Below are positions 1 through 64,000 of a stretch of DNA of 64,000 nucleotides, in pieces. The stretch spans positions 1 through 64,000 of IMG/VR virus record IMGVR_UViG_3300020474_000006. One strand, written 5' to 3'. Within the stretch, counting starts at the first letter, position 1. Each line of letters starts with the position of its first letter. The notes under the pieces are model-generated. The model was not told where the DNA came from and did not search any database. It saw only the letters and a program-made list of their open reading frames with translations. Made by a program: the position numbers and the translations under genes. Origin of the DNA: a virus.

Positions 1-47
1 ACTCCTTCTACAAATTCAAGGTACTTTTCGGTATCAACTTTAGTCAT
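1..47 (-). CDS. 5' end of an unidentified gene, cut by the window edge
   Basis: Reading from the ATG at 45-47 towards base 1 gives an open frame of 15 full codons (starting MTKVDTEKYL). It overlaps the stop of the 114-residue gene by 8 bases, which is the coupling style seen throughout this operon. It lies immediately after gp41 and one small gene. Too little is visible to assign a family; cyanophages often carry nucleotide-metabolism or hypothetical genes here, but that is context only. Confidence 0.6.
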   Translation of the reverse strand, partial: MTKVDTEKYLEFVEG

Positions 48-384
48 GAAAATCAGGGATAAATGGTTCTTGGCAATCTTCGGGGAGTTGTTTGGTTTGT
101 TTTTTCTTATTATTGAATTCGACGAATATCTCATCAAATTCTTCATCAGAAACTTCTTTCCAACTACCACCAACACCACCGTCCATATTGACGACGATAT
201 CTTTTGTAGGTAATTGCTTAGCAGAGGTAACATTAACAATGTCACCAGGCAGAGGAATGAAAGTAAAATAGTGTCCGTCCCAACGACGGTTTCTCATACT
301 CATGAGATTGACTGCATCTCTTTCGATGCCACAGTCAGCAATCTTTTCACCTCTGGGATTGAATACAGAATAGTAACCTCTCAT
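40..384 (-). CDS. conserved-looking hypothetical protein downstream of gp41
   Basis: A 114-residue soluble protein with no signal peptide or membrane segment. The N-terminal half is mixed and hydrophobic (MRGYYSVFNPRGEK), with an RNRRWDGHYF patch near residues 31-40. The C-terminal third is acidic (EEFDEIFVEF) and then lysine-rich. I do not recognise a family. It overlaps the end of gp41 by 4 bases (ATGA type) and the next gene by 8 bases, so it is co-transcribed and probably translationally coupled with the primosomal helicase. A replication-associated or nucleotide-metabolism role is only a guess from position. Confidence 0.7.
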   Translation of the reverse strand: MRGYYSVFNPRGEKIADCGIERDAVNLMSMRNRRWDGHYFTFIPLPGDIVNVTSAKQLPTKDIVVNMDGGVGGSWKEVSDEEFDEIFVEFNNKKKQTKQLPEDCQEPFIPDFHD

Positions 385-1760
385 GAGAACTTAAATCCCT
401 CAAATGATTTTTTTGGTTTTGCTTCCTCGTTATTATACTCTTCTTCTCTACCACTGTCAAGGATGTCATCTTGTGCAGACTGTTCACAATCATACAAACG
501 CATCTTGGCACGGTCAATACCAACCACAAACCTCTTGGAGATGGTTGGATCATTATATCTATTCTTCAATTGCTTCACCATAATTTGCCCGAGTCCTTCA
601 AGATCTTCAGTTGAAATAAGGGCAAACATAAGATCAGCAGTAGCAGGGAGACCAAAGGACTCACTAGTATCAGTAAGCTCAACATCACTGCTACCATAAC
701 CAGAACGAGTGGTCTGGGTGGCAGATACGATAGGGACGTTTGCTTCGCAAGCGAGTCCTCTAAGTTCTTCAGCAATAGCCTTGACAACTGTATATGAATT
801 GACATTGCTACCAGCGCGATATCTTTCGGAAGCACATATATTAAGGTAATCAACAAAAATAATATCAGGTCTAAATGACTTCTTAAGTGCAAGTTCATTA
901 AGAAGTGCCCTAAAGTGTCCACTATGTGCGCTTGCAGTTGGGTATTCTTTAATTATAAGAGAACCTTGAGTTTTTTGAGATAGTTTTGTTACCTTTTCAT
1001 CAAACATTACTTTCGGAAGTTCGGTTATCTCCTGAATAGGTACATTGAGTAAGTTAGCATCAATTCGCTCCGCAATTTTCTCTTCAGCCATTTCAGCCGT
1101 GATGTATAATACATTTTTCCCTCCCAAGAGTGCGGCAGCTGCAACATGACACATAAACAAACTTTTGCCGACACCAGTGCCAGCGAGAGCAATGTTAAGT
1201 GTTTTATTCGGGAGACCACCCTTCGTAATTTTGTTGAAATACTCAAGGTCGAATGGGATTTTATCTTCTTTGCGGTGGTATGATTCATATCTTGCCTCAT
1301 AATCAAGTAGGTAGTCATGTCCTACGTGAGCATCAAAAGAAACTGCCAGAGCTTCTGATAGAATACTAGGGATTGCATCACGGTCTTTCTTATCATCTTT
1401 TCCATCGGCAAGAGCAATGGATTCCATCAGTGCCAAATAGATGGCACGATCTCGACACCACTTCTCTGTGGTATCACATAACCAATCATAGTCAGTGGCA
1501 ACATCTTCAAGGTAACTAATAAGTTTAGTCACTTCAGTAAAAGAAGTATCAGTGATGTCCTGACGTTTCTCTACCTCAATACACAGAACTTCTTTTGTTG
1601 CAGGTTTATTATACTCTGTGACAAATTTTACAATCTCATCAAAAGTAATTCTCTGATGTGGATCCTCAAAGTAATCCGTCTTTATAAAAGGTATCACCTT
1701 ACGAAGATACTCCTCATTATAAAGAAGATTTCTTAAAATTAGGATTTCAACTTTGTCCAT
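381..1760 (-). CDS. gp41: gp41 replicative DNA helicase (DnaB family)
   Basis: A 459-residue hexameric 5'-3' helicase of the phage primosome. It unwinds the replication fork ahead of gp43 and works with the primase and loader. The RecA-like core shows Walker A AGTGVGKS (residues 193-200) and Walker B IIFVDYLN (300-307); the N-terminal about 170 residues match the DnaB/gp41 helical domain. Length is close to T4 gp41 (475). The ATG at 1758-1760 is preferred over an in-frame TTG 12 bases upstream. The gene overlaps the end of the hydroxylase-like gene by 14 bases, with no obvious ribosome site of its own, which suggests translational coupling. It is the last clear core gene in the gp43-uvsX-gp41 operon. 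Identification is secure from motifs and synteny. Confidence 0.97.
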   Translation of the reverse strand: MDKVEILILRNLLYNEEYLRKVIPFIKTDYFEDPHQRITFDEIVKFVTEYNKPATKEVLCIEVEKRQDITDTSFTEVTKLISYLEDVATDYDWLCDTTEKWCRDRAIYLALMESIALADGKDDKKDRDAIPSILSEALAVSFDAHVGHDYLLDYEARYESYHRKEDKIPFDLEYFNKITKGGLPNKTLNIALAGTGVGKSLFMCHVAAAALLGGKNVLYITAEMAEEKIAERIDANLLNVPIQEITELPKVMFDEKVTKLSQKTQGSLIIKEYPTASAHSGHFRALLNELALKKSFRPDIIFVDYLNICASERYRAGSNVNSYTVVKAIAEELRGLACEANVPIVSATQTTRSGYGSSDVELTDTSESFGLPATADLMFALISTEDLEGLGQIMVKQLKNRYNDPTISKRFVVGIDRAKMRLYDCEQSAQDDILDSGREEEYNNEEAKPKKSFEGFKFS

Positions 1761-2289
1761 GCGGAATATCAAATACGAAGGTTATACGTGTTTCATCACC
1801 GATATTAACGGTGCCATGAGGTAGTTTATTATTAAACCAAAGGAGAGTTCCTGGTTCAACAATGGCAGTTTCTTTGCCACAGAAATATTGATACCTTCCA
1901 AGTATTGAAAGGTGATATCTGTTTCTGCTCAGATAGTATGTGCCCTCGTCAACATGTGATCCTACAATTTCATCGATAGGAAGTGAAAGAAAACCGCATC
2001 TGTGAATGTCTGCATTCTTAAAGTACTTGCGTATGATCTTTCGGATTTCACTATGATGTGCATAAGCAGGAGTTTTGATGTTAATCTCAGAGTCTCCAAC
2101 AAAGTCTTCTTTGGTTTTGACTCCACCCATTATAAGTTGAAGTGCGCTGGTTGGCAAGTCTGCAAACCCCCTATCAACTAAAGACTGGGAGTCCTTCAGA
2201 TTTTTCTGATGGTCCCAGTCCTGTGGATATTTCTTGAGTTGTTCAATAACTGTGGATACGTTGATTCCAGTTTTAATAACCTTAATCAT
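1747..2289 (-). CDS. aspartyl/asparaginyl beta-hydroxylase-like 2OG-Fe(II) oxygenase
   Basis: A 180-residue protein resembling the Asp/Asn beta-hydroxylase family (double-stranded beta-helix oxygenases using 2-oxoglutarate, Fe(II) and O2). Visible candidate ligands are H112 and D114 in GSHVDEG, H158 in LPHGT, and R168 in DETRITFVFD as the 2-oxoglutarate-binding arginine. The RYHLSI strand before the core and the NNKLPHG turn are typical of the family. It lies between an HNH endonuclease gene (TAATG, 1-base overlap) and gp41 (14-base overlap), so it is co-expressed with replication genes. The substrate is unknown; protein, nucleotide or DNA-base hydroxylation are all possible. The fold call is good and the reaction is inferred. 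Confidence 0.8.
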   Translation of the reverse strand: MIKVIKTGINVSTVIEQLKKYPQDWDHQKNLKDSQSLVDRGFADLPTSALQLIMGGVKTKEDFVGDSEINIKTPAYAHHSEIRKIIRKYFKNADIHRCGFLSLPIDEIVGSHVDEGTYYLSRNRYHLSILGRYQYFCGKETAIVEPGTLLWFNNKLPHGTVNIGDETRITFVFDIPHGQS

Positions 2290-2804
2290 TAAATCTCTTG
2301 TTTATATTTTTTCCTGTTAGGTTCGTTGTCTTTTGGAACTACCCACATAAGATTGTCTCCATGATTATTCAATGGATCGGCATCAATATGATCCACAAGA
2401 GCAGTATCACGAATCCATTGTTTAGCAGACTCAGGACAAATATCCCAATCTTTTTTGGGGATTGGGGGGTATTCATCGATAGTTTTCCAGGATTCTGCAA
2501 CAGCACGATGAACTGCTATTGTCATTTTCTGAGGTCCTCCTTCATAATTTCTACGAAATACAAAGTCATCAAATAAATTTTCTGGAATATAAACATCAAA
2601 TTTAAGACAAGTGAGAACTTGACTTCCATCCGCATTAAATCTAGGTTTATTAATTAACGATAGAAATTTATTACTCTTTTTACTATAAATTCTACCATCA
2701 TAAGAAACAAAATAATCAGGTATAATTTTACCATATCTAATTAATGGTTTAAATTCTTCTTGATTCGGAAAATCATTCCCATACAAGATATCAATAATAC
2801 TCAT
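2289..2804 (-). CDS. NUMOD4/HNH homing-type endonuclease
   Basis: A 171-residue protein with a NUMOD4-like N-terminal segment (YFVSYDGRIYSKK, about residues 31-43) and a C-terminal HNH nuclease motif: H99 in VHRAVAESW, H139 in VDHIDADPLNN, and DNLMWV (150-155). This arrangement is typical of free-standing phage homing endonucleases that cut a related phage's DNA and spread by repair. It sits between uvsX (12-base gap) and the 2OG oxygenase gene (TAATG overlap), in the middle of the core replication operon. All recognisable catalytic residues are present, so it looks intact. The target site cannot be read from the sequence. A non-mobile domesticated nuclease is the alternative. Confidence 0.85.
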   Translation of the reverse strand: MSIIDILYGNDFPNQEEFKPLIRYGKIIPDYFVSYDGRIYSKKSNKFLSLINKPRFNADGSQVLTCLKFDVYIPENLFDDFVFRRNYEGGPQKMTIAVHRAVAESWKTIDEYPPIPKKDWDICPESAKQWIRDTALVDHIDADPLNNHGDNLMWVVPKDNEPNRKKYKQEI

Positions 2805-2816
2805 TACTTACCTTTA

Positions 2817-3821
2817 CTAAGATCCATAACTAAACTCCTCCTTTGCAATTGCATCAAGTTTCTCCATTACCTCTGGTGTGAAGTATGCTTCTGGGTCTTT
2901 ATAGATTGCTTTGGCGTAGACTTTCTTACCATCTATCTCATAACGACCTGCAACATTTTTCCAGAGACCTCCCAGTTCACCCAACTCAAGAAGACCATAA
3001 TATCGATCAAGACCACGCTCATCGTAATACAAACGTATGGTAACATCTTTGTTCTCCTTACTTAAACGTGACTTTGCTGTCTTAGCTTTAATAAGATTTC
3101 CAATGACTTCTGTTCCATCCTTCTCTTTCTTTTTGCTGAGATAAATGATTGTAGACGCTGCATATTTGAGACCGCTGCCTCCGCCCATTTCTTTGGTGGG
3201 AACGTATGATCCGATGACATCATAGGTATGATTGGTGACGATTAATGGAATTTTTGCTTGACCAAGTTTGAGTGTAAGCATACGGAATGCTCCCTTAACA
3301 AGTTGAGATTTGGTCATGTCCCTGACTTGCTTATCGTCTAAAGCATCACGAATCTCCTTCTCTGTGGAAAGCATACCAAGAGAGTCTAACACAAACATGC
3401 AGGGTCTGCGTTCTTCTTCAGATTTTTTTAAGTATATGTCTACTGCCTTCAGTGCCTTAGTTCTAAACTCCTCAATGGTAACAACATTAACCACCACCAG
3501 GCGATCCATGTCTACCCCACGACTTGCGATAAGACCCTTGTTGACAGCGGCTTCAGTGTCAAAATATAGACAATAACCATCAGGATTAGAATCAAGGAAA
3601 TTCTTGACGACTGCCAGGCTGAAGAAAGTTTTTCCAGTGCTAGACTCGCCAGCAATGGCAGTAATCTTATTCCCAGATACGCCACCAAATATACTACCTG
3701 AACAAAGTCCGTTAAAGATGTACGAACCTGTGTCCACGAAAGTTTCTGTGTCGTCGATGTCTCTTGCGAGTTTGGTATAGTCATCTCCAATCTCTTTTAC
3801 AATCTCTTTTAAAAAATCCAT
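2817..3821 (-). CDS. uvsX: UvsX recombinase (RecA family)
   Basis: A 334-residue strand-exchange protein that coats ssDNA (loaded by UvsY), pairs it with homologous duplex and starts recombination-dependent replication. Walker A is GESSTGKT (residues 58-65) and the Walker B region reads PCMFVLDSLGML. The lysine-rich stretch around SKKKEKDGT and the glycine-rich loop EMGGGSG correspond to the DNA-binding loops of RecA. It is shorter than T4 UvsX (391), mainly at the C-terminus. It overlaps the small upstream gene by one base (TAATG). UvsY is encoded about 22 kb away in this window. Confidence 0.97.
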   Translation of the reverse strand: MDFLKEIVKEIGDDYTKLARDIDDTETFVDTGSYIFNGLCSGSIFGGVSGNKITAIAGESSTGKTFFSLAVVKNFLDSNPDGYCLYFDTEAAVNKGLIASRGVDMDRLVVVNVVTIEEFRTKALKAVDIYLKKSEEERRPCMFVLDSLGMLSTEKEIRDALDDKQVRDMTKSQLVKGAFRMLTLKLGQAKIPLIVTNHTYDVIGSYVPTKEMGGGSGLKYAASTIIYLSKKKEKDGTEVIGNLIKAKTAKSRLSKENKDVTIRLYYDERGLDRYYGLLELGELGGLWKNVAGRYEIDGKKVYAKAIYKDPEAYFTPEVMEKLDAIAKEEFSYGS

Positions 3822-3991
3822 TACAGTACAAATCCAAATTTTTCACGGGCAATTTTTTTGTAAGGTCCACCAGGATTCTCCTCACGAATCTCCTTAATAG
3901 TTTTTAATTTTTGATAAAGAGAAGTATCTCCTCCAAGTCGAAGAGCACCCACAATTGTTGCTAGTTCTTTATCAGTGATAGGCAGGTCCAT
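3821..3991 (-). CDS. small conserved-looking protein between gp43 and uvsX
   Basis: A 56-residue protein starting MDLPITDKEL. The start at 3989-3991 forms a TAATG overlap with the gp43 stop; a longer frame reaching into gp43 is less likely. It is soluble, moderately basic and probably helical (KLKTIKEIREE) with a Gly-Pro turn (NPGGPYKK) and a C-terminal basic segment. It overlaps the uvsX start by one base. I do not recognise a named family. Position between polymerase and recombinase, with coupling on both sides, suggests a replication accessory role. Confidence 0.75.
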   Translation of the reverse strand: MDLPITDKELATIVGALRLGGDTSLYQKLKTIKEIREENPGGPYKKIAREKFGFVL

Positions 3992-6486
3992 TAGGAGAAA
4001 AATAGTTCTAGGTTTACAGTTTTTTCGACATTCCAACCGATAGCATCAAGGATTGCTTTCAGTGGTTCGACAAAGGACTTTTCAAATTGTAAGTCATAGT
4101 CGATGTACTTGTCAAGATCAAGTTCATGTGGAAAATCTTGAATGAATGAGATAATATTCTCATGAATAATATTTGGTTTTTTCAAATAACAAAATTTAAT
4201 TTTCTCACCATTCTGAATCAAAGAATATTTGTTAGTGAGTTTTTTCTCTTTAATGTAATGATTATAGAGAAGTGCTCCACGACAATGAATCGGGGTTCCC
4301 TTAGCATATATGTCAGAAGAAGATTTATACTTCACAACATCTGATACTGAACGAGGGAATGAGATTTGTTCGGGAGGAAGTTTCTTAAACTCTGCGCGGG
4401 ACTTATCAATAAACTCAATAACGTCATCTTCAGTGCCAGTCATCATCAACTTCAAGGCGTCCTTAATCATCTTCCTACACGGAGCAGGTGTAGATGATTT
4501 AACTGCCTCAATACCCATCATCTTAAGTTTAGGGTCTTCATATCGAACACCTTCACTATCCCACACGTTAAGAATGTATCGCTTCTTCGCAGTCCAGATG
4601 CCACGATCAGCAATATTCTCACGCTTCATTTGCATTTTCTGGTCATACGCCGATACATACGTCGCCAGTTCGCTGTAGCACTGGTCAATGTACGGTTCCA
4701 ATTTGTCACTACAGACCATATCAAGTAACTCCACAACTTTTGCTTTGTCGCTAGACTTATTAGCAAAAAATTTATCAACAAGAGGTCCAAGATTAAGATA
4801 AATTGAATCTGTGTCAGATGCAATTACGTAGTCCTCGTCGATTGTAGACAACAGTTTATTTAGATACTGATTCATCTTACTCTCAATCCAACGGATAGAG
4901 ACTTGACCAGAAAGCGTAATCGCCTCCGCATTGGCCAGTTTATAGTACCTAAAATACTGATTACCGATAGCACCATAAGCAGAGTTGAGTGAAATTTTCT
5001 TAGCCATCTGGATATTGTTGCACCGGGCAATCTCCTTTTCCAGTGTCTTAGTAGGTGTCTTCTCATATTCTTGCTTTGCCTGAAGCATTCTCTTCTTAAA
5101 GATTACACGATCTCCATACATTTTTTCCATGAGTTCTGGTAGGAACCCACGAACATCTTTACGATACATGGCACCATTTGCACACACCGCATTATCCTTA
5201 TACAACTCAAAGTTTATCTCTTCATTAAGTATTTTATCAACGGTAGCTGTTGGATGTCGCTCATCAAGGAGCGTCTCTGGAGAGATATTATACTGCATAA
5301 TAAGATGAGGGTAGAGAGAGTTAAGGTCAAAACTGACAACCCAATCATACTTTCCTGGAATTGGTTCCTTGACATAAGCACCAGCGTACTTTTCGTTTTT
5401 GTCAGACCTAATCTTGGGAGGGATAACAATATCCCGTTTCTTCAGATAATTATAGATGATATTGTCCCACATACGGACCTGATAGAACACATCTGCATAG
5501 TTGACCTTGGCATCATAGGCCATAGTCAATGCAAGTTCAATCAGTTTCATCTTGTCTTCCAAACGGTCAACAAGTTCTACGTCAACGATGTTATATTCAA
5601 TAAACTTCTGCCAACCCTTGGTATAGAAATCTTTAAAGGTATCAAACTCAGAGTGATCTAGTTTCTTTTGACCTAACTCCACCTCAGCTATGTAGTCAAG
5701 ACGATATGACTCTTGTGCTTTATATGTAAACTTCTTATACAAATCAAGATAGTCAAGTTGAGTCAATCCACCAACATCAAATACGATTTGCTTTCTACCT
5801 TGAATATAAATTTCTCCTTCAGTTACAAGACCCCAATTAGAGAAACGCTTCATTAACTTCTCTCCAAGCACCCTGTTAAGACGCTTACAGATGTACGGAA
5901 TATCGAACATCTGAATGTTCCATCCAGTCACAACATCAGGAACATCTTGCATCCAATAATTAATGAAGTGACTTAGTAACTCATGTTCTGTTGGACAATG
6001 ATGATATGTTACATTCTTCTGCTTATTAAGAAAAGGTTTAACACCCCAAGTAACTATTTGCTTGGTAGTATAATCCTGAATAGTAATCGCAAGAATTTCT
6101 TCTGAGGCAGACTCCACGTTTGGAAATCCATGCTCAGCAGTTGTCTCAATATCAAGAGTTACCAATTTTATTTGACTAATGTCAAACTTAATCTCATTTT
6201 CAGGATACTTCTCAGAAATATATTGATAGATGTATCGATCATTACCATAGATCTCAAATCCATCAACTTCATCATACTTCTTGTAGAACTCACGACAATC
6301 GCGAACACTACCAGGATGAATCTCTTCTACAGGTTCTCCACTTAATGTTCGATACTTTGAATCTCTCTTAGATTTCACAAATAAGGTAGGAAAGAATTCA
6401 TCTCTGTGTTCATACCTCCTACCATTCTCAACTCCTCGAATAAGGAACTGATTTCCAATCAACTGAACATTAGTGTAGAAACGCAT
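3991..6486 (-). CDS. gp43: gp43 DNA polymerase (family B)
   Basis: An 831-residue replicative polymerase with a 3'-5' proofreading exonuclease. Exo I is DIETT at residues 112-116, matching the position of the T4 exonuclease aspartate and glutamate; Exo II lies in VVTGWNIQMFDIPY and Exo III in YNIVDVELVD. Polymerase motifs are SFDLNSLYP (A), KISLNSAYG (B) and SDTDSIY (C). It is somewhat shorter than T4 gp43 (898). It follows two Sm-like proteins with a 1-base overlap and is presumably transcribed from the perfect sigma70-type promoter at 7086-7114. RegA, encoded nearby, is a known repressor of translation of T4 replication genes. Confidence 0.98.
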   Translation of the reverse strand: MRFYTNVQLIGNQFLIRGVENGRRYEHRDEFFPTLFVKSKRDSKYRTLSGEPVEEIHPGSVRDCREFYKKYDEVDGFEIYGNDRYIYQYISEKYPENEIKFDISQIKLVTLDIETTAEHGFPNVESASEEILAITIQDYTTKQIVTWGVKPFLNKQKNVTYHHCPTEHELLSHFINYWMQDVPDVVTGWNIQMFDIPYICKRLNRVLGEKLMKRFSNWGLVTEGEIYIQGRKQIVFDVGGLTQLDYLDLYKKFTYKAQESYRLDYIAEVELGQKKLDHSEFDTFKDFYTKGWQKFIEYNIVDVELVDRLEDKMKLIELALTMAYDAKVNYADVFYQVRMWDNIIYNYLKKRDIVIPPKIRSDKNEKYAGAYVKEPIPGKYDWVVSFDLNSLYPHLIMQYNISPETLLDERHPTATVDKILNEEINFELYKDNAVCANGAMYRKDVRGFLPELMEKMYGDRVIFKKRMLQAKQEYEKTPTKTLEKEIARCNNIQMAKKISLNSAYGAIGNQYFRYYKLANAEAITLSGQVSIRWIESKMNQYLNKLLSTIDEDYVIASDTDSIYLNLGPLVDKFFANKSSDKAKVVELLDMVCSDKLEPYIDQCYSELATYVSAYDQKMQMKRENIADRGIWTAKKRYILNVWDSEGVRYEDPKLKMMGIEAVKSSTPAPCRKMIKDALKLMMTGTEDDVIEFIDKSRAEFKKLPPEQISFPRSVSDVVKYKSSSDIYAKGTPIHCRGALLYNHYIKEKKLTNKYSLIQNGEKIKFCYLKKPNIIHENIISFIQDFPHELDLDKYIDYDLQFEKSFVEPLKAILDAIGWNVEKTVNLELFFS

Positions 6487-6746
6487 TACTTAGTGAGTTC
6501 TTCGTACTTTTCAACTAGGGTGGGCATGGGTTCTGTAAGAGTAACAATCTTATCAGAACTAATCATAAATTCGTCTTGACGAGATACATTTAGTAACCAG
6601 GGTTCCAATGTTCCATCATCCTTTAACAAGAAAGGATTAGTCATTTTACAATCAGGTTCTCCGATATCTGCTCCTACTTCGTCAATCTGAGTTATCAGAA
6701 TCTGACCCGTCGTCAGTAGTAGTGCTTTTATTGTTGTCTTTTCCAT
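6486..6746 (-). CDS. Sm-like small protein, paralogue A
   Basis: An 86-residue protein just upstream of gp43 (1-base overlap). It aligns by eye with three other small proteins in this window, sharing the order: LxxxTGQ/SGE segment (KALLLTTGQ), a NPF-type strand (TNPFLLK), PW (LEPWLLN), a DKIVTLTEP strand, and a terminal KYEE. This looks like a compact five-strand Sm/Lsm-like barrel, but that is inferred from pattern, not shown. Its first 65 bases overlap the end of paralogue B in another frame. A link to polymerase expression or function is suggested only by location. Confidence 0.8.
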   Translation of the reverse strand: MEKTTIKALLLTTGQILITQIDEVGADIGEPDCKMTNPFLLKDDGTLEPWLLNVSRQDEFMISSDKIVTLTEPMPTLVEKYEELTK

Positions 6747-7065
6747 AACTTACAATGTCCTCAATGTACATTTCTTTTAATTTGAATGCTGGTTCTACCA
6801 TTGTCACCAACCAATCAGATGGGATGGGAACAGTTTCTTCAGCAGATAAAGGAATCCAAGGGAATAAAGATACTTCGTATCCCGCTTTTTTTGTATTTCC
6901 CTTCTGAAGTTCTGGAATGACATTAGGGTCTCTCATCTTAATTACACACGGGCGATTAAGATAATAACCAACTACTCTACGAGCATCATCCTCACCTACA
7001 GTCATCTCTTTGACATCTGCGATCATGTCTTCTCCCGATTTTAGGAGTATTAGTTTAATTGCCAT
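6682..7065 (-). CDS. Sm-like small protein, paralogue B
   Basis: A 127-residue protein and the first gene of the gp43 operon. The conserved core (KLILLKSGEDMIADV, NRPCVIKM, FPWIPLS, DWLVTMVEP, EMYIEDI) matches paralogues A, C and D. The tail is low-complexity and acidic (NNKSTTTDDGSDSDN) and is encoded by the stretch that also encodes the start of paralogue A. The start is supported by an AAGGA ribosome site about 10 bases upstream and a consensus sigma70 promoter about 20 bases upstream. Function unknown. Confidence 0.82.
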   Translation of the reverse strand: MAIKLILLKSGEDMIADVKEMTVGEDDARRVVGYYLNRPCVIKMRDPNVIPELQKGNTKKAGYEVSLFPWIPLSAEETVPIPSDWLVTMVEPAFKLKEMYIEDIVSYGKDNNKSTTTDDGSDSDNSD

Positions 7066-7085
7066 TAGTCAGTTTTTCCTTCAGT

Positions 7086-7114
7086 AATTATAGCAAGAAA
7101 AAAGAGGGGTGTCA
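7086..7114 (-). promoter_or_regulatory. consensus sigma70 promoter of the gp43 operon
   Basis: On the minus strand TTGACA (7109-7114) is followed after exactly 17 bases by TATAAT (7086-7091), a full match to the sigma70 consensus. It drives paralogue B, A and gp43; transcription would start near 7079. The -35 lies inside the 3' arm of the terminator hairpin of the upstream purC unit, and the terminator U-run forms the spacer. Confidence 0.85.
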
Positions 7115-7137
7115 ACTGGATTTTGCCAGTTACCCCT
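7095..7137 (-). terminator. intrinsic terminator after purC
   Basis: The hairpin is formed by AGGGGT/ACCCCT and AACTGG/CCAGTT with a 3-base bulge and a 6-base loop. Read on the minus strand it is followed by a run of six T. It lies about 30 bases after the purC stop and overlaps the next promoter. Confidence 0.88.
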
Positions 7138-7166
7138 CCGTCTGCGGCGACGATATTCAATTCTAT

Positions 7167-7865
7167 TTATTGGATTGCCAGTGGTTGCAATCGGTCAAGG
7201 ATCTCACGATAAGCAGGAACGATATCTCCTTCATCCTTTCGGAACAAATCCTTATCAAATCTTTTATCACTACCAATCTTCCATAGTCTCATACTGTCAG
7301 GACTAATCTCATCGGCAAGATACAAATCACCATGAGCATCATAACCATACTCAACTTTAAAATCTACTAGATCAATACCCAAGATGTAGAACATCTGACG
7401 AAGGTAATCATTAATCCGCAAGGTTATCTCAATAAAAGGTTCTGGGTCATATCCCATCAGACGCACACGATCTGGTGTAAGTAGAGGATCGTGCTTGGTA
7501 TCATCCTTTAAAAAGAATTCTACAATCGGTTGTGGTAGTGGAACTCCTTCTTTCAGAGTTGTCTCACGAACAATAGACCCAGCAGCACGATTACGACAGA
7601 TAACTTCTAGTGGAACGATATCTACCTTCTTACAAATCATCTTGTTAGCACCAACCATATTAATATAATGAGTTGGGATGTGTTCCTTGGCAAGTTTCTC
7701 AAAGATGATAGATGAGATACTACAGCAAAGAGATCCTTTTCCTAAAGGATGGTCTTCCTTCTCTCCGTTCCCTGCAGTGACTTTATCATGATACTCAATG
7801 ATGACTTGCTCTGCATCATCACCTTGATATACGGTTTTTACCTTTCCTTCGGTAATTACTTCCAT
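7167..7865 (-). CDS. purC: PurC, SAICAR synthetase
   Basis: A 232-residue phosphoribosylaminoimidazole-succinocarboxamide synthase, which condenses CAIR with aspartate using ATP in purine synthesis. Family signatures are EGKVKTVYQG at the start, PLGKGSLCC, CRNRAAGSIVRE, and DEISPDSMRLW near the C-terminus; the length is normal. It is a known type of cyanophage auxiliary metabolic gene, presumably raising purine supply for phage DNA synthesis. The start codon directly abuts a hairpin plus U-run and has no visible ribosome site. A separate terminator follows, so it is a one-gene unit or a read-through product of hsp20. Confidence 0.97.
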   Translation of the reverse strand: MEVITEGKVKTVYQGDDAEQVIIEYHDKVTAGNGEKEDHPLGKGSLCCSISSIIFEKLAKEHIPTHYINMVGANKMICKKVDIVPLEVICRNRAAGSIVRETTLKEGVPLPQPIVEFFLKDDTKHDPLLTPDRVRLMGYDPEPFIEITLRINDYLRQMFYILGIDLVDFKVEYGYDAHGDLYLADEISPDSMRLWKIGSDKRFDKDLFRKDEGDIVPAYREILDRLQPLAIQ

Positions 7866-7892
7866 AAAAAAGAGGGTGTTTTATCACCCCCT
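7866..7892 (-). terminator. hairpin with U-run between hsp20 and purC
   Basis: On the minus strand GGGTG-loop-CACCC is followed by TC and six T, and the next base begins the purC ATG. As a terminator it would end the hsp20 message. As a 5' leader hairpin it would sit directly in front of the purC start codon. Confidence 0.65.
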
Positions 7893-7921
7893 AGTATACC
7901 ACATATATCAGTTAAAACCAA
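7893..7921 (-). promoter_or_regulatory. possible extended -10 promoter for purC
   Basis: On the minus strand TATACT (7893-7898) preceded by TGG gives an extended -10. A poor -35 (TTGGTT, 7916-7921) lies 17 bases upstream, within the end of hsp20. A transcript would begin at or in the hairpin before purC. Tentative. Confidence 0.35.
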
Positions 7922-8346
7922 TCTTTTCTTTTATGTGCCTCAGGAACCACTTTACCAAGTGTAACACTCAGCAACCCATCCTCAAAGCTAACTGATCTAA
8001 CTTCCGTCTCGTCACTGAGGGTCCATGATCTAGTGAAAGATCTCTGAGCCACTCCTCTATGGACGTATTCTGTTCCAGTTTCTCCATCTTCCCTTTGTCC
8101 TTCGACAAAGAGTTTTCCGTCTTGTGTGTAGACATTGACTTGCTTCTTTTTAAATCCTGCTAGTGCTAGTTCCAGTCTAGACTCTACGTTGCTGACTGTC
8201 ACTAGGTTATATGGCGGATAGTTGGAAGTTGTTTCGTGAAGGTCAAACAACCTACCAAAGTATTCGTCCATACCAATACTATTCCTATTTATTCGTTCTA
8301 GCAACTGCGGTAAATCGGCAGCACTGTATCGTGTGAGGTTTCCCAT
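7912..8346 (-). CDS. hsp20: Hsp20 / alpha-crystallin small heat-shock protein
   Basis: A 144-residue ATP-independent chaperone that holds unfolding proteins. The alpha-crystallin domain runs from about PYNLVTVSNVESR to the conserved SFEDGLLSVTLGK, followed by a short tail. The MGNLTRY start at 8344-8346 is chosen because AAGGAG lies at the right distance upstream; a longer frame would start without one. A TATAAATA late promoter is about 60 bases upstream. Small heat-shock proteins are common in cyanophages, where a role in virion protein folding or host stress during late infection is assumed. It ends just before a hairpin and purC. Confidence 0.93.
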   Translation of the reverse strand: MGNLTRYSAADLPQLLERINRNSIGMDEYFGRLFDLHETTSNYPPYNLVTVSNVESRLELALAGFKKKQVNVYTQDGKLFVEGQREDGETGTEYVHRGVAQRSFTRSWTLSDETEVRSVSFEDGLLSVTLGKVVPEAHKRKDWF

Positions 8347-8404
8347 CTGTACTTCTCCTTTTAAAGCGAGATTTGATTGTGTGGACCCCGAAGGCATCCA
8401 GGTT

Positions 8405-8412
8405 TATTTATA
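8405..8412 (-). promoter_or_regulatory. late promoter of hsp20
   Basis: Exact TATAAATA on the minus strand, about 60 bases before the hsp20 ATG. It is the T4-type late motif read by gp55 sigma with gp45 clamp. Confidence 0.75.
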
Positions 8413-8426
8413 ACATAACACAAAAA

Positions 8427-8482
8427 AGTGAGTGTGGAAAACTCTACCTTATAAATAAACACGGGATTGTCACACACTCACA
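8427..8482. repeat. inverted repeat in the divergent hsp20 / plus-strand gene region
   Basis: Arms AGTGAGTGTG (8427-8436) and CACACTCACA (8473-8482) pair at nine of ten positions across a 36-base loop that contains the plus-strand late promoter. Read on the minus strand the second arm is followed by six T, so it could stop antisense transcription before hsp20. It could also be an operator. Confidence 0.4.
8450..8457 (+). promoter_or_regulatory. late promoter of the plus-strand gene
   Basis: Exact TATAAATA on the plus strand, 55 bases before the ATG at 8512. It is divergent from the hsp20 late promoter 38 bases away. Confidence 0.72.
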
Positions 8483-8511
8483 CTCCCATACGTTCAATTA
8501 CCAGTAAGAAT

Positions 8512-8823
8512 ATGAGCAATGCTTTTGAACTGCGTTTGCAGTTGTTTCAAGAAGCCAGAGATTATCTTGTGGCACAATTTGATAGAGATGTCTTAGAATG
8601 GGACAGAAAAAATCAAGAAAAGATTGACATCGAAAATAAGTACTCCAATGATTGGGGTAGATATGATGCCTTAAAAGATGAGGGAAAAGTATCAGTTGAT
8701 GAATATCCCATCTGTCCAGACCCAATTATACTTCAAGAATATCCAAAGTATCCATCAAGAGAAGATATTCTTGATATGGCGTCTTTTATCAGAGATTTTA
8801 CCAACGACAAAGGTGAGGAGTAA
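8512..8823 (+). CDS. small conserved-looking protein, the only clear plus-strand gene
   Basis: A 103-residue protein beginning MSNAFELRLQLFQEA. The N-terminal half is predicted helical (ARDYLVAQFDRDVLEW) and rich in charged residues. The C-terminal half is acidic with proline-rich turns (YPICPDPIILQEYPKYP). ATG is preferred over an upstream TTG 45 bases earlier. It has its own plus-strand TATAAATA promoter, so it is expected to be expressed late, against the direction of every neighbour. It resembles small proteins repeatedly found in cyanophages, but I know no function. It converges on regA. Confidence 0.8.
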   Translation: MSNAFELRLQLFQEARDYLVAQFDRDVLEWDRKNQEKIDIENKYSNDWGRYDALKDEGKVSVDEYPICPDPIILQEYPKYPSREDILDMASFIRDFTNDKGEE

Positions 8824-8827
8824 TGTC

Positions 8828-8935
8828 ATGATAATTTCTGATTTTTCCAAACTTGAAATAATTTTTAAAGATAAAAAGAATACAGACTTATATTTACTAT
8901 TACTCAAAAAAATATCAAAGAAAAAGAAAGTATAA
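8828..8935 (+). CDS. possible 35-residue lysine-rich peptide
   Basis: It starts 4 bases after the stop of the 103-residue gene and encodes a short hydrophobic then strongly basic peptide ending KKISKKKKV. There is no clear ribosome site, but translational coupling is possible. It ends exactly at the hairpin that terminates the opposing regA operon. AT-rich composition makes a chance frame plausible. Confidence 0.3.
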   Translation: MIISDFSKLEIIFKDKKNTDLYLLLLKKISKKKKV

Positions 8936-8960
8936 AAAAAGCACCCCGTCAAGGGTGCCC
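8934..8960 (-). terminator. terminator of the gp45-regA operon
   Basis: The hairpin GCACCC / GGGTGC with a short loop is followed on the minus strand by seven T. It lies about 45 bases after the regA stop and closes the long unit beginning upstream of gp45. Confidence 0.88.
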
Positions 8961-9005
8961 GTAAGTTCCGACTTTCGTAGAGACCGCACGAAAAGAGTCT
9001 CAGTC

Positions 9006-9446
9006 TTATTTAGCTACTTCTTCTTGGGGTTTGGTCTTCTTACCAATATTATATTTTTGCTCCAGAATCCAATCCGACTTGTCCTTGTATGCAAGCACCT
9101 TAATTTGGTTAAGAGGTGCGATGTCAGTAACAGAATCTTCTTTAACTACGCTAATGAGTCCCCAATCAGATAAGAGACGTGCAATGCGATTACGACGCTG
9201 TACGTCGTTCACAGTGAGGTTAGCGTGCTTCCCATCAAGGGCAAACAACTCCTTAAAGTGAACAATGAAATATCTTCCCTGCTTATGCAGAATATGACAG
9301 GACTGATAGAGTTTCTTTTCCTTGCGTGATGCAACTCCAATCCGAGTTAGAGTCTCTCTTACTTTCAAGAAATCATCAGGTTCATTGAGGAGCACCTCCA
9401 CCATCTGATCTTGAGACCATTGTACTGTTGGTTCCACCGTACTCAT
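9006..9446 (-). CDS. regA: RegA translational repressor
   Basis: A 146-residue RNA-binding protein that in T4 blocks translation initiation on early and replication mRNAs. It matches T4 RegA strongly in EPDDFLKVRETLTRIG, KLYQSCHILHKQG, YFIVHFKELFALDG and IARLLSDWGL. It is longer than T4 RegA (122), with about 13 extra N-terminal residues and an extended C-terminus. A GGAGG ribosome site sits in the end of gp62, and the start overlaps the gp62 stop as ATGA. It is the last gene before the operon terminator. Confidence 0.95.
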   Translation of the reverse strand: MSTVEPTVQWSQDQMVEVLLNEPDDFLKVRETLTRIGVASRKEKKLYQSCHILHKQGRYFIVHFKELFALDGKHANLTVNDVQRRNRIARLLSDWGLISVVKEDSVTDIAPLNQIKVLAYKDKSDWILEQKYNIGKKTKPQEEVAK

Positions 9447-9814
9447 TTCATTCCTCCAATGTCAAGTCGTTGTTTAATAAAGTTAATCTGTTCGTTTGTC
9501 AGAATTTTCAGAGCTTGTGATGCCTTCTCATTACTATAACCATAGTATTGTTTGACACATTCTAAATCTTGGACTTTATCCTTACGGAGCCAAGGAGAGA
9601 ATCTCTTTCTTTTCCTCAATGTATTTAGATAAAAAGAATATTGCATATCTTTATCAAGAAAGTTATACTTATTCATTTCATTGGCAAACATGACACAATC
9701 AAGGTGCCCAGACAGACAACGATTAATGATATATGGAGGATAGTCTTTTATATGCTCACTCAAATCTTCCTTATTAAAGTTAATGGAGTTAAGCCAGTCT
9801 TTGAGTTCAGTCAC
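9443..9814 (-). CDS. gp62: gp62 clamp-loader small subunit
   Basis: A 123-residue protein matching the short cyanophage form of gp62 (DYPPYIINRCLSGHLD, FANEMNKYNFLD, YYGYSNEKASQAL). With gp44 it forms the ATPase that loads the gp45 clamp. It appears to start at GTG (9812-9814); an in-frame stop lies just upstream and no ATG is nearby. In T4, gp44 and gp62 are adjacent. Here four genes separate them, including a Dam methylase. The GTG start may help set the subunit ratio. Confidence 0.9.
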   Translation of the reverse strand: MTELKDWLNSINFNKEDLSEHIKDYPPYIINRCLSGHLDCVMFANEMNKYNFLDKDMQYSFYLNTLRKRKRFSPWLRKDKVQDLECVKQYYGYSNEKASQALKILTNEQINFIKQRLDIGGMK

Positions 9815-10481
9815 GATTTAAGTATGAAAAATGATAAGTATATATAAAAAGATCTAAAAGTTCTTGAGTAACCTCTGGAAGTTTTGAAAGATTATATTCG
9901 TTTTTAAGAAGTTCATAATACTCCAACTTCGTCATGTTATGCCCCTTATGATTTTGAAAAATTATGTCTTCAAGAGGCCACATCCAAGCAACTTGACAGT
10001 CTATGTTTTTCATTACATTAGATGACATCCTTACCATCTCATCGAAAGTCTCCGTTTCATAATGATCTAAAAGTAGAACATCACATTTACCCGTATACTC
10101 ATTAGCATCGACTGGAATGACTTCTGCATGTTGAAATATATGTGGATTATTTTCCAAATGATAATCAATAACTCCTCGGTTTTTTTCGAGAATGGTCAAC
10201 TCAGTTACTTCCTTTTTGTTAAGCAACCAATTTTCCCTCACACCAAAACCAAGTCCCGTGCAGATAGTATGACCTTTTGCAAACCAATAGTGAGAGAATA
10301 CCTGAGTTGCTGAAGATTTTGATGGCATCTCATGTGCAGTCCACTGATTACCATCAACAAGTAGTACAGCTTCCTTCTCTCCAAGTTCACCATCTCTTAT
10401 AACAACATCAACATTATCTTTGTGATATTCTACAATCTTTGGTTCATTATAGTAAAAATAATCTAGGAAATCAATATTCAT
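9807..10481 (-). CDS. SAM-methyltransferase-fold protein
   Basis: A 224-residue protein whose middle resembles a class I methyltransferase or spermidine-synthase Rossmann core: ICTGLGFGVREN (motif I glycine-rich loop), ELTILEKN (acidic end of strand 2), and CDVLLLDHYE (strand 4). The C-terminal part is helical with no recognisable target domain. It overlaps dam by 4 bases and gp62 by 8 bases. The substrate is unknown, and a degenerate non-catalytic fold cannot be excluded because the glycine loop is GLGFG rather than GxGxG. Co-expression with a DNA adenine methylase suggests a DNA or nucleotide target. Confidence 0.68.
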   Translation of the reverse strand: MNIDFLDYFYYNEPKIVEYHKDNVDVVIRDGELGEKEAVLLVDGNQWTAHEMPSKSSATQVFSHYWFAKGHTICTGLGFGVRENWLLNKKEVTELTILEKNRGVIDYHLENNPHIFQHAEVIPVDANEYTGKCDVLLLDHYETETFDEMVRMSSNVMKNIDCQVAWMWPLEDIIFQNHKGHNMTKLEYYELLKNEYNLSKLPEVTQELLDLFIYTYHFSYLNRD

Positions 10482-11308
10482 CTGGTTCCATAATTAAAAA
10501 GTAAAAGTTCTTTACGTTCCTTTTGCTCACGCATGTATTCACCGACAGAACGCATCGTGTAAGTTAAATCAAACTCACCTGCTTCCCACCCATTAAATCT
10601 CTCCTTAACTAAGTTAGAAGAATTATAAGATACCAGTTGAGGACCAACATACCTATCACAATCGGAAGCAAAATCATCGTGATTAAATCCATTGTGCATA
10701 CTTCCCTTCTTACCATAGAGATTATCTTTAATGTCATATGGCGGATCTAGATATGTGAATACATCTTTACGATCAGTGAGAAGTGACTCATACGACCAGT
10801 TAGTAATTTTCCAGTTCTGAATTAGTTGCGTGTATCCTGGAAGTTTTTGGATTCCTCGCATTGAGAAGTTGGAGACGCTTGCTTGTCTACTGAAGGAGGA
10901 GGATTCGGTGAGTCCACTAAAACTACACTTATTGACAATATAAAAACTACAAGCGCGAGATAAATTCGATTCAGTGTAATCATTGACAACCTTTTTTGAA
11001 TTTAAAAATAATTTCCTTGCAGATTCTTCATCAGAATGCAAAGACTTTGATTCTTGCAAACTTTCATATAAAAGATTGCCTTCATCCTGCAGAACCCTCC
11101 AGAAGTTATACAAGGGTTCATACAAGTCATTAACCCAGATATCCAACTTAGGATACTTTTTAGTAATATGTATTGCTACACTACCACCACCAAGAAATGG
11201 TTCCCGATATTCCTTATAGTCACGGAGGTCAGGAAAATAGGGATCCATCTTGATGCAAGCACGGGACTTGCCCCCAGGATAACGAAGGGGAGTTTTATAC
11301 GATTTCAT
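10478..11308 (-). CDS. dam: Dam-type DNA adenine-N6 methyltransferase
   Basis: A 276-residue D12-class methyltransferase. The SAM-binding loop is PFLGGG (residues 37-42), preceded by the typical LRYPGGKS start. The catalytic motif is DPPY (188-191). The ATG at 11306-11308 gives a TGATG overlap with the Sm-like gene; a GTG one codon upstream is also possible. The family usually methylates GATC, but the target is not provable here. It lies inside the clamp-loader region, between gp44 and gp62. The likely purpose is protecting phage DNA from host restriction or marking new strands. Confidence 0.93.
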   Translation of the reverse strand: MKSYKTPLRYPGGKSRACIKMDPYFPDLRDYKEYREPFLGGGSVAIHITKKYPKLDIWVNDLYEPLYNFWRVLQDEGNLLYESLQESKSLHSDEESARKLFLNSKKVVNDYTESNLSRACSFYIVNKCSFSGLTESSSFSRQASVSNFSMRGIQKLPGYTQLIQNWKITNWSYESLLTDRKDVFTYLDPPYDIKDNLYGKKGSMHNGFNHDDFASDCDRYVGPQLVSYNSSNLVKERFNGWEAGEFDLTYTMRSVGEYMREQKERKELLLFNYGTR

Positions 11309-11601
11309 CACACAATCAATTTCTTAGATGATGGGGTAACCAGTTTACTCCCAAACATTTCATTGTACTTCTTACTCACATCTTCTTGAACAGCACAAAC
11401 GTAAACAATGTGCTGTTGTTTCATGGTGACTTCAGGATTGTCTGGATCAATCACAGTTGCCCACTGCGCGAATCCAACACCATTAGCATTAGGTAGAACT
11501 ACAAGACCGTTCTTTACGGTAATTGTATTCTCATCTTCGGAAATGAGTTCGGCAATAATTTCTTCGCCAGTTACAATGCGAATTAGTTTAACATTAATCA
11601 T
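11308..11601 (-). CDS. Sm-like small protein, paralogue C
   Basis: A 97-residue protein. The ATG at 11599-11601 overlaps the preceding gene by 8 bases; a longer in-frame extension lies inside the membrane-protein gene and is unlikely to be used. It shares the family layout with paralogues A, B and D: KLIRIVTGEEIIAEL, KNGLVVLPN, AQWATVID, QHIVYVCAV, KKYNEMF. The PW of the other members is QW here. It is coupled to dam through TGATG. Confidence 0.8.
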   Translation of the reverse strand: MINVKLIRIVTGEEIIAELISEDENTITVKNGLVVLPNANGVGFAQWATVIDPDNPEVTMKQQHIVYVCAVQEDVSKKYNEMFGSKLVTPSSKKLIV

Positions 11602-11815
11602 TAGATAAAAAACCGTAAGAGGGATCGTAAGAGGGATCATCAGATTTGTGGAGAAGAACTCCATCAACTTGTTGAAGCAATTCTTGCACACTTCCATGCA
11701 GAACGCGATATCCAGTGCCAACATATAGTTGACCTAAGACAACTGCTATAGTAGCAGTTCCCCAGAATACATAATAGAATCTGGATTTTACTTGTGCTTT
11801 AATTTTAGTTTTCAT
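11594..11815 (-). CDS. small single-pass membrane protein next to gp44
   Basis: A 73-residue protein with a basic N-terminus (MKTKIKAQVKSR), one hydrophobic segment of about 20 residues (FYYVFWGTATIAVVLGQLYV) and a soluble C-terminus with a PSYDPSYG repeat. It would be inserted N-in by the positive-inside rule. It overlaps gp44 by 4 bases (ATGA). I do not recognise it. A membrane microprotein inside a replisome operon suggests membrane anchoring of replication or a host-takeover role, both inferred. Confidence 0.75.
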   Translation of the reverse strand: MKTKIKAQVKSRFYYVFWGTATIAVVLGQLYVGTGYRVLHGSVQELLQQVDGVLLHKSDDPSYDPSYGFLSND

Positions 11816-12762
11816 TTGAATTCACACTCCACCATAAGTTCAGTTAGACATGCCAGCATATTTATTTCTTGATCCGCAACGAACGCCATTTGATACTGAT
11901 ACTTAGCAAGAGTAAGCACAGCAGCAGGAATACTATTCGGAACCATGGAATCATAACAAGCATCGTAAATACGACGCAGTAGGACAGCAGTATCATTGTC
12001 CAGGTTATTGACAACCCATTTACGTACTTCGGGAAAATCTTTTTCCTTAAGTTTCTTAACCAAATCATTTACTTTTACATCACTAAAAGTTGCAAGAATA
12101 CCGGGATCGATAGTACCAGAAGAAGAATATCTCTGACACTCATTAAGAACACGTCTCCAATCTGGGAAGTGTTTGTTAATCAGTTCTACCAGGACCTTGT
12201 TATCATATTTAACACCTTCTGTATCCAAGATTTCTTGGATGCGTTTGAAGAATGAGGCTGCGAGTCCCTGTCGATCTTTTCCTTTAATGGAGAACTCGAC
12301 AACCGTTGTGCGGGAATGAAGTGGTTCGAGAATTTTGTTTTTGAAGTTGCAGGTAAAGATGAATCTGCAGTTGCCACTAAACTCCTCAATAAACGCCCGT
12401 AGGAGGAGTTGTACATCATTGGTTGTGTTATCTGCCTCATCAATGATGATGACTTTGTGTTTTGCAGTTGAAGAAAGCGAGACGGTCGAAGCGAAATTCT
12501 TCGCAGTATTTCTGACGGTATCGAGGAATCGTCCTTCATCGGATCCGTTGATGACATAAAAATCTACTCCTAGTTCATTGCAGAGTGCTTTTGCTACCGT
12601 AGTTTTTCCACACCCAGCAGGACCTGCAAGGAGCATATTTGGTATCTCACCCTTATCTAGGAAGTCTTGAAAAGTCTTCTTAATACTTGGTGGTAAAATA
12701 CATTCTTCAATAGTTTTGGGTCTGTATTTTTCAACCCAAAGAAATTCATCTCGCATAGTCAT
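11812..12762 (-). CDS. gp44: gp44 clamp-loader ATPase subunit
   Basis: A 316-residue AAA+ protein, RFC-like, forming the ATPase core of the loader for gp45. It shows WVEKYRPKT near the start, Walker A GPAGCGKT (47-54), DEAD-type Walker B IDEAD (107-111), the sensor region FIFTCNFKNKI and an SRC-like LHSRTTVV. Length equals T4 gp44 (319). It overlaps speD by 4 bases and the membrane microprotein gene by 4. Confidence 0.97.
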   Translation of the reverse strand: MTMRDEFLWVEKYRPKTIEECILPPSIKKTFQDFLDKGEIPNMLLAGPAGCGKTTVAKALCNELGVDFYVINGSDEGRFLDTVRNTAKNFASTVSLSSTAKHKVIIIDEADNTTNDVQLLLRAFIEEFSGNCRFIFTCNFKNKILEPLHSRTTVVEFSIKGKDRQGLAASFFKRIQEILDTEGVKYDNKVLVELINKHFPDWRRVLNECQRYSSSGTIDPGILATFSDVKVNDLVKKLKEKDFPEVRKWVVNNLDNDTAVLLRRIYDACYDSMVPNSIPAAVLTLAKYQYQMAFVADQEINMLACLTELMVECEFK

Positions 12763-13094
12763 TCCAAAGGACGAACAAATTCATTAGACACAATATCAGT
12801 TGCCTTCAATTGTTCTTTCATATATTCTACACCATTCTCAGGTATAGCGGTATCCCCACAAGTAAAGACATCACAAACTGCCATACCATTCTCTGGCCAA
12901 GTATGGATACTGAGATGACTCTCGGCAAGCATAGCAATTCCAGTCACACCTTGCGGTTCAAACTTATGTACTGTTAAATCAAGTAGTGTCGATTTACATT
13001 CTTTTGATGCTCTAAACAAAACCATTCGTATGAACTCTTTGTCATCAAGCAAATCAAAAGGACAACCCTTCAAAGTAAACAAAATATGTTTCAT
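12759..13094 (-). CDS. speD: S-adenosylmethionine decarboxylase proenzyme (SpeD)
   Basis: A 111-residue prokaryotic-type AdoMet decarboxylase, which makes decarboxylated AdoMet for spermidine synthesis. The self-cleavage site is AESHLSIHTWPENG, with S59 expected to become the pyruvoyl group after cleavage at E58-S59; the conserved cysteine is in DVFTCGD. It is a recognised cyanophage auxiliary gene. It lies between a conserved unknown and gp44 with 1- and 4-base overlaps, so it is made together with the replisome. Spermidine may aid packaging of phage DNA. Confidence 0.95.
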   Translation of the reverse strand: MKHILFTLKGCPFDLLDDKEFIRMVLFRASKECKSTLLDLTVHKFEPQGVTGIAMLAESHLSIHTWPENGMAVCDVFTCGDTAIPENGVEYMKEQLKATDIVSNEFVRPLE

Positions 13095-13621
13095 TATACC
13101 CAGTCAGGTTTACGATCAGGGATGCGAAGATAATTATCACATACCCATGGTTTAGATGAAATATACATCTTATATTTTTCAAAGATGGATATTGAAGTAT
13201 CTAACTTGAACTCATCAGGTCCTGCAAAAACAAAGGGTGTTGTATCCTTTCCACTGCGACCTTGTGGGTCTGCTGTAGGGAGTATCTCCTTTGCTGCTAA
13301 GAGAGTCTTCTGGCAGGTGTGAACCTTACCATAGCGAGCAGTGTACTCGTCACACATAGCAAGTCCATGAGCAAGAAGCCACTGCCAATTAGTTACAAAC
13401 TCATTCGCCCAGATAGTACAAGGATGATTACGAAAAGCACCCTTCTCAGTAGCATAGGGAGTACCGTCTGCTCTAGGAAGAGTGCCGAAGTTATGACCCC
13501 ATTTATCAGAGCATACAATAGCAAGCATCTGACATGTCTCTAGGGGCATCTTGACAATATGTTTGTCAGGGAGAACCCTGGCAGACTCCCAAGGACTGGG
13601 AGAGGTTACAAAGATATTCAT
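13094..13621 (-). CDS. conserved phage protein of unknown function
   Basis: A 175-residue soluble protein of a type widespread in tailed phages: DKHIVKMPLETCQMLA near the start, then NHPCTIWANEFVTNWQWL and HGLAMCDEYTARYGK. Conserved His, Cys, Trp and Tyr residues suggest a metal or nucleic-acid site. I recall a loose similarity to DNA glycosylase-like families but cannot support that from sequence alone. It overlaps speD by one base and the membrane protein gene by four. Confidence 0.75.
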   Translation of the reverse strand: MNIFVTSPSPWESARVLPDKHIVKMPLETCQMLAIVCSDKWGHNFGTLPRADGTPYATEKGAFRNHPCTIWANEFVTNWQWLLAHGLAMCDEYTARYGKVHTCQKTLLAAKEILPTADPQGRSGKDTTPFVFAGPDEFKLDTSISIFEKYKMYISSKPWVCDNYLRIPDRKPDWV

Positions 13622-13827
13622 AGTAACTTTGACAAAGAGATTATCAAAAGGAATGATAGCATTATAACCACATCCCAGGATTTTGTCTTAATAAAGTAAG
13701 GAACTGAAATAGCATCACCAATAAAGTGAAGAAGCACTCCAAAAGCAACACTGACATGAAGGACCACAAAGTAAGCAATGATCGCAAGAGCACTGCCGGT
13801 GATTCTCATGGCAACATCAAAGGTCAT
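13618..13827 (-). CDS. small two-span membrane protein after gp45
   Basis: A 69-residue protein with two hydrophobic spans (about IIAYFVVLHVSVAFGVLLHF and VVIMLSFLLIISL) joined by a short hydrophilic loop. The ATG gives a TGATG overlap with the sliding clamp gene. No family recognised. It is the second membrane microprotein in this operon. Confidence 0.72.
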   Translation of the reverse strand: MTFDVAMRITGSALAIIAYFVVLHVSVAFGVLLHFIGDAISVPYFIKTKSWDVVIMLSFLLIISLSKLL

Positions 13828-14492
13828 CAACCAAAAGTAGAATCAGGTTCCAAAGCAATATAATACGTCAGATCATGATTCTTGGATGTAAATCGGGACA
13901 GAAGTTTTTGTGACACAACGACATCATAAGTTCCAGGAAGAATCTTAATATTCTCAACTTTAAAGTTAAATGAGAACTCTTTGTCAGTCTCACCGACCAC
14001 AACAGAGAAGTCATTGGAAGTATCGTTCTTCTTATCACGAACAACCAGTTTGACCACACCTGCTTCACCAACAGCAGAAAGGTCAGGAAGTTGATAAACA
14101 GCAGACGCTTTCAGCAGTTTGTCTAACTGCTCAGTGCTGAGTTCAAATTGAACATCCTCACTAGGAAGTTGAATTGCTTTTTCGGGAGGAGTTACAATAA
14201 CATTAGGGTCTGCAAAGAAATACTTTGATCGAGACCGACCTTCACGGATCATTACATATCCATCATTAGCAAAGTCAAGTTCAGGACTAGAGTGCAGACT
14301 CAAACCATTAAGGAATTGATTGAGATCATAGATGCCGAAGTCTTTCATGAATTCTTCGGTGACAGTTGCCTCTGCAAGGATGTTCTTCATCACACTGATA
14401 GTGCGAAGTTTGCTACCCTCCTTGAAGAGAATCGATTGATTGATCGAAGAAAAGTTCTTCAGGACAGAGATAGTTTTATCAGACAGTTTCAT
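13827..14492 (-). CDS. gp45: gp45 sliding clamp
   Basis: A 221-residue processivity clamp. In T4 it forms a trimeric ring that tethers gp43 to DNA and activates late transcription with gp55. The N-terminus MKLSDKTISVLKNFSSIN and the C-terminal DLTYYIALEPDS fit the gp45/PCNA-like family; length is close to T4 (228). The ATG at 14490-14492 is preferred over an in-frame GTG 24 bases upstream. It is followed without a gap by the operon leading to gp44, gp62 and regA. Confidence 0.95.
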   Translation of the reverse strand: MKLSDKTISVLKNFSSINQSILFKEGSKLRTISVMKNILAEATVTEEFMKDFGIYDLNQFLNGLSLHSSPELDFANDGYVMIREGRSRSKYFFADPNVIVTPPEKAIQLPSEDVQFELSTEQLDKLLKASAVYQLPDLSAVGEAGVVKLVVRDKKNDTSNDFSVVVGETDKEFSFNFKVENIKILPGTYDVVVSQKLLSRFTSKNHDLTYYIALEPDSTFG

Positions 14493-14512
14493 AGTATTGG
14501 AAGGTCTCAGTT

Positions 14513-15082
14513 TCACTGGGGGTAGGTTTCGCTTTGTGCATTCTTGTCGTTGAAATGCATCAGAAGAACAGCATAATGCAAGATCTTCATAATGTCACGA
14601 CGGGCGGTTCCCTTCTTATCATATCGTGACGCATACTTGAGAATGTTGCTGCGACAGAATGCCTCACCGTCACCACAAGCTTCGATAAGATCAAGGGTTT
14701 GAATCTTATCAGAACCAGCAGAATAATGCTGGTCATATGTTCTAGTGATGTAATCTTGCAACTCTTTAATGATTACATCTTCACCGTACTTCTGTCTAGG
14801 GTTAGTTGAAGGTTTAGAAGGAGTGGACAAATCAAAAGTAAGAGTATCTTCTGATTCTGCTCCAAAGTAGTTGAACGGGACAGGTTGTGCGGCATTAATA
14901 CCATCACCAGAGAAAGTAATATGATCATTACCCATACCACCTGGAAGGCGAGAACTGCCGAAAACGATAGTATCTGGAGATGCAGTGCCAGGATTGCCCG
15001 TCAAACTGAATCCGTCTTCTTTCCAATAATCTTGATTAGACATATTTAATTCGTCAAATAGAAAGGACCATGAGTTAGTCAT
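14513..15082 (-). CDS. DUF3310-like protein with low-complexity N-terminus
   Basis: A 189-residue protein. The last 70 residues (TLDLIEACGDGEAFCRSNILKYASRY followed by a helical IMKILHYAVLLMHF) resemble the DUF3310 domain common in phages, where a small helical unit sits near nucleotide-metabolism genes. The first 100 residues are Gly/Ser/Pro-rich. Two starts are possible: 15082 (used here) or MSNQDYW at 15043, and neither has a strong ribosome site. It lies 6 bases after the MoxR gene and just before gp45. Confidence 0.72.
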   Translation of the reverse strand: MTNSWSFLFDELNMSNQDYWKEDGFSLTGNPGTASPDTIVFGSSRLPGGMGNDHITFSGDGINAAQPVPFNYFGAESEDTLTFDLSTPSKPSTNPRQKYGEDVIIKELQDYITRTYDQHYSAGSDKIQTLDLIEACGDGEAFCRSNILKYASRYDKKGTARRDIMKILHYAVLLMHFNDKNAQSETYPQ

Positions 15083-15088
15083 ATTATA

Positions 15089-16153
15089 TCAGGAGACCAC
15101 CCCTTCGTCAATGGGCATTACGAAGTCGGCATCAACTTTATCATACAGTTCCAGGAATGCTTGCTTGGTTTCATCATCAAAACGATTCACGCAGACCTGA
15201 ATTGCCTTTGCCTTATCATTAAAGATGCTATATGCACGAACGATATGAACCAGACGACGAGTGCTGATAATCTCTTCAATACCACCATCATAGAAGGTCT
15301 TACGGATGATATCTGCCCAATCAGAGAGACGCTTACAGAACTCAGCATCATTACAGACTTTACCAAGAATCTTCTGTTCTGTGGCAGCTGCGGGATACTC
15401 TTGCTCAAAGGTTACAGGGAATCGCTCAAGGAATGCTTCGTTGAGCACGTTAGTTCCAATGAATCGTCCGTCGTCACTTCCTTTACCTTTAGTATTGGCG
15501 GTTGCGAATACTTGGAAACCTTCTGTGGGCGCAACCCATTTGCCAATCTTCTTGAGGAAAACTCCTTTTCCTTCGAGAATAGATTGGAGACAAAGGATTT
15601 TGTTTGAGGCAAGGTCGATTTCGTCAAGGAGCAAGACTGCTCCACGTTGAAGTGCTTCAATGACTGGTCCATTGTGCCAGACGGTTTCTCCACCAATAAG
15701 ACGGAAACCGCCAATAAGATCATCTTCATCTGTTTCTACTGTAATGTTGACTCGAATAAGTTCTCTGTCCAGTTGAGCACATGCTTGCTCCACAGAGAAC
15801 GTCTTACCATTACCCGAAAGACCCGTAATGAACGTTGGATAGAACAGACCGGACTTAATAATTTTTTTAATATCAGCGAAGTTACCAAAGCTGACGAAGG
15901 TATCATCTTTTGCAGGAATAAGGTTCTGTTCAACAGCAGGCATAGCAGGTGGTGCCTGATAGTTTTGCTCTAGTTTTTCTTGTACGGTCAAGTTCCACTT
16001 TCCACGACTAGTCTTGTATTGAGTGAGTTTATTGGTGACAGTTTGATAGTTCGCACCATTCATAGCACACCAGGCACGAATATCAGCAGTAGCAACAGAC
16101 TCACCATACAACCCCTGAAGGGAAGTGCGAATGAACTCAGGTGAGAGGGACAT
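15089..16153 (-). CDS. cobS: MoxR/CobS-type AAA+ ATPase
   Basis: A 354-residue AAA+ protein with an N-terminal helical domain, Walker A GLSGNGKT (residues 111-118), Walker B LLLDEID (174-180), sensor 1 FATANTKGKG and an arginine finger region FLERFPV. Cyanophage relatives are annotated CobS, the ATPase of cobaltochelatase, which would boost B12 synthesis. The N-terminal domain and the neighbouring VWA protein also fit a MoxR-type remodelling ATPase, so the metabolic label is not certain. It starts 32 bases after a terminator that carries a possible sigma70-type promoter; there is no strong ribosome site. Confidence 0.9.
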   Translation of the reverse strand: MSLSPEFIRTSLQGLYGESVATADIRAWCAMNGANYQTVTNKLTQYKTSRGKWNLTVQEKLEQNYQAPPAMPAVEQNLIPAKDDTFVSFGNFADIKKIIKSGLFYPTFITGLSGNGKTFSVEQACAQLDRELIRVNITVETDEDDLIGGFRLIGGETVWHNGPVIEALQRGAVLLLDEIDLASNKILCLQSILEGKGVFLKKIGKWVAPTEGFQVFATANTKGKGSDDGRFIGTNVLNEAFLERFPVTFEQEYPAAATEQKILGKVCNDAEFCKRLSDWADIIRKTFYDGGIEEIISTRRLVHIVRAYSIFNDKAKAIQVCVNRFDDETKQAFLELYDKVDADFVMPIDEGVVS

Positions 16154-16175
16154 TTGGTTTGTTTGAACTGAAGTT

Positions 16176-16202
16176 ATTATAATCGAAAAAAACGGGTCTC
16201 AA
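16176..16202 (-). promoter_or_regulatory. possible sigma70-type promoter of cobS
   Basis: On the minus strand TTGAGA (16197-16202, one mismatch) is followed after 15 bases by TATAAT (16176-16181). The -35 falls in the loop and arm of the terminator hairpin and the U-run forms the spacer, as at 7.1 kb. The spacer is short. Confidence 0.55.
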
Positions 16203-16209
16203 ACCCGCC
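16185..16209 (-). terminator. terminator after the VWA protein / 47-residue gene
   Basis: A five-pair stem CGGGT/ACCCG with a five-base loop is followed on the minus strand by seven T, just after the stop of the 47-residue gene. Confidence 0.82.
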
Positions 16210-16214
16210 TTGTG

Positions 16215-16358
16215 TCACTTTTCATATTGTCTATATTTGAATTTCATTGCCTGCATCATCCATGCCTGAGCAAGACTCTTTGGACCTTCTTTAAGGACCT
16301 TTCTTACTTTAGGATCACTTTCACACTGAAGTGCAATTTCTTTCCAATTCATTTTCAT
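16215..16358 (-). CDS. 47-residue basic protein coupled to the VWA gene
   Basis: It reads MKMNWKEIAL and ends KYRQYEK. It is helical and basic, with a methionine-rich run (WMMQAMKFKY). The ATG overlaps the stop of the VWA protein as ATGA, and a terminator follows at once, so it is the last gene of that unit. Similar short proteins with the pattern DPKVRKVLKEGPKSLAQAW may be conserved, but no function is known to me. The close coupling suggests a partner or adaptor of the VWA protein. Confidence 0.7.
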   Translation of the reverse strand: MKMNWKEIALQCESDPKVRKVLKEGPKSLAQAWMMQAMKFKYRQYEK

Positions 16359-18490
16359 GCTACTAAGGAAATGAATTCTCCAAGAACTTTTTTATTTAGT
16401 TTCTTAGTCTTCAAAGATTTGATAAAAGCAGATTTAATCTTTGCTTTGGTAGCACCATCATCAACTTCAAAGTCAGCGTCTTGAGATAGTGAAGAAGCAG
16501 ACATCGCAAAGTATGCATGATAACCAGAAGTCTTAATGTTGCAACTCCGCTGCTTTTTCCATTCACTCTGAATCTTACGGAAGTCATCAGAATTTTGATC
16601 GTAATACAGTTTCATGAAATGATTTGCATCGCGACCCTCAAGAACACGAATACCTACAAAGTTGACAGAAGGGAAATTGTCACGCAGGTTTTCAATCATC
16701 AAATCAGTGAAACCATGCCAACCATACGGAACTCGATAAGTATTACCAGTCTTCCTATCCCTAAGGAAGGTAACACCACCAGATAACTGACGAGTTCCCA
16801 TATAAGGTTCTTTCTCCCATCGACGTTGAACTTCAACATGTCTAGAAAGATGATTTGCTTCACCATCAGTCAGGACAATACACTGAACCTTCTGTAGTTT
16901 GTTCTGCTTCTGGAACTGAGGAAGAATCTGGTGAAGACATACAAATGCTTCGTTCAGAGGAGTGCCAGACAGACCTAAACGAGAAGGAATAGAATAAGGA
17001 GAACCATAGTAATTGCTGAAGGATTTTGCAATACGCCAGATGTTAATCAACTGATGCTCTAGTTGCTTACCATTTGTCTTGCTAGTCAGAAGATTCATCA
17101 TAGAGAACTGTTCATGAACGGCAAGAAGATTTTCTTTCTTTTCATAAGAGGAAGTCCAATCTGCTGGTTTCACAATCTCGTTTGTTTCATGATTAATCTC
17201 AGGTCTCTTCCACTCATTTGTGAAAGCATAGACCTCAAAAGGAATAGAGACTTTCTTACAGAACCAGATCAAATTGTAGAGTTGCTTAATCGTATCAAGC
17301 ATCACACGACTCATAGAACCACTCCAATCAAGGACAAAGATTAGTCCGTGATTCTTACCATCAGGAATCACAGAGACTTTTTTAAATAGATCTTCGTTGT
17401 ACTTGTAGGTGTGCAGTTTAGAGGTATCAAGAACACCAGTGCGAGCAGTGGTAGCACGGGCATAGGAATCTGCTGCCTTGCGACACTCAAACTCTTTCAC
17501 CAGATAGTTGACTTCTTTCTGTGCATTACGTTTGAACTTGACAAACTTTTCATCAGATTGCTCAAAAATACTTAGCGAACAGTTATTTTTCTGATGATTA
17601 AACCAAGCATCAATCTCTTTGTGAATATCATCATTCTTAGCAATAATATACTTAAGATCAACCTGAGGGATTTCCACATACACGTTCTCACGACTATCAG
17701 TGTCTACAAGATCCTGCAGATTTGATTCTAGAGAATCAGCAGTCTGCACCTCTGGTTCATCGTTCAGAGGAGTATCAGCAGACTCACGTCGGGCTGCTTC
17801 CTCAATCATCTCCTCATGAGTCATGGTCTCACCAGCACCCTCTCCAGGAGAGTCCTGCTGTTCCTGCTGCTCACTAGCAGGTTGCTCAGATTCACCACCC
17901 ATCTCATTAGGTGACATCTCCATATCATCAACCTTTTCCTCTTTCTCTTTCTTGCAGAACAAGTAGAGCTCCTCTGCAACCTCCAATACTTCATCGAAAG
18001 TTTCTACTTCTGCAATCTTCTGGATCAGTTCTTTCTCTTCCGAGTCGAAAGTAATGCCTACAAAATTACCGACCTTAAAGTATAAATTTGCACGATCAGC
18101 AAGATTAAGATCAGCAACATTGCTGTCAGATATAGAGAAAAAGTCCTCTTCTTGTAATTCCTTGTAACCATGGTAGAAAGTTTTTGCTAGTCCAGCATAT
18201 TTGCGCTTCATCATCTTTTCAATTCTGGCATCCTCCACCACATTCACAAACTGAGGAGGAACTGCTACCTTCTCCAACCAGTTCTCATCGGGGGTGAAGA
18301 GTGCGTGACCAACTTCATGTCCAACCAGAAGGTCATATACGGTGTTGCTTGCCCTTTCCCACATGGGAAGGGTCAAGACGCGAGTGTGAACATTGAAGCA
18401 AGCAGTCTGTGTTTGTTTGTGCTCCACTACCAAGTCCTCAGTGGCAAGGAGTTTGGCGAGTTGAGATTTAATTTCTTGCTTGACTGCCAT
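16355..18490 (-). CDS. CobT-like VWA-domain protein with HExxH metalloprotease motif
   Basis: A 711-residue protein. An N-terminal zinc metallopeptidase-like part has HEVGH at residues 58-62 and a candidate third ligand in VEDARIE (85-91). A middle acidic, Gln/Glu-rich linker (about 180-265) includes SEQPASEQQEQQDS. The C-terminal VWA domain has a MIDAS motif DWSGSM (388-393) and LTDGEANH further on. CobT proteins of cobaltochelatase share the acidic linker plus VWA, but the HExxH points to a peptidase. With the adjacent MoxR ATPase it forms the known MoxR/VWA pairing. ATG at 18490 is preferred over a start 39 bases upstream. Confidence 0.88.
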   Translation of the reverse strand: MAVKQEIKSQLAKLLATEDLVVEHKQTQTACFNVHTRVLTLPMWERASNTVYDLLVGHEVGHALFTPDENWLEKVAVPPQFVNVVEDARIEKMMKRKYAGLAKTFYHGYKELQEEDFFSISDSNVADLNLADRANLYFKVGNFVGITFDSEEKELIQKIAEVETFDEVLEVAEELYLFCKKEKEEKVDDMEMSPNEMGGESEQPASEQQEQQDSPGEGAGETMTHEEMIEEAARRESADTPLNDEPEVQTADSLESNLQDLVDTDSRENVYVEIPQVDLKYIIAKNDDIHKEIDAWFNHQKNNCSLSIFEQSDEKFVKFKRNAQKEVNYLVKEFECRKAADSYARATTARTGVLDTSKLHTYKYNEDLFKKVSVIPDGKNHGLIFVLDWSGSMSRVMLDTIKQLYNLIWFCKKVSIPFEVYAFTNEWKRPEINHETNEIVKPADWTSSYEKKENLLAVHEQFSMMNLLTSKTNGKQLEHQLINIWRIAKSFSNYYGSPYSIPSRLGLSGTPLNEAFVCLHQILPQFQKQNKLQKVQCIVLTDGEANHLSRHVEVQRRWEKEPYMGTRQLSGGVTFLRDRKTGNTYRVPYGWHGFTDLMIENLRDNFPSVNFVGIRVLEGRDANHFMKLYYDQNSDDFRKIQSEWKKQRSCNIKTSGYHAYFAMSASSLSQDADFEVDDGATKAKIKSAFIKSLKTKKLNKKVLGEFISLVA

Positions 18491-18511
18491 AGGTTTGTCT
18501 CGTATGTACCT

Positions 18512-18548
18512 ATAATACCAAACCCCCACCTTACGGCGGGGGTATTAG
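18512..18548. repeat. inverted repeat upstream of the VWA gene
   Basis: CCCCC and GGGGG arms with further pairing of TAATACC and GGTATTA form a long imperfect hairpin between the 61-residue gene and the VWA gene. There is no T-run in either direction, so it looks like an operator, an RNA-processing or a translation-control element rather than a terminator. Confidence 0.45.
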
Positions 18549-18577
18549 GTGACAGTTCTCCAATTGGTTGTTCTCGA

Positions 18578-18763
18578 TCAGGTCGTTAAAATTGGTCTGC
18601 AAATTCGTTTACATGTCGCCTGGTTATCACTACAGTCGATTAAACATTCGTAATAATCGTTGATTTGATCGCTCTCCTCCATTGTAGTGTCTAAAGTTTT
18701 ACTAAGTCTTTTAAGACTCCTAGTCCAGTCTGCTAATTGATTAAATGATACTAGATTGTGCAT
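18578..18763 (-). CDS. small cysteine-containing hypothetical protein
   Basis: A 61-residue protein with a helical first half (LADWTRSLKRLSKTL) and a C-terminal run of cysteines in YYECLIDCSDNQATCKRICRP, spaced C-x3-C-x6-C-x3-C, which could bind zinc or form two disulfides. A strong GAGGAGGA ribosome site lies before the ATG, and a CTAAATA late-promoter match is about 65 bases upstream. No known function. Confidence 0.8.
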   Translation of the reverse strand: MHNLVSFNQLADWTRSLKRLSKTLDTTMEESDQINDYYECLIDCSDNQATCKRICRPILTT

Positions 18764-18827
18764 GATGTCCTCCTCATGAAAAAATAATAAAGGGAGTTTA
18801 CTACATCCATTTCTCCAATTCTGTTAT

Positions 18828-18834
18828 TATTTAG
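18828..18834 (-). promoter_or_regulatory. late-promoter-like CTAAATA before the 61-residue gene
   Basis: CTAAATA on the minus strand in the non-coding gap 18764-18880. That gap holds nothing else recognisable besides the ribosome site. Confidence 0.5.
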
Positions 18835-18880
18835 TGTGCGTATGCTAACTTAATGAAGTTCTTGTTATACTTAATATAAT

Positions 18881-19504
18881 CTATACATCTTTATACAAAA
18901 CTTCAAAGTCTTTTCTATAGCAAGAACGAATGTTCACCTCTAATGCTGGACTACCCTTCAATTTATTTCCTTCATCTCCAGACTTAGGATAATCAATATC
19001 ATCCCGAAACTTCAGATCAACTCCGATAATCTCACTCAACCAAGACACGAACTCATTACCAATATTATCTTCAAACTTCCAGACGTGAGTTTTGTTAGTC
19101 AGAAAATCAATCTGTGGTCTGTACCAATTCCATGCTCCCTCAAAGGGAAGATTCTGAATCATTGATGCAAACATCATGGGGTCTTCCATGACTGATTGAA
19201 TATCATTTCCATATGTTCTCTTTAGATAAACCGAACCAGAAATAAATCTGGTGATAGGACTTCTAACAATAGAGAAATGTGGAATATTTTCTACATCCAA
19301 ATAATTATGATAGTGATCACGATGATAGTGTGCAATCTCCACACCATTGACTACAGACATAACTCCAAGACCAGTATCCATATGACTTTCTCCCCACTCA
19401 AATCCATTAGCAAGGAGGTTTGCTTCTACAAATCTTCCTGCTGTTCTAGGTATGTGAGCAAAGAATACTTTCTTACTCGTATCCTTATGGACAAAAGTAG
19501 GCAT
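18881..19504 (-). CDS. sulfotransferase-family protein
   Basis: A 207-residue protein with the two PAPS-binding landmarks of the sulfotransferase family: FFAHIPRTAGRFVE near residue 14 (5'-phosphosulfate loop) and SIVRSPITRFISG around residue 78 (3'-phosphate loop). These enzymes transfer sulfate from PAPS to sugars or proteins. The length is compatible with a minimal sulfotransferase domain. It overlaps the gp46 stop by one base, so it is expressed with recombination genes. The acceptor is unknown; host cell-surface glycans or phage virion proteins are candidates by inference. Confidence 0.78.
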   Translation of the reverse strand: MPTFVHKDTSKKVFFAHIPRTAGRFVEANLLANGFEWGESHMDTGLGVMSVVNGVEIAHYHRDHYHNYLDVENIPHFSIVRSPITRFISGSVYLKRTYGNDIQSVMEDPMMFASMIQNLPFEGAWNWYRPQIDFLTNKTHVWKFEDNIGNEFVSWLSEIIGVDLKFRDDIDYPKSGDEGNKLKGSPALEVNIRSCYRKDFEVLYKDV

Positions 19505-21216
19505 TAAAGAACCATCCTACTAAATCCCTTTACCTTTTCAAATTTTATTACCTGATCAAACTTATCATGCAGAGACTCTTTATGTGAGATAACAAATATA
19601 TTTGCGTCTTTAACAATAAATCTAATAATTTTTAAAAAGTCTTCTGTACCAAGACCATCCAAAGAACTGTCAAATACCTCATCCATGATGAGTAGATTTG
19701 TGTTGACAGAGTTCTTCATTCTTGCTACCTCTCTCCAGGTAAACAATAATGCCAAATCAATTCTCATCTTCTCTCCCTCGCTGAAAGAAGCATAAGAAAA
19801 GTTTTCGTGAATTGGTGACTGGACGGTTTCGTTAAACTCCTCATCAAGAGAGAAGTTAATATAAAAGTCCATAAGTTGTAGATACTTATTGACTTGCTGA
19901 TTTATCAGAGGAAGATACTTCTTAATAATTTTAGTCTTGACTCCACCGTCTTTCAGCAAACTATACGAAAAATCGTAATAGTTAATCGTATCTTTTCGTT
20001 GAGCGAGTTCTTCGTATGTAGTTTGTAAATTATCCTTGAAGGTTGCTAACTTTTCATTCTCAGTATTTCTGTTTGCAATGTTATCGGCAATTCTTTGAAT
20101 TTCCGATTCCAGATCCCTGACTTGCCGTTGACATCCAGCGATCTTAGTATTGTTTTGAGAAATGCCATGTGTGAGTGTAGTAATCTCCTTAGATAGAATT
20201 GTGAATTGACGCTCTCGCTCTTCTTCTTCTTTAATTGCCTGCTCTAGTTCTTTATAACCAGATTGCAACTCTTTCGCTTTATTTTGAGCGTCGTTAATCC
20301 TATTTATTCTGAAGGTCTCTTCAATGTCTTGATTACAGGTGGGGCAGACCGTATTCTCTGTAAAAAATTTATGTTCCTTAGTAATAGTTGATACTTTGTT
20401 AGAAATCTTACCTTTAAGATTTCCTAGTTTACGGAGTTTACTGGTTGCTCCAGTTACTTCTTCAATCTCTTTATTCAACTTAAATACATCTTCTTCTATG
20501 ACAGCATTACCATTCATCAAGTTATTCTCTTCGACAAGAAGTTCTTGAATCTTACTTTCTTTATTCTTTACATTCTCTTTTCCACGACTCTCAAGTTCTT
20601 CGATAAAGTTCTCCTGCATATTTACTTTATCGGAAAGAGAATCTTTCTTCAATTCAAAGACTTTAACTTCTTCTTTGACACTACGAATCTTATCTTTGAT
20701 TAGATTATTCATTGATGAGAATATTCTAATATCAAGAAGGTCCTCAATAACTTCTCTACGATTAGCAGCAGTCAATTGCATGAAAGGCACGAAGGTGCTG
20801 CTACCCAAAATTACAATCTGAGTAAAAGATTTATAGTTCATCTTCAAAACATTCTGCTCCAACCATTTCTGTTGGTCTAATGCTGCTGCAGATTGATTAA
20901 GAAGATTACCATCGCGATAGATTTCAAACAAGTTTGGTTTGATTCCTCGCACAACTTTCCATTCCACACTACCAATAGAAAATTCGACTTCTACATTGCA
21001 GTCCTTTTCATTGACAGAGTTAACAAGTTGAGGTTTATTGATTTTACGAAAAGGTTTTCCAAATAAAGAAAAGCAAAGAGCATCCAATACTGTACTCTTA
21101 CCTGCACCATTAGTGCCGATAACAATATTAGTGGTGTTCTCTGTGAAACAAATTTCAGTATATTGGTTTCCAGTTGATAAAAAGTTCTTCCAACGAACCT
21201 TTTCAAATAAAATCAT
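19504..21216 (-). CDS. gp46: gp46 recombination nuclease subunit (SbcC/Rad50-like)
   Basis: A 570-residue SMC-type ATPase that with gp47 processes DNA ends and degrades host DNA. It shows Walker A GTNGAGKST (34-42), two long coiled-coil arms, a zinc-hook CPTC (291-294), an ABC signature region SFSEGEKMRIDLA and Walker B LLIMDEVFDS. Length matches T4 gp46 (560). It overlaps the small DUF3110 gene by 14 bases. Confidence 0.97.
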   Translation of the reverse strand: MILFEKVRWKNFLSTGNQYTEICFTENTTNIVIGTNGAGKSTVLDALCFSLFGKPFRKINKPQLVNSVNEKDCNVEVEFSIGSVEWKVVRGIKPNLFEIYRDGNLLNQSAAALDQQKWLEQNVLKMNYKSFTQIVILGSSTFVPFMQLTAANRREVIEDLLDIRIFSSMNNLIKDKIRSVKEEVKVFELKKDSLSDKVNMQENFIEELESRGKENVKNKESKIQELLVEENNLMNGNAVIEEDVFKLNKEIEEVTGATSKLRKLGNLKGKISNKVSTITKEHKFFTENTVCPTCNQDIEETFRINRINDAQNKAKELQSGYKELEQAIKEEEERERQFTILSKEITTLTHGISQNNTKIAGCQRQVRDLESEIQRIADNIANRNTENEKLATFKDNLQTTYEELAQRKDTINYYDFSYSLLKDGGVKTKIIKKYLPLINQQVNKYLQLMDFYINFSLDEEFNETVQSPIHENFSYASFSEGEKMRIDLALLFTWREVARMKNSVNTNLLIMDEVFDSSLDGLGTEDFLKIIRFIVKDANIFVISHKESLHDKFDQVIKFEKVKGFSRMVL

Positions 21217-21475
21217 GTGTCTCTTTAGGAGGAATTACAAGGTCGTTTTTGCTAATGATAGCATACTTATAGTCATGCATTTCGCATGTTTTTATCATTA
21301 TCTTATCTTCAATTTCTATGACATGCATATCAGGACTACCTTCGTCCTCTAGCATCATAGCATATCTCATGGCATCGTCTTCGCCTTCAAACAGATAAAG
21401 AATCTGTTCTCCTTCATCATCTACTACCGAATATGCTCCATCAGTTTCTTTTCCATAGATCGTTAATATATACAT
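21203..21475 (-). CDS. DUF3110-like protein between gp46 and gp47
   Basis: A 90-residue protein with the pattern of DUF3110, a family known mainly from cyanobacteria: GEQILYLFEGEDDAMRYAMMLEDE, then a C-containing strand IKTCEM and a terminal VIPPKE. Function unknown. It lies one base after gp47 and overlaps gp46. Its host-like family is a sign of exchange with cyanobacteria, and its place between two subunits of one nuclease suggests co-regulation. Confidence 0.78.
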   Translation of the reverse strand: MYILTIYGKETDGAYSVVDDEGEQILYLFEGEDDAMRYAMMLEDEGSPDMHVIEIEDKIMIKTCEMHDYKYAIISKNDLVIPPKETHDFI

Positions 21476-21476
21476 C

Positions 21477-22517
21477 TCAAATCAGTTCACATGCCTCTTG
21501 ATAGGTCTCCTTCATTATATTCTGGATGACCGTTTTATCAAGATCGATTTCTGCTTCTTGAATATATCTATCCAAGATAGACAGAGTATCCTCAGATTCA
21601 AAGACTTCAAACTCTTCAGACTCTTGTAAGACGAAACTCTCTACTACTTTTAAATCTGCAACTCCACTGGAGTACAATTTATCAATAAACTTTTCAAAGT
21701 TTTTTGTATCCGTTTTTTTACGAACAATCACCTTTACAATTTTATTATCATACTCACTAGCATCAAAGAGTTGATGTGGAGTATCTTCATAATAGATATT
21801 ATAAAAAAGTCTGTAAGGATTATCTACGTGAAAATGTTCCAGAGTTTCTGTATCAAAGATGGTGAATCCTCTCCTATCACCGCAATCGTTCCAGAACATT
21901 TCGTATGGATTTCCCAGGTAATAGATCCGTCCATCATCCGATCGAGTGTGGTAGTGACCGCTGAAGACCTTGGTGAACTCTGAATATAACTCGCTTGCAT
22001 GACCATGATCCATGACGCACCCTCTATGAGCTCTAAATCCGTTGAGCTCAAGGTGCCCCATCGCGCACTTGCAAGTTGAACCTTTAATAAGTTTAAAAGT
22101 GCTTTCTTCATTTTCCTTATTAATCCACGGAATAAACAATACTTTTAATTTATCCAGTTTAACTTCAACAGTTTCGGAGTAAACAATTACATTGCTATAT
22201 TCACGAAGAAGAAGATCAACTGCATTTACTTCATTAGTATTTTTGTAATATGCTGTATGATTTCCAACAATAGTATGAACTTGGATTCCCATGTCCATAA
22301 GACGATCATAATAATTATCCTTTGCCCAAGCAAGAGAAGAAAAATCAATACCTTTACGACTATCGAAGGTATCTCCCATATCTACAACTGTAGTAATTCC
22401 ATGCTCTTCCAAATAAGGAAAGAACACATCATTGTAGAACTTCAGAAAATAGTCATGAAATAACTTAGAGTTCTTACGAGCACCAAAGTGTTGATCGGTA
22501 ATGATTGCAACTTTCAT
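21477..22517 (-). CDS. gp47: gp47 recombination nuclease subunit (Mre11/SbcD-like)
   Basis: A 346-residue metallophosphoesterase. Metal-binding motifs are DQHFG (D8 and H10 of the mature numbering), DMGDTFDSRKG, VGNHTAYYKN, and FSGHYHTRS. It forms the nuclease with gp46 for end resection and host DNA breakdown. The ATG at 22515-22517 gives a TGATG overlap with gp55. Confidence 0.97.
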   Translation of the reverse strand: MKVAIITDQHFGARKNSKLFHDYFLKFYNDVFFPYLEEHGITTVVDMGDTFDSRKGIDFSSLAWAKDNYYDRLMDMGIQVHTIVGNHTAYYKNTNEVNAVDLLLREYSNVIVYSETVEVKLDKLKVLFIPWINKENEESTFKLIKGSTCKCAMGHLELNGFRAHRGCVMDHGHASELYSEFTKVFSGHYHTRSDDGRIYYLGNPYEMFWNDCGDRRGFTIFDTETLEHFHVDNPYRLFYNIYYEDTPHQLFDASEYDNKIVKVIVRKKTDTKNFEKFIDKLYSSGVADLKVVESFVLQESEEFEVFESEDTLSILDRYIQEAEIDLDKTVIQNIMKETYQEACELI

Positions 22518-22996
22518 CAATTACGGAGCTTGGAATGCACAGCGTCTTTGATACTATTATAGTCGCTGTAATTCGATCCGTCAAGAGTGTTGTTGTCGTC
22601 AAACACCTCACTGTAACCAGACCGTTCAATTATCTTGTTCTTGATTTCTAACTGTCTTTTCTCTCGCTGAATACGACGCAGAAAAGCATAATGAATAATC
22701 TGAGTGAAATACGCAAAGGGATTCTGGGATTTCTCTGGATTAAAATTATGTATATACTGAACGCAGTTCTCAATTCCGTCAGAGATCATGTCCTCTTTGA
22801 ACATGTAATTGACGAAGTTTGGTTTGAATGATAAATGATTTGCAATCTTTAGAAAACACTCCCCAATGTAGCGAGGGATAGGAGGTTTAGGAAGATCTCT
22901 AATCAGGGCAATTTCTTTATCTTCACGATACTTGATGAGTGCTGCCAAAAACTCTTTATTGTTAACGTAATGTTCTGACCGTTTTCTCTTTGCCAT
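22517..22996 (-). CDS. gp55: gp55 late-transcription sigma factor
   Basis: A 159-residue divergent sigma70-family protein that directs host RNA polymerase to TATAAATA late promoters, with gp45 as activator. It matches T4 gp55 in HYVNNKEFLAALIKY, KEDMISDGIENCVQYIHNF and KSQNPFAYFTQIIHYAFLRRI (region 2 core). It is shorter than T4 (185). The start MAKRKR at 22996 is chosen; an ATG 12 bases upstream is an alternative. The likely sigma70-type promoter at 23033-23061 would allow expression before late genes. Many of its target motifs lie in this window. Confidence 0.94.
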   Translation of the reverse strand: MAKRKRSEHYVNNKEFLAALIKYREDKEIALIRDLPKPPIPRYIGECFLKIANHLSFKPNFVNYMFKEDMISDGIENCVQYIHNFNPEKSQNPFAYFTQIIHYAFLRRIQREKRQLEIKNKIIERSGYSEVFDDNNTLDGSNYSDYNSIKDAVHSKLRN

Positions 22997-23032
22997 GGGT
23001 CTTATCATAAGTTTATATCATAATATCTATTA

Positions 23033-23061
23033 ATTATATCATTTCTGCAAACGCTTGACAA
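23033..23061 (-). promoter_or_regulatory. sigma70-type promoter of gp55
   Basis: On the minus strand TTGTCA (23056-23061, one mismatch) is followed after exactly 17 bases by TATAAT (23033-23038). Transcription would start about 30 bases before the gp55 ATG. Confidence 0.72.
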
Positions 23062-23109
23062 GTACTAAAAATACGGTAGAATACCTTTGTGGAGGTTGAT
23101 AGGAATGGC

Positions 23110-23505
23110 TTAGCTATTGCTCTTGTATATCTTTTCTAATAGTTCTTTTACATCATTGACATTACCAATTCTACCCATTCTACGATTAATCTTAGATTCG
23201 TTAGGAGTAGTTTTGTCAGAAGACCTTATATAATCTTGATACATCATAATCATTTCTATATCAGATGATTCTGATAGGGTGAGGACATCGTTCATATTAA
23301 TTATGAACATATCTTCTGTGGTTGTTTTTAACCAAGGTTCTACCTTATATCCAACAACACCCATTTTACTTTTAATTTCATCAACAATGATTGGATTAGA
23401 AACGATGAGCATCGTTCTATCATCTTCTTCTGAGGCAGCAACTTTTGCAAAAAGTTCTTCCCCAGTCTTTAGTTTTAACGTTGCATAAAAATCGTCTTCT
23501 ATCAT
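23110..23505 (-). CDS. Sm-like small protein, paralogue D
   Basis: A 131-residue protein overlapping the uvsW stop by 4 bases. Family layout: ATLKLKTGEELFAKV, SNPIIVDEI, VEPWLKTT, NDVLTLSES, MIMMYQDYI, aligning with paralogues A-C in the same order. A basic C-terminal extension (NRRMGRIGN, then LLEKIYKSN) is unique to this copy. Its presence beside the helicase gene repeats the pattern of the other copies beside gp43 and dam. Confidence 0.8.
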   Translation of the reverse strand: MIEDDFYATLKLKTGEELFAKVAASEEDDRTMLIVSNPIIVDEIKSKMGVVGYKVEPWLKTTTEDMFIINMNDVLTLSESSDIEMIMMYQDYIRSSDKTTPNESKINRRMGRIGNVNDVKELLEKIYKSNS

Positions 23506-24977
23506 ACTTTTAGTTGAATAGTGATTATTTCATAATTAAAATTTTCTTCATTATAAGTTTTAATTCTCTCTATGAAATGGTTGAGTGTGTAATTTCGTCT
23601 AGACTTGGTGGAACAATCATCAGAAATATCATATAAAGTTGCTTTTACTTTATCTTTTCCTTTTCTAAGAACTCGTCCAATACTCTGAAGATTGCGGATT
23701 CTGGACTTACTTGGAGAGGCAAAGATAACATTATGGAGTTTTTTAATATTGATACCTGTACTAAAAGTTCCATAAGAAGCAACAATGATGGCGTTGTTTT
23801 CTTTTTCAGTTATTTCTCGTACTTGTTCTCTTTCTACTGCATCTACTCCGCCATGTATAAAAAATACCTTACGGTCACCTCGCTTGTTATTATTTATCTC
23901 ATCGTAGAGAACCTGTCCATGTGCTTCGACTCTTGCAAAAAGAATGAGAGTATTTCCTTTAAGGTCAAGTGCTAGATTTTTAATGAAACGGTTTCTCTGA
24001 TCATGAGAGATAAGATATTCGATTTCATCATTGTAAGTTTCAAATGTTTGTGGTTTGTGCTTGAGAACAAGACATTGAATATCTAACTGAGATAGATGTC
24101 CCTGTCTCATCAACTCATCAGTTCTGGTTACTTTGTATGATGGTCCAAACAATCCCTCTAGTACCCACTTGTGCGTCTGTGTGCCGTCTAAAGTACCAGT
24201 AAATCCAAATCTATACTTTGCATGATGAAGTTTAGTCATGATATTAATCAATGATTTAGACTTGAATAAATGTGCTTCATCACCTATAATGACACCATAG
24301 TCTTCAAAGAAAGATCTCTCTAGTTTATATACAGATTGCCAAGTTGTAATTGTCACTGGAGATTCATTACTCTTTTCCTTACCAGAATAAATTTTGTGGC
24401 AATATGAATCAGCATCCCAACCATAATCAAGAAAATCCTTGTACATCTGCTCTACAAGAGATGTCGTGGGAACAACTAAAAGAATTTTTTCTCCTCGGTC
24501 AACGTAGTATCTTACGAGAGAATAAATCATCAAAGATTTGCCAGAAGCAGTGGGGCTTATCAATAGCTTTCTATTGTGCTTTAGAGCGCCGTATACTCCC
24601 TCAATTTGATATTTCCTGGGAGTGTGAGAACAAATAGAATACATATAATCCTTGACACCTTCTAAAGAGATATTATCATTCTCTTCAAATGGTGTACCAT
24701 AAAATTTATTATCTTCAAACTTATAACTGTATCCATAGTTCTCACAGAAAGATACAATCTTATCTAACAGACCAACATAGATCTGTTTAGATCGCATATC
24801 GTAAAGGTGAATCTCTCCGTTCCAATTCCTTCCACGATATTGTGGCATAAATTTTGCATTCGGAACCTCAAACTTAAAGTGGTCTCTAAGTTCGTATTCT
24901 ATATGAGGTTCTGTATTAATCTTTAAAAATACTTCGTTTGATTTAGATATAACAAGATTGGCAGTCGTATCAATCAC
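23502..24977 (-). CDS. uvsW: UvsW helicase
   Basis: A 491-residue superfamily 2 helicase that in T4 unwinds branched DNA and R-loops and switches replication to the recombination mode. Walker A is in ISPTASGKSLMIY and the DEAH box in IIGDEAHLF; FGFTGTLDGT and IGRVLRKGKDK are motifs III and VI. The N-terminal UvsW DNA-binding domain is present (NLVISKSNEVFLKI). It appears to start at GTG, with an in-frame stop a short way upstream. AATAAATA about 25 bases upstream fits late expression, as in T4. Confidence 0.95.
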   Translation of the reverse strand: MIDTTANLVISKSNEVFLKINTEPHIEYELRDHFKFEVPNAKFMPQYRGRNWNGEIHLYDMRSKQIYVGLLDKIVSFCENYGYSYKFEDNKFYGTPFEENDNISLEGVKDYMYSICSHTPRKYQIEGVYGALKHNRKLLISPTASGKSLMIYSLVRYYVDRGEKILLVVPTTSLVEQMYKDFLDYGWDADSYCHKIYSGKEKSNESPVTITTWQSVYKLERSFFEDYGVIIGDEAHLFKSKSLINIMTKLHHAKYRFGFTGTLDGTQTHKWVLEGLFGPSYKVTRTDELMRQGHLSQLDIQCLVLKHKPQTFETYNDEIEYLISHDQRNRFIKNLALDLKGNTLILFARVEAHGQVLYDEINNNKRGDRKVFFIHGGVDAVEREQVREITEKENNAIIVASYGTFSTGINIKKLHNVIFASPSKSRIRNLQSIGRVLRKGKDKVKATLYDISDDCSTKSRRNYTLNHFIERIKTYNEENFNYEIITIQLKV

Positions 24978-24998
24978 GTAGACCCATTCATCTGCAAA

Positions 24999-25006
24999 TA
25001 TTTATT
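24999..25006 (-). promoter_or_regulatory. late promoter of uvsW
   Basis: AATAAATA on the minus strand, 22 bases before the uvsW GTG, overlapping the stop of the next gene. T4 uvsW is a late gene. Confidence 0.6.
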
Positions 25007-25214
25007 ACATATTCTCAAACTTATATTCTAATATCATTCTATACAACGAATCTCTTAAGTACCAAAGATGTTGTTGTTCCATTGGATGTCTGGCAGGAGA
25101 TCCTTCCCAATTTTCAATCCTCTTCAAAACACAGTGATGTAAGAGGTGGATATCCTCTATTGTCAAACTAACTGTGTAATCAAATTCTTGACTTGGTTCG
25201 AACTCTTCGTTCAT
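25005..25214 (-). CDS. small hypothetical protein between uvsY and uvsW
   Basis: A 69-residue acidic protein, probably mostly helical (SLTIEDIHLLHHCVLKRIENW, LRDSLYRMILEYKF). It shares one base with uvsY. No family recognised; position suggests an accessory of recombination. Confidence 0.75.
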   Translation of the reverse strand: MNEEFEPSQEFDYTVSLTIEDIHLLHHCVLKRIENWEGSPARHPMEQQHLWYLRDSLYRMILEYKFENM

Positions 25215-25648
25215 TATCCCAATCCTGCGTTGAATCTCATAAACTCAATAGCATTTTTAATTTGGTAAGTTCTATTAGTTATCTGCTTTAAAATACTTTC
25301 AATATAAACAAGCATCGTATCATAATAATCTATCTTTAAACATACTGTAGACAATTTTTCGTCGGCGTCGAGATACTTTTGCATAGTATCTTTATCGCGA
25401 ATCTTTTTTGGAAAAGGATTGTCTATGTATACATCAGGGTCCGCTTTACCACTGAAGTATTCATATCGCTCATGTCTGATATTTTTTCTTTGTTGCTCTG
25501 CTTTCTTTCTCATTAAAAAGATAGTGTTATACATTTCAAAATACTTCGCATGGAGAGAAGGGATTCCTAAAGATTCTTCATGTAGATTGTCTCTATCTAT
25601 TTTTGAATCTTTTTCCCAAATCTCTTGAAGTTTATCAAGATCGATCAT
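25214..25648 (-). CDS. uvsY: UvsY recombination mediator
   Basis: A 144-residue ssDNA-binding protein that loads UvsX onto gp32-covered ssDNA. It matches the T4 protein in LDKLQEIWEKDSKID, RYEYFSGKADPDVY and in the C-terminal AIEFMRF pattern; length is close (137). It overlaps the gp19-family gene by 4 bases. As in T4, it lies beside uvsW. Confidence 0.92.
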   Translation of the reverse strand: MIDLDKLQEIWEKDSKIDRDNLHEESLGIPSLHAKYFEMYNTIFLMRKKAEQQRKNIRHERYEYFSGKADPDVYIDNPFPKKIRDKDTMQKYLDADEKLSTVCLKIDYYDTMLVYIESILKQITNRTYQIKNAIEFMRFNAGLG

Positions 25649-26208
25649 AAAGGATTGTTTCGCATATCAACTATATTGTACATAGTATACTTGAAACTTA
25701 CCTCTGCTGTAAAGTACTCGATATCTGTATCAGTTGCATCGAAAGTAACAGTTGAAAGGGAAGTTGGAAATACATCTTTAAAGGTTACTTGAAACTTAGG
25801 AACCAAGTTATTACTGAGGATTTGTAAGGTAGCGTCGGAATAGATATTCAATCCTTCATTATAATATTCTCCACCAACGTCACCAGGTCCAAGTAATTGT
25901 AAGTTTGTGATATCTTTTTCAGATTCGGGATATCCCAATCCACGTATCCATTTCTGGATTTCCATATAATTACCAAGATCTTCATCAACCAAGAATCTGA
26001 TCGTCAAATCCCCAAACTGAACCTTATCTCCGGGGATATCAAGATCTCTCAGATAAGTTGATTGAGTTGCTGTTCCCATATCCATTGATGGGATATTTGC
26101 TTGATTGCAAAAGAAAGCAACTTGAGGACTTCTCTTCAGGAGAAATTTAAATCCTGTTGGGGAAAGAAAATTTCTATTTTCAATTTGTCTTGATGAAGTA
26201 TCAGGCAT
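25645..26208 (-). CDS. gp19-family virion tail protein
   Basis: A 187-residue protein resembling the tail-tube family: GFKFLLKRSPQVAFFCNQANIPSM near the start and DLTIRFLVDEDLGNYMEIQKW in the middle. A separate gp19 is encoded at 31977-32555, so this is a second family member, perhaps a tube-initiator or tail-end protein. It sits after gp23 and a small gene, and before uvsY. The role in the tail is inferred from the fold. Confidence 0.8.
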   Translation of the reverse strand: MPDTSSRQIENRNFLSPTGFKFLLKRSPQVAFFCNQANIPSMDMGTATQSTYLRDLDIPGDKVQFGDLTIRFLVDEDLGNYMEIQKWIRGLGYPESEKDITNLQLLGPGDVGGEYYNEGLNIYSDATLQILSNNLVPKFQVTFKDVFPTSLSTVTFDATDTDIEYFTAEVSFKYTMYNIVDMRNNPL

Positions 26209-26210
26209 TA

Positions 26211-26396
26211 TTATTCGCTAACAACAGTAGCACCTGTCCATCCACCATTCTTTCCATCCGAATTGGTCATATCACCTGATGGATCACTGGAGTAGACTTT
26301 TCTCTCAGAAAAATCATCAGTCCATCTTCTATTACCAGTGTAGTAAACATTTATACTGGAATTAATTAAACTGGGTTTTTTAATATGGTATGCCAT
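26211..26396 (-). CDS. small virion-region protein
   Basis: A 61-residue soluble protein (MAYHIKKPSLINSS; YYTGNRRWTDDFSERK; ending KNGGWTGATVVSE). It follows gp23 after a terminator and a CTAAATA late promoter, and precedes the gp19-family protein by two bases. It looks like a short conserved cyanophage protein, perhaps structural; no function known. Confidence 0.75.
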   Translation of the reverse strand: MAYHIKKPSLINSSINVYYTGNRRWTDDFSERKVYSSDPSGDMTNSDGKNGGWTGATVVSE

Positions 26397-26418
26397 TTTT
26401 AATAGTTCTCTACATTTT

Positions 26419-26425
26419 TATTTAG
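26419..26425 (-). promoter_or_regulatory. late promoter after gp23
   Basis: CTAAATA on the minus strand, 23 bases before the 61-residue gene and touching the U-run of the gp23 terminator. Confidence 0.6.
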
Positions 26426-26427
26426 CA

Positions 26428-26454
26428 TAAAAAAAGAGGGTCCGAAGACCCTCC
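26428..26454 (-). terminator. terminator of gp23
   Basis: A perfect seven-pair stem GAGGGTC/GACCCTC closed by a TTCG tetraloop (minus strand), followed by seven T. It lies 23 bases after the gp23 stop. Confidence 0.93.
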
Positions 26455-26476
26455 AGTATGTATATGTGAATACGGA

Positions 26477-27871
26477 TCACATGAGGTTCTTGACAGTAAC
26501 GCGCTGATAGTAGCGGTTGCTGTTGACGCGGAGGCGTCCAAGTCCCTGAGTAGTTCCTTCTGCGAATGGGTTGGAAACAAGACCATAACGAGTCTTGAAG
26601 CCAATTTTGGGCTGGAAGGAGTTCTCTCCAACAGCACGAACCATCTGGAGGGGAACGTAAGGGCAATAGAACAGACCTGCGTCATAAGGGGAAGTACCCT
26701 TGTAACCAACAACGTAGTATTGGTTAGCAGCAGAGTTTGCAGAATAAGGATCGATGTATACACGATACTTACCTTGCAGAACACCAGCGAAGGTGTTACC
26801 CGTGTCATCAACGTTAAGGTTAGCGTTGAGTGCAGGGGTGTAGTCGAGCACACCAGCCATGGTCAGTGCAGACGCAACGTCAGCAGAACACATGATGATG
26901 TTGCCCTTTCCTCTACGAGTTCTTTGGGCGATGCGGTTTGCATCTCTCTCGATTTGGAACAGAAGACCTTTGAACTTCTCAACAGACCAACGTCCGTTTG
27001 AGTCGATGTCAAGGTCAAACTCACCTTGGGTTGCAACGTTGGTAGCAGCACCTTGCTCAGCAACCTTATAGATGGTTCTGATGACTTCTCTGTTGATTTC
27101 CGCAAGGATTTCAGTAGAGAGGATGTTAGCAAGTTCTGCTTCAGCGTTAAGACCGTGGATTGCCTTAAGGTCTTGTGCCAGTTCCAAGGAGTACTCTGCT
27201 TTCAGAGCTCTGGACTTAGCGGTTACAGTGACTTTCTCGATCGAGAATGCCATCTGGTTGAATGCCGTTGCACCAGTTCCATCAAGTGCTTCAGCAGTGT
27301 CGGTACGCATACCCTGACCTACATCGTAGGCAGTAGAGGTAGCGGAACCAGTTGGGTTCAGGACACCAGGATTAGTACCAGACTGAGAAGTAGTACCAAG
27401 ACCAGCAGCAACATCGGTGAAACCGTTGGTGTTGTTGAGTCCTGCGGGTTGTCCAGAGAACGCGGAATCGACTTCATCGAAGAAGGTCTCGCTTCCAGAC
27501 TGATCGGTCTTACGGGAGCGCATCGCGAAGATGAGTCCAGTAGGTCCGCTCATGGGTTGAACGCCTGCGAGGTCATATGCGACCAGGTTAGGCATTGAGC
27601 GTCTGATCAAGGAGATCAGAACGGGGTCGAAACCAGCAGTAGGACCTGCAGCAGCAGAGGAACCGGTGAATCCACCGTTGCCTACTTGGTTCGTTGGTTG
27701 CTCGGTAAGCATTCCGCCTTGATCAAAGGCAGACTGCTCACGCATAAATTTTTCTTGGTTTTCGAGCAGGACAGCGGTAACAGCTCTACGATGAGAATCT
27801 TGAATCTTATCGCATCCTTCAGCGTTTAGAAGGGGTGCCCACTTTTCCTGCAACTGTTCGGATTGGAACAT
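26477..27871 (-). CDS. gp23: gp23 major capsid protein
   Basis: A 464-residue HK97-fold capsid subunit. It starts MFQSEQLQEKW and contains typical gp23 stretches (ALKAEYSLELAQDLKAIHGL, GKGNIIMCSADVASAL). T4 gp23 is 521 residues; the difference is partly in the loop insertions. A likely gp21 cleavage site LTE (55-57), matching the (L/I)xE rule, would remove about 57 residues during maturation. It follows gp22 and gp21 as in T4 and ends at a strong terminator. Confidence 0.97.
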   Translation of the reverse strand: MFQSEQLQEKWAPLLNAEGCDKIQDSHRRAVTAVLLENQEKFMREQSAFDQGGMLTEQPTNQVGNGGFTGSSAAAGPTAGFDPVLISLIRRSMPNLVAYDLAGVQPMSGPTGLIFAMRSRKTDQSGSETFFDEVDSAFSGQPAGLNNTNGFTDVAAGLGTTSQSGTNPGVLNPTGSATSTAYDVGQGMRTDTAEALDGTGATAFNQMAFSIEKVTVTAKSRALKAEYSLELAQDLKAIHGLNAEAELANILSTEILAEINREVIRTIYKVAEQGAATNVATQGEFDLDIDSNGRWSVEKFKGLLFQIERDANRIAQRTRRGKGNIIMCSADVASALTMAGVLDYTPALNANLNVDDTGNTFAGVLQGKYRVYIDPYSANSAANQYYVVGYKGTSPYDAGLFYCPYVPLQMVRAVGENSFQPKIGFKTRYGLVSNPFAEGTTQGLGRLRVNSNRYYQRVTVKNLM

Positions 27872-27912
27872 TTGCTTAAAGTGTAATGTTTACGTTTGAT
27901 TTAATGTTAAAT

Positions 27913-29022
27913 TCAGTTTTGCTTTCCGAAAGAACCTAAGGTTCTCAGGTATGCTGACATAGATGCAGAATGAGATTCAAGTCCCTCTGCACTATCTACA
28001 CCCTCAGAAAGGGTTTCGGACTTAGCATTGGAAATCTCTTTCTTAGAGTTGAAATACGACTCTTTGAGGGTTTCCAGTTTGTCACGATATTGTTCTTCAC
28101 TTTCAAACTCTACACTTTCGGAAAGTGAAGCGAGTTTCTCCTTCTGAGTAGACGCGAGTCCTTCAGAAACTTGATCAAGAATACCATCGGCGGTTGCTTC
28201 GGAGAGGCGACCGTTTAAATTGATGTTCTTCTCAATCTGCTCGTTGAGTTTTGTCTCCATATCATCAAGTTTTTCTACCATGCTCTCAAGCACATCATAC
28301 TTATCTTCAGGGATTGATACATAATGTTCTTCAAAAAGACCCTTCATTCCTTCAAGGAACGATTCGGTCATTTCAGTCTTGAGACCTGCCTCAATGGCAA
28401 GTGAGTTTTCTTCAAACCACTCGTCAGAGACATACTCAAGATAAGAATCTACACGCTCAGCGAGGGATTCTTTAGCAGACTGAATTTCTTCTGCCAATTT
28501 TTCTTGATACTGTGCTTCCAGTTCTTCTTTAACGGCAGCAACCTTAGAGTTGATTGCTGCTTCAAAGATGGTCTTTGCCTTTTCTTTGAAATCTTCGGAG
28601 AGTTCTTCGCCACCGAGGAGAGCATTGACATCTTCTTCGACATCATACTCGGCAACAATTGTTTCTTCTTCCGAAACTACATCTTCAGTAGAAGTAGAAA
28701 TTTCTTCCTCTTCGATGGTTTCTTCGGTCGAAACTTCTTCTTCTTCCTTCATGCCTTTCATGGGATCTGCTTTACCAGCACTCTTAGTTACTACATCCTT
28801 AACTTGCTTAAGGGTTCCACCAGGTGTCTTCAGTTTCGCTGAATCGTCATCTGATTTATAATTTTCTGGGGTAGGACCACCAAGATCCTCGACACTTGCT
28901 AACTGGGTTCCTGGATCTGCCATGGTAGGCATGGGATCAGCAGGTTTTGCCCCAGCATTAACAGCGGTGCGGGATTGCTGTGTCTTTACATCCATTTCTT
29001 GTAATTTTTTACCACGAGACAT
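27913..29022 (-). CDS. gp22: gp22 prohead scaffold protein
   Basis: A 369-residue, very acidic, mostly helical protein with long coiled-coil stretches, poor in Cys and Trp, as expected for the internal scaffold of the prohead. It is larger than T4 gp22 (269), mainly through an N-terminal Glu/Thr-rich tract (EEEEVSTEETIEEEEIS). Several L/I-x-E triplets could be gp21 cleavage sites. Gene order gp21-gp22-gp23 matches T4. A TATAAATA site lies about 37 bases upstream. Confidence 0.93.
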   Translation of the reverse strand: MSRGKKLQEMDVKTQQSRTAVNAGAKPADPMPTMADPGTQLASVEDLGGPTPENYKSDDDSAKLKTPGGTLKQVKDVVTKSAGKADPMKGMKEEEEVSTEETIEEEEISTSTEDVVSEEETIVAEYDVEEDVNALLGGEELSEDFKEKAKTIFEAAINSKVAAVKEELEAQYQEKLAEEIQSAKESLAERVDSYLEYVSDEWFEENSLAIEAGLKTEMTESFLEGMKGLFEEHYVSIPEDKYDVLESMVEKLDDMETKLNEQIEKNINLNGRLSEATADGILDQVSEGLASTQKEKLASLSESVEFESEEQYRDKLETLKESYFNSKKEISNAKSETLSEGVDSAEGLESHSASMSAYLRTLGSFGKQN

Positions 29023-29058
29023 TTGAACTCTCCGTTTTTTCCGTATTAAAACTATATT

Positions 29059-29066
29059 TATTTATA
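29059..29066 (-). promoter_or_regulatory. late promoter of gp22
   Basis: Exact TATAAATA on the minus strand in the gap between gp21 and gp22. Confidence 0.75.
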
Positions 29067-29069
29067 AAA

Positions 29070-29720
29070 TTAAAGATTAGATAAGAAGTCATTGAATAAG
29101 TTTAACTTATTCTCATCTAATTGTTTTTGGTCTACAAGTGTATTGATTTGCTTGTATGTCTTCTCAGCAAACTTCTCACGAAGAATACCTCCATCCCATA
29201 CCCAATCCTTACCTTCCATAATACCTTCAACAAAAGCATCTGGTGCAGAAGGATCCGCAACGATATCAGCAGCAGTTGCTAACATAAAATCATCACCGAC
29301 AATGTTAACACCTTCACGGGTCTGCTTTAATGAACCAATACCGCGAGATGAAACCCCGAGTTTTACACCTTCACCGATAAGTGACTGTGCAATCATACCC
29401 ATAGGAGTGCTGAGAATCTTTGCTTTTCCAACAAAGTTAGATCCACTTTCTCTAAGTGATACAATTTTATGAGAAACTCTATCTAGATTGACAGTGGGTC
29501 CATCAGGATGTCCAAGTTCTCCAAGTGCTCTACCAGCATTAACATGTGCTTCATTATAGCGACCCACTTCACGACGAAGTGTTTCCATCGGATACATACG
29601 ACCATTACGGTTTTTGATGTTTCCTTGAAGGAATACTCCTTCAATATACATAGATTTTTTGCCGTTTTTAGATTCGACAAGAAACTCTACTGATTCTATT
29701 TCTTCTCTGATTAGTTTCAT
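29070..29720 (-). CDS. gp21: gp21 prohead protease
   Basis: A 216-residue serine protease of the prohead that cleaves gp22, gp23 and other head proteins after (L/I)xE. Candidate catalytic residues are H71 in GELGHPDG and serine in GVSSRG (124-125). Length equals T4 gp21 (212). It lies between the small beta-rich gene and gp22. Confidence 0.95.
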   Translation of the reverse strand: MKLIREEIESVEFLVESKNGKKSMYIEGVFLQGNIKNRNGRMYPMETLRREVGRYNEAHVNAGRALGELGHPDGPTVNLDRVSHKIVSLRESGSNFVGKAKILSTPMGMIAQSLIGEGVKLGVSSRGIGSLKQTREGVNIVGDDFMLATAADIVADPSAPDAFVEGIMEGKDWVWDGGILREKFAEKTYKQINTLVDQKQLDENKLNLFNDFLSNL

Positions 29721-29747
29721 TTGACTGGTAGATTATTTTACTTGAAA

Positions 29748-30005
29748 TTAAGTGCGTGCGTCTACATTAACTTTAGTTCCTTTTAACGCAGCATTACCTC
29801 TCAGACCCTGACCGATATCTATGTGGATAACGAGAGAACCTGCAGCGGGAACTGTTATAGATCCTAGGTCTGCATCATCATCGGCATTACGAACAGTCAC
29901 ATCATAATCATTTGTATTGTCAGTATTGCCAATATAAACTGCTGTTGAGGTTTTAAATTTGGTTGTACCTGTTGCCAACGCAGTGGCATCTCCTAAGACT
30001 TTCAT
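29748..30005 (-). CDS. small beta-rich virion-region protein
   Basis: An 85-residue protein of alternating strands and turns (KTSTAVYIGNTDNTNDYDVTV, LGSITVPAAGSLVIHID). It has no signal peptide. It occupies the region between gp67/68-like and gp21, where T4 carries only core genes, and has its own TATAAATA promoter, so abundant late expression is expected. A head-decoration or head-tail role is possible but unproven. Confidence 0.75.
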   Translation of the reverse strand: MKVLGDATALATGTTKFKTSTAVYIGNTDNTNDYDVTVRNADDDADLGSITVPAAGSLVIHIDIGQGLRGNAALKGTKVNVDART

Positions 30006-30028
30006 CTTTCCTAACTTTCAGTATAATT

Positions 30029-30036
30029 TATTTATA
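30029..30036 (-). promoter_or_regulatory. late promoter of the 85-residue gene
   Basis: Exact TATAAATA on the minus strand, 24 bases before the ATG at 30005. Confidence 0.75.
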
Positions 30037-30237
30037 TTAAACGCCATCACTGGTCTCAAGTTCCTCATCATCAACTTCAACTTCAATAGGATCCTCTCCG
30101 GCAAATACACCATTTGCTACTATCGGACGAAAAGCATCAAGTCTTTCTGCCGATTTCGTATATAGCATATCTTTGAGAGCATCACTGATTTGAGATGGTG
30201 ACTCGTCAGCAATCATCATATCTAAAAGGTCATCCAT
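30037..30237 (-). CDS. prohead core protein, gp67/gp68-like
   Basis: A 66-residue acidic protein (MDDLLDMMIADE at the start, EVEVDDEELETSDG at the end) with a central helical stretch (LKDMLYTKSAERLDAFRP). The ATG at 30235-30237 is preferred over a TTG upstream. T4 encodes gp67 and gp68 at this point between gp20 and gp21, and phage core proteins with the same KSAERLD-type helix are known. One gene replaces the two of T4. Confidence 0.7.
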   Translation of the reverse strand: MDDLLDMMIADESPSQISDALKDMLYTKSAERLDAFRPIVANGVFAGEDPIEVEVDDEELETSDGV

Positions 30238-30265
30238 TTGGAATTGTATAGTAAACAACTAGATT

Positions 30266-30273
30266 TATTTATA
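30266..30273 (-). promoter_or_regulatory. late promoter of the gp67/68-like gene
   Basis: Exact TATAAATA on the minus strand, 29 bases before the ATG, overlapping the stop of gp20. Confidence 0.72.
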
Positions 30274-31933
30274 TTTCGCCACCCTTGGGTAATTCGGGTG
30301 CTTCTGTTGCAGATCCATCTATTTCAGGTTCCATCACTGGAGCACCTAAATCTCCACCAGTACCTTCTGGTGCAAAGGGCAATCCTGTCGAAGGATCAAT
30401 AGTTGCAGGGTCAGGAATAATACCTTTCTTAATTTCATTTTCAATCAACTTATCCTGCTCAATAATCTCCATATCAGTTTGACGTAGGATTTTACGACGA
30501 ACATAATCTTGAGAGTAATACTTACCAATATATGGTTCTGCAGTTGCAGCTAGAGCCAATCTTTCATTCATCAACTCTGCTTCTTTTAATTCAGAGAAGT
30601 GATTGTCATACAGGAAATCATACTGAATGTGCTCACTCATAATCTCCCAATCTTCTGGGGTAATTACATTCTTCAGGAGTAATTGGGTCTTCAGCATGTC
30701 ATTAAACATGTTGGAGAATCTCTTTCTTAAACGAGAAACAAACTTGGTGAACTTAAGTTCATCTCTTAAGATCTCAGAAGATCTCCCCAAGTTAAACCCA
30801 CCTTCTCCATCCATTCGTGATGGAGGGACGTTAAGCGAACGGTAGAGTTTCTTTTTAAAATATTCAATATCAGTGATTTCACCCAGGTTTTGTCCGCCAG
30901 GGAGAGTGGAGATTTCGGTTCCTCTTCCACCCTCACGCCTGGGAAGCCAGAAGTCCTCAAGCATTGCCATGTATTTTTTGTCATCACGAATCTCTCCAGT
31001 GTTCGCATCGTATACGAGTTTGTTACGATAACGCATCATAACGTCACGTAGATATTGTTCTGCTTTTTGCTTAGGAAGATTGCCAACATCAATGTAGAAA
31101 ATTCTACGTTCTGGTGCTCTTGATAGTCTGTAGATAACAAGACTATCCTCAATCATCCGAAGTTGATTAAGAGACTTAATTGCTTTGTGAAGGTAAGAAA
31201 GAGTTGATCCTTTATTTCTATCTACTAAACCAGAAGTACAGTATGTAACTGAATCTCTAGCAATTTTAATTCCTTGATTTGCACTAGACTGCATGGGGTT
31301 TCCGCCATATGTAGTCTTAGGATTGTAAATAAAATACTCTTCAATTTCAGGGAAATCATAATCCATAGGATTATCACTTCTAGAATTAACTAGTAAATTA
31401 TTTCTACCATCATTTGGTTTTTTCTTTTGCTGTCTAACATAACGCATTTTCATAGCGTCAATGTAACGCAACTCTTGAATACCTTCTTCAGGTTTCTTTA
31501 TATCAATAATTTTATGATAATAGATACGACCATCAACATACCAGTTACGGTAAATTTCATGTGCTTTTTTATCAAAATCCAATAAATCTAAGATATACTT
31601 AAACTCTTTACGAATTTTTGTTTTAATGCCATCACTGGCATTTAAATTTGAAAGTTCTATTTCTACAGGACTATCATTTGAGTCTGAAACAACTGCCTCA
31701 TTTACAATATCTTCAATTGCACTGTCTGCTTCTGGATGAAGTGACATTTCACGATATCGTTTGATTAGTTCAAACTCATTTTTAAAAACACCTTCAATGT
31801 CTACATGAGTACCAAAAAAACCACTACTCATATAGTGGTCAGACCCATCCTCATTGTTGGGAGGAACGGGACTGACTGCACTTGGAGATAGTGGTTCGGT
31901 GTCCTCTATTGAGAACCCAAATAACTTGGACAT
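30269..31933 (-). CDS. gp20: gp20 portal protein
   Basis: A 554-residue portal subunit forming the dodecameric vertex for DNA entry and the head assembly initiator. Typical stretches are SALEDIVNEAVV-like SAIEDIVNEAVV, RAPERRIFYIDVGNLPK and GEITDIEYFKKKLYRSLNVP, used widely as the gp20 marker in marine cyanophages. Length is close to T4 (524). The C-terminus is Pro/Gly-rich. Promoter motif CTAAATA lies 29 bases upstream. Confidence 0.97.
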   Translation of the reverse strand: MSKLFGFSIEDTEPLSPSAVSPVPPNNEDGSDHYMSSGFFGTHVDIEGVFKNEFELIKRYREMSLHPEADSAIEDIVNEAVVSDSNDSPVEIELSNLNASDGIKTKIRKEFKYILDLLDFDKKAHEIYRNWYVDGRIYYHKIIDIKKPEEGIQELRYIDAMKMRYVRQQKKKPNDGRNNLLVNSRSDNPMDYDFPEIEEYFIYNPKTTYGGNPMQSSANQGIKIARDSVTYCTSGLVDRNKGSTLSYLHKAIKSLNQLRMIEDSLVIYRLSRAPERRIFYIDVGNLPKQKAEQYLRDVMMRYRNKLVYDANTGEIRDDKKYMAMLEDFWLPRREGGRGTEISTLPGGQNLGEITDIEYFKKKLYRSLNVPPSRMDGEGGFNLGRSSEILRDELKFTKFVSRLRKRFSNMFNDMLKTQLLLKNVITPEDWEIMSEHIQYDFLYDNHFSELKEAELMNERLALAATAEPYIGKYYSQDYVRRKILRQTDMEIIEQDKLIENEIKKGIIPDPATIDPSTGLPFAPEGTGGDLGAPVMEPEIDGSATEAPELPKGGEI

Positions 31934-31961
31934 GATTATATTAATCTAAGTTTCCTTAGAC

Positions 31962-31968
31962 TATTTAG
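31962..31968 (-). promoter_or_regulatory. late promoter of gp20
   Basis: CTAAATA on the minus strand in the gap between gp19 and gp20. Confidence 0.6.
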
Positions 31969-31976
31969 ACCAGATA

Positions 31977-32555
31977 TCAAACAGACTGGGGATACCAGTA
32001 GTTAACTGCAAATTCTACAGTAAATTCTTCAATAGTATCCGTAGTATCGTAAGACAGGTCAATTGCAGAAATATTAACTGGAAAGATGTCTGCAAATTTA
32101 TACTTTGCAATAGTCTCAAGACCAGTTCCCTTGGAGTTGTTTACACCGTAACCAACGTTAGACTTTTTCCTGCCTAAGTGTTTAACGGTAGCAGATCTCA
32201 TATAATCTGAGGGATTGGTTGCACCAGATGCTTCTTGATAGTTAGCAACGAACTGTGCCCATTCTTCAAATGCTCTTCTGATTTTGAAATCAGTGTCATT
32301 AATGACGGTAATGGTCCAGTTATCAAATGTACGGTCACCATTAACTTTGAAAGTACGTCCTCTAAAAGGAACATCAATCGAAGCTACATTAGAAGCAGGA
32401 AGGTTTGCTGCCTTACACATATATTTAAAAACGTCTCCATCATACTTGGCAACCCCCGTAGGAAGATCGCCAGGTGTGATTTCAACCTCAAATAGATTGG
32501 GGCGTGCGCCGCCCCCTACAAGTTTTGATTTAAAGTCGGTAAGTGAATGTGCCAT
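31977..32555 (-). CDS. gp19: gp19 tail tube protein
   Basis: A 192-residue tube subunit whose stacked hexamers carry DNA through the contracted sheath. Family features include NLFEVEITPGDLP, RTFKVNGDRTFDNWTITVIND and the C-terminal EFTVEFAVNYWYP. An AAGGAG ribosome site and a CTAAATA promoter lie upstream. Order gp18-gp19-gp20 is as in T4. Confidence 0.94.
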   Translation of the reverse strand: MAHSLTDFKSKLVGGGARPNLFEVEITPGDLPTGVAKYDGDVFKYMCKAANLPASNVASIDVPFRGRTFKVNGDRTFDNWTITVINDTDFKIRRAFEEWAQFVANYQEASGATNPSDYMRSATVKHLGRKKSNVGYGVNNSKGTGLETIAKYKFADIFPVNISAIDLSYDTTDTIEEFTVEFAVNYWYPQSV

Positions 32556-32574
32556 TTTTAATTCTCCTTATTGT

Positions 32575-32581
32575 TATTTAG
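32575..32581 (-). promoter_or_regulatory. late promoter of gp19
   Basis: CTAAATA on the minus strand, 20 bases before the gp19 ATG. Confidence 0.6.
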
Positions 32582-32593
32582 ATAATAATATAA

Positions 32594-34813
32594 TCAAACT
32601 CTACCTGCTACTTCTTCAAAACTGACGCCAGTTCTGGTAGCAACGAAAGTAAGTGTTACGTAGTTGATGCTCTTAGCAGGTTTCAGGAAGATGTCTGCTC
32701 TGAACTCATTATTATCAATAACATCAGGAGTGTTATTTGTACTGTCACAAATAACCAAGAATCCGTAGAGTCCTCTCTTCGCTTCAATATCACGCAAGAA
32801 GGGTTCAACGATGTTTCTAAAGTTTGCTCTCGTTAACTCATCATTGAGTTCAAAGAGTTGAGCTTGTGCTGCTCTCTCAAGTGCTTGCTCAATAGTGAGG
32901 AACAAACGACGAACGTTAATTCTGTCAAATGCGGAGGCATATCCAAGAGCAGTCTTGTCTCCAAACAGAAGTGTTCCGATACCAGGTGTGGTGATAAAGG
33001 AGTTAACTCTGTTAGGATACAGTTTGTCTCTTTGTGCTTTGGTTGGGTTGTATGCAAGTTTAACCGAGTTGTTGATAACTCCACGCTGTTGTCCGGCAGG
33101 CGAGAACCATGGGAATGCAACCAAGTTTGTGCGAGTCATCAGACCAGCAACATCTGGGTTACATGGTACATAACGGAAGATGTTGTTAAATCTGTCATAC
33201 TGATACTTGTAACCACTATCGAAGATCGCGTATGAAGACGATTGAAGTGGAGCAAAGTAGTTAATTAAGTTGTTTGTTTGAGTCGTGGTGTTGGTGATGT
33301 TAACCAAGTTTGCTCTATGAGGACCAACAACCGCAACACAATCTTTTCTTGCATTTGCAAGAGAGATGATGTAGTTTGCCTTTGCCTGTGAATCAGACTC
33401 ATTGGTACAACCAGGACCCATGATCAGGTAGTCAACTTCAATCTCGTCTTTGTTTTCAAAGAGTTGATAAGAAGTGATGAGGCTAGAAAGTTCTGCCTTC
33501 ATTCCGTTTGCTGCGGAATAATCAACACCACCACCAAGAGTGAAGGTCTTATTACCAAGAACAGAGAAGGTTACATCCTGAGAATCAAGTCCGAAGAGAC
33601 CGTCGCCAGTTGTAACTGGAGTAAAGTCAGTGGAGAATCCAGATGCTCTAGGTACGCAAGTAGAACCGCCACTGGTAGTGATACCAGAGGAAAGGTTGTA
33701 TCCAGAGTAGACATTTGCAGAGAAGTCTGCAATATAGTCCTTGTAGTAGTTCTTAGTAGGAGCGTTGTAATCTGAGATAGCATCTCCTGCTTTGGAGAGA
33801 TTCAAGAAATTCTCAATCAGATTACCCTTGATACCAGTAATACTTCCGGTATCATCAACGACAGCAACGTGGATACCATCGTTCTTACCATTTCTATCGG
33901 TTACAAAGACGTTAGACGTAGGTCTTGGAGCGATAGACTTCCAGAACAGAGTAGAGTTGCTTAAACCAAGAGTTTGTTGATCATACCAGTCAACTGCAGT
34001 TCCAGGTGTATATACTTTATTAGGAATTATACCCGTGGTATTAACACCAGCGTTGTTGACAATGTTCAGTCCAGTTCCAGTTCCGAATGCTGCGAAGGAA
34101 GTACCCTCTGCATAATCGATTTTGGTTTCGGTGGATCCAGTACCGACAGTTTCTACGCGAGAAACAACTTTGATATCAATTGTACTAGAATTGCCACTAG
34201 AGTCCGTCGTCAGACCCGTGATGATTCCTTTCAGGAATCCAGTAAATTCAGAGGTAGTTCCAGTTCCAGGAATTACAACTCCACTCAGGGAAGCGGTAAC
34301 TCCAAATCCGATTTGTGCTCCAGCTTGACTGAGAGAAGTGGTTGCTATGCCAACAGTTTGATCTGCAAAATCATCGATGTAGCAGACTTTTAAACCGTTG
34401 CCCCAAGCACCAGGGTTCTTAGCAGCATAAGTAAAAGTATTATCACTTTCCTTATGGTTCTGCTGATAATCGTCGTAGTTATTAATTTTTAAAGATGTTG
34501 TTGAAGCAATACCAACACCCGCGTTAGCATTGTTCAGCTGAGTATCATCTGTTCTTACAACCTTAAGAACTCCTCCATAGGAAAGATAGTTTGATGCACT
34601 CATCCAGTACTCATATTGAGCATCTGTCGAGATTGGTTTACCAAACGTACTAATGAGGTCTTGCTCAGTGCTGATGTCAATTGGTTCGTCAACAGGTCCA
34701 ATTGCAAAAGGTCCCGCAATCGCTCCTATATTATCTAATACGTTCTCAGCTCTTCCTACTGTAAGGTCAACCTCCCGGACTAATACGCCTGGAGACAATT
34801 GAGGAGTCGCCAT
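32594..34813 (-). CDS. gp18: gp18 tail sheath protein
   Basis: A 739-residue contractile sheath subunit. It begins PQLSPGVLVREVDLT, the conserved sheath N-terminus, and ends in the C-terminal domain with DIFLKPAKSINYVTLTFVATR. It is larger than T4 gp18 (659), with extra Gly/Thr-rich loops in the middle (GVTASLSGVVIPGTGTTSE). It has a GGAG ribosome site and an AATAAATA promoter. Confidence 0.97.
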   Translation of the reverse strand: MATPQLSPGVLVREVDLTVGRAENVLDNIGAIAGPFAIGPVDEPIDISTEQDLISTFGKPISTDAQYEYWMSASNYLSYGGVLKVVRTDDTQLNNANAGVGIASTTSLKINNYDDYQQNHKESDNTFTYAAKNPGAWGNGLKVCYIDDFADQTVGIATTSLSQAGAQIGFGVTASLSGVVIPGTGTTSEFTGFLKGIITGLTTDSSGNSSTIDIKVVSRVETVGTGSTETKIDYAEGTSFAAFGTGTGLNIVNNAGVNTTGIIPNKVYTPGTAVDWYDQQTLGLSNSTLFWKSIAPRPTSNVFVTDRNGKNDGIHVAVVDDTGSITGIKGNLIENFLNLSKAGDAISDYNAPTKNYYKDYIADFSANVYSGYNLSSGITTSGGSTCVPRASGFSTDFTPVTTGDGLFGLDSQDVTFSVLGNKTFTLGGGVDYSAANGMKAELSSLITSYQLFENKDEIEVDYLIMGPGCTNESDSQAKANYIISLANARKDCVAVVGPHRANLVNITNTTTQTNNLINYFAPLQSSSYAIFDSGYKYQYDRFNNIFRYVPCNPDVAGLMTRTNLVAFPWFSPAGQQRGVINNSVKLAYNPTKAQRDKLYPNRVNSFITTPGIGTLLFGDKTALGYASAFDRINVRRLFLTIEQALERAAQAQLFELNDELTRANFRNIVEPFLRDIEAKRGLYGFLVICDSTNNTPDVIDNNEFRADIFLKPAKSINYVTLTFVATRTGVSFEEVAGRV

Positions 34814-34848
34814 GTTTTTTTCTCCGTGGTCTCATGTTTAACTGAAAA

Positions 34849-34856
34849 TATTTATT
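34849..34856 (-). promoter_or_regulatory. late promoter of gp18
   Basis: AATAAATA on the minus strand, 36 bases before the gp18 ATG, in a gap (34814-34892) that holds nothing else recognisable except a weak AT-rich stem. Confidence 0.58.
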
Positions 34857-34892
34857 AAAAACGATGTTTTCACAGGGGAAATATGACGTGAA

Positions 34893-35114
34893 TTACCAAT
34901 CTGGGTATTCCCATCTTATACCTGGTTTTTTATTTGACAATATTCTTTTTATTGTACATTCTTTGCATTCATAAGAATATGATGAAGCAACCGGTCCTCT
35001 ATCCTTTCTTGTTCTATAAAATCCATCAATTAAATTTTTTGTTATTCCACAGGTTCTACATTTTCTATCTTGTAGTAAAAGGTGACCAAGTTTTATTTGA
35101 CCATCAAGATCCAT
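34893..35114 (-). CDS. zinc-ribbon protein coupled to gp17
   Basis: A 73-residue protein (MDLDGQIKLG) with paired cysteine motifs CRTCG and CKEC separated by about 27 residues, the pattern of a zinc ribbon as found at the start of endonuclease VII-like and other phage nucleases. The basic linker (YRTRKDRG) could contact nucleic acid. The ATG at 35112-35114 makes a TAATG overlap with the terminase stop. There is no nuclease motif beyond the zinc site. It may assist packaging or be a stand-alone DNA-binding factor. Confidence 0.75.
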   Translation of the reverse strand: MDLDGQIKLGHLLLQDRKCRTCGITKNLIDGFYRTRKDRGPVASSYSYECKECTIKRILSNKKPGIRWEYPDW

Positions 35115-36763
35115 TAGCGATATTCCCACATAAAAGATCTATCACCATATTCATCTGCTTTGAACCAAGTATCTCCTTCACCATCAACAAAACTGTTATC
35201 ATCTAAACCATCATTTAAGAACCCAAATGGAGCCATGTCCTGTTCTATTTGATTTTTCTGTTCCTCATACAATCTCTTACGAACATCTTGATCAGTCAAC
35301 TCCTTAAAGTAATCCATCTGGACTAACCAGGCATAAATGACAAGACACATTGCTAAGTCATCATTGCACCCTTCCTCAGCTTCAAATGAATTGTGTTTAG
35401 ATATAAATGTTGTTAGTTCAGAAATAATCTCATAATCATTAAAGATAACTTTATCTTCTTCTATAAGAGTCTTAAGATTAAGTGATCCAACTTTTTTTAC
35501 AGTCTTGGACATCTTAACTCCCAATTGAGTTTTCTTACCAGAGAATCCCTGTCCTACAATTTGACCTGCTCTACCTCTCATGGAACACATGAGAAGATTT
35601 TGATATTCAAGATCATACTGTAAAATACTTGCAACCTGATCACCAATATCATTAACTTCGCATAAGATATATGCACTATTATAATTTTTTGCTATTTCGT
35701 AAATAATATTTGGAAACAACATTGGTTTGATATCATTGTTTCTATATTTTGCAACTATCTTATGTGGAAACTCTGTGATATCTACAACTACGAATGCTGA
35801 GTAGTCTTCTCCAACTCCTCTAGCAACGTCAACTGTCATAACATAATCGTGATCCTGTATTGGATTTTCATACACATCCAATCCAGCATTTCTTTGTATT
35901 GGATTGTCGTATATTAAAGTTCTCAATTTACTTGGAGCAATCAGAGTATTGACCGATCCTAAAAATTCACACTCAAACTCAACTTTGAATTGTGCTTCTG
36001 AGGTATTTGCAATTGTAGTCTCTTTCCACTTATCATCTCTACCAGGAACTTCTGACCAGTGGACATCTGTTGGAATATATTCATTTTTACCTTTTTCAGC
36101 ATCGTGCCACATACGGTAGAAATGATTCATACCATGTGGTGTAGATACAATAATTACTTTGGTGTTTTTACCAGAAGTAATAGTAGGATAAACAGATGCA
36201 AAGAACGAGTCTGCAACATGGTTTGGAACGAATGCGAATTCGTCGAGGAAGAGAATGTTAAACGACATGCCTCGGACAGCACTTGCAGACGTAGAAGCTG
36301 CCAATATCTTACTGCCATTTTCTAACTCCAGAGATCCTTTGTTCCATGCAATAATACCCTGCTGCATCCATTTGGGCAAGTTCTCATATGCAGTTTGTAA
36401 TCTTCCTAGAAGTTCTCTAGCAGTTGCTGCTTTGTTAGCAAGGATGCCAATATTAACAGAGTCATTGAATACCGCATAATGAAGAAGATAAGAAACAACT
36501 GTAGTACTTTTGCCAGTTTGACGGGGCATTTTACAGATGTTAAATCTATTCTCATGAAAATTATTGATTAACTTTTCTTGGAAATGATATGGATGAAACT
36601 GAGTAAGACCCTCATCCAAAGAAACAATTTTTATATATTTGTTAGCAAAATAGACAGGATCTTCTTTGCATCTCATAAACTCAAGAATTTGTTCTTGAGT
36701 AAACTCGATTGCAGTATTTGCTTTTTTTAGATTGGGATTACCAAGATATACATTATCAGACAT
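35114..36763 (-). CDS. gp17: gp17 terminase large subunit
   Basis: A 549-residue packaging motor. ATPase motifs: Walker A PRQTGKST (80-87) and Walker B ILFLDEF (170-176). The nuclease domain carries MTVDVARGVGEDYS (first metal-binding aspartate) and a terminal acidic NDDLAMCLVIYAW. It is shorter than T4 gp17 (610). It cuts and pumps concatemeric DNA into the prohead through gp20. It overlaps a small zinc-ribbon gene by one base. Confidence 0.97.
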   Translation of the reverse strand: MSDNVYLGNPNLKKANTAIEFTQEQILEFMRCKEDPVYFANKYIKIVSLDEGLTQFHPYHFQEKLINNFHENRFNICKMPRQTGKSTTVVSYLLHYAVFNDSVNIGILANKAATARELLGRLQTAYENLPKWMQQGIIAWNKGSLELENGSKILAASTSASAVRGMSFNILFLDEFAFVPNHVADSFFASVYPTITSGKNTKVIIVSTPHGMNHFYRMWHDAEKGKNEYIPTDVHWSEVPGRDDKWKETTIANTSEAQFKVEFECEFLGSVNTLIAPSKLRTLIYDNPIQRNAGLDVYENPIQDHDYVMTVDVARGVGEDYSAFVVVDITEFPHKIVAKYRNNDIKPMLFPNIIYEIAKNYNSAYILCEVNDIGDQVASILQYDLEYQNLLMCSMRGRAGQIVGQGFSGKKTQLGVKMSKTVKKVGSLNLKTLIEEDKVIFNDYEIISELTTFISKHNSFEAEEGCNDDLAMCLVIYAWLVQMDYFKELTDQDVRKRLYEEQKNQIEQDMAPFGFLNDGLDDNSFVDGEGDTWFKADEYGDRSFMWEYR

Positions 36764-36770
36764 AAATTAC

Positions 36771-38459
36771 TCAGCAATTCCACTTTCTAAGTGATTTATT
36801 AATTCTACTATCAGGATCTCTTGCGGTTTTAGCAGAAGTTAATTTACTTTTCATTCCCTTCATTCGAGCGCAGAAGGATGCCCTCCTGGGATTTCCAACC
36901 TTCTTGCTTGGTGCCTTAAGGTCAGATCCTGGATTTTCCTTTTCATAAGACTTGCGTCCTTTTTCGTTGAGTCCACCTTCTTTATTTTTTCCTGATTTTT
37001 TTGTCCATGCTGCTCCTTCTGCAACTTGGAGCAATGGTTGTCCTGGGACATAATCGGCGGTTTGGTAACTTTGTACTCTTGCGCCAGGATAAACTTTGTC
37101 TACTTCAATCTGTACTTCTGCTCTAGTAGGAACTCTGGTAGAAGGGAAGAACATTCTAAGTACATAATATCTACCTCTCCAATTGAGAGATGTCATAATA
37201 ATATTGCCAGTTCTAGATGGCATTCTAACCGCTTCACTCATTGGTTTTACATAATTCTTATTGGGACCTAGTTTGCCACCGTTGCCACCTCTAGGTTTAT
37301 CACATGGAGACATTCCATGAACAGGACAATCTTCACCTTCATGAGTGTGGTTACACCCTTTCTTTTCATCAATTTGTTCAACTTCTTCTTTTTTGACACA
37401 GTTTGGATATCTCTTTCCAAACATGGTCTTCATGCCTTTCTTTTCATAACCTTTCCAACACTTTTCATCGAGTTCGGATCCCGATGTATCAAGTTCAAAT
37501 TCTTCCTTCTTGGATTTATTTCCCCAGTTCTTTGCACCTGCTTTTCTGCATTTGACTAGTGCTCCTGACGCATATGCACTTGGCCATACAGAGTAACGTG
37601 ACTTGACCTTATGATAGCAAGCGTCTTTTTCCCCCGCTGCTTCATCAATGTCGATCTCATCACCTACTTCTACATTATTTTCTACGAACCATCCACGGTT
37701 TACTTCCAAAGCACAAATTACCTCTCCATCAGAAGCAACTGGACTTTCCTCATATGGTTCTAATTGTTTGATGCTTTCAATAATACCTTCCTCTGTAATG
37801 AATGCAATATCAAGAGGAATTTTTGTTTCTGTCATATGAAAAGACTGATTTGCAACTTCATCAAAGATGAACAACATCCCACTATTAATATCCAAACTTT
37901 CACGGAACATAAGTCCCAGATTAAAATCCCTAATATTATTTGGTATTTCAATTTGGAGTGGTAAGGTTGTAAATTCTTCAGTCTTCACGTTGATTGCCTT
38001 CCCTTTTCTATTTGGATTTGGATCTTTTGCATTCTTTCTACGAAACGCTGCTTGCTCCTCATCTTTAGAGAGATTGCGTTTCATTTTTGAAGAACCACAC
38101 TTTGGTTTTGTGGTTTGTCCTGGTTGCTTGGCACAAGGTTTTCCAGCGTATTTCCCACCCAGTTGAACCCAACCAGGCTTGCCATCACTAGACTTACTCT
38201 TGCCAAACCAGTCACGCAGAGAAGAATCACCACTTTTCGATTCACTTACTCCTCCACCATTACCATTACCATTGGAACCATTACCATTACCATTAGAACC
38301 ATTATCATTCTTATTCTCATCATCATCTACAGAATGACCATTCTCCTTACGGAGATATCCGGCACGACCTACTGCCTTAAATCCCTGAGGGATTGGTTTA
38401 CACTTTTTATCGGTGTAGCAATAGTATTGTCCAGAAGGACATTTACCGTTTTTCTTCAT
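36771..38459 (-). CDS. multidomain DUF192-containing protein near terminase
   Basis: A 562-residue protein. The N-terminal part has a Cys-rich stretch (CPSGQYYCYTDKKCKP) followed by an Asn/Gly low-complexity run. The middle (about LPLQIEIPNNIRDFNLGLMF to VEVGDEIDID) is a DUF192-like domain. A CYHKVKSRYSVWPSAYASGAL module and a CWKGYEKKGMKTMFGKRYPNC module follow; such short modules recur in large cyanophage proteins. It carries GCNHTHEGEDCPVH, which could bind metal. No enzyme activity is evident. It is preceded by a TATAAATA promoter and lies 7 bases before gp17, so it is late and packaging-linked. Confidence 0.7.
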   Translation of the reverse strand: MKKNGKCPSGQYYCYTDKKCKPIPQGFKAVGRAGYLRKENGHSVDDDENKNDNGSNGNGNGSNGNGNGGGVSESKSGDSSLRDWFGKSKSSDGKPGWVQLGGKYAGKPCAKQPGQTTKPKCGSSKMKRNLSKDEEQAAFRRKNAKDPNPNRKGKAINVKTEEFTTLPLQIEIPNNIRDFNLGLMFRESLDINSGMLFIFDEVANQSFHMTETKIPLDIAFITEEGIIESIKQLEPYEESPVASDGEVICALEVNRGWFVENNVEVGDEIDIDEAAGEKDACYHKVKSRYSVWPSAYASGALVKCRKAGAKNWGNKSKKEEFELDTSGSELDEKCWKGYEKKGMKTMFGKRYPNCVKKEEVEQIDEKKGCNHTHEGEDCPVHGMSPCDKPRGGNGGKLGPNKNYVKPMSEAVRMPSRTGNIIMTSLNWRGRYYVLRMFFPSTRVPTRAEVQIEVDKVYPGARVQSYQTADYVPGQPLLQVAEGAAWTKKSGKNKEGGLNEKGRKSYEKENPGSDLKAPSKKVGNPRRASFCARMKGMKSKLTSAKTARDPDSRINKSLRKWNC

Positions 38460-38480
38460 GTTAGCAATAGTTCATAGAGA

Positions 38481-38488
38481 TATTTATA
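38481..38488 (-). promoter_or_regulatory. late promoter of the DUF192 gene
   Basis: Exact TATAAATA on the minus strand, 22 bases before the ATG. Confidence 0.72.
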
Positions 38489-38493
38489 AGATA

Positions 38494-40404
38494 TTATCCG
38501 TCTAATGCCACAGTAAGACCAAGAGTCATACCAGGTAGTGACTGCCAGGATGTTCCATCATAAAACTCAAGTTTTAATGATGTTGTATTGAAGATAATAG
38601 CACCTTGCGAGAAAGATCCAGCATCCCTAGCAGTCGTTGTATATAATGGTGGATAGAATGCAGTAGATGCCTTAACCGTTGAAGCAGTTACAATTCCGGC
38701 ATAATCAGCACTACCAGAAGATAAGATTGTTACTCCAACTCCAGGACCACTTTCATAATCATATCCAACATTTATTTGAGTTCTAGCAGTTACAATACCA
38801 ATAGAATCAACATTAATTTTATTTTCAGTTCTGAGTGTTCCACCAATAGTTACATTTCCATCAACATATTGATCTCCACCAACATAAAGTGCAAAATCAG
38901 TTCTGGCAGTTGTTGCAATACCAACATTTTTAGTAGTACTAACACCAATAGTATCAGAGGACCATGTTCCACCAGCTCCAACACCACCACCATCCTCAAC
39001 TTTCCACTTATTAGTGGCATCATTCCACTTTAGGATATATCCATCCTGCAATCCAGAAATGTCTACATCGTCAAGATCTTTGATGAATCCTGCACCACCG
39101 CCACCGATAGATCCAAGTTGATATTGTACCCTTTCTACAAATCTTTTGTAATGCTGTTGTAACTGGTCTAGAGTAACAAAATTTTGATCCAGAGGAGTTA
39201 ATGGATCAGAGTTTTTAATATCAGGGGGATCTTCTCCAAGAGGAACATTTGTTTCTGCTAAAAGTTTTTGCTCTTCTTTCAGTTGTTTCTGAGAAGACTT
39301 GATATCTTCAATAATTTTATAAAGACCTTTAATATCAGACTTCACATAATCAAGGTCTTTATCATAATATTTGACTTCAGGAAGACCAGAAATCTCTTCC
39401 TTCAATTCAGTAAAATACTTGAGAAGCAACTCATCAGTTTTTACACTGGTGTAGTTAATTTCTTTTAGTTCTTTGTCAAGATTTTTCTTAAGTTGATTAT
39501 ATTCTCCAACAATTTGTTTCTTTAGTTTGCGATCATCATCTTTAAATTCTTTATGGTATTCCCACATCTTTAATGATGAGGATCTCAATTCCTTCCAAAT
39601 TTTATCTTTCTCTTCGTCAATACGTTCGTTTACTTTTCCATCAAGATTAATAATATCTGAATTAATCTTAGTCGTATTGTTAAAATATTTTGCTTCTACA
39701 TCTTCAGAAAGTTGTTCGATGTCATACTCAATCTTTCCTCTCAACCCTTCAATTTTATCACTAACTTTTACGAAATCATCATCAATGATACTAAAAGTTT
39801 TACCTATCCAAGAAAAATCTGGGACTTCATTTATTTCATTAACCCATTTAGGAAATTTTGGGATCGATGATTTTACCTCATCAATAGCTCCACAAATTGC
39901 CTCAATCTCAGCATCATAATATTTTACTTCGGGTAGGTTGACTACATCAGTTTGAAGACTATCAATTCTGTCTTCAATGGCGGTTACTTGCTCATCATAA
40001 TATTTGACTTCTGGAAGATCTTTGATTTGTTCTCTTACCAGATCAATCTGTCCACATATTGCTTCTACTTCTCTATCGTAATATTTGACTTCTGGAAGTT
40101 GAGAAATCTGTTCTGCAAGATCTTCAAGTTCTCTATCATAATATTTGACTTCTGGAATGTCTGGGATGTCTTTTCTGACATCATTAATCAGACGAATTAA
40201 TTCGGGAAATGGTGGGATAATATCTTTTACTTCTGCAAATGCATTCCCATCAGCATCTTCAATAGTTTGTGTTCCTTCTTCTATCTCAATATAGTCTTCT
40301 ACAGAAGGGAGTTCCTCTGCGTTCTCTTCTGTAATATAATCTTCTATTGATGGGAGACTTTCATCTCCACCAAAATCCTCATATGAGGGTAAATCCTTTG
40401 ACAT
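38494..40404 (-). CDS. repeat-rich structural protein between gp16 and gp17
   Basis: A 636-residue protein with three LPSxED repeats at the N-terminus (residues 5-10, 17-22 and 32-37) and five EVKYYD repeats (four at 85-90, 105-110, 132-137 and 159-164, one near 345). Each EVKYYD is followed by a helical segment of about 20 residues, and a long coiled-coil middle follows. The C-terminus is tail-fibre-like (YVGGDQYVDGNVTIGG; LEFYDGTSWQSLPG). It is most likely a virion protein. The repeats could dock partners or build a fibrous shaft. No catalytic motif. Confidence 0.8.
   Translation of the reverse strand: MSKDLPSYEDFGGDESLPSIEDYITEENAEELPSVEDYIEIEEGTQTIEDADGNAFAEVKDIIPPFPELIRLINDVRKDIPDIPEVKYYDRELEDLAEQISQLPEVKYYDREVEAICGQIDLVREQIKDLPEVKYYDEQVTAIEDRIDSLQTDVVNLPEVKYYDAEIEAICGAIDEVKSSIPKFPKWVNEINEVPDFSWIGKTFSIIDDDFVKVSDKIEGLRGKIEYDIEQLSEDVEAKYFNNTTKINSDIINLDGKVNERIDEEKDKIWKELRSSSLKMWEYHKEFKDDDRKLKKQIVGEYNQLKKNLDKELKEINYTSVKTDELLLKYFTELKEEISGLPEVKYYDKDLDYVKSDIKGLYKIIEDIKSSQKQLKEEQKLLAETNVPLGEDPPDIKNSDPLTPLDQNFVTLDQLQQHYKRFVERVQYQLGSIGGGGAGFIKDLDDVDISGLQDGYILKWNDATNKWKVEDGGGVGAGGTWSSDTIGVSTTKNVGIATTARTDFALYVGGDQYVDGNVTIGGTLRTENKINVDSIGIVTARTQINVGYDYESGPGVGVTILSSGSADYAGIVTASTVKASTAFYPPLYTTTARDAGSFSQGAIIFNTTSLKLEFYDGTSWQSLPGMTLGLTVALDG
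39361..40159 (-). repeat. EVKYYD-coding repeats
   Basis: Five near-identical stretches coding (L/I/V)PEVKYYD lie around 39361-39381, 39915-39937, 39994-40016, 40077-40099 and 40137-40159. Their nucleotide sequences are also similar, consistent with recent duplication or strong constraint. Confidence 0.85.
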
Positions 40405-40447
40405 CTTATTAGTACATTAATACTTCGGGATTTCTCTCCCTTCCAAT

Positions 40448-40882
40448 TTATTTAGGATCCTCCTTAAGTCCATCTTTCAGCATTTTTGCTAAGTCCGCAG
40501 TAGATCCAACAAATAGAGCGTTATTCACGGTTGATGGTCCTTTAACCTTTTCCTCTGCTTCTACGTCTTTAAGTTTCTTTTGGAGGTCTAATAGTTTATC
40601 TGTAGCATCAGCAACGTTTTTAATTAACTGACCTGCAACTTCATATGCCCTTGGCATTTCACTTTCTTGTGCAAGTTCAAGAACTCCGTTTAATGCCTCT
40701 TGTCCTTTCTCGATGATAGAGTAAAGATTACCCCTAGTGTATTCATAATCTTTTTTGATATCATCAACACCTTCTTTTACTTTTTCAATTTTATCTCTAA
40801 TTACTTCTGGTTGAACAACATCACCCGAGTCCGAAGTGTCAAAAGTCTCGTTGAGTTTGTTGAAGTTTTTTGTCATAACCAT
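40448..40882 (-). CDS. gp16: gp16 terminase small subunit
   Basis: A 144-residue protein matching gp16 in IKKDYEYTRGNLYSIIEKGQEAL, PRAYEVAGQLIKNVADATDKLLDLQKK and NNALFVGSTADLAKML. It forms a ring that regulates the gp17 motor and DNA recognition. T4 gp16 has 164 residues. It overlaps gp15 by one base and is separated from gp17 by two large genes, unlike T4. Confidence 0.92.
   Translation of the reverse strand: MVMTKNFNKLNETFDTSDSGDVVQPEVIRDKIEKVKEGVDDIKKDYEYTRGNLYSIIEKGQEALNGVLELAQESEMPRAYEVAGQLIKNVADATDKLLDLQKKLKDVEAEEKVKGPSTVNNALFVGSTADLAKMLKDGLKEDPK
40449..40455 (-). promoter_or_regulatory. late promoter of the repeat-rich gene
   Basis: CTAAATA on the minus strand, overlapping the stop of gp16 and about 45 bases before the ATG at 40404. 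Confidence 0.5.
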
Positions 40883-41880
40883 CAGAATGCACCATCAAAA
40901 CCAAAGTCATCACCAGATTCAATAAGTGCATTATCCGCAGGAGTGATTTTCTTAACATCTGCGCCATTAACATGAACTGCTGCTGTTGTATTATCTTGTC
41001 CACGTCTAACTGTTAATTTATTACCATTAATGGATTTGATATAAAGTTCCTCAGTACCAATATTAATGTAAGTATCTGCAGCAAGTCCGCTAGCATCAGC
41101 GACTTCGATGTAAATTGATTTAGCAGTAACATCTCCTGCAAGAGTGGTCTCAATATCTCCGGTATAATTTTTGATTGCTCTAGGTGTAGCAGAGTAAGTA
41201 TACTCCCTAGATGCACTTGAGGAATCTTTGCCCGTAAGATAAGTGACCGTTGCTTTTTTGATGATATCTTTGGAAACCTTGGTAGAAGGTCCAAACATAT
41301 AAGTTTTTGCAGTAAATCTTAAAGTGTAAAGAAGAACTCTTCTAGAACTAAAGTCTCCCTCATATTCATCAGACATTGTAATATTTTCTAATACTACAGG
41401 AATATCTCTTTTTTCTTGTAATGCTTCTACTAATTCTACAGATAAATTATATGCTGGTTGAAAATATGGTAAAATTTGTTCTACGATTTGAAGCGCATCA
41501 TCATTTAATTTTGTCATGATGCTTAACTCAAATGCCATATTATATGGAACTGGCATGTAAGATTTTTTTGTCTCAGACCCATCATTAGGATCTTTAACTG
41601 TAAAGGTTTGAGTTGTTGTTACTTTTCTAGCTGGATCATATGTTAACCCAGTAAACTCAAAAGACATCCTTGGCAAAGTGATTGCAAAGGGTTTGTTTAA
41701 ATCTGGAGACTGCTCTAATCTTGCAAGAAATTTTTGAGTAGGACCGTATGCAAGAGGAACCTTGATAACACTAAACACATCGTCGTCAGAATCAGACTTT
41801 TTAATTGAAATATTGTTAAAAAGTGTACCAAAAGATATGATGGTTCTTCTCAATATTTCGTTGTAAAAATATTCAAACAT
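40882..41880 (-). CDS. gp15: gp15 tail sheath stabiliser / terminator
   Basis: A 332-residue protein with the gp15 N-terminus MFEYFYNEILRRTIISFGTLFNNI and the PRMSFEFTGLTYDPARK pattern. In T4 a hexamer caps the tail sheath and binds the neck. It is longer than T4 (272), mostly in an added C-terminal beta region with an IYIEVADASGLAADTYINIG stretch. The order gp13-gp14-gp15-gp16 is as in T4. Confidence 0.92.
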   Translation of the reverse strand: MFEYFYNEILRRTIISFGTLFNNISIKKSDSDDDVFSVIKVPLAYGPTQKFLARLEQSPDLNKPFAITLPRMSFEFTGLTYDPARKVTTTQTFTVKDPNDGSETKKSYMPVPYNMAFELSIMTKLNDDALQIVEQILPYFQPAYNLSVELVEALQEKRDIPVVLENITMSDEYEGDFSSRRVLLYTLRFTAKTYMFGPSTKVSKDIIKKATVTYLTGKDSSSASREYTYSATPRAIKNYTGDIETTLAGDVTAKSIYIEVADASGLAADTYINIGTEELYIKSINGNKLTVRRGQDNTTAAVHVNGADVKKITPADNALIESGDDFGFDGAF

Positions 41881-41918
41881 AGTTTAATCCTACAAATCCT
41901 GACACTATTGTGTGTTTT

Positions 41919-41925
41919 TATTTAG
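41919..41925 (-). promoter_or_regulatory. late promoter of gp15
   Basis: CTAAATA on the minus strand, 39 bases before the gp15 ATG. Confidence 0.58.
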
Positions 41926-43352
41926 GGGGTGCCGAAAGGATTCTGTTCTGAGAAGTCTAATATGGAATCTGCTTCAGTTTCAATGTTAATATTATCGGCA
42001 AATCCATCATCAGCAGGTTGAACATCAACAACTCTAAGTTCATAAGAAGCCCCTGATGTAGAACCAACGATATTTTCTCCAATAGAAAACTCTCCATCAA
42101 CCGTTCCAAGTTCAAGATTGTTAGTTGTCGCATTCCAAACCCTAACCCTACCTGTTGTTCCACTAATAGATCCAGTAACAATTTCATTGAAGGAGAAAGT
42201 TCCAGATCCGCCAGCACCAGGAGAAGAAATAGTTATTGATGGAGCGACAGTATACGCAAGACCTGCATTAGTGATGTGAATTGCTGAGATGGTTCCAGCA
42301 GCACTAACGACTGCTGTGGCAGCAGCAGATACGGTGGATACCCCAGTAATGGTAACCACTGGATTCTGGGTGTATCCTCCACCACCAGAAGTGACTGTAA
42401 TGATACCAACAACACCGTCACCGATAGTTGTCGTTGCAGCTGCACCAACACCGTTAGTTCCACCACCACTAAAAGATACAGATGGTGCTATGGTGTACCC
42501 TGCTCCTGAATTGACGACGTTAACTGCCTGAACAGACCTATCCTTAGGATTAACATTCAAATTACATACATTAATCCCACCAATCATGGTAGCAATACCT
42601 ACAGCAGTCGTTCCTCCTGCTGGAGCGGAAGACACGCCAACTGTAGGGATGCTACTATACCCACCACCTCTATTTGTAATAGTGAAGAATCTTACACCAC
42701 CATTAAATATTGCTGCTGTTGCTGTGGCACTGGAAGCAGCACCTACAAGAGTAAGTGTTTGAGTTGGTCCTTGAATGGTATTAATGCCATCATCAGTTAG
42801 ACCATCATAATTTTCACCAATTAAATTATTATCAACATCTTCAATACCAGTTGCAATAACCTCATCCTGAAGTCTAAAGAGTTCACAATACAACTCATAA
42901 ACATAGAGATTTTGTAACTGATAATATGGTTTAGCGTATTCTACATCTTTAATTTCATAAATTCTATCATCAAGAGGGAACCAAATAAGGTCTCCTCCTT
43001 TGGGTCTAGTTGACAGTTTTACATTTGATTGATCTTGAATTAAAGGAGTTATATAGTTTTCAAATCGTTCTCTTGAAATAATCAATCTCACTTCATCCTG
43101 AGATTGAATACCAAACTTGGATAATATATTACCCGCACCAGAATATTGATCGTAGTTATCGATATATGCCTCCAGAGGAAGCGCAATATCAAATTTAGAT
43201 TGAACTACTTCTCTAATTACAGTATTTTCTGTTAAATATTTTCTGGGTAGATAAAATATATCCACTCCATATGTTCTCAACTGTTCATTAATTAAATCTT
43301 GAACAAGATTTTGCTCACCAGTAGTACCTTGTGTAAAATATGGATTGAGCAT
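41922..43352 (-). CDS. gp14: gp14 neck protein, extended by GGGY repeats
   Basis: A 476-residue head-completion protein. The N-terminal about 190 residues fit gp14 (TQGTTGEQNLVQDLINEQL, VDIFYLPRKYL, GDLIWFPLDDRIYEIKDVEY). From about residue 195 to 430 is an added Gly/Ala/Val-rich region with repeats such as NRGGGYSSIPTV, NSGAGYTIAPSV and SGGGGYTQNPVV. T4 gp14 has 256 residues. The insertion is probably a string of small beta domains exposed on the neck. Confidence 0.9.
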   Translation of the reverse strand: MLNPYFTQGTTGEQNLVQDLINEQLRTYGVDIFYLPRKYLTENTVIREVVQSKFDIALPLEAYIDNYDQYSGAGNILSKFGIQSQDEVRLIISRERFENYITPLIQDQSNVKLSTRPKGGDLIWFPLDDRIYEIKDVEYAKPYYQLQNLYVYELYCELFRLQDEVIATGIEDVDNNLIGENYDGLTDDGINTIQGPTQTLTLVGAASSATATAAIFNGGVRFFTITNRGGGYSSIPTVGVSSAPAGGTTAVGIATMIGGINVCNLNVNPKDRSVQAVNVVNSGAGYTIAPSVSFSGGGTNGVGAAATTTIGDGVVGIITVTSGGGGYTQNPVVTITGVSTVSAAATAVVSAAGTISAIHITNAGLAYTVAPSITISSPGAGGSGTFSFNEIVTGSISGTTGRVRVWNATTNNLELGTVDGEFSIGENIVGSTSGASYELRVVDVQPADDGFADNINIETEADSILDFSEQNPFGTP

Positions 43353-43356
43353 AATC

Positions 43357-44199
43357 TTATCCTATCATGTCTAAAGGTGGAAGTTCATAAGTATTAGACA
43401 TCTGCTCCTTAATCTTATCTAATTCCCTTTCAGCATCATCATAAATTTGTCTGCCATTCAATTCAATTCCTCCTGGAAGTTTTACTCCTTGGAATTTAAT
43501 TAAGTTCTGACCCCACTGTCTTTTTATTAAAGCAGTAAGATATCTTTTTAAAAATGAATCATTATAAACCCTTGCAAAATCATTTGGGTCTAAAAGTCTC
43601 CAACAATCAAGTATAATATACTCGTCTTTTTGTACATTACCCCAATCAATATCCAAATATAATCTATCTTGTCTCTGATTAAATCGTATTTGTTTTTCCG
43701 TATTTAACAGAAAATCAATGTCAGAAAGATATGTCTTTGTCATTGCATATGACAACATTTCCAATGAATTGAAAAAATATAAGTCATTTAAAAATAACTG
43801 ATATTTTAGACTAAACATTCCACCGGATATTGTGCTATTATCAAACCTAAAAACTTTATTGATACCAATTACTGCTGGCGGAACTTGAATGTAATTACTA
43901 TTTTCTTCGTATGAAAATGTTACACTAGCTCCATCAATATTAGAACTTGCGGTTGTAGTTACAATTCCTGCAGTGCTACTACCACCTCTCGCTCTACCTC
44001 TATCTATATCGTCTTGTGTTATTTTATATTTTAAGTACGTTTGAACTACCCCATCAAAATGCCTTTCGTGAAATAGCTGAAGGGCATCATCAACTAGATC
44101 ATCTATTTGCTCATCGGCAACATTAATCTCCAGCACTGGTGCTCCCAGTTGCCTCTTACAATAGTTAATTAAATCTGCTCTACTTGCTGGTTGCGCCAT
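43357..44199 (-). CDS. gp13: gp13 neck protein
   Basis: A 280-residue head-completion protein. It matches gp13 in RADLINYCKRQLGAPVLEIN, QIDDLVDDALQLFHERHFDG and in the LDCWRLLDP stretch. With gp14 it seals the filled head for tail joining. Length is close to T4 (309). It lies 4 bases before gp14. Confidence 0.92.
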   Translation of the reverse strand: MAQPASRADLINYCKRQLGAPVLEINVADEQIDDLVDDALQLFHERHFDGVVQTYLKYKITQDDIDRGRARGGSSTAGIVTTTASSNIDGASVTFSYEENSNYIQVPPAVIGINKVFRFDNSTISGGMFSLKYQLFLNDLYFFNSLEMLSYAMTKTYLSDIDFLLNTEKQIRFNQRQDRLYLDIDWGNVQKDEYIILDCWRLLDPNDFARVYNDSFLKRYLTALIKRQWGQNLIKFQGVKLPGGIELNGRQIYDDAERELDKIKEQMSNTYELPPLDMIG

Positions 44200-44222
44200 T
44201 TATTCCACAAGTTTCCTAAGTG

Positions 44223-44229
44223 TATTTAG
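44223..44229 (-). promoter_or_regulatory. late promoter of gp13
   Basis: CTAAATA on the minus strand, 24 bases before the gp13 ATG, overlapping the end of the preceding gene. Confidence 0.57.
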
Positions 44230-44612
44230 GGTGCTGCTGATACTGGATTATAAACATATATATTGCCATTAGCAAGAGAATAAAAAGTTCCTCCTGCAGC
44301 AACAATTACATCATATACATATCTACCTTCATTCAAACTTCTAGTCGATGTAGATCCAAGTGAGAGTTTTATTTTACCGTCATATGCACTAGTGAAACCA
44401 ACAGTAAAGGATGTTGTAATCCCAAGTGTTGCCCCAACGGCAACGCTTTTAGACATTGCTGCTGATCCAGTATATCCAGTAAGATCAAATGCCGAGTTTG
44501 ACGTTGTATAAACGTTTAGATTTGCATTAAAATCTGAACCGCCTTGAATAGTCAGGTTTACTCCATATGGCACACCAGAGTCGGGGTCAAAAGTAATATT
44601 TTTAGTTGCCAT
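44226..44612 (-). CDS. small beta-rich virion protein upstream of gp13
   Basis: A 128-residue protein of predicted beta strands (VNLTIQGGSDFNANLNVY; YDGKIKLSLGSTSTR; NEGRYVYDVIVAAG), resembling single beta-sandwich domains of phage baseplates or fibres. It overlaps the next small gene by 11 bases. Probably structural; exact position in the virion unknown. Confidence 0.75.
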   Translation of the reverse strand: MATKNITFDPDSGVPYGVNLTIQGGSDFNANLNVYTTSNSAFDLTGYTGSAAMSKSVAVGATLGITTSFTVGFTSAYDGKIKLSLGSTSTRSLNEGRYVYDVIVAAGGTFYSLANGNIYVYNPVSAAP

Positions 44613-44784
44613 CTACTATTCCTATTAGTTTCATTGTTTCTTGCTGCTTATAATAAAGTTTGCAAAAAGACTTTGCAATATTCTTTAGTTCATCACGATT
44701 ATCACAACTATCTATCTCTGATGCTACTTTAGTGTATGCAAACTGTTTTGATAGGTTGTTTAGTTCGATGCTATCTGGATCCAT
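44602..44784 (-). CDS. small helical protein
   Basis: A 60-residue protein (ELNNLSKQFAYTKVASEID; LKNIAKSFCKLYYKQQE), mainly helical and soluble. It overlaps its neighbours by 11 and 14 bases in a chain of three small genes between the 2514-residue protein and gp13. No family recognised. Confidence 0.7.
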   Translation of the reverse strand: MDPDSIELNNLSKQFAYTKVASEIDSCDNRDELKNIAKSFCKLYYKQQETMKLIGIVDGN

Positions 44785-44998
44785 GTAATAACTCCTTTAG
44801 TAGTGATTTAATCTCATCAAGTTCACCCTTCACATTAGCAAGATCTTGCTCGATTGTTTGTACTTTTTGATTCTTTTCATTCTTAATACTTTTAGTAGAA
44901 AGATATTGAGAATAATCCAAACCATTTACATTGATAATTGCATTGGTTTCAGGATCTCTTGCGAGATCCTTATTCCCATCTAGTTCGTAGAAATCCAT
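44771..44998 (-). CDS. small coiled-coil protein
   Basis: A 75-residue protein with a C-terminal heptad helix (VQTIEQDLANVKGELDEIKSL). It starts one base after the stop of the 2514-residue protein. Possibly a tail chaperone or minor structural part; function unknown. Confidence 0.72.
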   Translation of the reverse strand: MDFYELDGNKDLARDPETNAIINVNGLDYSQYLSTKSIKNEKNQKVQTIEQDLANVKGELDEIKSLLKELLHGSR

Positions 44999-44999
44999 A

Positions 45000-47900
45000 T
45001 TAGGCTAAAGCAATTACTCTCAAGTCCTTAATTCTAGGAACATAACATTGATTCCTAGATGTTAGATTTAGTTTTACTCTGTAAGTTTTAAACGAAGGTA
45101 GGTTATCGATAGAGAATGTATATTCTCTATAATCAACAAGAGCGGAATCATGAGCCAGAGTATTGGATTTAACTATGAATACATCTGGTTGACCGTTATT
45201 ATTTTGAGGGGCAATTACCTGACCTCTAGTATTGAGGTTAGAATAACCTGGGAATGGTGAGAAGATTGGTTCAAATCCAGGTTCGTTTGCTACAGAATAG
45301 AATGCTCTAATATCTGCATCAAGATTGATATGAGCAGAAATTATAACTTTAATAGAAGATGCTGAATTTTCTAATACAATTTCCTTAGAAATATATTGAC
45401 ATGCTGTTGGATCTTCTTCAATACTATCTACTCTAGAATCAGTTGCATAATTTGTAACAACATCATTTACTCTGTTTGATGTAAGTACAGCACTTACTCT
45501 TTGAGTATCGATAACAGGGGTAAGTCTCGTATCAACAGTGTTCAAGAACATCCTCATGTTCATTGATTTAGACCCAGGAACTGTAGTTAGGTTTGCATCT
45601 TCATTAATTTTAGATGCAATCATTCTTGGAGAATCAAAATAATTCTTTTGATTGATGATGATATCATCAAATCCTGCATTTAAGAAAGGAACTTCTGTTC
45701 CACTGAAACTCTTGGACGTAGTAGTCCTTAGTTCAGCACCAATGGTTGTTCCAGGAACTGTCATATTATGTACATTAGGAGTAATCAATTCAAATGGCAT
45801 ATTCTGAGTTGCTCTAACCTTTGTACCACCTGTAGATTTAGAACGATTGAGGGATAACTGAGGAAATCCAACATCAGTATTTCTAGCAGTTCCCGTGTTT
45901 CCACTTACATCGAGTTTAATTTTATAAGAATCGAATGTAAACGGATTAGATTCTGTCACATCTGCTAGAGAATGCGTTTTATTAATACGATCAAGACTTA
46001 TACCAGACAATTCATATTTAAATACTGGAGTTCCTGCTGGATATGTCTTTGGATTACGACCTCTTACAATAGTTCCCCCAATAGTATTTCCAGTTACATT
46101 TGTATATGTAATTACTTCATCACCAATAAGAAGTAAACCTGAGTTAGTTGTGCCAACTCCAACATTTTCAAATGTAGCAAATGTTGCACCAAGTCCAACC
46201 GTAAGACCTGATGTAGAATCTGCTGGATACGCTGCAGAGAGCGTTGTTGGTTTGATATCTGGTTTCACTCCAGAAAGTCTAACACTATTTTCAGTAAAAT
46301 ACATTCCATGATTTTGATGACTGATGTTCATGTGCAGACCATCGTTGATAGTAACAATAGATGCAATTTGAACATCTCCTCCAGGAGCACCTGGAAGATC
46401 GTTATTTAATGTCTTGGCAACTCCAACGCTGTCGAAGTAGTTCATTGACTTACCACCACCAACAACAAAGTTGCCTTGAACGTTATCGAGGATAATTTCG
46501 TTTGTAACTCCAATTCCAGTTACGGTAAGTTTGGCATCTCTGCCGATGGTAGCAATACCGATAGTAGAAATTCCAAGAACATCTCCAACTACATAACCAG
46601 AACCTCCCGCAGTAATGGTTGCTCCAGAGGCAACGATACCACCATTAAGGATACTAATTTCTGCAGTTGCACCTCTACCACTACCTGTCAGAGTGACGAG
46701 GTTAACGCCAGCGAACGTATAAGAACCACTGGCAGGCGTATAACCTATGCCAGGGTTAGATACGCTAAGAGTCCCTGTTACGGAACCAGCAGTACCTACC
46801 AGGTCTCCTGTAGCGTTGGTTCCATCTTGGAAGAAGGTATTTCCAATTTGATATCCAGAATCTCCAACAGTTGTTCCCAGACCAACTCTAATTTTTTTAG
46901 ATGCGATGGAAATAGGATCAGGAAGTAACTTAGCAATCTGAGCGTTTCCTTGCGTGAGTTCTGGACTGTAGAATTCAACACTTCCACTTTCAACAAAATC
47001 TGCCCTATACAAAGTAAATTTAAGATCTTCCCACTGACTTGGTTCCCAAGTGGTATTATTTTGAGATTTGAATAGAGAACCAAGATATGGTTGGTTAGAG
47101 ATAAACGTATCAGTTAATAAGTCATTTTCGCCAATTCTAGAAATATATACAGTATACTTAGTAGAGTTGGATGCTAAACATATTGCATATTCTGTACCAC
47201 CTTCAACATAAACAGGTGATTTAAATTGAACGTTTGTAGCAACAGATCCGTCAGAAGAAGTTTGAATATCAGATGGGTCTAAAACAATCTCAGAACCAGG
47301 AAGAATTTTAGTGGTTGGGAGACCATTGTCCATAGATCTCAGTTGGAAGACAACGGGAACATCCAAATCATCAACTGTTCTGAAGAAAACATCACAACTG
47401 GTTAAGAAACAACCAGTTTCGTCTTCAACTAAGAAAGACTGTGCAAGTGGATCATACCAAGTAATAATTGTTTGAGTTCTTTGTTGTGTACTGACTACAT
47501 TAGAGTTAACTACTTGAGTACCAAGAGTTTGTTCCACGTTTCTATCTTGGAATTCTCTTCTTTGTTCTATCCTTGCATTTCTAACAGAAAGGATATTTTC
47601 TTGAACCGTCTCTAAAGTGCCAGTAGAAGTAAATGCTTCTTCTGCAATAGTAGATGCTAAATCCTGATTATTATCAATATCATTTACTAGAGTAAATGTT
47701 TTTGTTCCTGTTTCAAATTTAGGGAAGTTGGGATTATTTGGGTTAGGAATAAAGAGACTACCAATAATAGTAGATGACAAATCAGCAATGAGTCTTACAT
47801 CATCTAAGGTAGCTTGTGCTCCACTTGTTTCTCCAACAAACGTCATTCCTGTCTGAACATACCCAAAATAACTACCTTGGGGTTGTTCAGAAAGAGAAAG

Positions 47901-50900
47901 AGTATCAACGTTTAAAATTGTCGATGTTGAAGAATATGATCCTGAAAGTGGGCGATTGGTATAAGGATTTTCGCGGAAAGTTTTTGTTGGGCTATCATAA
48001 GCACCCTCTCTATGATTTGATTGAGCGACTCTAAAGGTAATTCTAGGAGAAGTCTCATTAGACTCCTCAGAAAGTCCTGTCCTTACAATTGTACCAACTA
48101 CAGTTTCTCCAACTTGGAATGTTCCGCTAGTCATGGAAATTTCAAGAAGTTTAGGTACACAATATCGGGTAACATCTATCCCATCAAAAAATGCATACAA
48201 TCTTGTAAGGGGCTTCATTTTTCTAGAAACAAATTCAATGTTTCTAGATCTCATGTTTGCAATCAAATCTCTACTAATAGTTCTGTCTCCTAGAGAAGTG
48301 GTATCAAATTGTTCAGTAACAATAGTTCTAGAACCATCTCTAGATTGAACACCACTTTGAACTCTACTTACAATAGTTTCTTCAACGACTTGATCAGTAA
48401 CTTGTCTGGTTTGGACGCTTCTTCGTGATCTATTACCAGGTCCTTGACGATGAATAGTAGCAGGACCATTATTAATAACTCTTCTCCTAGTGGTAGTTTC
48501 ATCGGTAATGCCACCCCAGTTAGTTTCCCAAGAATCCCAAAGAATTGGACCAAACCCAGTTTGAGGGTCAACTTCTCCATTTGCTACAAGTGCATCAAAA
48601 GTTTCATTATAGTCACCTTCTTGCAGGATAGTTTTTGCTTCTAAACGAGTTGTATCCACCCAACTATCAGTTGATGGAGTTAACTCCATAGTTCCATTCC
48701 AAAAACTAATAAGGAATGGAGTAACGCTTTCAGTTCTAGTTGCAAATGCTTGAGTAATATATTCAACCTCAGCATAATCAAGAGTTAAGATATCATCTCC
48801 TTTTCTTACATTATTACCTTCAATAGCAGCAACACTGGAATCTGCATTAGGGTCTCTGTCAACAACAGGACCAAGAATCATGTCAACCGAATTGGTATAA
48901 TGTTTTGGTCTAAGTTCGTTATACTTTATATCAATAGAATTCTTAATATCAAAACTATCATCTTGAGTTTGGAATCCAGAAAAATTATCTACGAAGAATC
49001 CTGATTTAAATCTGTTTAAACCTTCGGAATCAGAGACAAATAAGTTTGCAGTTTCTTTCTCTAACAAAGAAAGAGTAGTATAATATTCAAGACTTCTAAT
49101 TCTATCTTCAAGTTTTTTGATATCCTGCATACGATATCTTTTATGCTGATTAAATGCTAGTTTTGCGTCACTAACATTAAAGAGATATGGGGGCAATTCT
49201 ACAGTACAAATTTCAATTGCATCATCAACAGGATTTGGATTTACGGGATCATCAGAAGGAGTTCCATAAACAACCTGAAATCTTCCATCTTTAGAGAGGA
49301 AAACTCTATCAATTCTTCCTTGATAGTAATCAACATCTGCAATAATAGATTCGTCAGATGCTAAAATATTTTGAATCGATTGTCCCGCACCATTAAAAAC
49401 TCTCCCTGCAAATTCCAATGGAGATCTAACATTCTCAGCAACACTATACTCAGAAACTCTTGGTCTTAAATCAATAATATCACTGGTCCTATATCCATTA
49501 ACTGTCTTGATTTCCTCAGAATAATCAAAGTTTTTATACGAATCTATAGTTATAATATCACCATTATCAGTCGTATCAAAATAAGCAGAGGTAAAGTAAA
49601 TCTTTAACTGGTTTACTGGTGCGCTGCTCTTTACTTTTCTTTTTATAGATCCATAAGAATAAAGAGTATCTTCTTGACCAGTTCTGAATGTGTAGTTTGA
49701 AGAAATATTGAAACTAGGTGTAGACAAAGTAGAAACTCTAGCACTAATATCAGACTCGTCAAATTCAACAGTTTCACCCTCAATGAGAACTGATTCATTT
49801 TTATAGATAAGAGAAATTGTAGATGCATCTACAATTTCAGCAACTATGGCTACAGCACCACTAGTTTGACCAACTATTCTTTCTCCGATTAACATATCAG
49901 AGGTAGTTGTAGAAGGACTAATGATGTTGAGAAGGGATACTTTAGGAGCAGAAGCAACACTTGTATCCGCAGATTCAAAAATTCCTTGAATTGAGATAAT
50001 GTCTGGAGAATTTAAAGAAATTAATTGGTCTTCAACTCTAGTCCCATATGGATAGTTTCCATAAGTAAGACCATTATTCAGCGTAGTGGTTCCAATTCCA
50101 GATCCTTGAAGTCTAGATTTGTCAACAATGATAGATTTTACTTTATTTTTAATTTTTACTTTAGACTTTGGATTTGTTTTTCTTAGGGTGGCAATCAGAG
50201 TTGCTCCACTATTATCGGTTCCAAGATTTCTAATCTGTAAAGATTTTCCATCTGACGATAGTTCAAATCTATCTGAACTAAGTTGTTCAGTTTTTCCATC
50301 AGATCTGATAAGAACATATCTTTCATCATCAAATGGAAGGAAAGTTTCATTAGGTCCTGCCGTTGCCTGAACAGAGAGTTGACCAGAAGAAATATCAACA
50401 CTGATAGTTTTTCTAATCGTAATAATGGATTCAGCAATATCTACTGCTGCTACGTTCGGTTTTGGTAAAAGAGTATATAAAGTATTATCAGAAGATTTGG
50501 AAAGTTCGGTATTGAGAACTTGCAAATCTGTAACATTTAAGGTCGCTGCAGGTAAGAATCCACTTGCAATTCCAGAAACAGTCGCAACACCCTCAATACT
50601 AACAGTTGCAGTGCCAACACCAGTAACTCTGGCAATAATTGGGTCCTCAGTTAGTCCTGGCGTAGTATCAGTATACCTAATTAAATCATTTTCCCTGATA
50701 ACTGTTCCAGGAAACAGTTGATTTGAAGCAGTAATCGTGCTAACTCCACCAGACTTGGGACTAATTGTTGCAATACCAACTGTAAAATTATTAGATTGAA
50801 GTATATTCGCACTAAAAGTATTAACTCCAGTGATTCCATTAGCAAGATCTAAAGTATTTGAAGAACCATATACGGATTTTACGTTAGAAATTTTATTTTC

Positions 50901-52544
50901 AGTAACTGCAATAGCAATTCTTCCATCTTCAAGTCCATTAAAAGAGAGTCTCTCATTAGAAACAAAAGTTCCCTTACTATCATATACAGTAACAGCGGTT
51001 CCTGCACTTACAGGATGTCTTAAGAAACCAGTAGCACCGCTAGAATTTCCTTTTACGAAGGTAGGAACAGTTAGAGTATGTGCCTGATTTAAAGCAATTT
51101 CAGTTGTTGTCTGCACATCATACAGGGACAAATCCCACTGGTTTGTATTTGCGTTAGATGTGCTATAAGTTCCAGATTCAAGTCTAAAGTCATATACCCT
51201 TGCAAGACCAATTTCTTTTCCTGGAGCACTTTCAGAATTAACTCCAACTCTTTGATCTCGTAAACTTATAACGAAAGTATTACCAACTCCAATTGTAGGT
51301 GCTCTATAAACACTATTAATTTTGAAAGTTGCACCTGTGTTATAAATGAAATTTTGATTTTCTAAAGTTTTTGTAGTTCTCGGTTTATCTACATCAATAT
51401 ATGTTGTATTGAGAGTCTCAATTTCATATCCCTTTACATATGCCTTTCCAGGGGAGAGTTTGTACAGTGCAAGATTATCGGTGGGAGTTGCTCCTCCAGA
51501 AGTAAATTGTCCTGCGTTAAATACTCCATTATTTCCAGTTTGATCGTTTAGTGACTCTGCAACAGAAACATCAAATGGTCTTACATAATAATGACCAGAC
51601 TCATCAAAAGTTCTTCTTGCCAGAATATCGGTCCAGTCTTTATTGAGGTATCCACCTCCCTGATTTGTCTGTAAAGAAGCAGTTTGAATAACCCCATTAA
51701 TTACAGTTGCTAGTAAAATGAAATTATCATCACTAAAATCATCTAAAGGTTTTTTAAATAAACTTACACTAACTCTAAGTCTGTCTGCACCAGGAGCAGC
51801 ATAGTTATTAAATCCTTGAGAATTATCATTAAGAGATTCGTCTAAATCTGCAGTAACGATTTCTTCATCAACGAAAAAACCAATCCTATAACTTGGAGTA
51901 TTGCTATATTGATCAAGAACTAAAGTTTCTCTATTAACATTAACAAAACTACCCCTAATAAAGTAGACACCATTCTCTACAGAAAAAGCAGACCCAGTTG
52001 CAGCAGCATTAGATGCTATAGTACTTGCAAAAGCGGACCCAACGGGAATAGTTGTATTACCAAGTAGTCCAGAAATAATAACTTCATTACAAGTTAATGT
52101 TTCCGCATCAAAAAATGTTTGAGTCTGGTTATTTGTTGTACTGGAACCCAAATAATTAACATAAAGGGTTATATTTCCATTTTCAGAATCTTCAGGTAGG
52201 ATAATACTATCAACAACAGCAGTTACACCAGATCTAACTCCAGTGATTTTTGTTCCAATTAACTGATCTACATACGCAGATACAGGAACCCCTTGAAAAT
52301 TATTATCTAATTGAATTGCATAATATAATCTAGTATATGCAGTATTTCCAGGAATTACCTTAGCACCTTCTTTAAAAAAGTGCAGACCAAATTTTTCAAT
52401 TTGATTTTGCAGTATAGACTGGAGACTTGTTAGCTCTCTTGCCTGAATAGGATATCCGGGTTTGAATAATACCTTATGGTAATCGTTAGCGGGATCAAAA
52501 TCGTCAAAATATGGCGCTACGTTGAGATTCGTTTGTTGAGGCAT
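45000..52544 (-). CDS. giant baseplate/tail structural protein (DUF4815-like)
   Basis: A 2514-residue protein. The N-terminus FKPGYPIQARELTSLQSILQNQIEK-type pattern (about residues 27-52) matches the DUF4815 family of large phage tail proteins. The body is a mosaic of beta domains with repeats such as SGATGFLRHP, SGAVAIVAEI and GAQATLDDV, and a GGGY/GSGY section (about ITAGGSGYVVGD). It ends YVPRIKDLRVIALA. It follows gp8 by 6 bases and takes the place of T4 genes 9 to 12, whose products are not seen here, so it may combine wedge, pin and fibre-socket roles. That is inferred from order. Confidence 0.85.
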   Translation of the reverse strand: MPQQTNLNVAPYFDDFDPANDYHKVLFKPGYPIQARELTSLQSILQNQIEKFGLHFFKEGAKVIPGNTAYTRLYYAIQLDNNFQGVPVSAYVDQLIGTKITGVRSGVTAVVDSIILPEDSENGNITLYVNYLGSSTTNNQTQTFFDAETLTCNEVIISGLLGNTTIPVGSAFASTIASNAAATGSAFSVENGVYFIRGSFVNVNRETLVLDQYSNTPSYRIGFFVDEEIVTADLDESLNDNSQGFNNYAAPGADRLRVSVSLFKKPLDDFSDDNFILLATVINGVIQTASLQTNQGGGYLNKDWTDILARRTFDESGHYYVRPFDVSVAESLNDQTGNNGVFNAGQFTSGGATPTDNLALYKLSPGKAYVKGYEIETLNTTYIDVDKPRTTKTLENQNFIYNTGATFKINSVYRAPTIGVGNTFVISLRDQRVGVNSESAPGKEIGLARVYDFRLESGTYSTSNANTNQWDLSLYDVQTTTEIALNQAHTLTVPTFVKGNSSGATGFLRHPVSAGTAVTVYDSKGTFVSNERLSFNGLEDGRIAIAVTENKISNVKSVYGSSNTLDLANGITGVNTFSANILQSNNFTVGIATISPKSGGVSTITASNQLFPGTVIRENDLIRYTDTTPGLTEDPIIARVTGVGTATVSIEGVATVSGIASGFLPAATLNVTDLQVLNTELSKSSDNTLYTLLPKPNVAAVDIAESIITIRKTISVDISSGQLSVQATAGPNETFLPFDDERYVLIRSDGKTEQLSSDRFELSSDGKSLQIRNLGTDNSGATLIATLRKTNPKSKVKIKNKVKSIIVDKSRLQGSGIGTTTLNNGLTYGNYPYGTRVEDQLISLNSPDIISIQGIFESADTSVASAPKVSLLNIISPSTTTSDMLIGERIVGQTSGAVAIVAEIVDASTISLIYKNESVLIEGETVEFDESDISARVSTLSTPSFNISSNYTFRTGQEDTLYSYGSIKRKVKSSAPVNQLKIYFTSAYFDTTDNGDIITIDSYKNFDYSEEIKTVNGYRTSDIIDLRPRVSEYSVAENVRSPLEFAGRVFNGAGQSIQNILASDESIIADVDYYQGRIDRVFLSKDGRFQVVYGTPSDDPVNPNPVDDAIEICTVELPPYLFNVSDAKLAFNQHKRYRMQDIKKLEDRIRSLEYYTTLSLLEKETANLFVSDSEGLNRFKSGFFVDNFSGFQTQDDSFDIKNSIDIKYNELRPKHYTNSVDMILGPVVDRDPNADSSVAAIEGNNVRKGDDILTLDYAEVEYITQAFATRTESVTPFLISFWNGTMELTPSTDSWVDTTRLEAKTILQEGDYNETFDALVANGEVDPQTGFGPILWDSWETNWGGITDETTTRRRVINNGPATIHRQGPGNRSRRSVQTRQVTDQVVEETIVSRVQSGVQSRDGSRTIVTEQFDTTSLGDRTISRDLIANMRSRNIEFVSRKMKPLTRLYAFFDGIDVTRYCVPKLLEISMTSGTFQVGETVVGTIVRTGLSEESNETSPRITFRVAQSNHREGAYDSPTKTFRENPYTNRPLSGSYSSTSTILNVDTLSLSEQPQGSYFGYVQTGMTFVGETSGAQATLDDVRLIADLSSTIIGSLFIPNPNNPNFPKFETGTKTFTLVNDIDNNQDLASTIAEEAFTSTGTLETVQENILSVRNARIEQRREFQDRNVEQTLGTQVVNSNVVSTQQRTQTIITWYDPLAQSFLVEDETGCFLTSCDVFFRTVDDLDVPVVFQLRSMDNGLPTTKILPGSEIVLDPSDIQTSSDGSVATNVQFKSPVYVEGGTEYAICLASNSTKYTVYISRIGENDLLTDTFISNQPYLGSLFKSQNNTTWEPSQWEDLKFTLYRADFVESGSVEFYSPELTQGNAQIAKLLPDPISIASKKIRVGLGTTVGDSGYQIGNTFFQDGTNATGDLVGTAGSVTGTLSVSNPGIGYTPASGSYTFAGVNLVTLTGSGRGATAEISILNGGIVASGATITAGGSGYVVGDVLGISTIGIATIGRDAKLTVTGIGVTNEIILDNVQGNFVVGGGKSMNYFDSVGVAKTLNNDLPGAPGGDVQIASIVTINDGLHMNISHQNHGMYFTENSVRLSGVKPDIKPTTLSAAYPADSTSGLTVGLGATFATFENVGVGTTNSGLLLIGDEVITYTNVTGNTIGGTIVRGRNPKTYPAGTPVFKYELSGISLDRINKTHSLADVTESNPFTFDSYKIKLDVSGNTGTARNTDVGFPQLSLNRSKSTGGTKVRATQNMPFELITPNVHNMTVPGTTIGAELRTTTSKSFSGTEVPFLNAGFDDIIINQKNYFDSPRMIASKINEDANLTTVPGSKSMNMRMFLNTVDTRLTPVIDTQRVSAVLTSNRVNDVVTNYATDSRVDSIEEDPTACQYISKEIVLENSASSIKVIISAHINLDADIRAFYSVANEPGFEPIFSPFPGYSNLNTRGQVIAPQNNNGQPDVFIVKSNTLAHDSALVDYREYTFSIDNLPSFKTYRVKLNLTSRNQCYVPRIKDLRVIALA

Positions 52545-52550
52545 AATTCT

Positions 52551-54104
52551 TTAGAACTGCAAAATAACTTTTATGTCTTCTTTTTGGTTTGACGATCTGG
52601 TTATAGATGGTCTGTTGTCAACGTAAATAATATTTCCAGAGTGTTTTTTAACCTCAGGACTGGCAACACCGCTCGTAAAACTCTGACCAAGATAGTAAGT
52701 ACGATTATTTATTACCGTAGATATACCAGTAAAGTTTTCATCAATATTTAAATTTGAACCAGTAGATGGACTGATGGATAAACTTCCACCTGTTCCGGGA
52801 GTTGATGTAAATTCGGTTAAATCAAATCCGTATGTGGGTTGAGTTTGTGCTGTTCCAACCGTATTAAATCCGGCAAGACTCCTGTCCTGCCAAAATTTAA
52901 GAATTCCAGTAGTCTGATCATAACTAACAACTCTTCCTACAGCAGTTGATCCTGTGGATACCGTTTGAGTAAAATATGAATCTGCTGTAAAGGTTGCAGT
53001 ACTATACCCAGTTCCTACCAATTTAAGTGCATTTACAGCAGATGCTTTACTCAATTCTAATTTTGAGGACGAACCAAACTGTTCTGGATTTTCTACAACA
53101 CCAATTCTGGATATTTGATTTCCAGTAATAAAATCTGGATTTTCATTATCATTTTCAATTCTAGAATAAAGAAGTACGTTGTATGCTCCCAATTCTCTAT
53201 AAACGTCTGCACCATGCCCTCCTTGTGGAGGAATAATTACATCAAAGGTTGGTCTAGTGGTTCCTGTAGGAACTCCACCAGCAACCAAATCGATATTTCC
53301 ATAAGTGTAACCCGAACCCTGATTGGAAACAATTACTTGTCCTACTTGCTGATTACCATTGATTACAATAGTACATTCTGCTCCAGTTCCATCTCCTCTG
53401 ATAGGAACTCCTGTATAAGTTGCATTTGCCGTTCCTAAACCAACTCCACGATTGGTAATAGTTGCAATTTTTATGCTACCATCAATCGAGTTATCTCTAA
53501 CTGCTGCATTAGTAGTTGCAGTTCCCCAATTTGCCGGAACTGGCATATATTGGGTAGACTCAAATTTTACTACCTCACTTGGTTTAATAGTATACAAATA
53601 CTTCCAAATATATCCATCACCACTAGTTCCTGCACTTCTTGGTTCCAAATCAGTGAAAGTTGGTTCATCTAAAGATGCCCTTCCTGTAGGATTGTCTGGG
53701 TCTATTCCGTTGTGCAGGCAAATATAAACTCTAAAGTCACTATTCATTACAAAATAATTTGCAAGATATAATGAAGTTGATCCAGAAATCTTTGCTGTGT
53801 TAGTTCTACTATAATCATGACGATACATGTCATAAGCAGTACCAGAACTCCATGTTCTTTTTGGAACTACTTGATTTGCATCAGAAGTCTCAATCTTCTT
53901 GAGAGCAATCATTGTATCCCAATAATCGTTCTCTTGATCAAAATTATCTTTAGGTGCAGGAGGATCAGTATCCCAATCACTTTGATAATCTGTAGGATTA
54001 GGTAACCCAACAAAAGAATAATAAGAGTTGCTGGAATTATTCACTCCAGCAATAAAATTCTTTGCGTTTAATATCCTAATCTGATCCGTTATAATAGCAG
54101 CCAT
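52551..54104 (-). CDS. gp8: gp8 baseplate wedge protein
   Basis: A 517-residue protein. The C-terminal end NIIYVDNRPSITRSSNQKEDIKVILQF-type pattern aligns with the T4 gp8 terminus (MIYMENRPPI ... EEINILFTF), and GDGYIWKYLYTI matches the GDGYVWEYLF stretch. It is longer than T4 gp8 (334), through a middle insertion with repeats such as NRGVGLGTANATY and NQGSGYTYGNIDL. It has an AATAAATA promoter 19 bases upstream. Confidence 0.88.
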   Translation of the reverse strand: MAAIITDQIRILNAKNFIAGVNNSSNSYYSFVGLPNPTDYQSDWDTDPPAPKDNFDQENDYWDTMIALKKIETSDANQVVPKRTWSSGTAYDMYRHDYSRTNTAKISGSTSLYLANYFVMNSDFRVYICLHNGIDPDNPTGRASLDEPTFTDLEPRSAGTSGDGYIWKYLYTIKPSEVVKFESTQYMPVPANWGTATTNAAVRDNSIDGSIKIATITNRGVGLGTANATYTGVPIRGDGTGAECTIVINGNQQVGQVIVSNQGSGYTYGNIDLVAGGVPTGTTRPTFDVIIPPQGGHGADVYRELGAYNVLLYSRIENDNENPDFITGNQISRIGVVENPEQFGSSSKLELSKASAVNALKLVGTGYSTATFTADSYFTQTVSTGSTAVGRVVSYDQTTGILKFWQDRSLAGFNTVGTAQTQPTYGFDLTEFTSTPGTGGSLSISPSTGSNLNIDENFTGISTVINNRTYYLGQSFTSGVASPEVKKHSGNIIYVDNRPSITRSSNQKEDIKVILQF

Positions 54105-54122
54105 TTGACGCAGGTTTTTCTT

Positions 54123-54130
54123 TATTTATT
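54123..54130 (-). promoter_or_regulatory. late promoter of gp8
   Basis: AATAAATA on the minus strand, 19 bases before the gp8 ATG and overlapping the stop of the giant gene. Confidence 0.58.
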
Positions 54131-57100
54131 AGGAGTTTGCGGTATAATTTTTAGACTTCAAGAAGTTTGTTCTAACAACTCTAGTCGAAGTAGTTATACC
54201 AGAAGTGTATGCGGTGTAAGAACTTGTGAGATCTCTAGAGGAAACATCAATTCTTCCCCAACTAAAGTTACCGAAACCAGTATCGGAAGTTGTGATTCCA
54301 GTGCTGTATCCCGAAGGAACAGCGGTAGCATCAACAAACAATCGTTTGACTGTAGTTGATATTCCAACAACATCTCTAGTCAGTGTCTCTACATTAGAGA
54401 CCTCGTATATTCCATCAAATGTGTTTCCCATACCAACGTTGGACTTCTTAATCATGAAGTAATCATTTGCTTGAATAGATGTTATTGTAACGGCAGTTCC
54501 AGCAACAACTGTATTTCTAAGGAAGGAATCATATGGAATATGAATATCAAAGATAAATTTAGGACCAGCAGTGGTTCCAAATCCAACAACAATACCATTA
54601 TCACCAGAATAAGTATTTACACTACATGCCTCTTCAGTATGTCCTGGAGGAGAGATAAGAACAGTAGGCACGCTTGTATATGTATAACCAACTCCGGGTG
54701 AGGTAATTGCAACACCAGTCACAGTTCCACCAGCACTTATAGTCACTGTACCAAATGCTCTAGACGCAGAGGTGTAACCGAAACTTACTGTTGCAGTGCT
54801 ATATCCAACACCACCGTCAGATATTACAACGGAAGAAATAGTTCCAAACCCAGAAACAACAGCTGTTGCAGATGCACCAACTTTTGGTTCTTGAGCAATA
54901 AATTTAATTTTATCTTGGAACTGTAAGTCTGCTGCCTCGTTTTGTGGATTAAATAGTGGTCTTAAACTATCGACATATACTGCAGTTGAACCTACACCAA
55001 CATTTTTAATAATGTATGCTGTTGGATTAATAATGGGTTCATAGAGTTCCCTATCTTTTCCTGTTGGAATACCATCAATAATCTTATCTTCAGTTTGTCT
55101 GCACCAGGTAACTGGTCTTTCTAAAGTTACATCATTAGTATTTCCTGGTCCAAAGTAAGGATTTGTTGCAACATTGCCGGTTGAAAGAACGTTAAGAACA
55201 CTTCTTTCATCTTCATCAAGACTTTGTGCTTGAGAACCAGCCATATGTTTGAGTTGTAACGTATCACCTTTCTTAACCGTTTCGATTACATCTCTAAAAA
55301 TAACGTCACTATCACCATTTCCTTTATAGAAAATAATGGTAACAATATCACCAATCTTCAGTGCCTCAGTAAAGGTGAGTGTGCTTCCCCCGGTAAATTC
55401 ATATCCTACACCTGGTTCCTGTAAAATGTCATTTACAAAAATAATCAATACATCTTGAACATCGATTTTTGAACCTGGAGAAGAAACAATTGAAGTAATT
55501 GCTCCGTTCAATTTAAGAGGGAAATCTTTTCTTGCTCCATCAATAAGGTCTTCAATATTATCAAGAACCTGTAAAGTTCCTACAGACCAACCTGCAAACT
55601 TATCGTCTGCAATTTCATCGACAGTAACTTGGAACTCATTCCCAGAATAAGATGATGTAGTTGGTATTCCTGTTGTTCCTCCGATTGCAACTGTTAATAT
55701 AGCGCCATCTCTATAACCATATCCAGTATTATCAATTTGAAAATCAATAACGCTGGAACCGTTACCAACTACAACATCGATAGTTGCTTCAGTTCCAACT
55801 CCAGCGGCGGAGGAAGAACTGTAGAATAAGCGCATATTTGAATATGCTGTGGGGTCATCAATAACAATATCAATCGGTTTTTTGACAGTTCCACATCTTG
55901 CATAGAAGTGCGTGCGAGTAGAAACACCCGTGTTTATTTCAAAATTAGTGCTATCAATAATTCTGAGAACACTTGATCCTTGTGATGCAGGATCAAATCC
56001 ACTAGCGGAGTTGTTACTAACTCTTGGTGCAATAAGAGCAGGTTGTGCCACACCACCACTTTGATAGAATGTTGGAACAGTAGAAACTCCAACATTTATA
56101 ACAAATTCGGTAGTACTGGGAACAGAAGTTACTTTAGAACCACAATATGCAGGATCAGTTGTTCTTGGATAAACATGAGTAGAAGATCCACCGTCTAAAC
56201 CACAAGTAAATGCCAATCCAGTAAGAATAACGTCACTTTTTTGTCCTGTAGTGGAAAGATTGTGAGCAGATGATGTAGTCACTGTCATGATACCACTTAT
56301 GTTGTCATAAATGGCATTACTTACATTAACAGGACCAGAACCACTATAATCGCATGTAAATGCAATTCCAGAAACAATAATCTCTTCGCCAAAAGATAAT
56401 CCATGTGCAGTGGAAGTTGTAACAGTTGTCAATCCAGTTATGGAATTATATCCAACGTTTGATATGGAACGAGGTGCATAGAAAACTCTATCAGTTGTGA
56501 TAGCTACTGAAGTTATGTTACCTGCAGAAATAGAAGCGATTCCAACTGGAATAACAGTAGATCCAGAGACATCTGGCAATCTTACTCCGACAGAAACATT
56601 TGTTTGTATTCCAGACCTATAACCAGAACCACTATTACCAATCGATACTGAAGTGATCGTACCAGCAGAAGATACAACTGCCGTGCCACCAGCAGCAACT
56701 AAAGGTTGATAACCAAATCCTTCAGTCGAACCAACAGAAACTATAATTCCACCTTTAGGGAAACTAGAAATTCCTACATCAGGTCCAAGAGGAGTTTGTG
56801 GAGAAGTGCCATTGAATGTTACAGAAGTAATTCCAGAATTCTCAGACAGAACATAATCTTTATCCGAAGAAGGAACTTGGAAAATATCATTAATTAGAAT
56901 AATTGCATTTTCATTAGTAATTCCCGTTATATTACTACTAGATTGTTCTAAAGTAAATTGATTAGTAGTCCCATTAAACTGGTCATTAATATTATCGAAG
57001 ATATAATTTTTATTGTAAGAATTATTAGATCCTCCAGTTATTCCCGACCTAATAAAACTTCTTCCTTGGAAAGTAGAACTTGTCGTAATTCCAACGTAGT

Positions 57101-60100
57101 CTCTTTGATCTGGTGGATTAGTTGTGGAACCAATAGGAGTATTTCCAAAAGGTGCTTCTACAAAATTAAGAACATTATCCACAACATTATAGTTTCCTGT
57201 AATTTTAGTAACTAAAGCATGAGTTCCAGCAGCGGCAACTTTAGTTCCCAACCATCCTCTGCGGACTTTTATGAAATTAGTGCTGCCGATACCAACACCT
57301 TCAATCTTCATAATCTCACTACCAACTCTGATTAGATCAGATCCAAAGAATGATGTTATTCCACTAAATTTAACTATGTTTTCAAAGATTGATGTATTAG
57401 TAGACAATCCTGTAGTTACTGAAGTAGCAACAATAGGAGATTGTATGAGGTTATCAATAGCAACCATAATCTTAGCATTCTGATTAGTTGCCACAAATCT
57501 ATGAGAAGTTCCAATACCAACACTTTCAAGTTCTACTATTTCAGGAACCTCTTTAAGTGCGTTTTCAGCACTAGCCGCAATCTTAATATTGTTATCGTCA
57601 ACCTTGACTGCAAAGATATTTTCTCCAGGTAAGAATGTTGTATTTGAAGCACCAACGAAAGATGTTGTAGCGATTCCAACAGCAGAGGAAGCAGTTCCAA
57701 CGTGAACATATTCAATCTTCTCACCACTTACAAAGAAGTGATTTGGAATAGTAATGGTATTACTTGTTACATTAACAATTGAACTATCATTACCAGTGAA
57801 GTATCTTTCAAAAATCTCATTATTTTCATGGGTTAGTCCAAATGCTCTCTTGATATCTGATTCGGTTCCTTCATAAGTTCCAAATTCTCCCCCAATAGAA
57901 GCGTTACTGAAAGTAATCGCAACTCCTAGGTTAGTGTCTTGATCAAGAGTAACTGCATTTTTAAATACAGTTACTTTCGTAGCAATACTTGCATTTGGAG
58001 TAAACAGAAGAGAGACCGTACCAGTGCTATCAATACTAGTTCCAAATGTTCCTAATCCAACACCAGTTTCAACATTACCATACTCAGTGAAATAGGTATC
58101 ATATGAATTTGTCGCATCAAGATAGTCATCAACAACAACTAATTCCGAAATCTGATATCTACCATTAGTTGTATCAGCAACCTGTGCTATGAAGTATGCA
58201 GAATCGTAATCATTACCGTATTGGGAGACAGTTGTAACTCCAGGAGTTCCCGAGGCAGAAATACTGGTTGTCCTTCCATCAATTTCAGCAAATTGCAATT
58301 TAGTTGTTCCAATTCCAGAAGTATTTTGAGACAATGCAACTTGAACGGTGTTCACTAAACATGTAGTAGCGATACCTACGCCAGGGTGGAAATCAATTTC
58401 CAAATTGCTTCCTGATATTGCCGCAGAGTAAGTTCCGAGTCCTACACCACCAGAGAAAGAGTCAAATCCCCCAGTAGTCAGTTGACCAAATTCAAGTAAC
58501 TCTACTGTAGTTCCATCATGAGTGACATTAAGTTCAACCATCTCAAATTTATCATTCTGTGTAGAATCTGGATTGATAGATACCAAAACTTTAGCAGAAT
58601 TATATGTACTCGCTATCGATACAATCGTAGAACTAGAACCAGAAGTGACTTCAGTGTTAGAAGTGTCTACTAAAACACCGCTGCCAAAATAAGTAACCCC
58701 AGTTCCTACAGTTGCTATACCACTAATATTGTAAGATAATGTAGTTACATTGTAGTCATTAATGGTAGATTTAGTCGGATAGAATAGCAATTGACCATCT
58801 GTTCCACTAACAGAGAAGTCAAAAGAACCTTGATCATATTGAGTTTCAATTCTTCCATATTGATTCATATATGCTTTTACGCCATCATGAACCAAATCCA
58901 CAATAAGAAGTTGTCTTTCCTGAGTATATCTCTTATCTCTAACATAAGTAACATATTTTAATGCTCTTGCATCAGAGAGACTGAATGTGTTAATAACACT
59001 AAACGGAGTTAATCTTGGTTCACTGTTAAATTCTCCACTAATATCATCAATAGAAAGAACCCTGTTTCCGACAGATTCAAAATAGTCCGTTAGGATTCTA
59101 TTGGTAAATATCATTTCGTCGGATATTGTTCCCGAGTTAATATTATTTTCTGTCACCAAATCAAAGTCAGCAACACAATTTAAATTACCAAATCCATTCA
59201 AATCATTTACTATATCTACAGATCCAAGTTCAGTAGACAGTCCAACTGACATTTGATTAGAATTTGTAGATTCTAACTGATAATCGGAGAATTTTTTATA
59301 TCCTAAAGTGTGGTTGGTTGATGAAACAACATCATTCCAAGTATCATATGGGACTTCGGATTTAAGAGAATATGAGAATTTTTGATAATAAAAATTGTCT
59401 TGAATTCTTTGAAGATTGTAGTTAAGTTCTCCAGAATCACTTTGCCATCCCCTAACAACTTTTGATGTTGCATCATATTCGAGATAAGTTTCAAATGAAG
59501 TTACAGAAGAAGCAATACTGACAACTCTAGATGATTTGCCAGTTATCTTTTCTCCAACTACGAAGTTGTCCTTGGAGGATACTCTAACGATAGATGTGAT
59601 AGGATTCCAATCTTCAACTACTCCAGTTGCAGATTCTGAGGTGACAGTTTCTCCTATAACGTAATTATTAAGAACTAAATCACTACTAAAGGTGGGGAAA
59701 TGTTTTTGTGCCGTTATTCTTGCAGTGGAATTTACAGCATCAAATTGACCTGGGAATTGATCTTCTTCAAAAAGATTGGACATATTGAATCTAACCGACC
59801 CAATTCCACCAAGATTAGGACTGACCTCAGTTAGTTCAAATAACTTATAAGCATATCCAGATGAATTGTAGTTTTGTCCTGTCGATCCAACTCCAACACT
59901 TACACTTTCAACTAGAACTTTATCGCCAACTGCAAATGGGAAACTATTTACCGTGCTAAATCCTACAGATAAAGTTACCAGTGCATCCTTAGTTGTAGGG
60001 AAATATTCAATTGTACTAATTCCTACTCCAGAATCAGTAAGTGTTGGAATAATTGTGGGACTTAAATTAGATAACCCATTTGTATTCTTTAAGATTTTGA

Positions 60101-63100
60101 CCTCAGAACTTCCAAGAGTCATCTTAAGATCTACATCAGTTACAGGTAACTTAGTCTTCCCATCGATTACAACTAGTTTTGGTGTTATGGAAAACCCTCT
60201 CCCAAAAGAAGTTATACCAACGGATTGTAATGTTGCTAATGGTTCAATACGAATCGATTGTGGAAAAAGCAATCTGGGGTTCAAAGTACTATCAGAAGGA
60301 AGATTGAATCCAATATCTTCAATGGAAACAGATTTCAAACTACCAATAGTAGAACTTTGTGCTTCTAAAATTGCTCCATCACCAGAGACACTATTAAGTG
60401 TAGAGATTCCTGGTAAAGCATAATAATTTTTACCTGGATTTATGATGTCAATTTTGGCGATTGAACCTTCAGTATGAGTACAATCTGTTTCATAAAATAT
60501 TTCAGATATAGTTGACGCATAAGATACGCTTTCTGGCAATTCGCTTAAATCATATAAGAAAGAAGTCGTAGACCCTACAATAAGTCTATGATTTCCATTA
60601 TATCCACTGCTTACGATTTTTAATTCATTCCCAGAAATAACATCATCATCAGTCGTTATTTCAGATTTAATAGATGGTAGACTTGCATTATAGACTAAAT
60701 CAAGTTTGTAGAAAAGACTCTCTGGTAAATTAGAATTTACCCGTAAAATAGATTCTCCACCGGCAGAACCAACTTGACCGAAAGATGAATATTCAAATAT
60801 TTTACTATCATCGGATTTATTCCAACGAATTTTGCAGTCTTTATCTTTATAAAGGTTTAATTCAAATGCCGGATAACTAGATCCCAATACGGAATATCCA
60901 AGAGAAGAATCGGAAAGATTAAAAGTAACTGTAGAATCTTTATATAATGATATTGGTGGATTGATTGGATTAATATTACCACCAGTTAATCCAGTGCTGG
61001 CAATTCCAACTGTGACTGGAATGTCTTTAGTGGCATCATAGTAAGTATTAGATAACTTAAAATTATTATCATCTACTCTAGAAATATAATAAATGTTTTC
61101 ATTAATTAATCCGTCAGAAACATCACTACCAATTCCGACATTATAAATTATTTTTTCTCCACCCTTAAACTTATGATCTGGAATATTAATCACTCCAGTT
61201 GATGTGTTAATTCCGGTAGAAGAAAATCCAAGAGGATTGAAAACAACATTTCTATTGTAATCATTATATTTTACGGTTATATTTTTGTTTGTTCTAGGAT
61301 TGACAAATATATCTACTCTATGTTTTGCACTGATTCCATGTGCTTCTGTTGTGTTTACGGTGACAGTATTCTTCTTTATTTCTCCAGTTATTACCGTATG
61401 ATTAGTGGTAAAACTATGAGAATTACCGACACCAACACCTTTAAAGAACAGCGTTGAAGACCCTCTATGTGAGGCAGCAACCCCGACAAAAGTTCCAGTA
61501 GTCCCAAGACCAACCCTAACTGTTGCAATTCCAATAAGGTCATCATCTACTCTAGCAACAAATACTTTATCTCCACTAGCAAGAGTTGTTCCTAAACCAA
61601 CATTAGTTTCATCTTGAACATAAAGACCTGTTCCACCATTCCCTGTAGAGTAAGTTAATTGATCTCCCGTTTTAAAACTATGATTTTTAAAATAAAGAGT
61701 TTTGGTTGGGATAAATTTTTGAGTGATGCCTGCACCTGGATTTGCAAAGGAAAGTGTAGATCCAATACCAATTCCAGCAGTAGTTCCTAATCCAACTGTT
61801 TCAGATGGATCAAAGTAAACCTCTTCATTTCTTGTAAATTTGTATGTTGAAGTAATACCAGTATTAATATCAAGATTTCTAGAATCCTCAATAAGAAACT
61901 TACCAATACTGTGTCCGGCAGAGACAGTTCCACTAACTGATCTTAAAACTCTCAATCTAGAGTTTTCAAAGTCTACATTAAGTACCTTTACTTTCTCTGT
62001 TCCAATACCCAAAACATCATTCACCTTAGTATTAAGAATATCACCAGTTACACTAAAGTAAGTAACTAATCCAGTTACCCCTTCAGTTCCAATTGCAACT
62101 GCGGTTGTTCCAACACCAGCAAGACGAAGTACGTTAGAAGAAATTCCTACTGAATATGTTCCCTCAATTCCACTGGCATTTGTGGAAAGTCCAGTAATTC
62201 TTATCACATCTAAGTTTTGGAACTCATGAGGATTATCGCAAACAACTTCATACTTTCCAGAAGATTTGGGATATATTTCTACCCCAGCAATAGAACTAGT
62301 TGCTACACTGATATTGGAAACTGGTTTACCTACTATCTTACTGATTCTAGCATAAGCACTATCTCCACTAGTTCTACTATTATTAAATACTAGAGTTTCG
62401 TTTACTTTATAATTACTTCCACCAGTTAAAATTCCAATAGAATCAATAGTTCCTGGAGAAGCAGCATTTATTTTTGCAGTTTGATTAAATTTATTTGGAA
62501 TAAACAGATATGGATACTCCTGGGTATCTTCAATTAAATTGAGTGGATTAGTATTTCTTCTTAAATCGCTTGTCTGAAAATTAAATTGATCTTGATTTGA
62601 TGAAGGATCGAAATTAAATTTATCCGGAATGGAGTAATAATTTTCTCCAATAATATATGGAAAAACCGGTTTTTTGTATTTTTCAAATACTCCAGATGCT
62701 TCGGTCTGCAAATTATTGACCGTCATATAATATGCATAAGTTCCATTGGGATAATCTGGAGTTACTCCAAATCTTCCGTTATTTTCATCAAGGGTTGAAA
62801 CATCAGTAGTTTTAGTATGAGTATAATCTTCAACAAAGAATCCTTCAGGATAAATTGAAAGGGGTGGTCTTCCTGATTTTAAATCAAGAGCATATCCAGA
62901 TTTTAATTGAGTTACTGCACCGCCAGTTTGTGTAGTATATCCATATGGACCATATATTGGGTTACCATCATATGCAAATCCTAATATGGGGGAATGCTGC
63001 TGAGAGTCCACTTCAATACTACTAACTTTACGAAGATCACTTTCTCCATATAAGACATTTCCTTCTGAGTTAACAGAATATGTACTTTCTCTTAAAACTC

Positions 63101-64000
63101 TGGGGGGATAAAGATGAAAATACTGGAGTTCATAATTTGAAGGTGATACTACACCGTCATCTTTAGTAAAGAATGGGGAATTTTTCTCAAAAAGATTTAC
63201 TCTCCACTTTTTAAGATTAGAATAGAATGCTGGTTGATTTTCAGTTTCAGAGTTAGTTTCAATATTGATTATAGTATCCGATTCATCATATCCACCACCA
63301 GGTTCTAAAACTCTAATTTCTGAAAGAGATTCATTTGCAATAATAGGAATTAAGACTGCACCAACACCAGAACCAACAATTCTAAGATCTGGTGTTGATT
63401 TATATCCAGTCCCAGAATTTAAAACTACAACTTGCGTAATCTTTCCATTACTAATGATTGGTTTTACTTGGGCATTTTTTCCACTACTAATCGTAATGGT
63501 TGGTTGACGATCGTAATTTAGTATTTCTGAAGATCCATAACCAACTCCCTCATTTTCAATATGAACTGAAGAAATTTGACCTCTAACTATTGGTTGAACA
63601 TTTGCTTTAAAAGTTTCTGTTCCAATAGATGATATTCCAACTTCTCCAATCAAAGTTGCGGTAATATCTGGATAATTAAAAACATGTGTTCCCACACCAA
63701 CAGATTTAATATCTTCATACTGCTTAGTTCTATAATAAAACTCCTTATCTGAACTAACACCAACTGCGGAAAGTCTAAAAGAATCAGTATCCCTACTGGT
63801 TACATAATATTCAGTATTATTTGTAAGACCCTCTGCAACAGAACCTACTACAGTATATTTAATTTTTTCGCCATTTTGATAACCATGATTTTTAATCGTA
63901 ATTACATTTGAGGAAGTATTGATTCCTGTTACATGTGTTGTTCTCTTCTTCGTTTCATAATCACTTCCCCCATTAACAATATTGACAGAAGATACAACAG
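54129..64000 (-). CDS. giant virion protein in the gp7 position, 5' end outside the window
   Basis: Open from base 64000 without a stop down to 54129, at least 3289 residues. An internal GTG at 63695 is not a convincing start because coding continues upstream (for example YRTKQYEDIKSVG). It contains a YHYH-type domain (FAYDGNPIYGPYGY around 62941-62985, NGRFGVTPDYPNGTY around 62730-62790), GGSNY/GGGY repeats throughout (PGGGYDESD, NSGTGYKSTPDL, SDGGVGYSTATV), many VGIGT-like strands, and an IVTIIFYKGNG stretch. In T4 the gene before gp8 is gp7, a 1032-residue wedge protein. This is at least three times larger. Likely a baseplate or side-fibre protein. Confidence 0.88.
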   Translation of the reverse strand, partial: VVSSVNIVNGGSDYETKKRTTHVTGINTSSNVITIKNHGYQNGEKIKYTVVGSVAEGLTNNTEYYVTSRDTDSFRLSAVGVSSDKEFYYRTKQYEDIKSVGVGTHVFNYPDITATLIGEVGISSIGTETFKANVQPIVRGQISSVHIENEGVGYGSSEILNYDRQPTITISSGKNAQVKPIISNGKITQVVVLNSGTGYKSTPDLRIVGSGVGAVLIPIIANESLSEIRVLEPGGGYDESDTIINIETNSETENQPAFYSNLKKWRVNLFEKNSPFFTKDDGVVSPSNYELQYFHLYPPRVLRESTYSVNSEGNVLYGESDLRKVSSIEVDSQQHSPILGFAYDGNPIYGPYGYTTQTGGAVTQLKSGYALDLKSGRPPLSIYPEGFFVEDYTHTKTTDVSTLDENNGRFGVTPDYPNGTYAYYMTVNNLQTEASGVFEKYKKPVFPYIIGENYYSIPDKFNFDPSSNQDQFNFQTSDLRRNTNPLNLIEDTQEYPYLFIPNKFNQTAKINAASPGTIDSIGILTGGSNYKVNETLVFNNSRTSGDSAYARISKIVGKPVSNISVATSSIAGVEIYPKSSGKYEVVCDNPHEFQNLDVIRITGLSTNASGIEGTYSVGISSNVLRLAGVGTTAVAIGTEGVTGLVTYFSVTGDILNTKVNDVLGIGTEKVKVLNVDFENSRLRVLRSVSGTVSAGHSIGKFLIEDSRNLDINTGITSTYKFTRNEEVYFDPSETVGLGTTAGIGIGSTLSFANPGAGITQKFIPTKTLYFKNHSFKTGDQLTYSTGNGGTGLYVQDETNVGLGTTLASGDKVFVARVDDDLIGIATVRVGLGTTGTFVGVAASHRGSSTLFFKGVGVGNSHSFTTNHTVITGEIKKNTVTVNTTEAHGISAKHRVDIFVNPRTNKNITVKYNDYNRNVVFNPLGFSSTGINTSTGVINIPDHKFKGGEKIIYNVGIGSDVSDGLINENIYYISRVDDNNFKLSNTYYDATKDIPVTVGIASTGLTGGNINPINPPISLYKDSTVTFNLSDSSLGYSVLGSSYPAFELNLYKDKDCKIRWNKSDDSKIFEYSSFGQVGSAGGESILRVNSNLPESLFYKLDLVYNASLPSIKSEITTDDDVISGNELKIVSSGYNGNHRLIVGSTTSFLYDLSELPESVSYASTISEIFYETDCTHTEGSIAKIDIINPGKNYYALPGISTLNSVSGDGAILEAQSSTIGSLKSVSIEDIGFNLPSDSTLNPRLLFPQSIRIEPLATLQSVGITSFGRGFSITPKLVVIDGKTKLPVTDVDLKMTLGSSEVKILKNTNGLSNLSPTIIPTLTDSGVGISTIEYFPTTKDALVTLSVGFSTVNSFPFAVGDKVLVESVSVGVGSTGQNYNSSGYAYKLFELTEVSPNLGGIGSVRFNMSNLFEEDQFPGQFDAVNSTARITAQKHFPTFSSDLVLNNYVIGETVTSESATGVVEDWNPITSIVRVSSKDNFVVGEKITGKSSRVVSIASSVTSFETYLEYDATSKVVRGWQSDSGELNYNLQRIQDNFYYQKFSYSLKSEVPYDTWNDVVSSTNHTLGYKKFSDYQLESTNSNQMSVGLSTELGSVDIVNDLNGFGNLNCVADFDLVTENNINSGTISDEMIFTNRILTDYFESVGNRVLSIDDISGEFNSEPRLTPFSVINTFSLSDARALKYVTYVRDKRYTQERQLLIVDLVHDGVKAYMNQYGRIETQYDQGSFDFSVSGTDGQLLFYPTKSTINDYNVTTLSYNISGIATVGTGVTYFGSGVLVDTSNTEVTSGSSSTIVSIASTYNSAKVLVSINPDSTQNDKFEMVELNVTHDGTTVELLEFGQLTTGGFDSFSGGVGLGTYSAAISGSNLEIDFHPGVGIATTCLVNTVQVALSQNTSGIGTTKLQFAEIDGRTTSISASGTPGVTTVSQYGNDYDSAYFIAQVADTTNGRYQISELVVVDDYLDATNSYDTYFTEYGNVETGVGLGTFGTSIDSTGTVSLLFTPNASIATKVTVFKNAVTLDQDTNLGVAITFSNASIGGEFGTYEGTESDIKRAFGLTHENNEIFERYFTGNDSSIVNVTSNTITIPNHFFVSGEKIEYVHVGTASSAVGIATTSFVGASNTTFLPGENIFAVKVDDNNIKIAASAENALKEVPEIVELESVGIGTSHRFVATNQNAKIMVAIDNLIQSPIVATSVTTGLSTNTSIFENIVKFSGITSFFGSDLIRVGSEIMKIEGVGIGSTNFIKVRRGWLGTKVAAAGTHALVTKITGNYNVVDNVLNFVEAPFGNTPIGSTTNPPDQRDYVGITTSSTFQGRSFIRSGITGGSNNSYNKNYIFDNINDQFNGTTNQFTLEQSSSNITGITNENAIILINDIFQVPSSDKDYVLSENSGITSVTFNGTSPQTPLGPDVGISSFPKGGIIVSVGSTEGFGYQPLVAAGGTAVVSSAGTITSVSIGNSGSGYRSGIQTNVSVGVRLPDVSGSTVIPVGIASISAGNITSVAITTDRVFYAPRSISNVGYNSITGLTTVTTSTAHGLSFGEEIIVSGIAFTCDYSGSGPVNVSNAIYDNISGIMTVTTSSAHNLSTTGQKSDVILTGLAFTCGLDGGSSTHVYPRTTDPAYCGSKVTSVPSTTEFVINVGVSTVPTFYQSGGVAQPALIAPRVSNNSASGFDPASQGSSVLRIIDSTNFEINTGVSTRTHFYARCGTVKKPIDIVIDDPTAYSNMRLFYSSSSAAGVGTEATIDVVVGNGSSVIDFQIDNTGYGYRDGAILTVAIGGTTGIPTTSSYSGNEFQVTVDEIADDKFAGWSVGTLQVLDNIEDLIDGARKDFPLKLNGAITSIVSSPGSKIDVQDVLIIFVNDILQEPGVGYEFTGGSTLTFTEALKIGDIVTIIFYKGNGDSDVIFRDVIETVKKGDTLQLKHMAGSQAQSLDEDERSVLNVLSTGNVATNPYFGPGNTNDVTLERPVTWCRQTEDKIIDGIPTGKDRELYEPIINPTAYIIKNVGVGSTAVYVDSLRPLFNPQNEAADLQFQDKIKFIAQEPKVGASATAVVSGFGTISSVVISDGGVGYSTATVSFGYTSASRAFGTVTISAGGTVTGVAITSPGVGYTYTSVPTVLISPPGHTEEACSVNTYSGDNGIVVGFGTTAGPKFIFDIHIPYDSFLRNTVVAGTAVTITSIQANDYFMIKKSNVGMGNTFDGIYEVSNVETLTRDVVGISTTVKRLFVDATAVPSGYSTGITTSDTGFGNFSWGRIDVSSRDLTSSYTAYTSGITTSTRVVRTNFLKSKNYTANS

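Follow-up and report, generated by a model that had tools for sequence, protein, structure and literature searches.

We propose, with moderate confidence, that the gene annotated as cobS and the adjoining VWA gene of a T4-like cyanophage encode an ATP-driven remodelling machine of the MoxR/VWA kind, which would act in the early or middle phase on a client protein that is probably cut or has its metal site handled. The core genes of marine T4-like cyanophages include cobS, which is routinely classed among auxiliary genes for vitamin B12, a label that is probably wrong for this pair. The DNA analysed here, hereafter the window, is a stretch of 64,000 nt from a virus fragment of 75 kb. Its gene content marks the source as a T4-like cyanophage near Synechococcus phage S-SM2; the two share 77.7% DNA identity across 92% of the region.

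Locus and gene order

On the minus strand, the gene order is gp47, a 90-aa gene, gp46, a sulfotransferase-like gene, a 61-aa gene, VWA, a small gene, CobS, a DUF3310 protein, and gp45 (Table 1). All that the initial annotation had described at the centre of this order is present: an AAA+ ATPase with intact Walker A and B motifs, a VWA neighbour with HEVGH, VEDARIE, and DWSGSM, and a 47-residue gene coupled by ATGA. The sulfotransferase-like gene (PHROG 3347; 18881-19504, minus strand) lies between gp46 and the VWA gene. The replication cluster also holds genes for AdoMet decarboxylase (speD) and a pyrimidine-dimer glycosylase (12759-13621, minus strand), and the structural region contains two giant ORFs of 2514 and at least 3289 aa (45000-52544 and 54129-63998, minus strand).

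Table 1. Features of the VWA-CobS locus, with positions in the window
Feature	Position	Strand	Basis or remark
VWA protein, 711 aa from ATG (PHROG 459)	16355..18490	-	ORF also open from GTG at 18529
Putative zinc site: HEVGH (aa 58-62) and NVVEDARIE (aa 83-91)	18218..18319	-	Invariant in alignments A1 and A2; 157/157
MIDAS motif DWSGSM (aa 388-393)	17312..17329	-	DxSGSM in 157/157
47-aa small protein (PHROG 869)	16215..16358	-	Start overlaps VWA stop (ATGA); overlap in 71/71 loci with the gene
Terminator-like hairpin between small gene and CobS	16189..16211	-	Hairpin in 60/158 VWA-CobS gaps vs 5/168 control windows; loci related and controls coding, contrast indicative only
CobS upstream region, TATAAT at -28	16154..16181	-	75/76 near relatives vs 3.8 expected from shuffles
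MoxR-type AAA+ ATPase, 354 aa, annotated CobS (PHROG 249)	15089..16153	-	Motifs, Pfam, PHROG
Terminator-like hairpin upstream of VWA gene	18522..18543	-	Hairpin scan

The ATPase has the motifs GLSGNGKT (Walker A), LLLDEID (Walker B), ERF, and STRR, and it matches Pfam AAA_5 (E 9.6e-17), as a MoxR ATPase with intact motifs; its score against CbbQ_C (19.9) is just below the cut-off of 20.6. The VWA protein belongs to PHROG 459, 'peptidase' (E 6e-275), and consists of an N-terminal gluzincin-like domain, an acidic linker, a finger-like segment, a VWA/MIDAS domain, and a conserved C-terminus. Across the family, a TG-containing segment occupies the finger position and C-terminal residues are conserved. 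The VWA protein of the window had no Pfam match, including to the CobT families PF06213/PF11775, and no CobT match was found in 23 family members either. A sequence search of the PDB with the VWA profile returned low-complexity matches, with CobT appearing only at E 4.5 and within the acidic linker.

The putative zinc site and a proposed mechanism

The putative zinc ligands recognized in the initial annotation hold throughout the family: HExxH(17-31)NxxEDxR, that is, HExxH plus the downstream E of gluzincins, is found in 157 of 157 full-length relatives, as is DxSGSM, and both motifs are kept down to 20-30% identity. With no more than 40 invariant columns among 711 in a diverse alignment, the presence of these motifs in every relative is not due to chance. 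For the N-terminal 190 residues, modelled with pLDDT 86 and pTM 0.82, the 13 best PDB matches are all HExxH metallopeptidases/gluzincins or the ArdC fold, each of them weak (best E 0.05, none <0.001); among them are ArdC, a putative Zn-dependent peptidase, selecase, abylysin, jannalysin, and PprI (E at least 0.05). For the whole VWA model, the best PDB fold match is the NorD VWA of NorQD (E 1.9e-4). DUF2201 (PF13203) also combines an HExxH domain with a VWA-like MIDAS; however, no profile similarity to the phage VWA protein was detected, and kinship with it was rejected. A reading as a defence system was likewise dropped, as PADLOC gave no useful match. In Anaerobiospirillum (L208, 7971-12409), an HEAGH/EDARIE domain and a MIDAS-bearing protein are two adjacent ORFs, which indicates that the zinc-site and MIDAS domains can be split.

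NorQ/NorD and CbbQ/CbbO resemble the phage pair in having a MoxR AAA+ protein with a VWA partner, a finger-like segment before the VWA domain, and a conserved C-terminus, in addition to the best fold match. In NorQD, the finger lies in the pore, the C-terminus lies on the ATPase, and the linker twists (PMC13036017). By analogy, the phage ATPase ring would hold one VWA protein by the finger-like segment and the C-terminus, and ATP hydrolysis would shift the VWA domain relative to the N-terminal domain. The client would probably be bound by the MIDAS site, and, because the N-terminal domain has a complete HExxH...E site, the pulled-open client would then probably be cut, or its metal site handled. 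For NorD, by contrast, text searches of PMC9976466 and PMC13036017, both on NorQD, gave no mention of such a peptidase domain. The target in the early or middle phase could come from the phage or from the host, and a protein linked to phage DNA replication or recombination is the likeliest.

A narrower reading, which we hold only tentatively, sees in the pair a zinc protease of the CobT/NorD class that is fed by ATP: the ring would present clients to the HExxH domain in the replication phase, and CobT would have descended from proteases of this kind after loss of the catalytic site. We consider it rather unlikely that the pair is instead a pure chaperone for metal insertion or enzyme repair, similar to NorQD or CbbQO, with structural zinc and no cutting. 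NorD as best fold match is consistent with such a chaperone, as are the metal enzyme NrdB, whose gene is in all 12 complete phages with the pair, and the phage CobT-like relative ZY21, which has kept the pair and lost the zinc site; but the general-base glutamate E59 is invariant, and structural zinc needs no such residue.

Gene linkage and control signals

The genes for the ATPase and the VWA protein occur together. The VWA protein was found in 463 and CobS (at least 60% identity) in 457 of 50,697 phage records, and the tallies of cyanophages by name are identical for the two (365/61/24). Among fetched viral contigs and isolate loci whose sequence extends 1.5 kb or more downstream from the VWA gene (n=135), CobS adjoins that gene in every one, at a median gap of 205 nt, which bears out the co-occurrence on which the initial annotation depended. 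The ATPase thus has a neighbouring VWA protein with a MIDAS, as in the MoxR/VWA class (135/135 loci, 157/157 relatives, and the fold match). In a set of relatives (L050, L051, L053-L055, L057-L059, and L061-L063), CobS is 90-92% identical to that of the window and the VWA protein merely 68-70%, a sequence pattern that suggests recombination between the two genes; with CobS seemingly exchanged against a given VWA gene, their co-adaptation would be loose.

The replication genes gp46 and gp45 are neighbours of the pair in 100 of 109 and 62 of 65 cases, respectively. In T4-like phages, these neighbours are inherited as a block and so say little about the client. In other elements, the neighbours include DNA pol III, DNA pol I/helicase, uvsX/primase, and ssb. 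The pair is beside uvsX and primase, away from gp46/gp45, in Stenotrophomonas phage DLP_6, and comes after recombinase and primase genes in S-CREM2; the two genes thus change genome position together. The common auxiliary genes of S-CREM2 were given as phoH, mazG, and hsp20 only, hence without cobS (PMC10665884), yet this phage encodes a 60% identical ATPase; its pair (L084, 5998-9249) is named 'ribosome assembly protein' and 'MoxR-like ATPase'. No relatives turned up when viral contigs were scanned with the DLP_6 and Ochrobactrum proteins. Two large contigs (L193 and L187, 188-189 kb), listed as Nonlabens and Prochlorococcus, look phage-like and code for the VWA protein.

The small protein, for which a role as adaptor had been suggested, has a different distribution. 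It accompanies the pair in 71 of 172 sampled VWA loci, all of them near kin, and in 1 of 12 isolate loci, and in other cyanophages its family is found behind gp3 and before an SSB gene, with a similar 4-base overlap. A conserved adaptor or obligate partner is ruled out by these counts and by the gp3 placement. Being absent from most loci and standing elsewhere behind the unrelated gp3, the gene is one that settles behind others and no fixed part of the machine, and we infer that its product is an optional passenger or modulator.

Promoter motifs were scanned in the 70 nt upstream of ORFs. The late-type motif NTAAATA precedes 9 of 16 structural-region ORFs vs 2 of 27 others (P = 0.0007), and it was not found within that distance of VWA or CobS; CobS has a conserved TATAAT in its place. 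A terminator-like hairpin separates the VWA/small-gene unit from CobS, and the overall terminator count in the scanned region was not above shuffles. The promoter motifs place the pair with early/middle rather than late genes and so make a role in virion assembly less likely. Such a role, in folding or processing structural proteins, was proposed for group 2.2 jumbo phages, where MoxR adjoins a vWA protein with an N-terminal metallopeptidase; cyanophages and Ochrobactrum phage OC form group 2.1 (PMC7824862). As likened from the published description, the two-gene architecture is the same, including the metallopeptidase domain, but with both phage genes in the replication cluster and the late motif before neither, we regard virion assembly as improbable here. 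The group 2.2 pairs and NorQ/NorD are the closest precedents, so the phage pair belongs to an already known kind.

Relation to CobT and vitamin B12

Members of PF06213 are of two kinds, with and without HExxH, as sorted with L222, L223, L224, L226, L228, and L233 left aside. No HExxH precedes the conserved EQxRxE in the high-scoring L220, L221, and L225, or in L227, L229, and L231, and the solved CobT 9uka is also without the zinc site. HExxH and EDxRxE are kept in L217/L234, L235, and L236. Of these bacterial proteins, L234 has a CobS-like ATPase and DNA polymerase III alpha as neighbours, and L236 is near ssb, RNR, and primase. A DUF3150 gene is directly upstream of the zinc-site gene in both L235 (7607-10601) and L236 (7436-10780). 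The phage VWA profile matches zinc-site CobT-like proteins of mobile elements at E 1e-20 (N-domain alone, 3.7e-15), vs a match to site-less CobT in the finger/MIDAS segment only (E 9e-4, probability 23%). The zinc-site proteins share HExxH...EDxRxE and VWA with the phage protein, although they are distant in sequence and belong to different genetic elements. The simplest reading of these unrooted comparisons is that the zinc site may have been lost in the CobT line.

The aerobic cobaltochelatase CobS/CobT (PF06213, TIGR01650) is remotely homologous to the phage pair in both proteins and has the same layout of N-domain, acidic linker, and VWA; in contrast to the phage protein, the readable high-scoring CobT proteins have no HExxH, and the phage proteins fall under the curated cut-offs. 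CobS matches the solved CobS (E 1e-20), but its 63.6 bits against PD_CobS/TIGR01650 are far under the equivalog cut-off of 558.55. The absence of CobN, which had been noted for the window, extends to all 12 complete phages with the pair (0/12, positive controls detected), so that neither CobN nor the CobS score places the pair in CobST. The class I RNR small subunit (NrdB) is encoded by all 12, and one class II RNR model gave two sub-threshold matches only. Class I ribonucleotide reductase is B12-independent and, together with the lack of CobN, this makes a B12 role doubtful. Host CobN could potentially be used, since two genes of the CobN family, one of which may be a magnesium chelatase subunit, occur in a Prochlorococcus genome that has no CobT; however, 6 of 7 genomes with the highest-scoring CobT also show no CobN. 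Moreover, SAR11, the host of several phages carrying the pair, is without MetH (PMC12478193). Despite the CobS matches and the alignment of the finger/MIDAS segment with CobT, it is thus quite unlikely that viral CobST and host CobN raise cobalamin production in infection, as proposed in PMC8651126. The suggestion in the initial annotation of protein processing rather than, or besides, B12 synthesis is supported by the conserved zinc site, the site-less readable high-scoring CobT and solved CobT, and the CobN result, while protein cutting itself is a step that we infer.

The pair is found in marine cyanophages and in some related viruses, for which a common annotation probably needs correction. 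If CobS is one half of a remodelling or protease machine, its ecological reading in terms of B12 fails. The neighbour called "peptidase" or "CobT" would then gain a testable function, and an origin of CobT would also be suggested.
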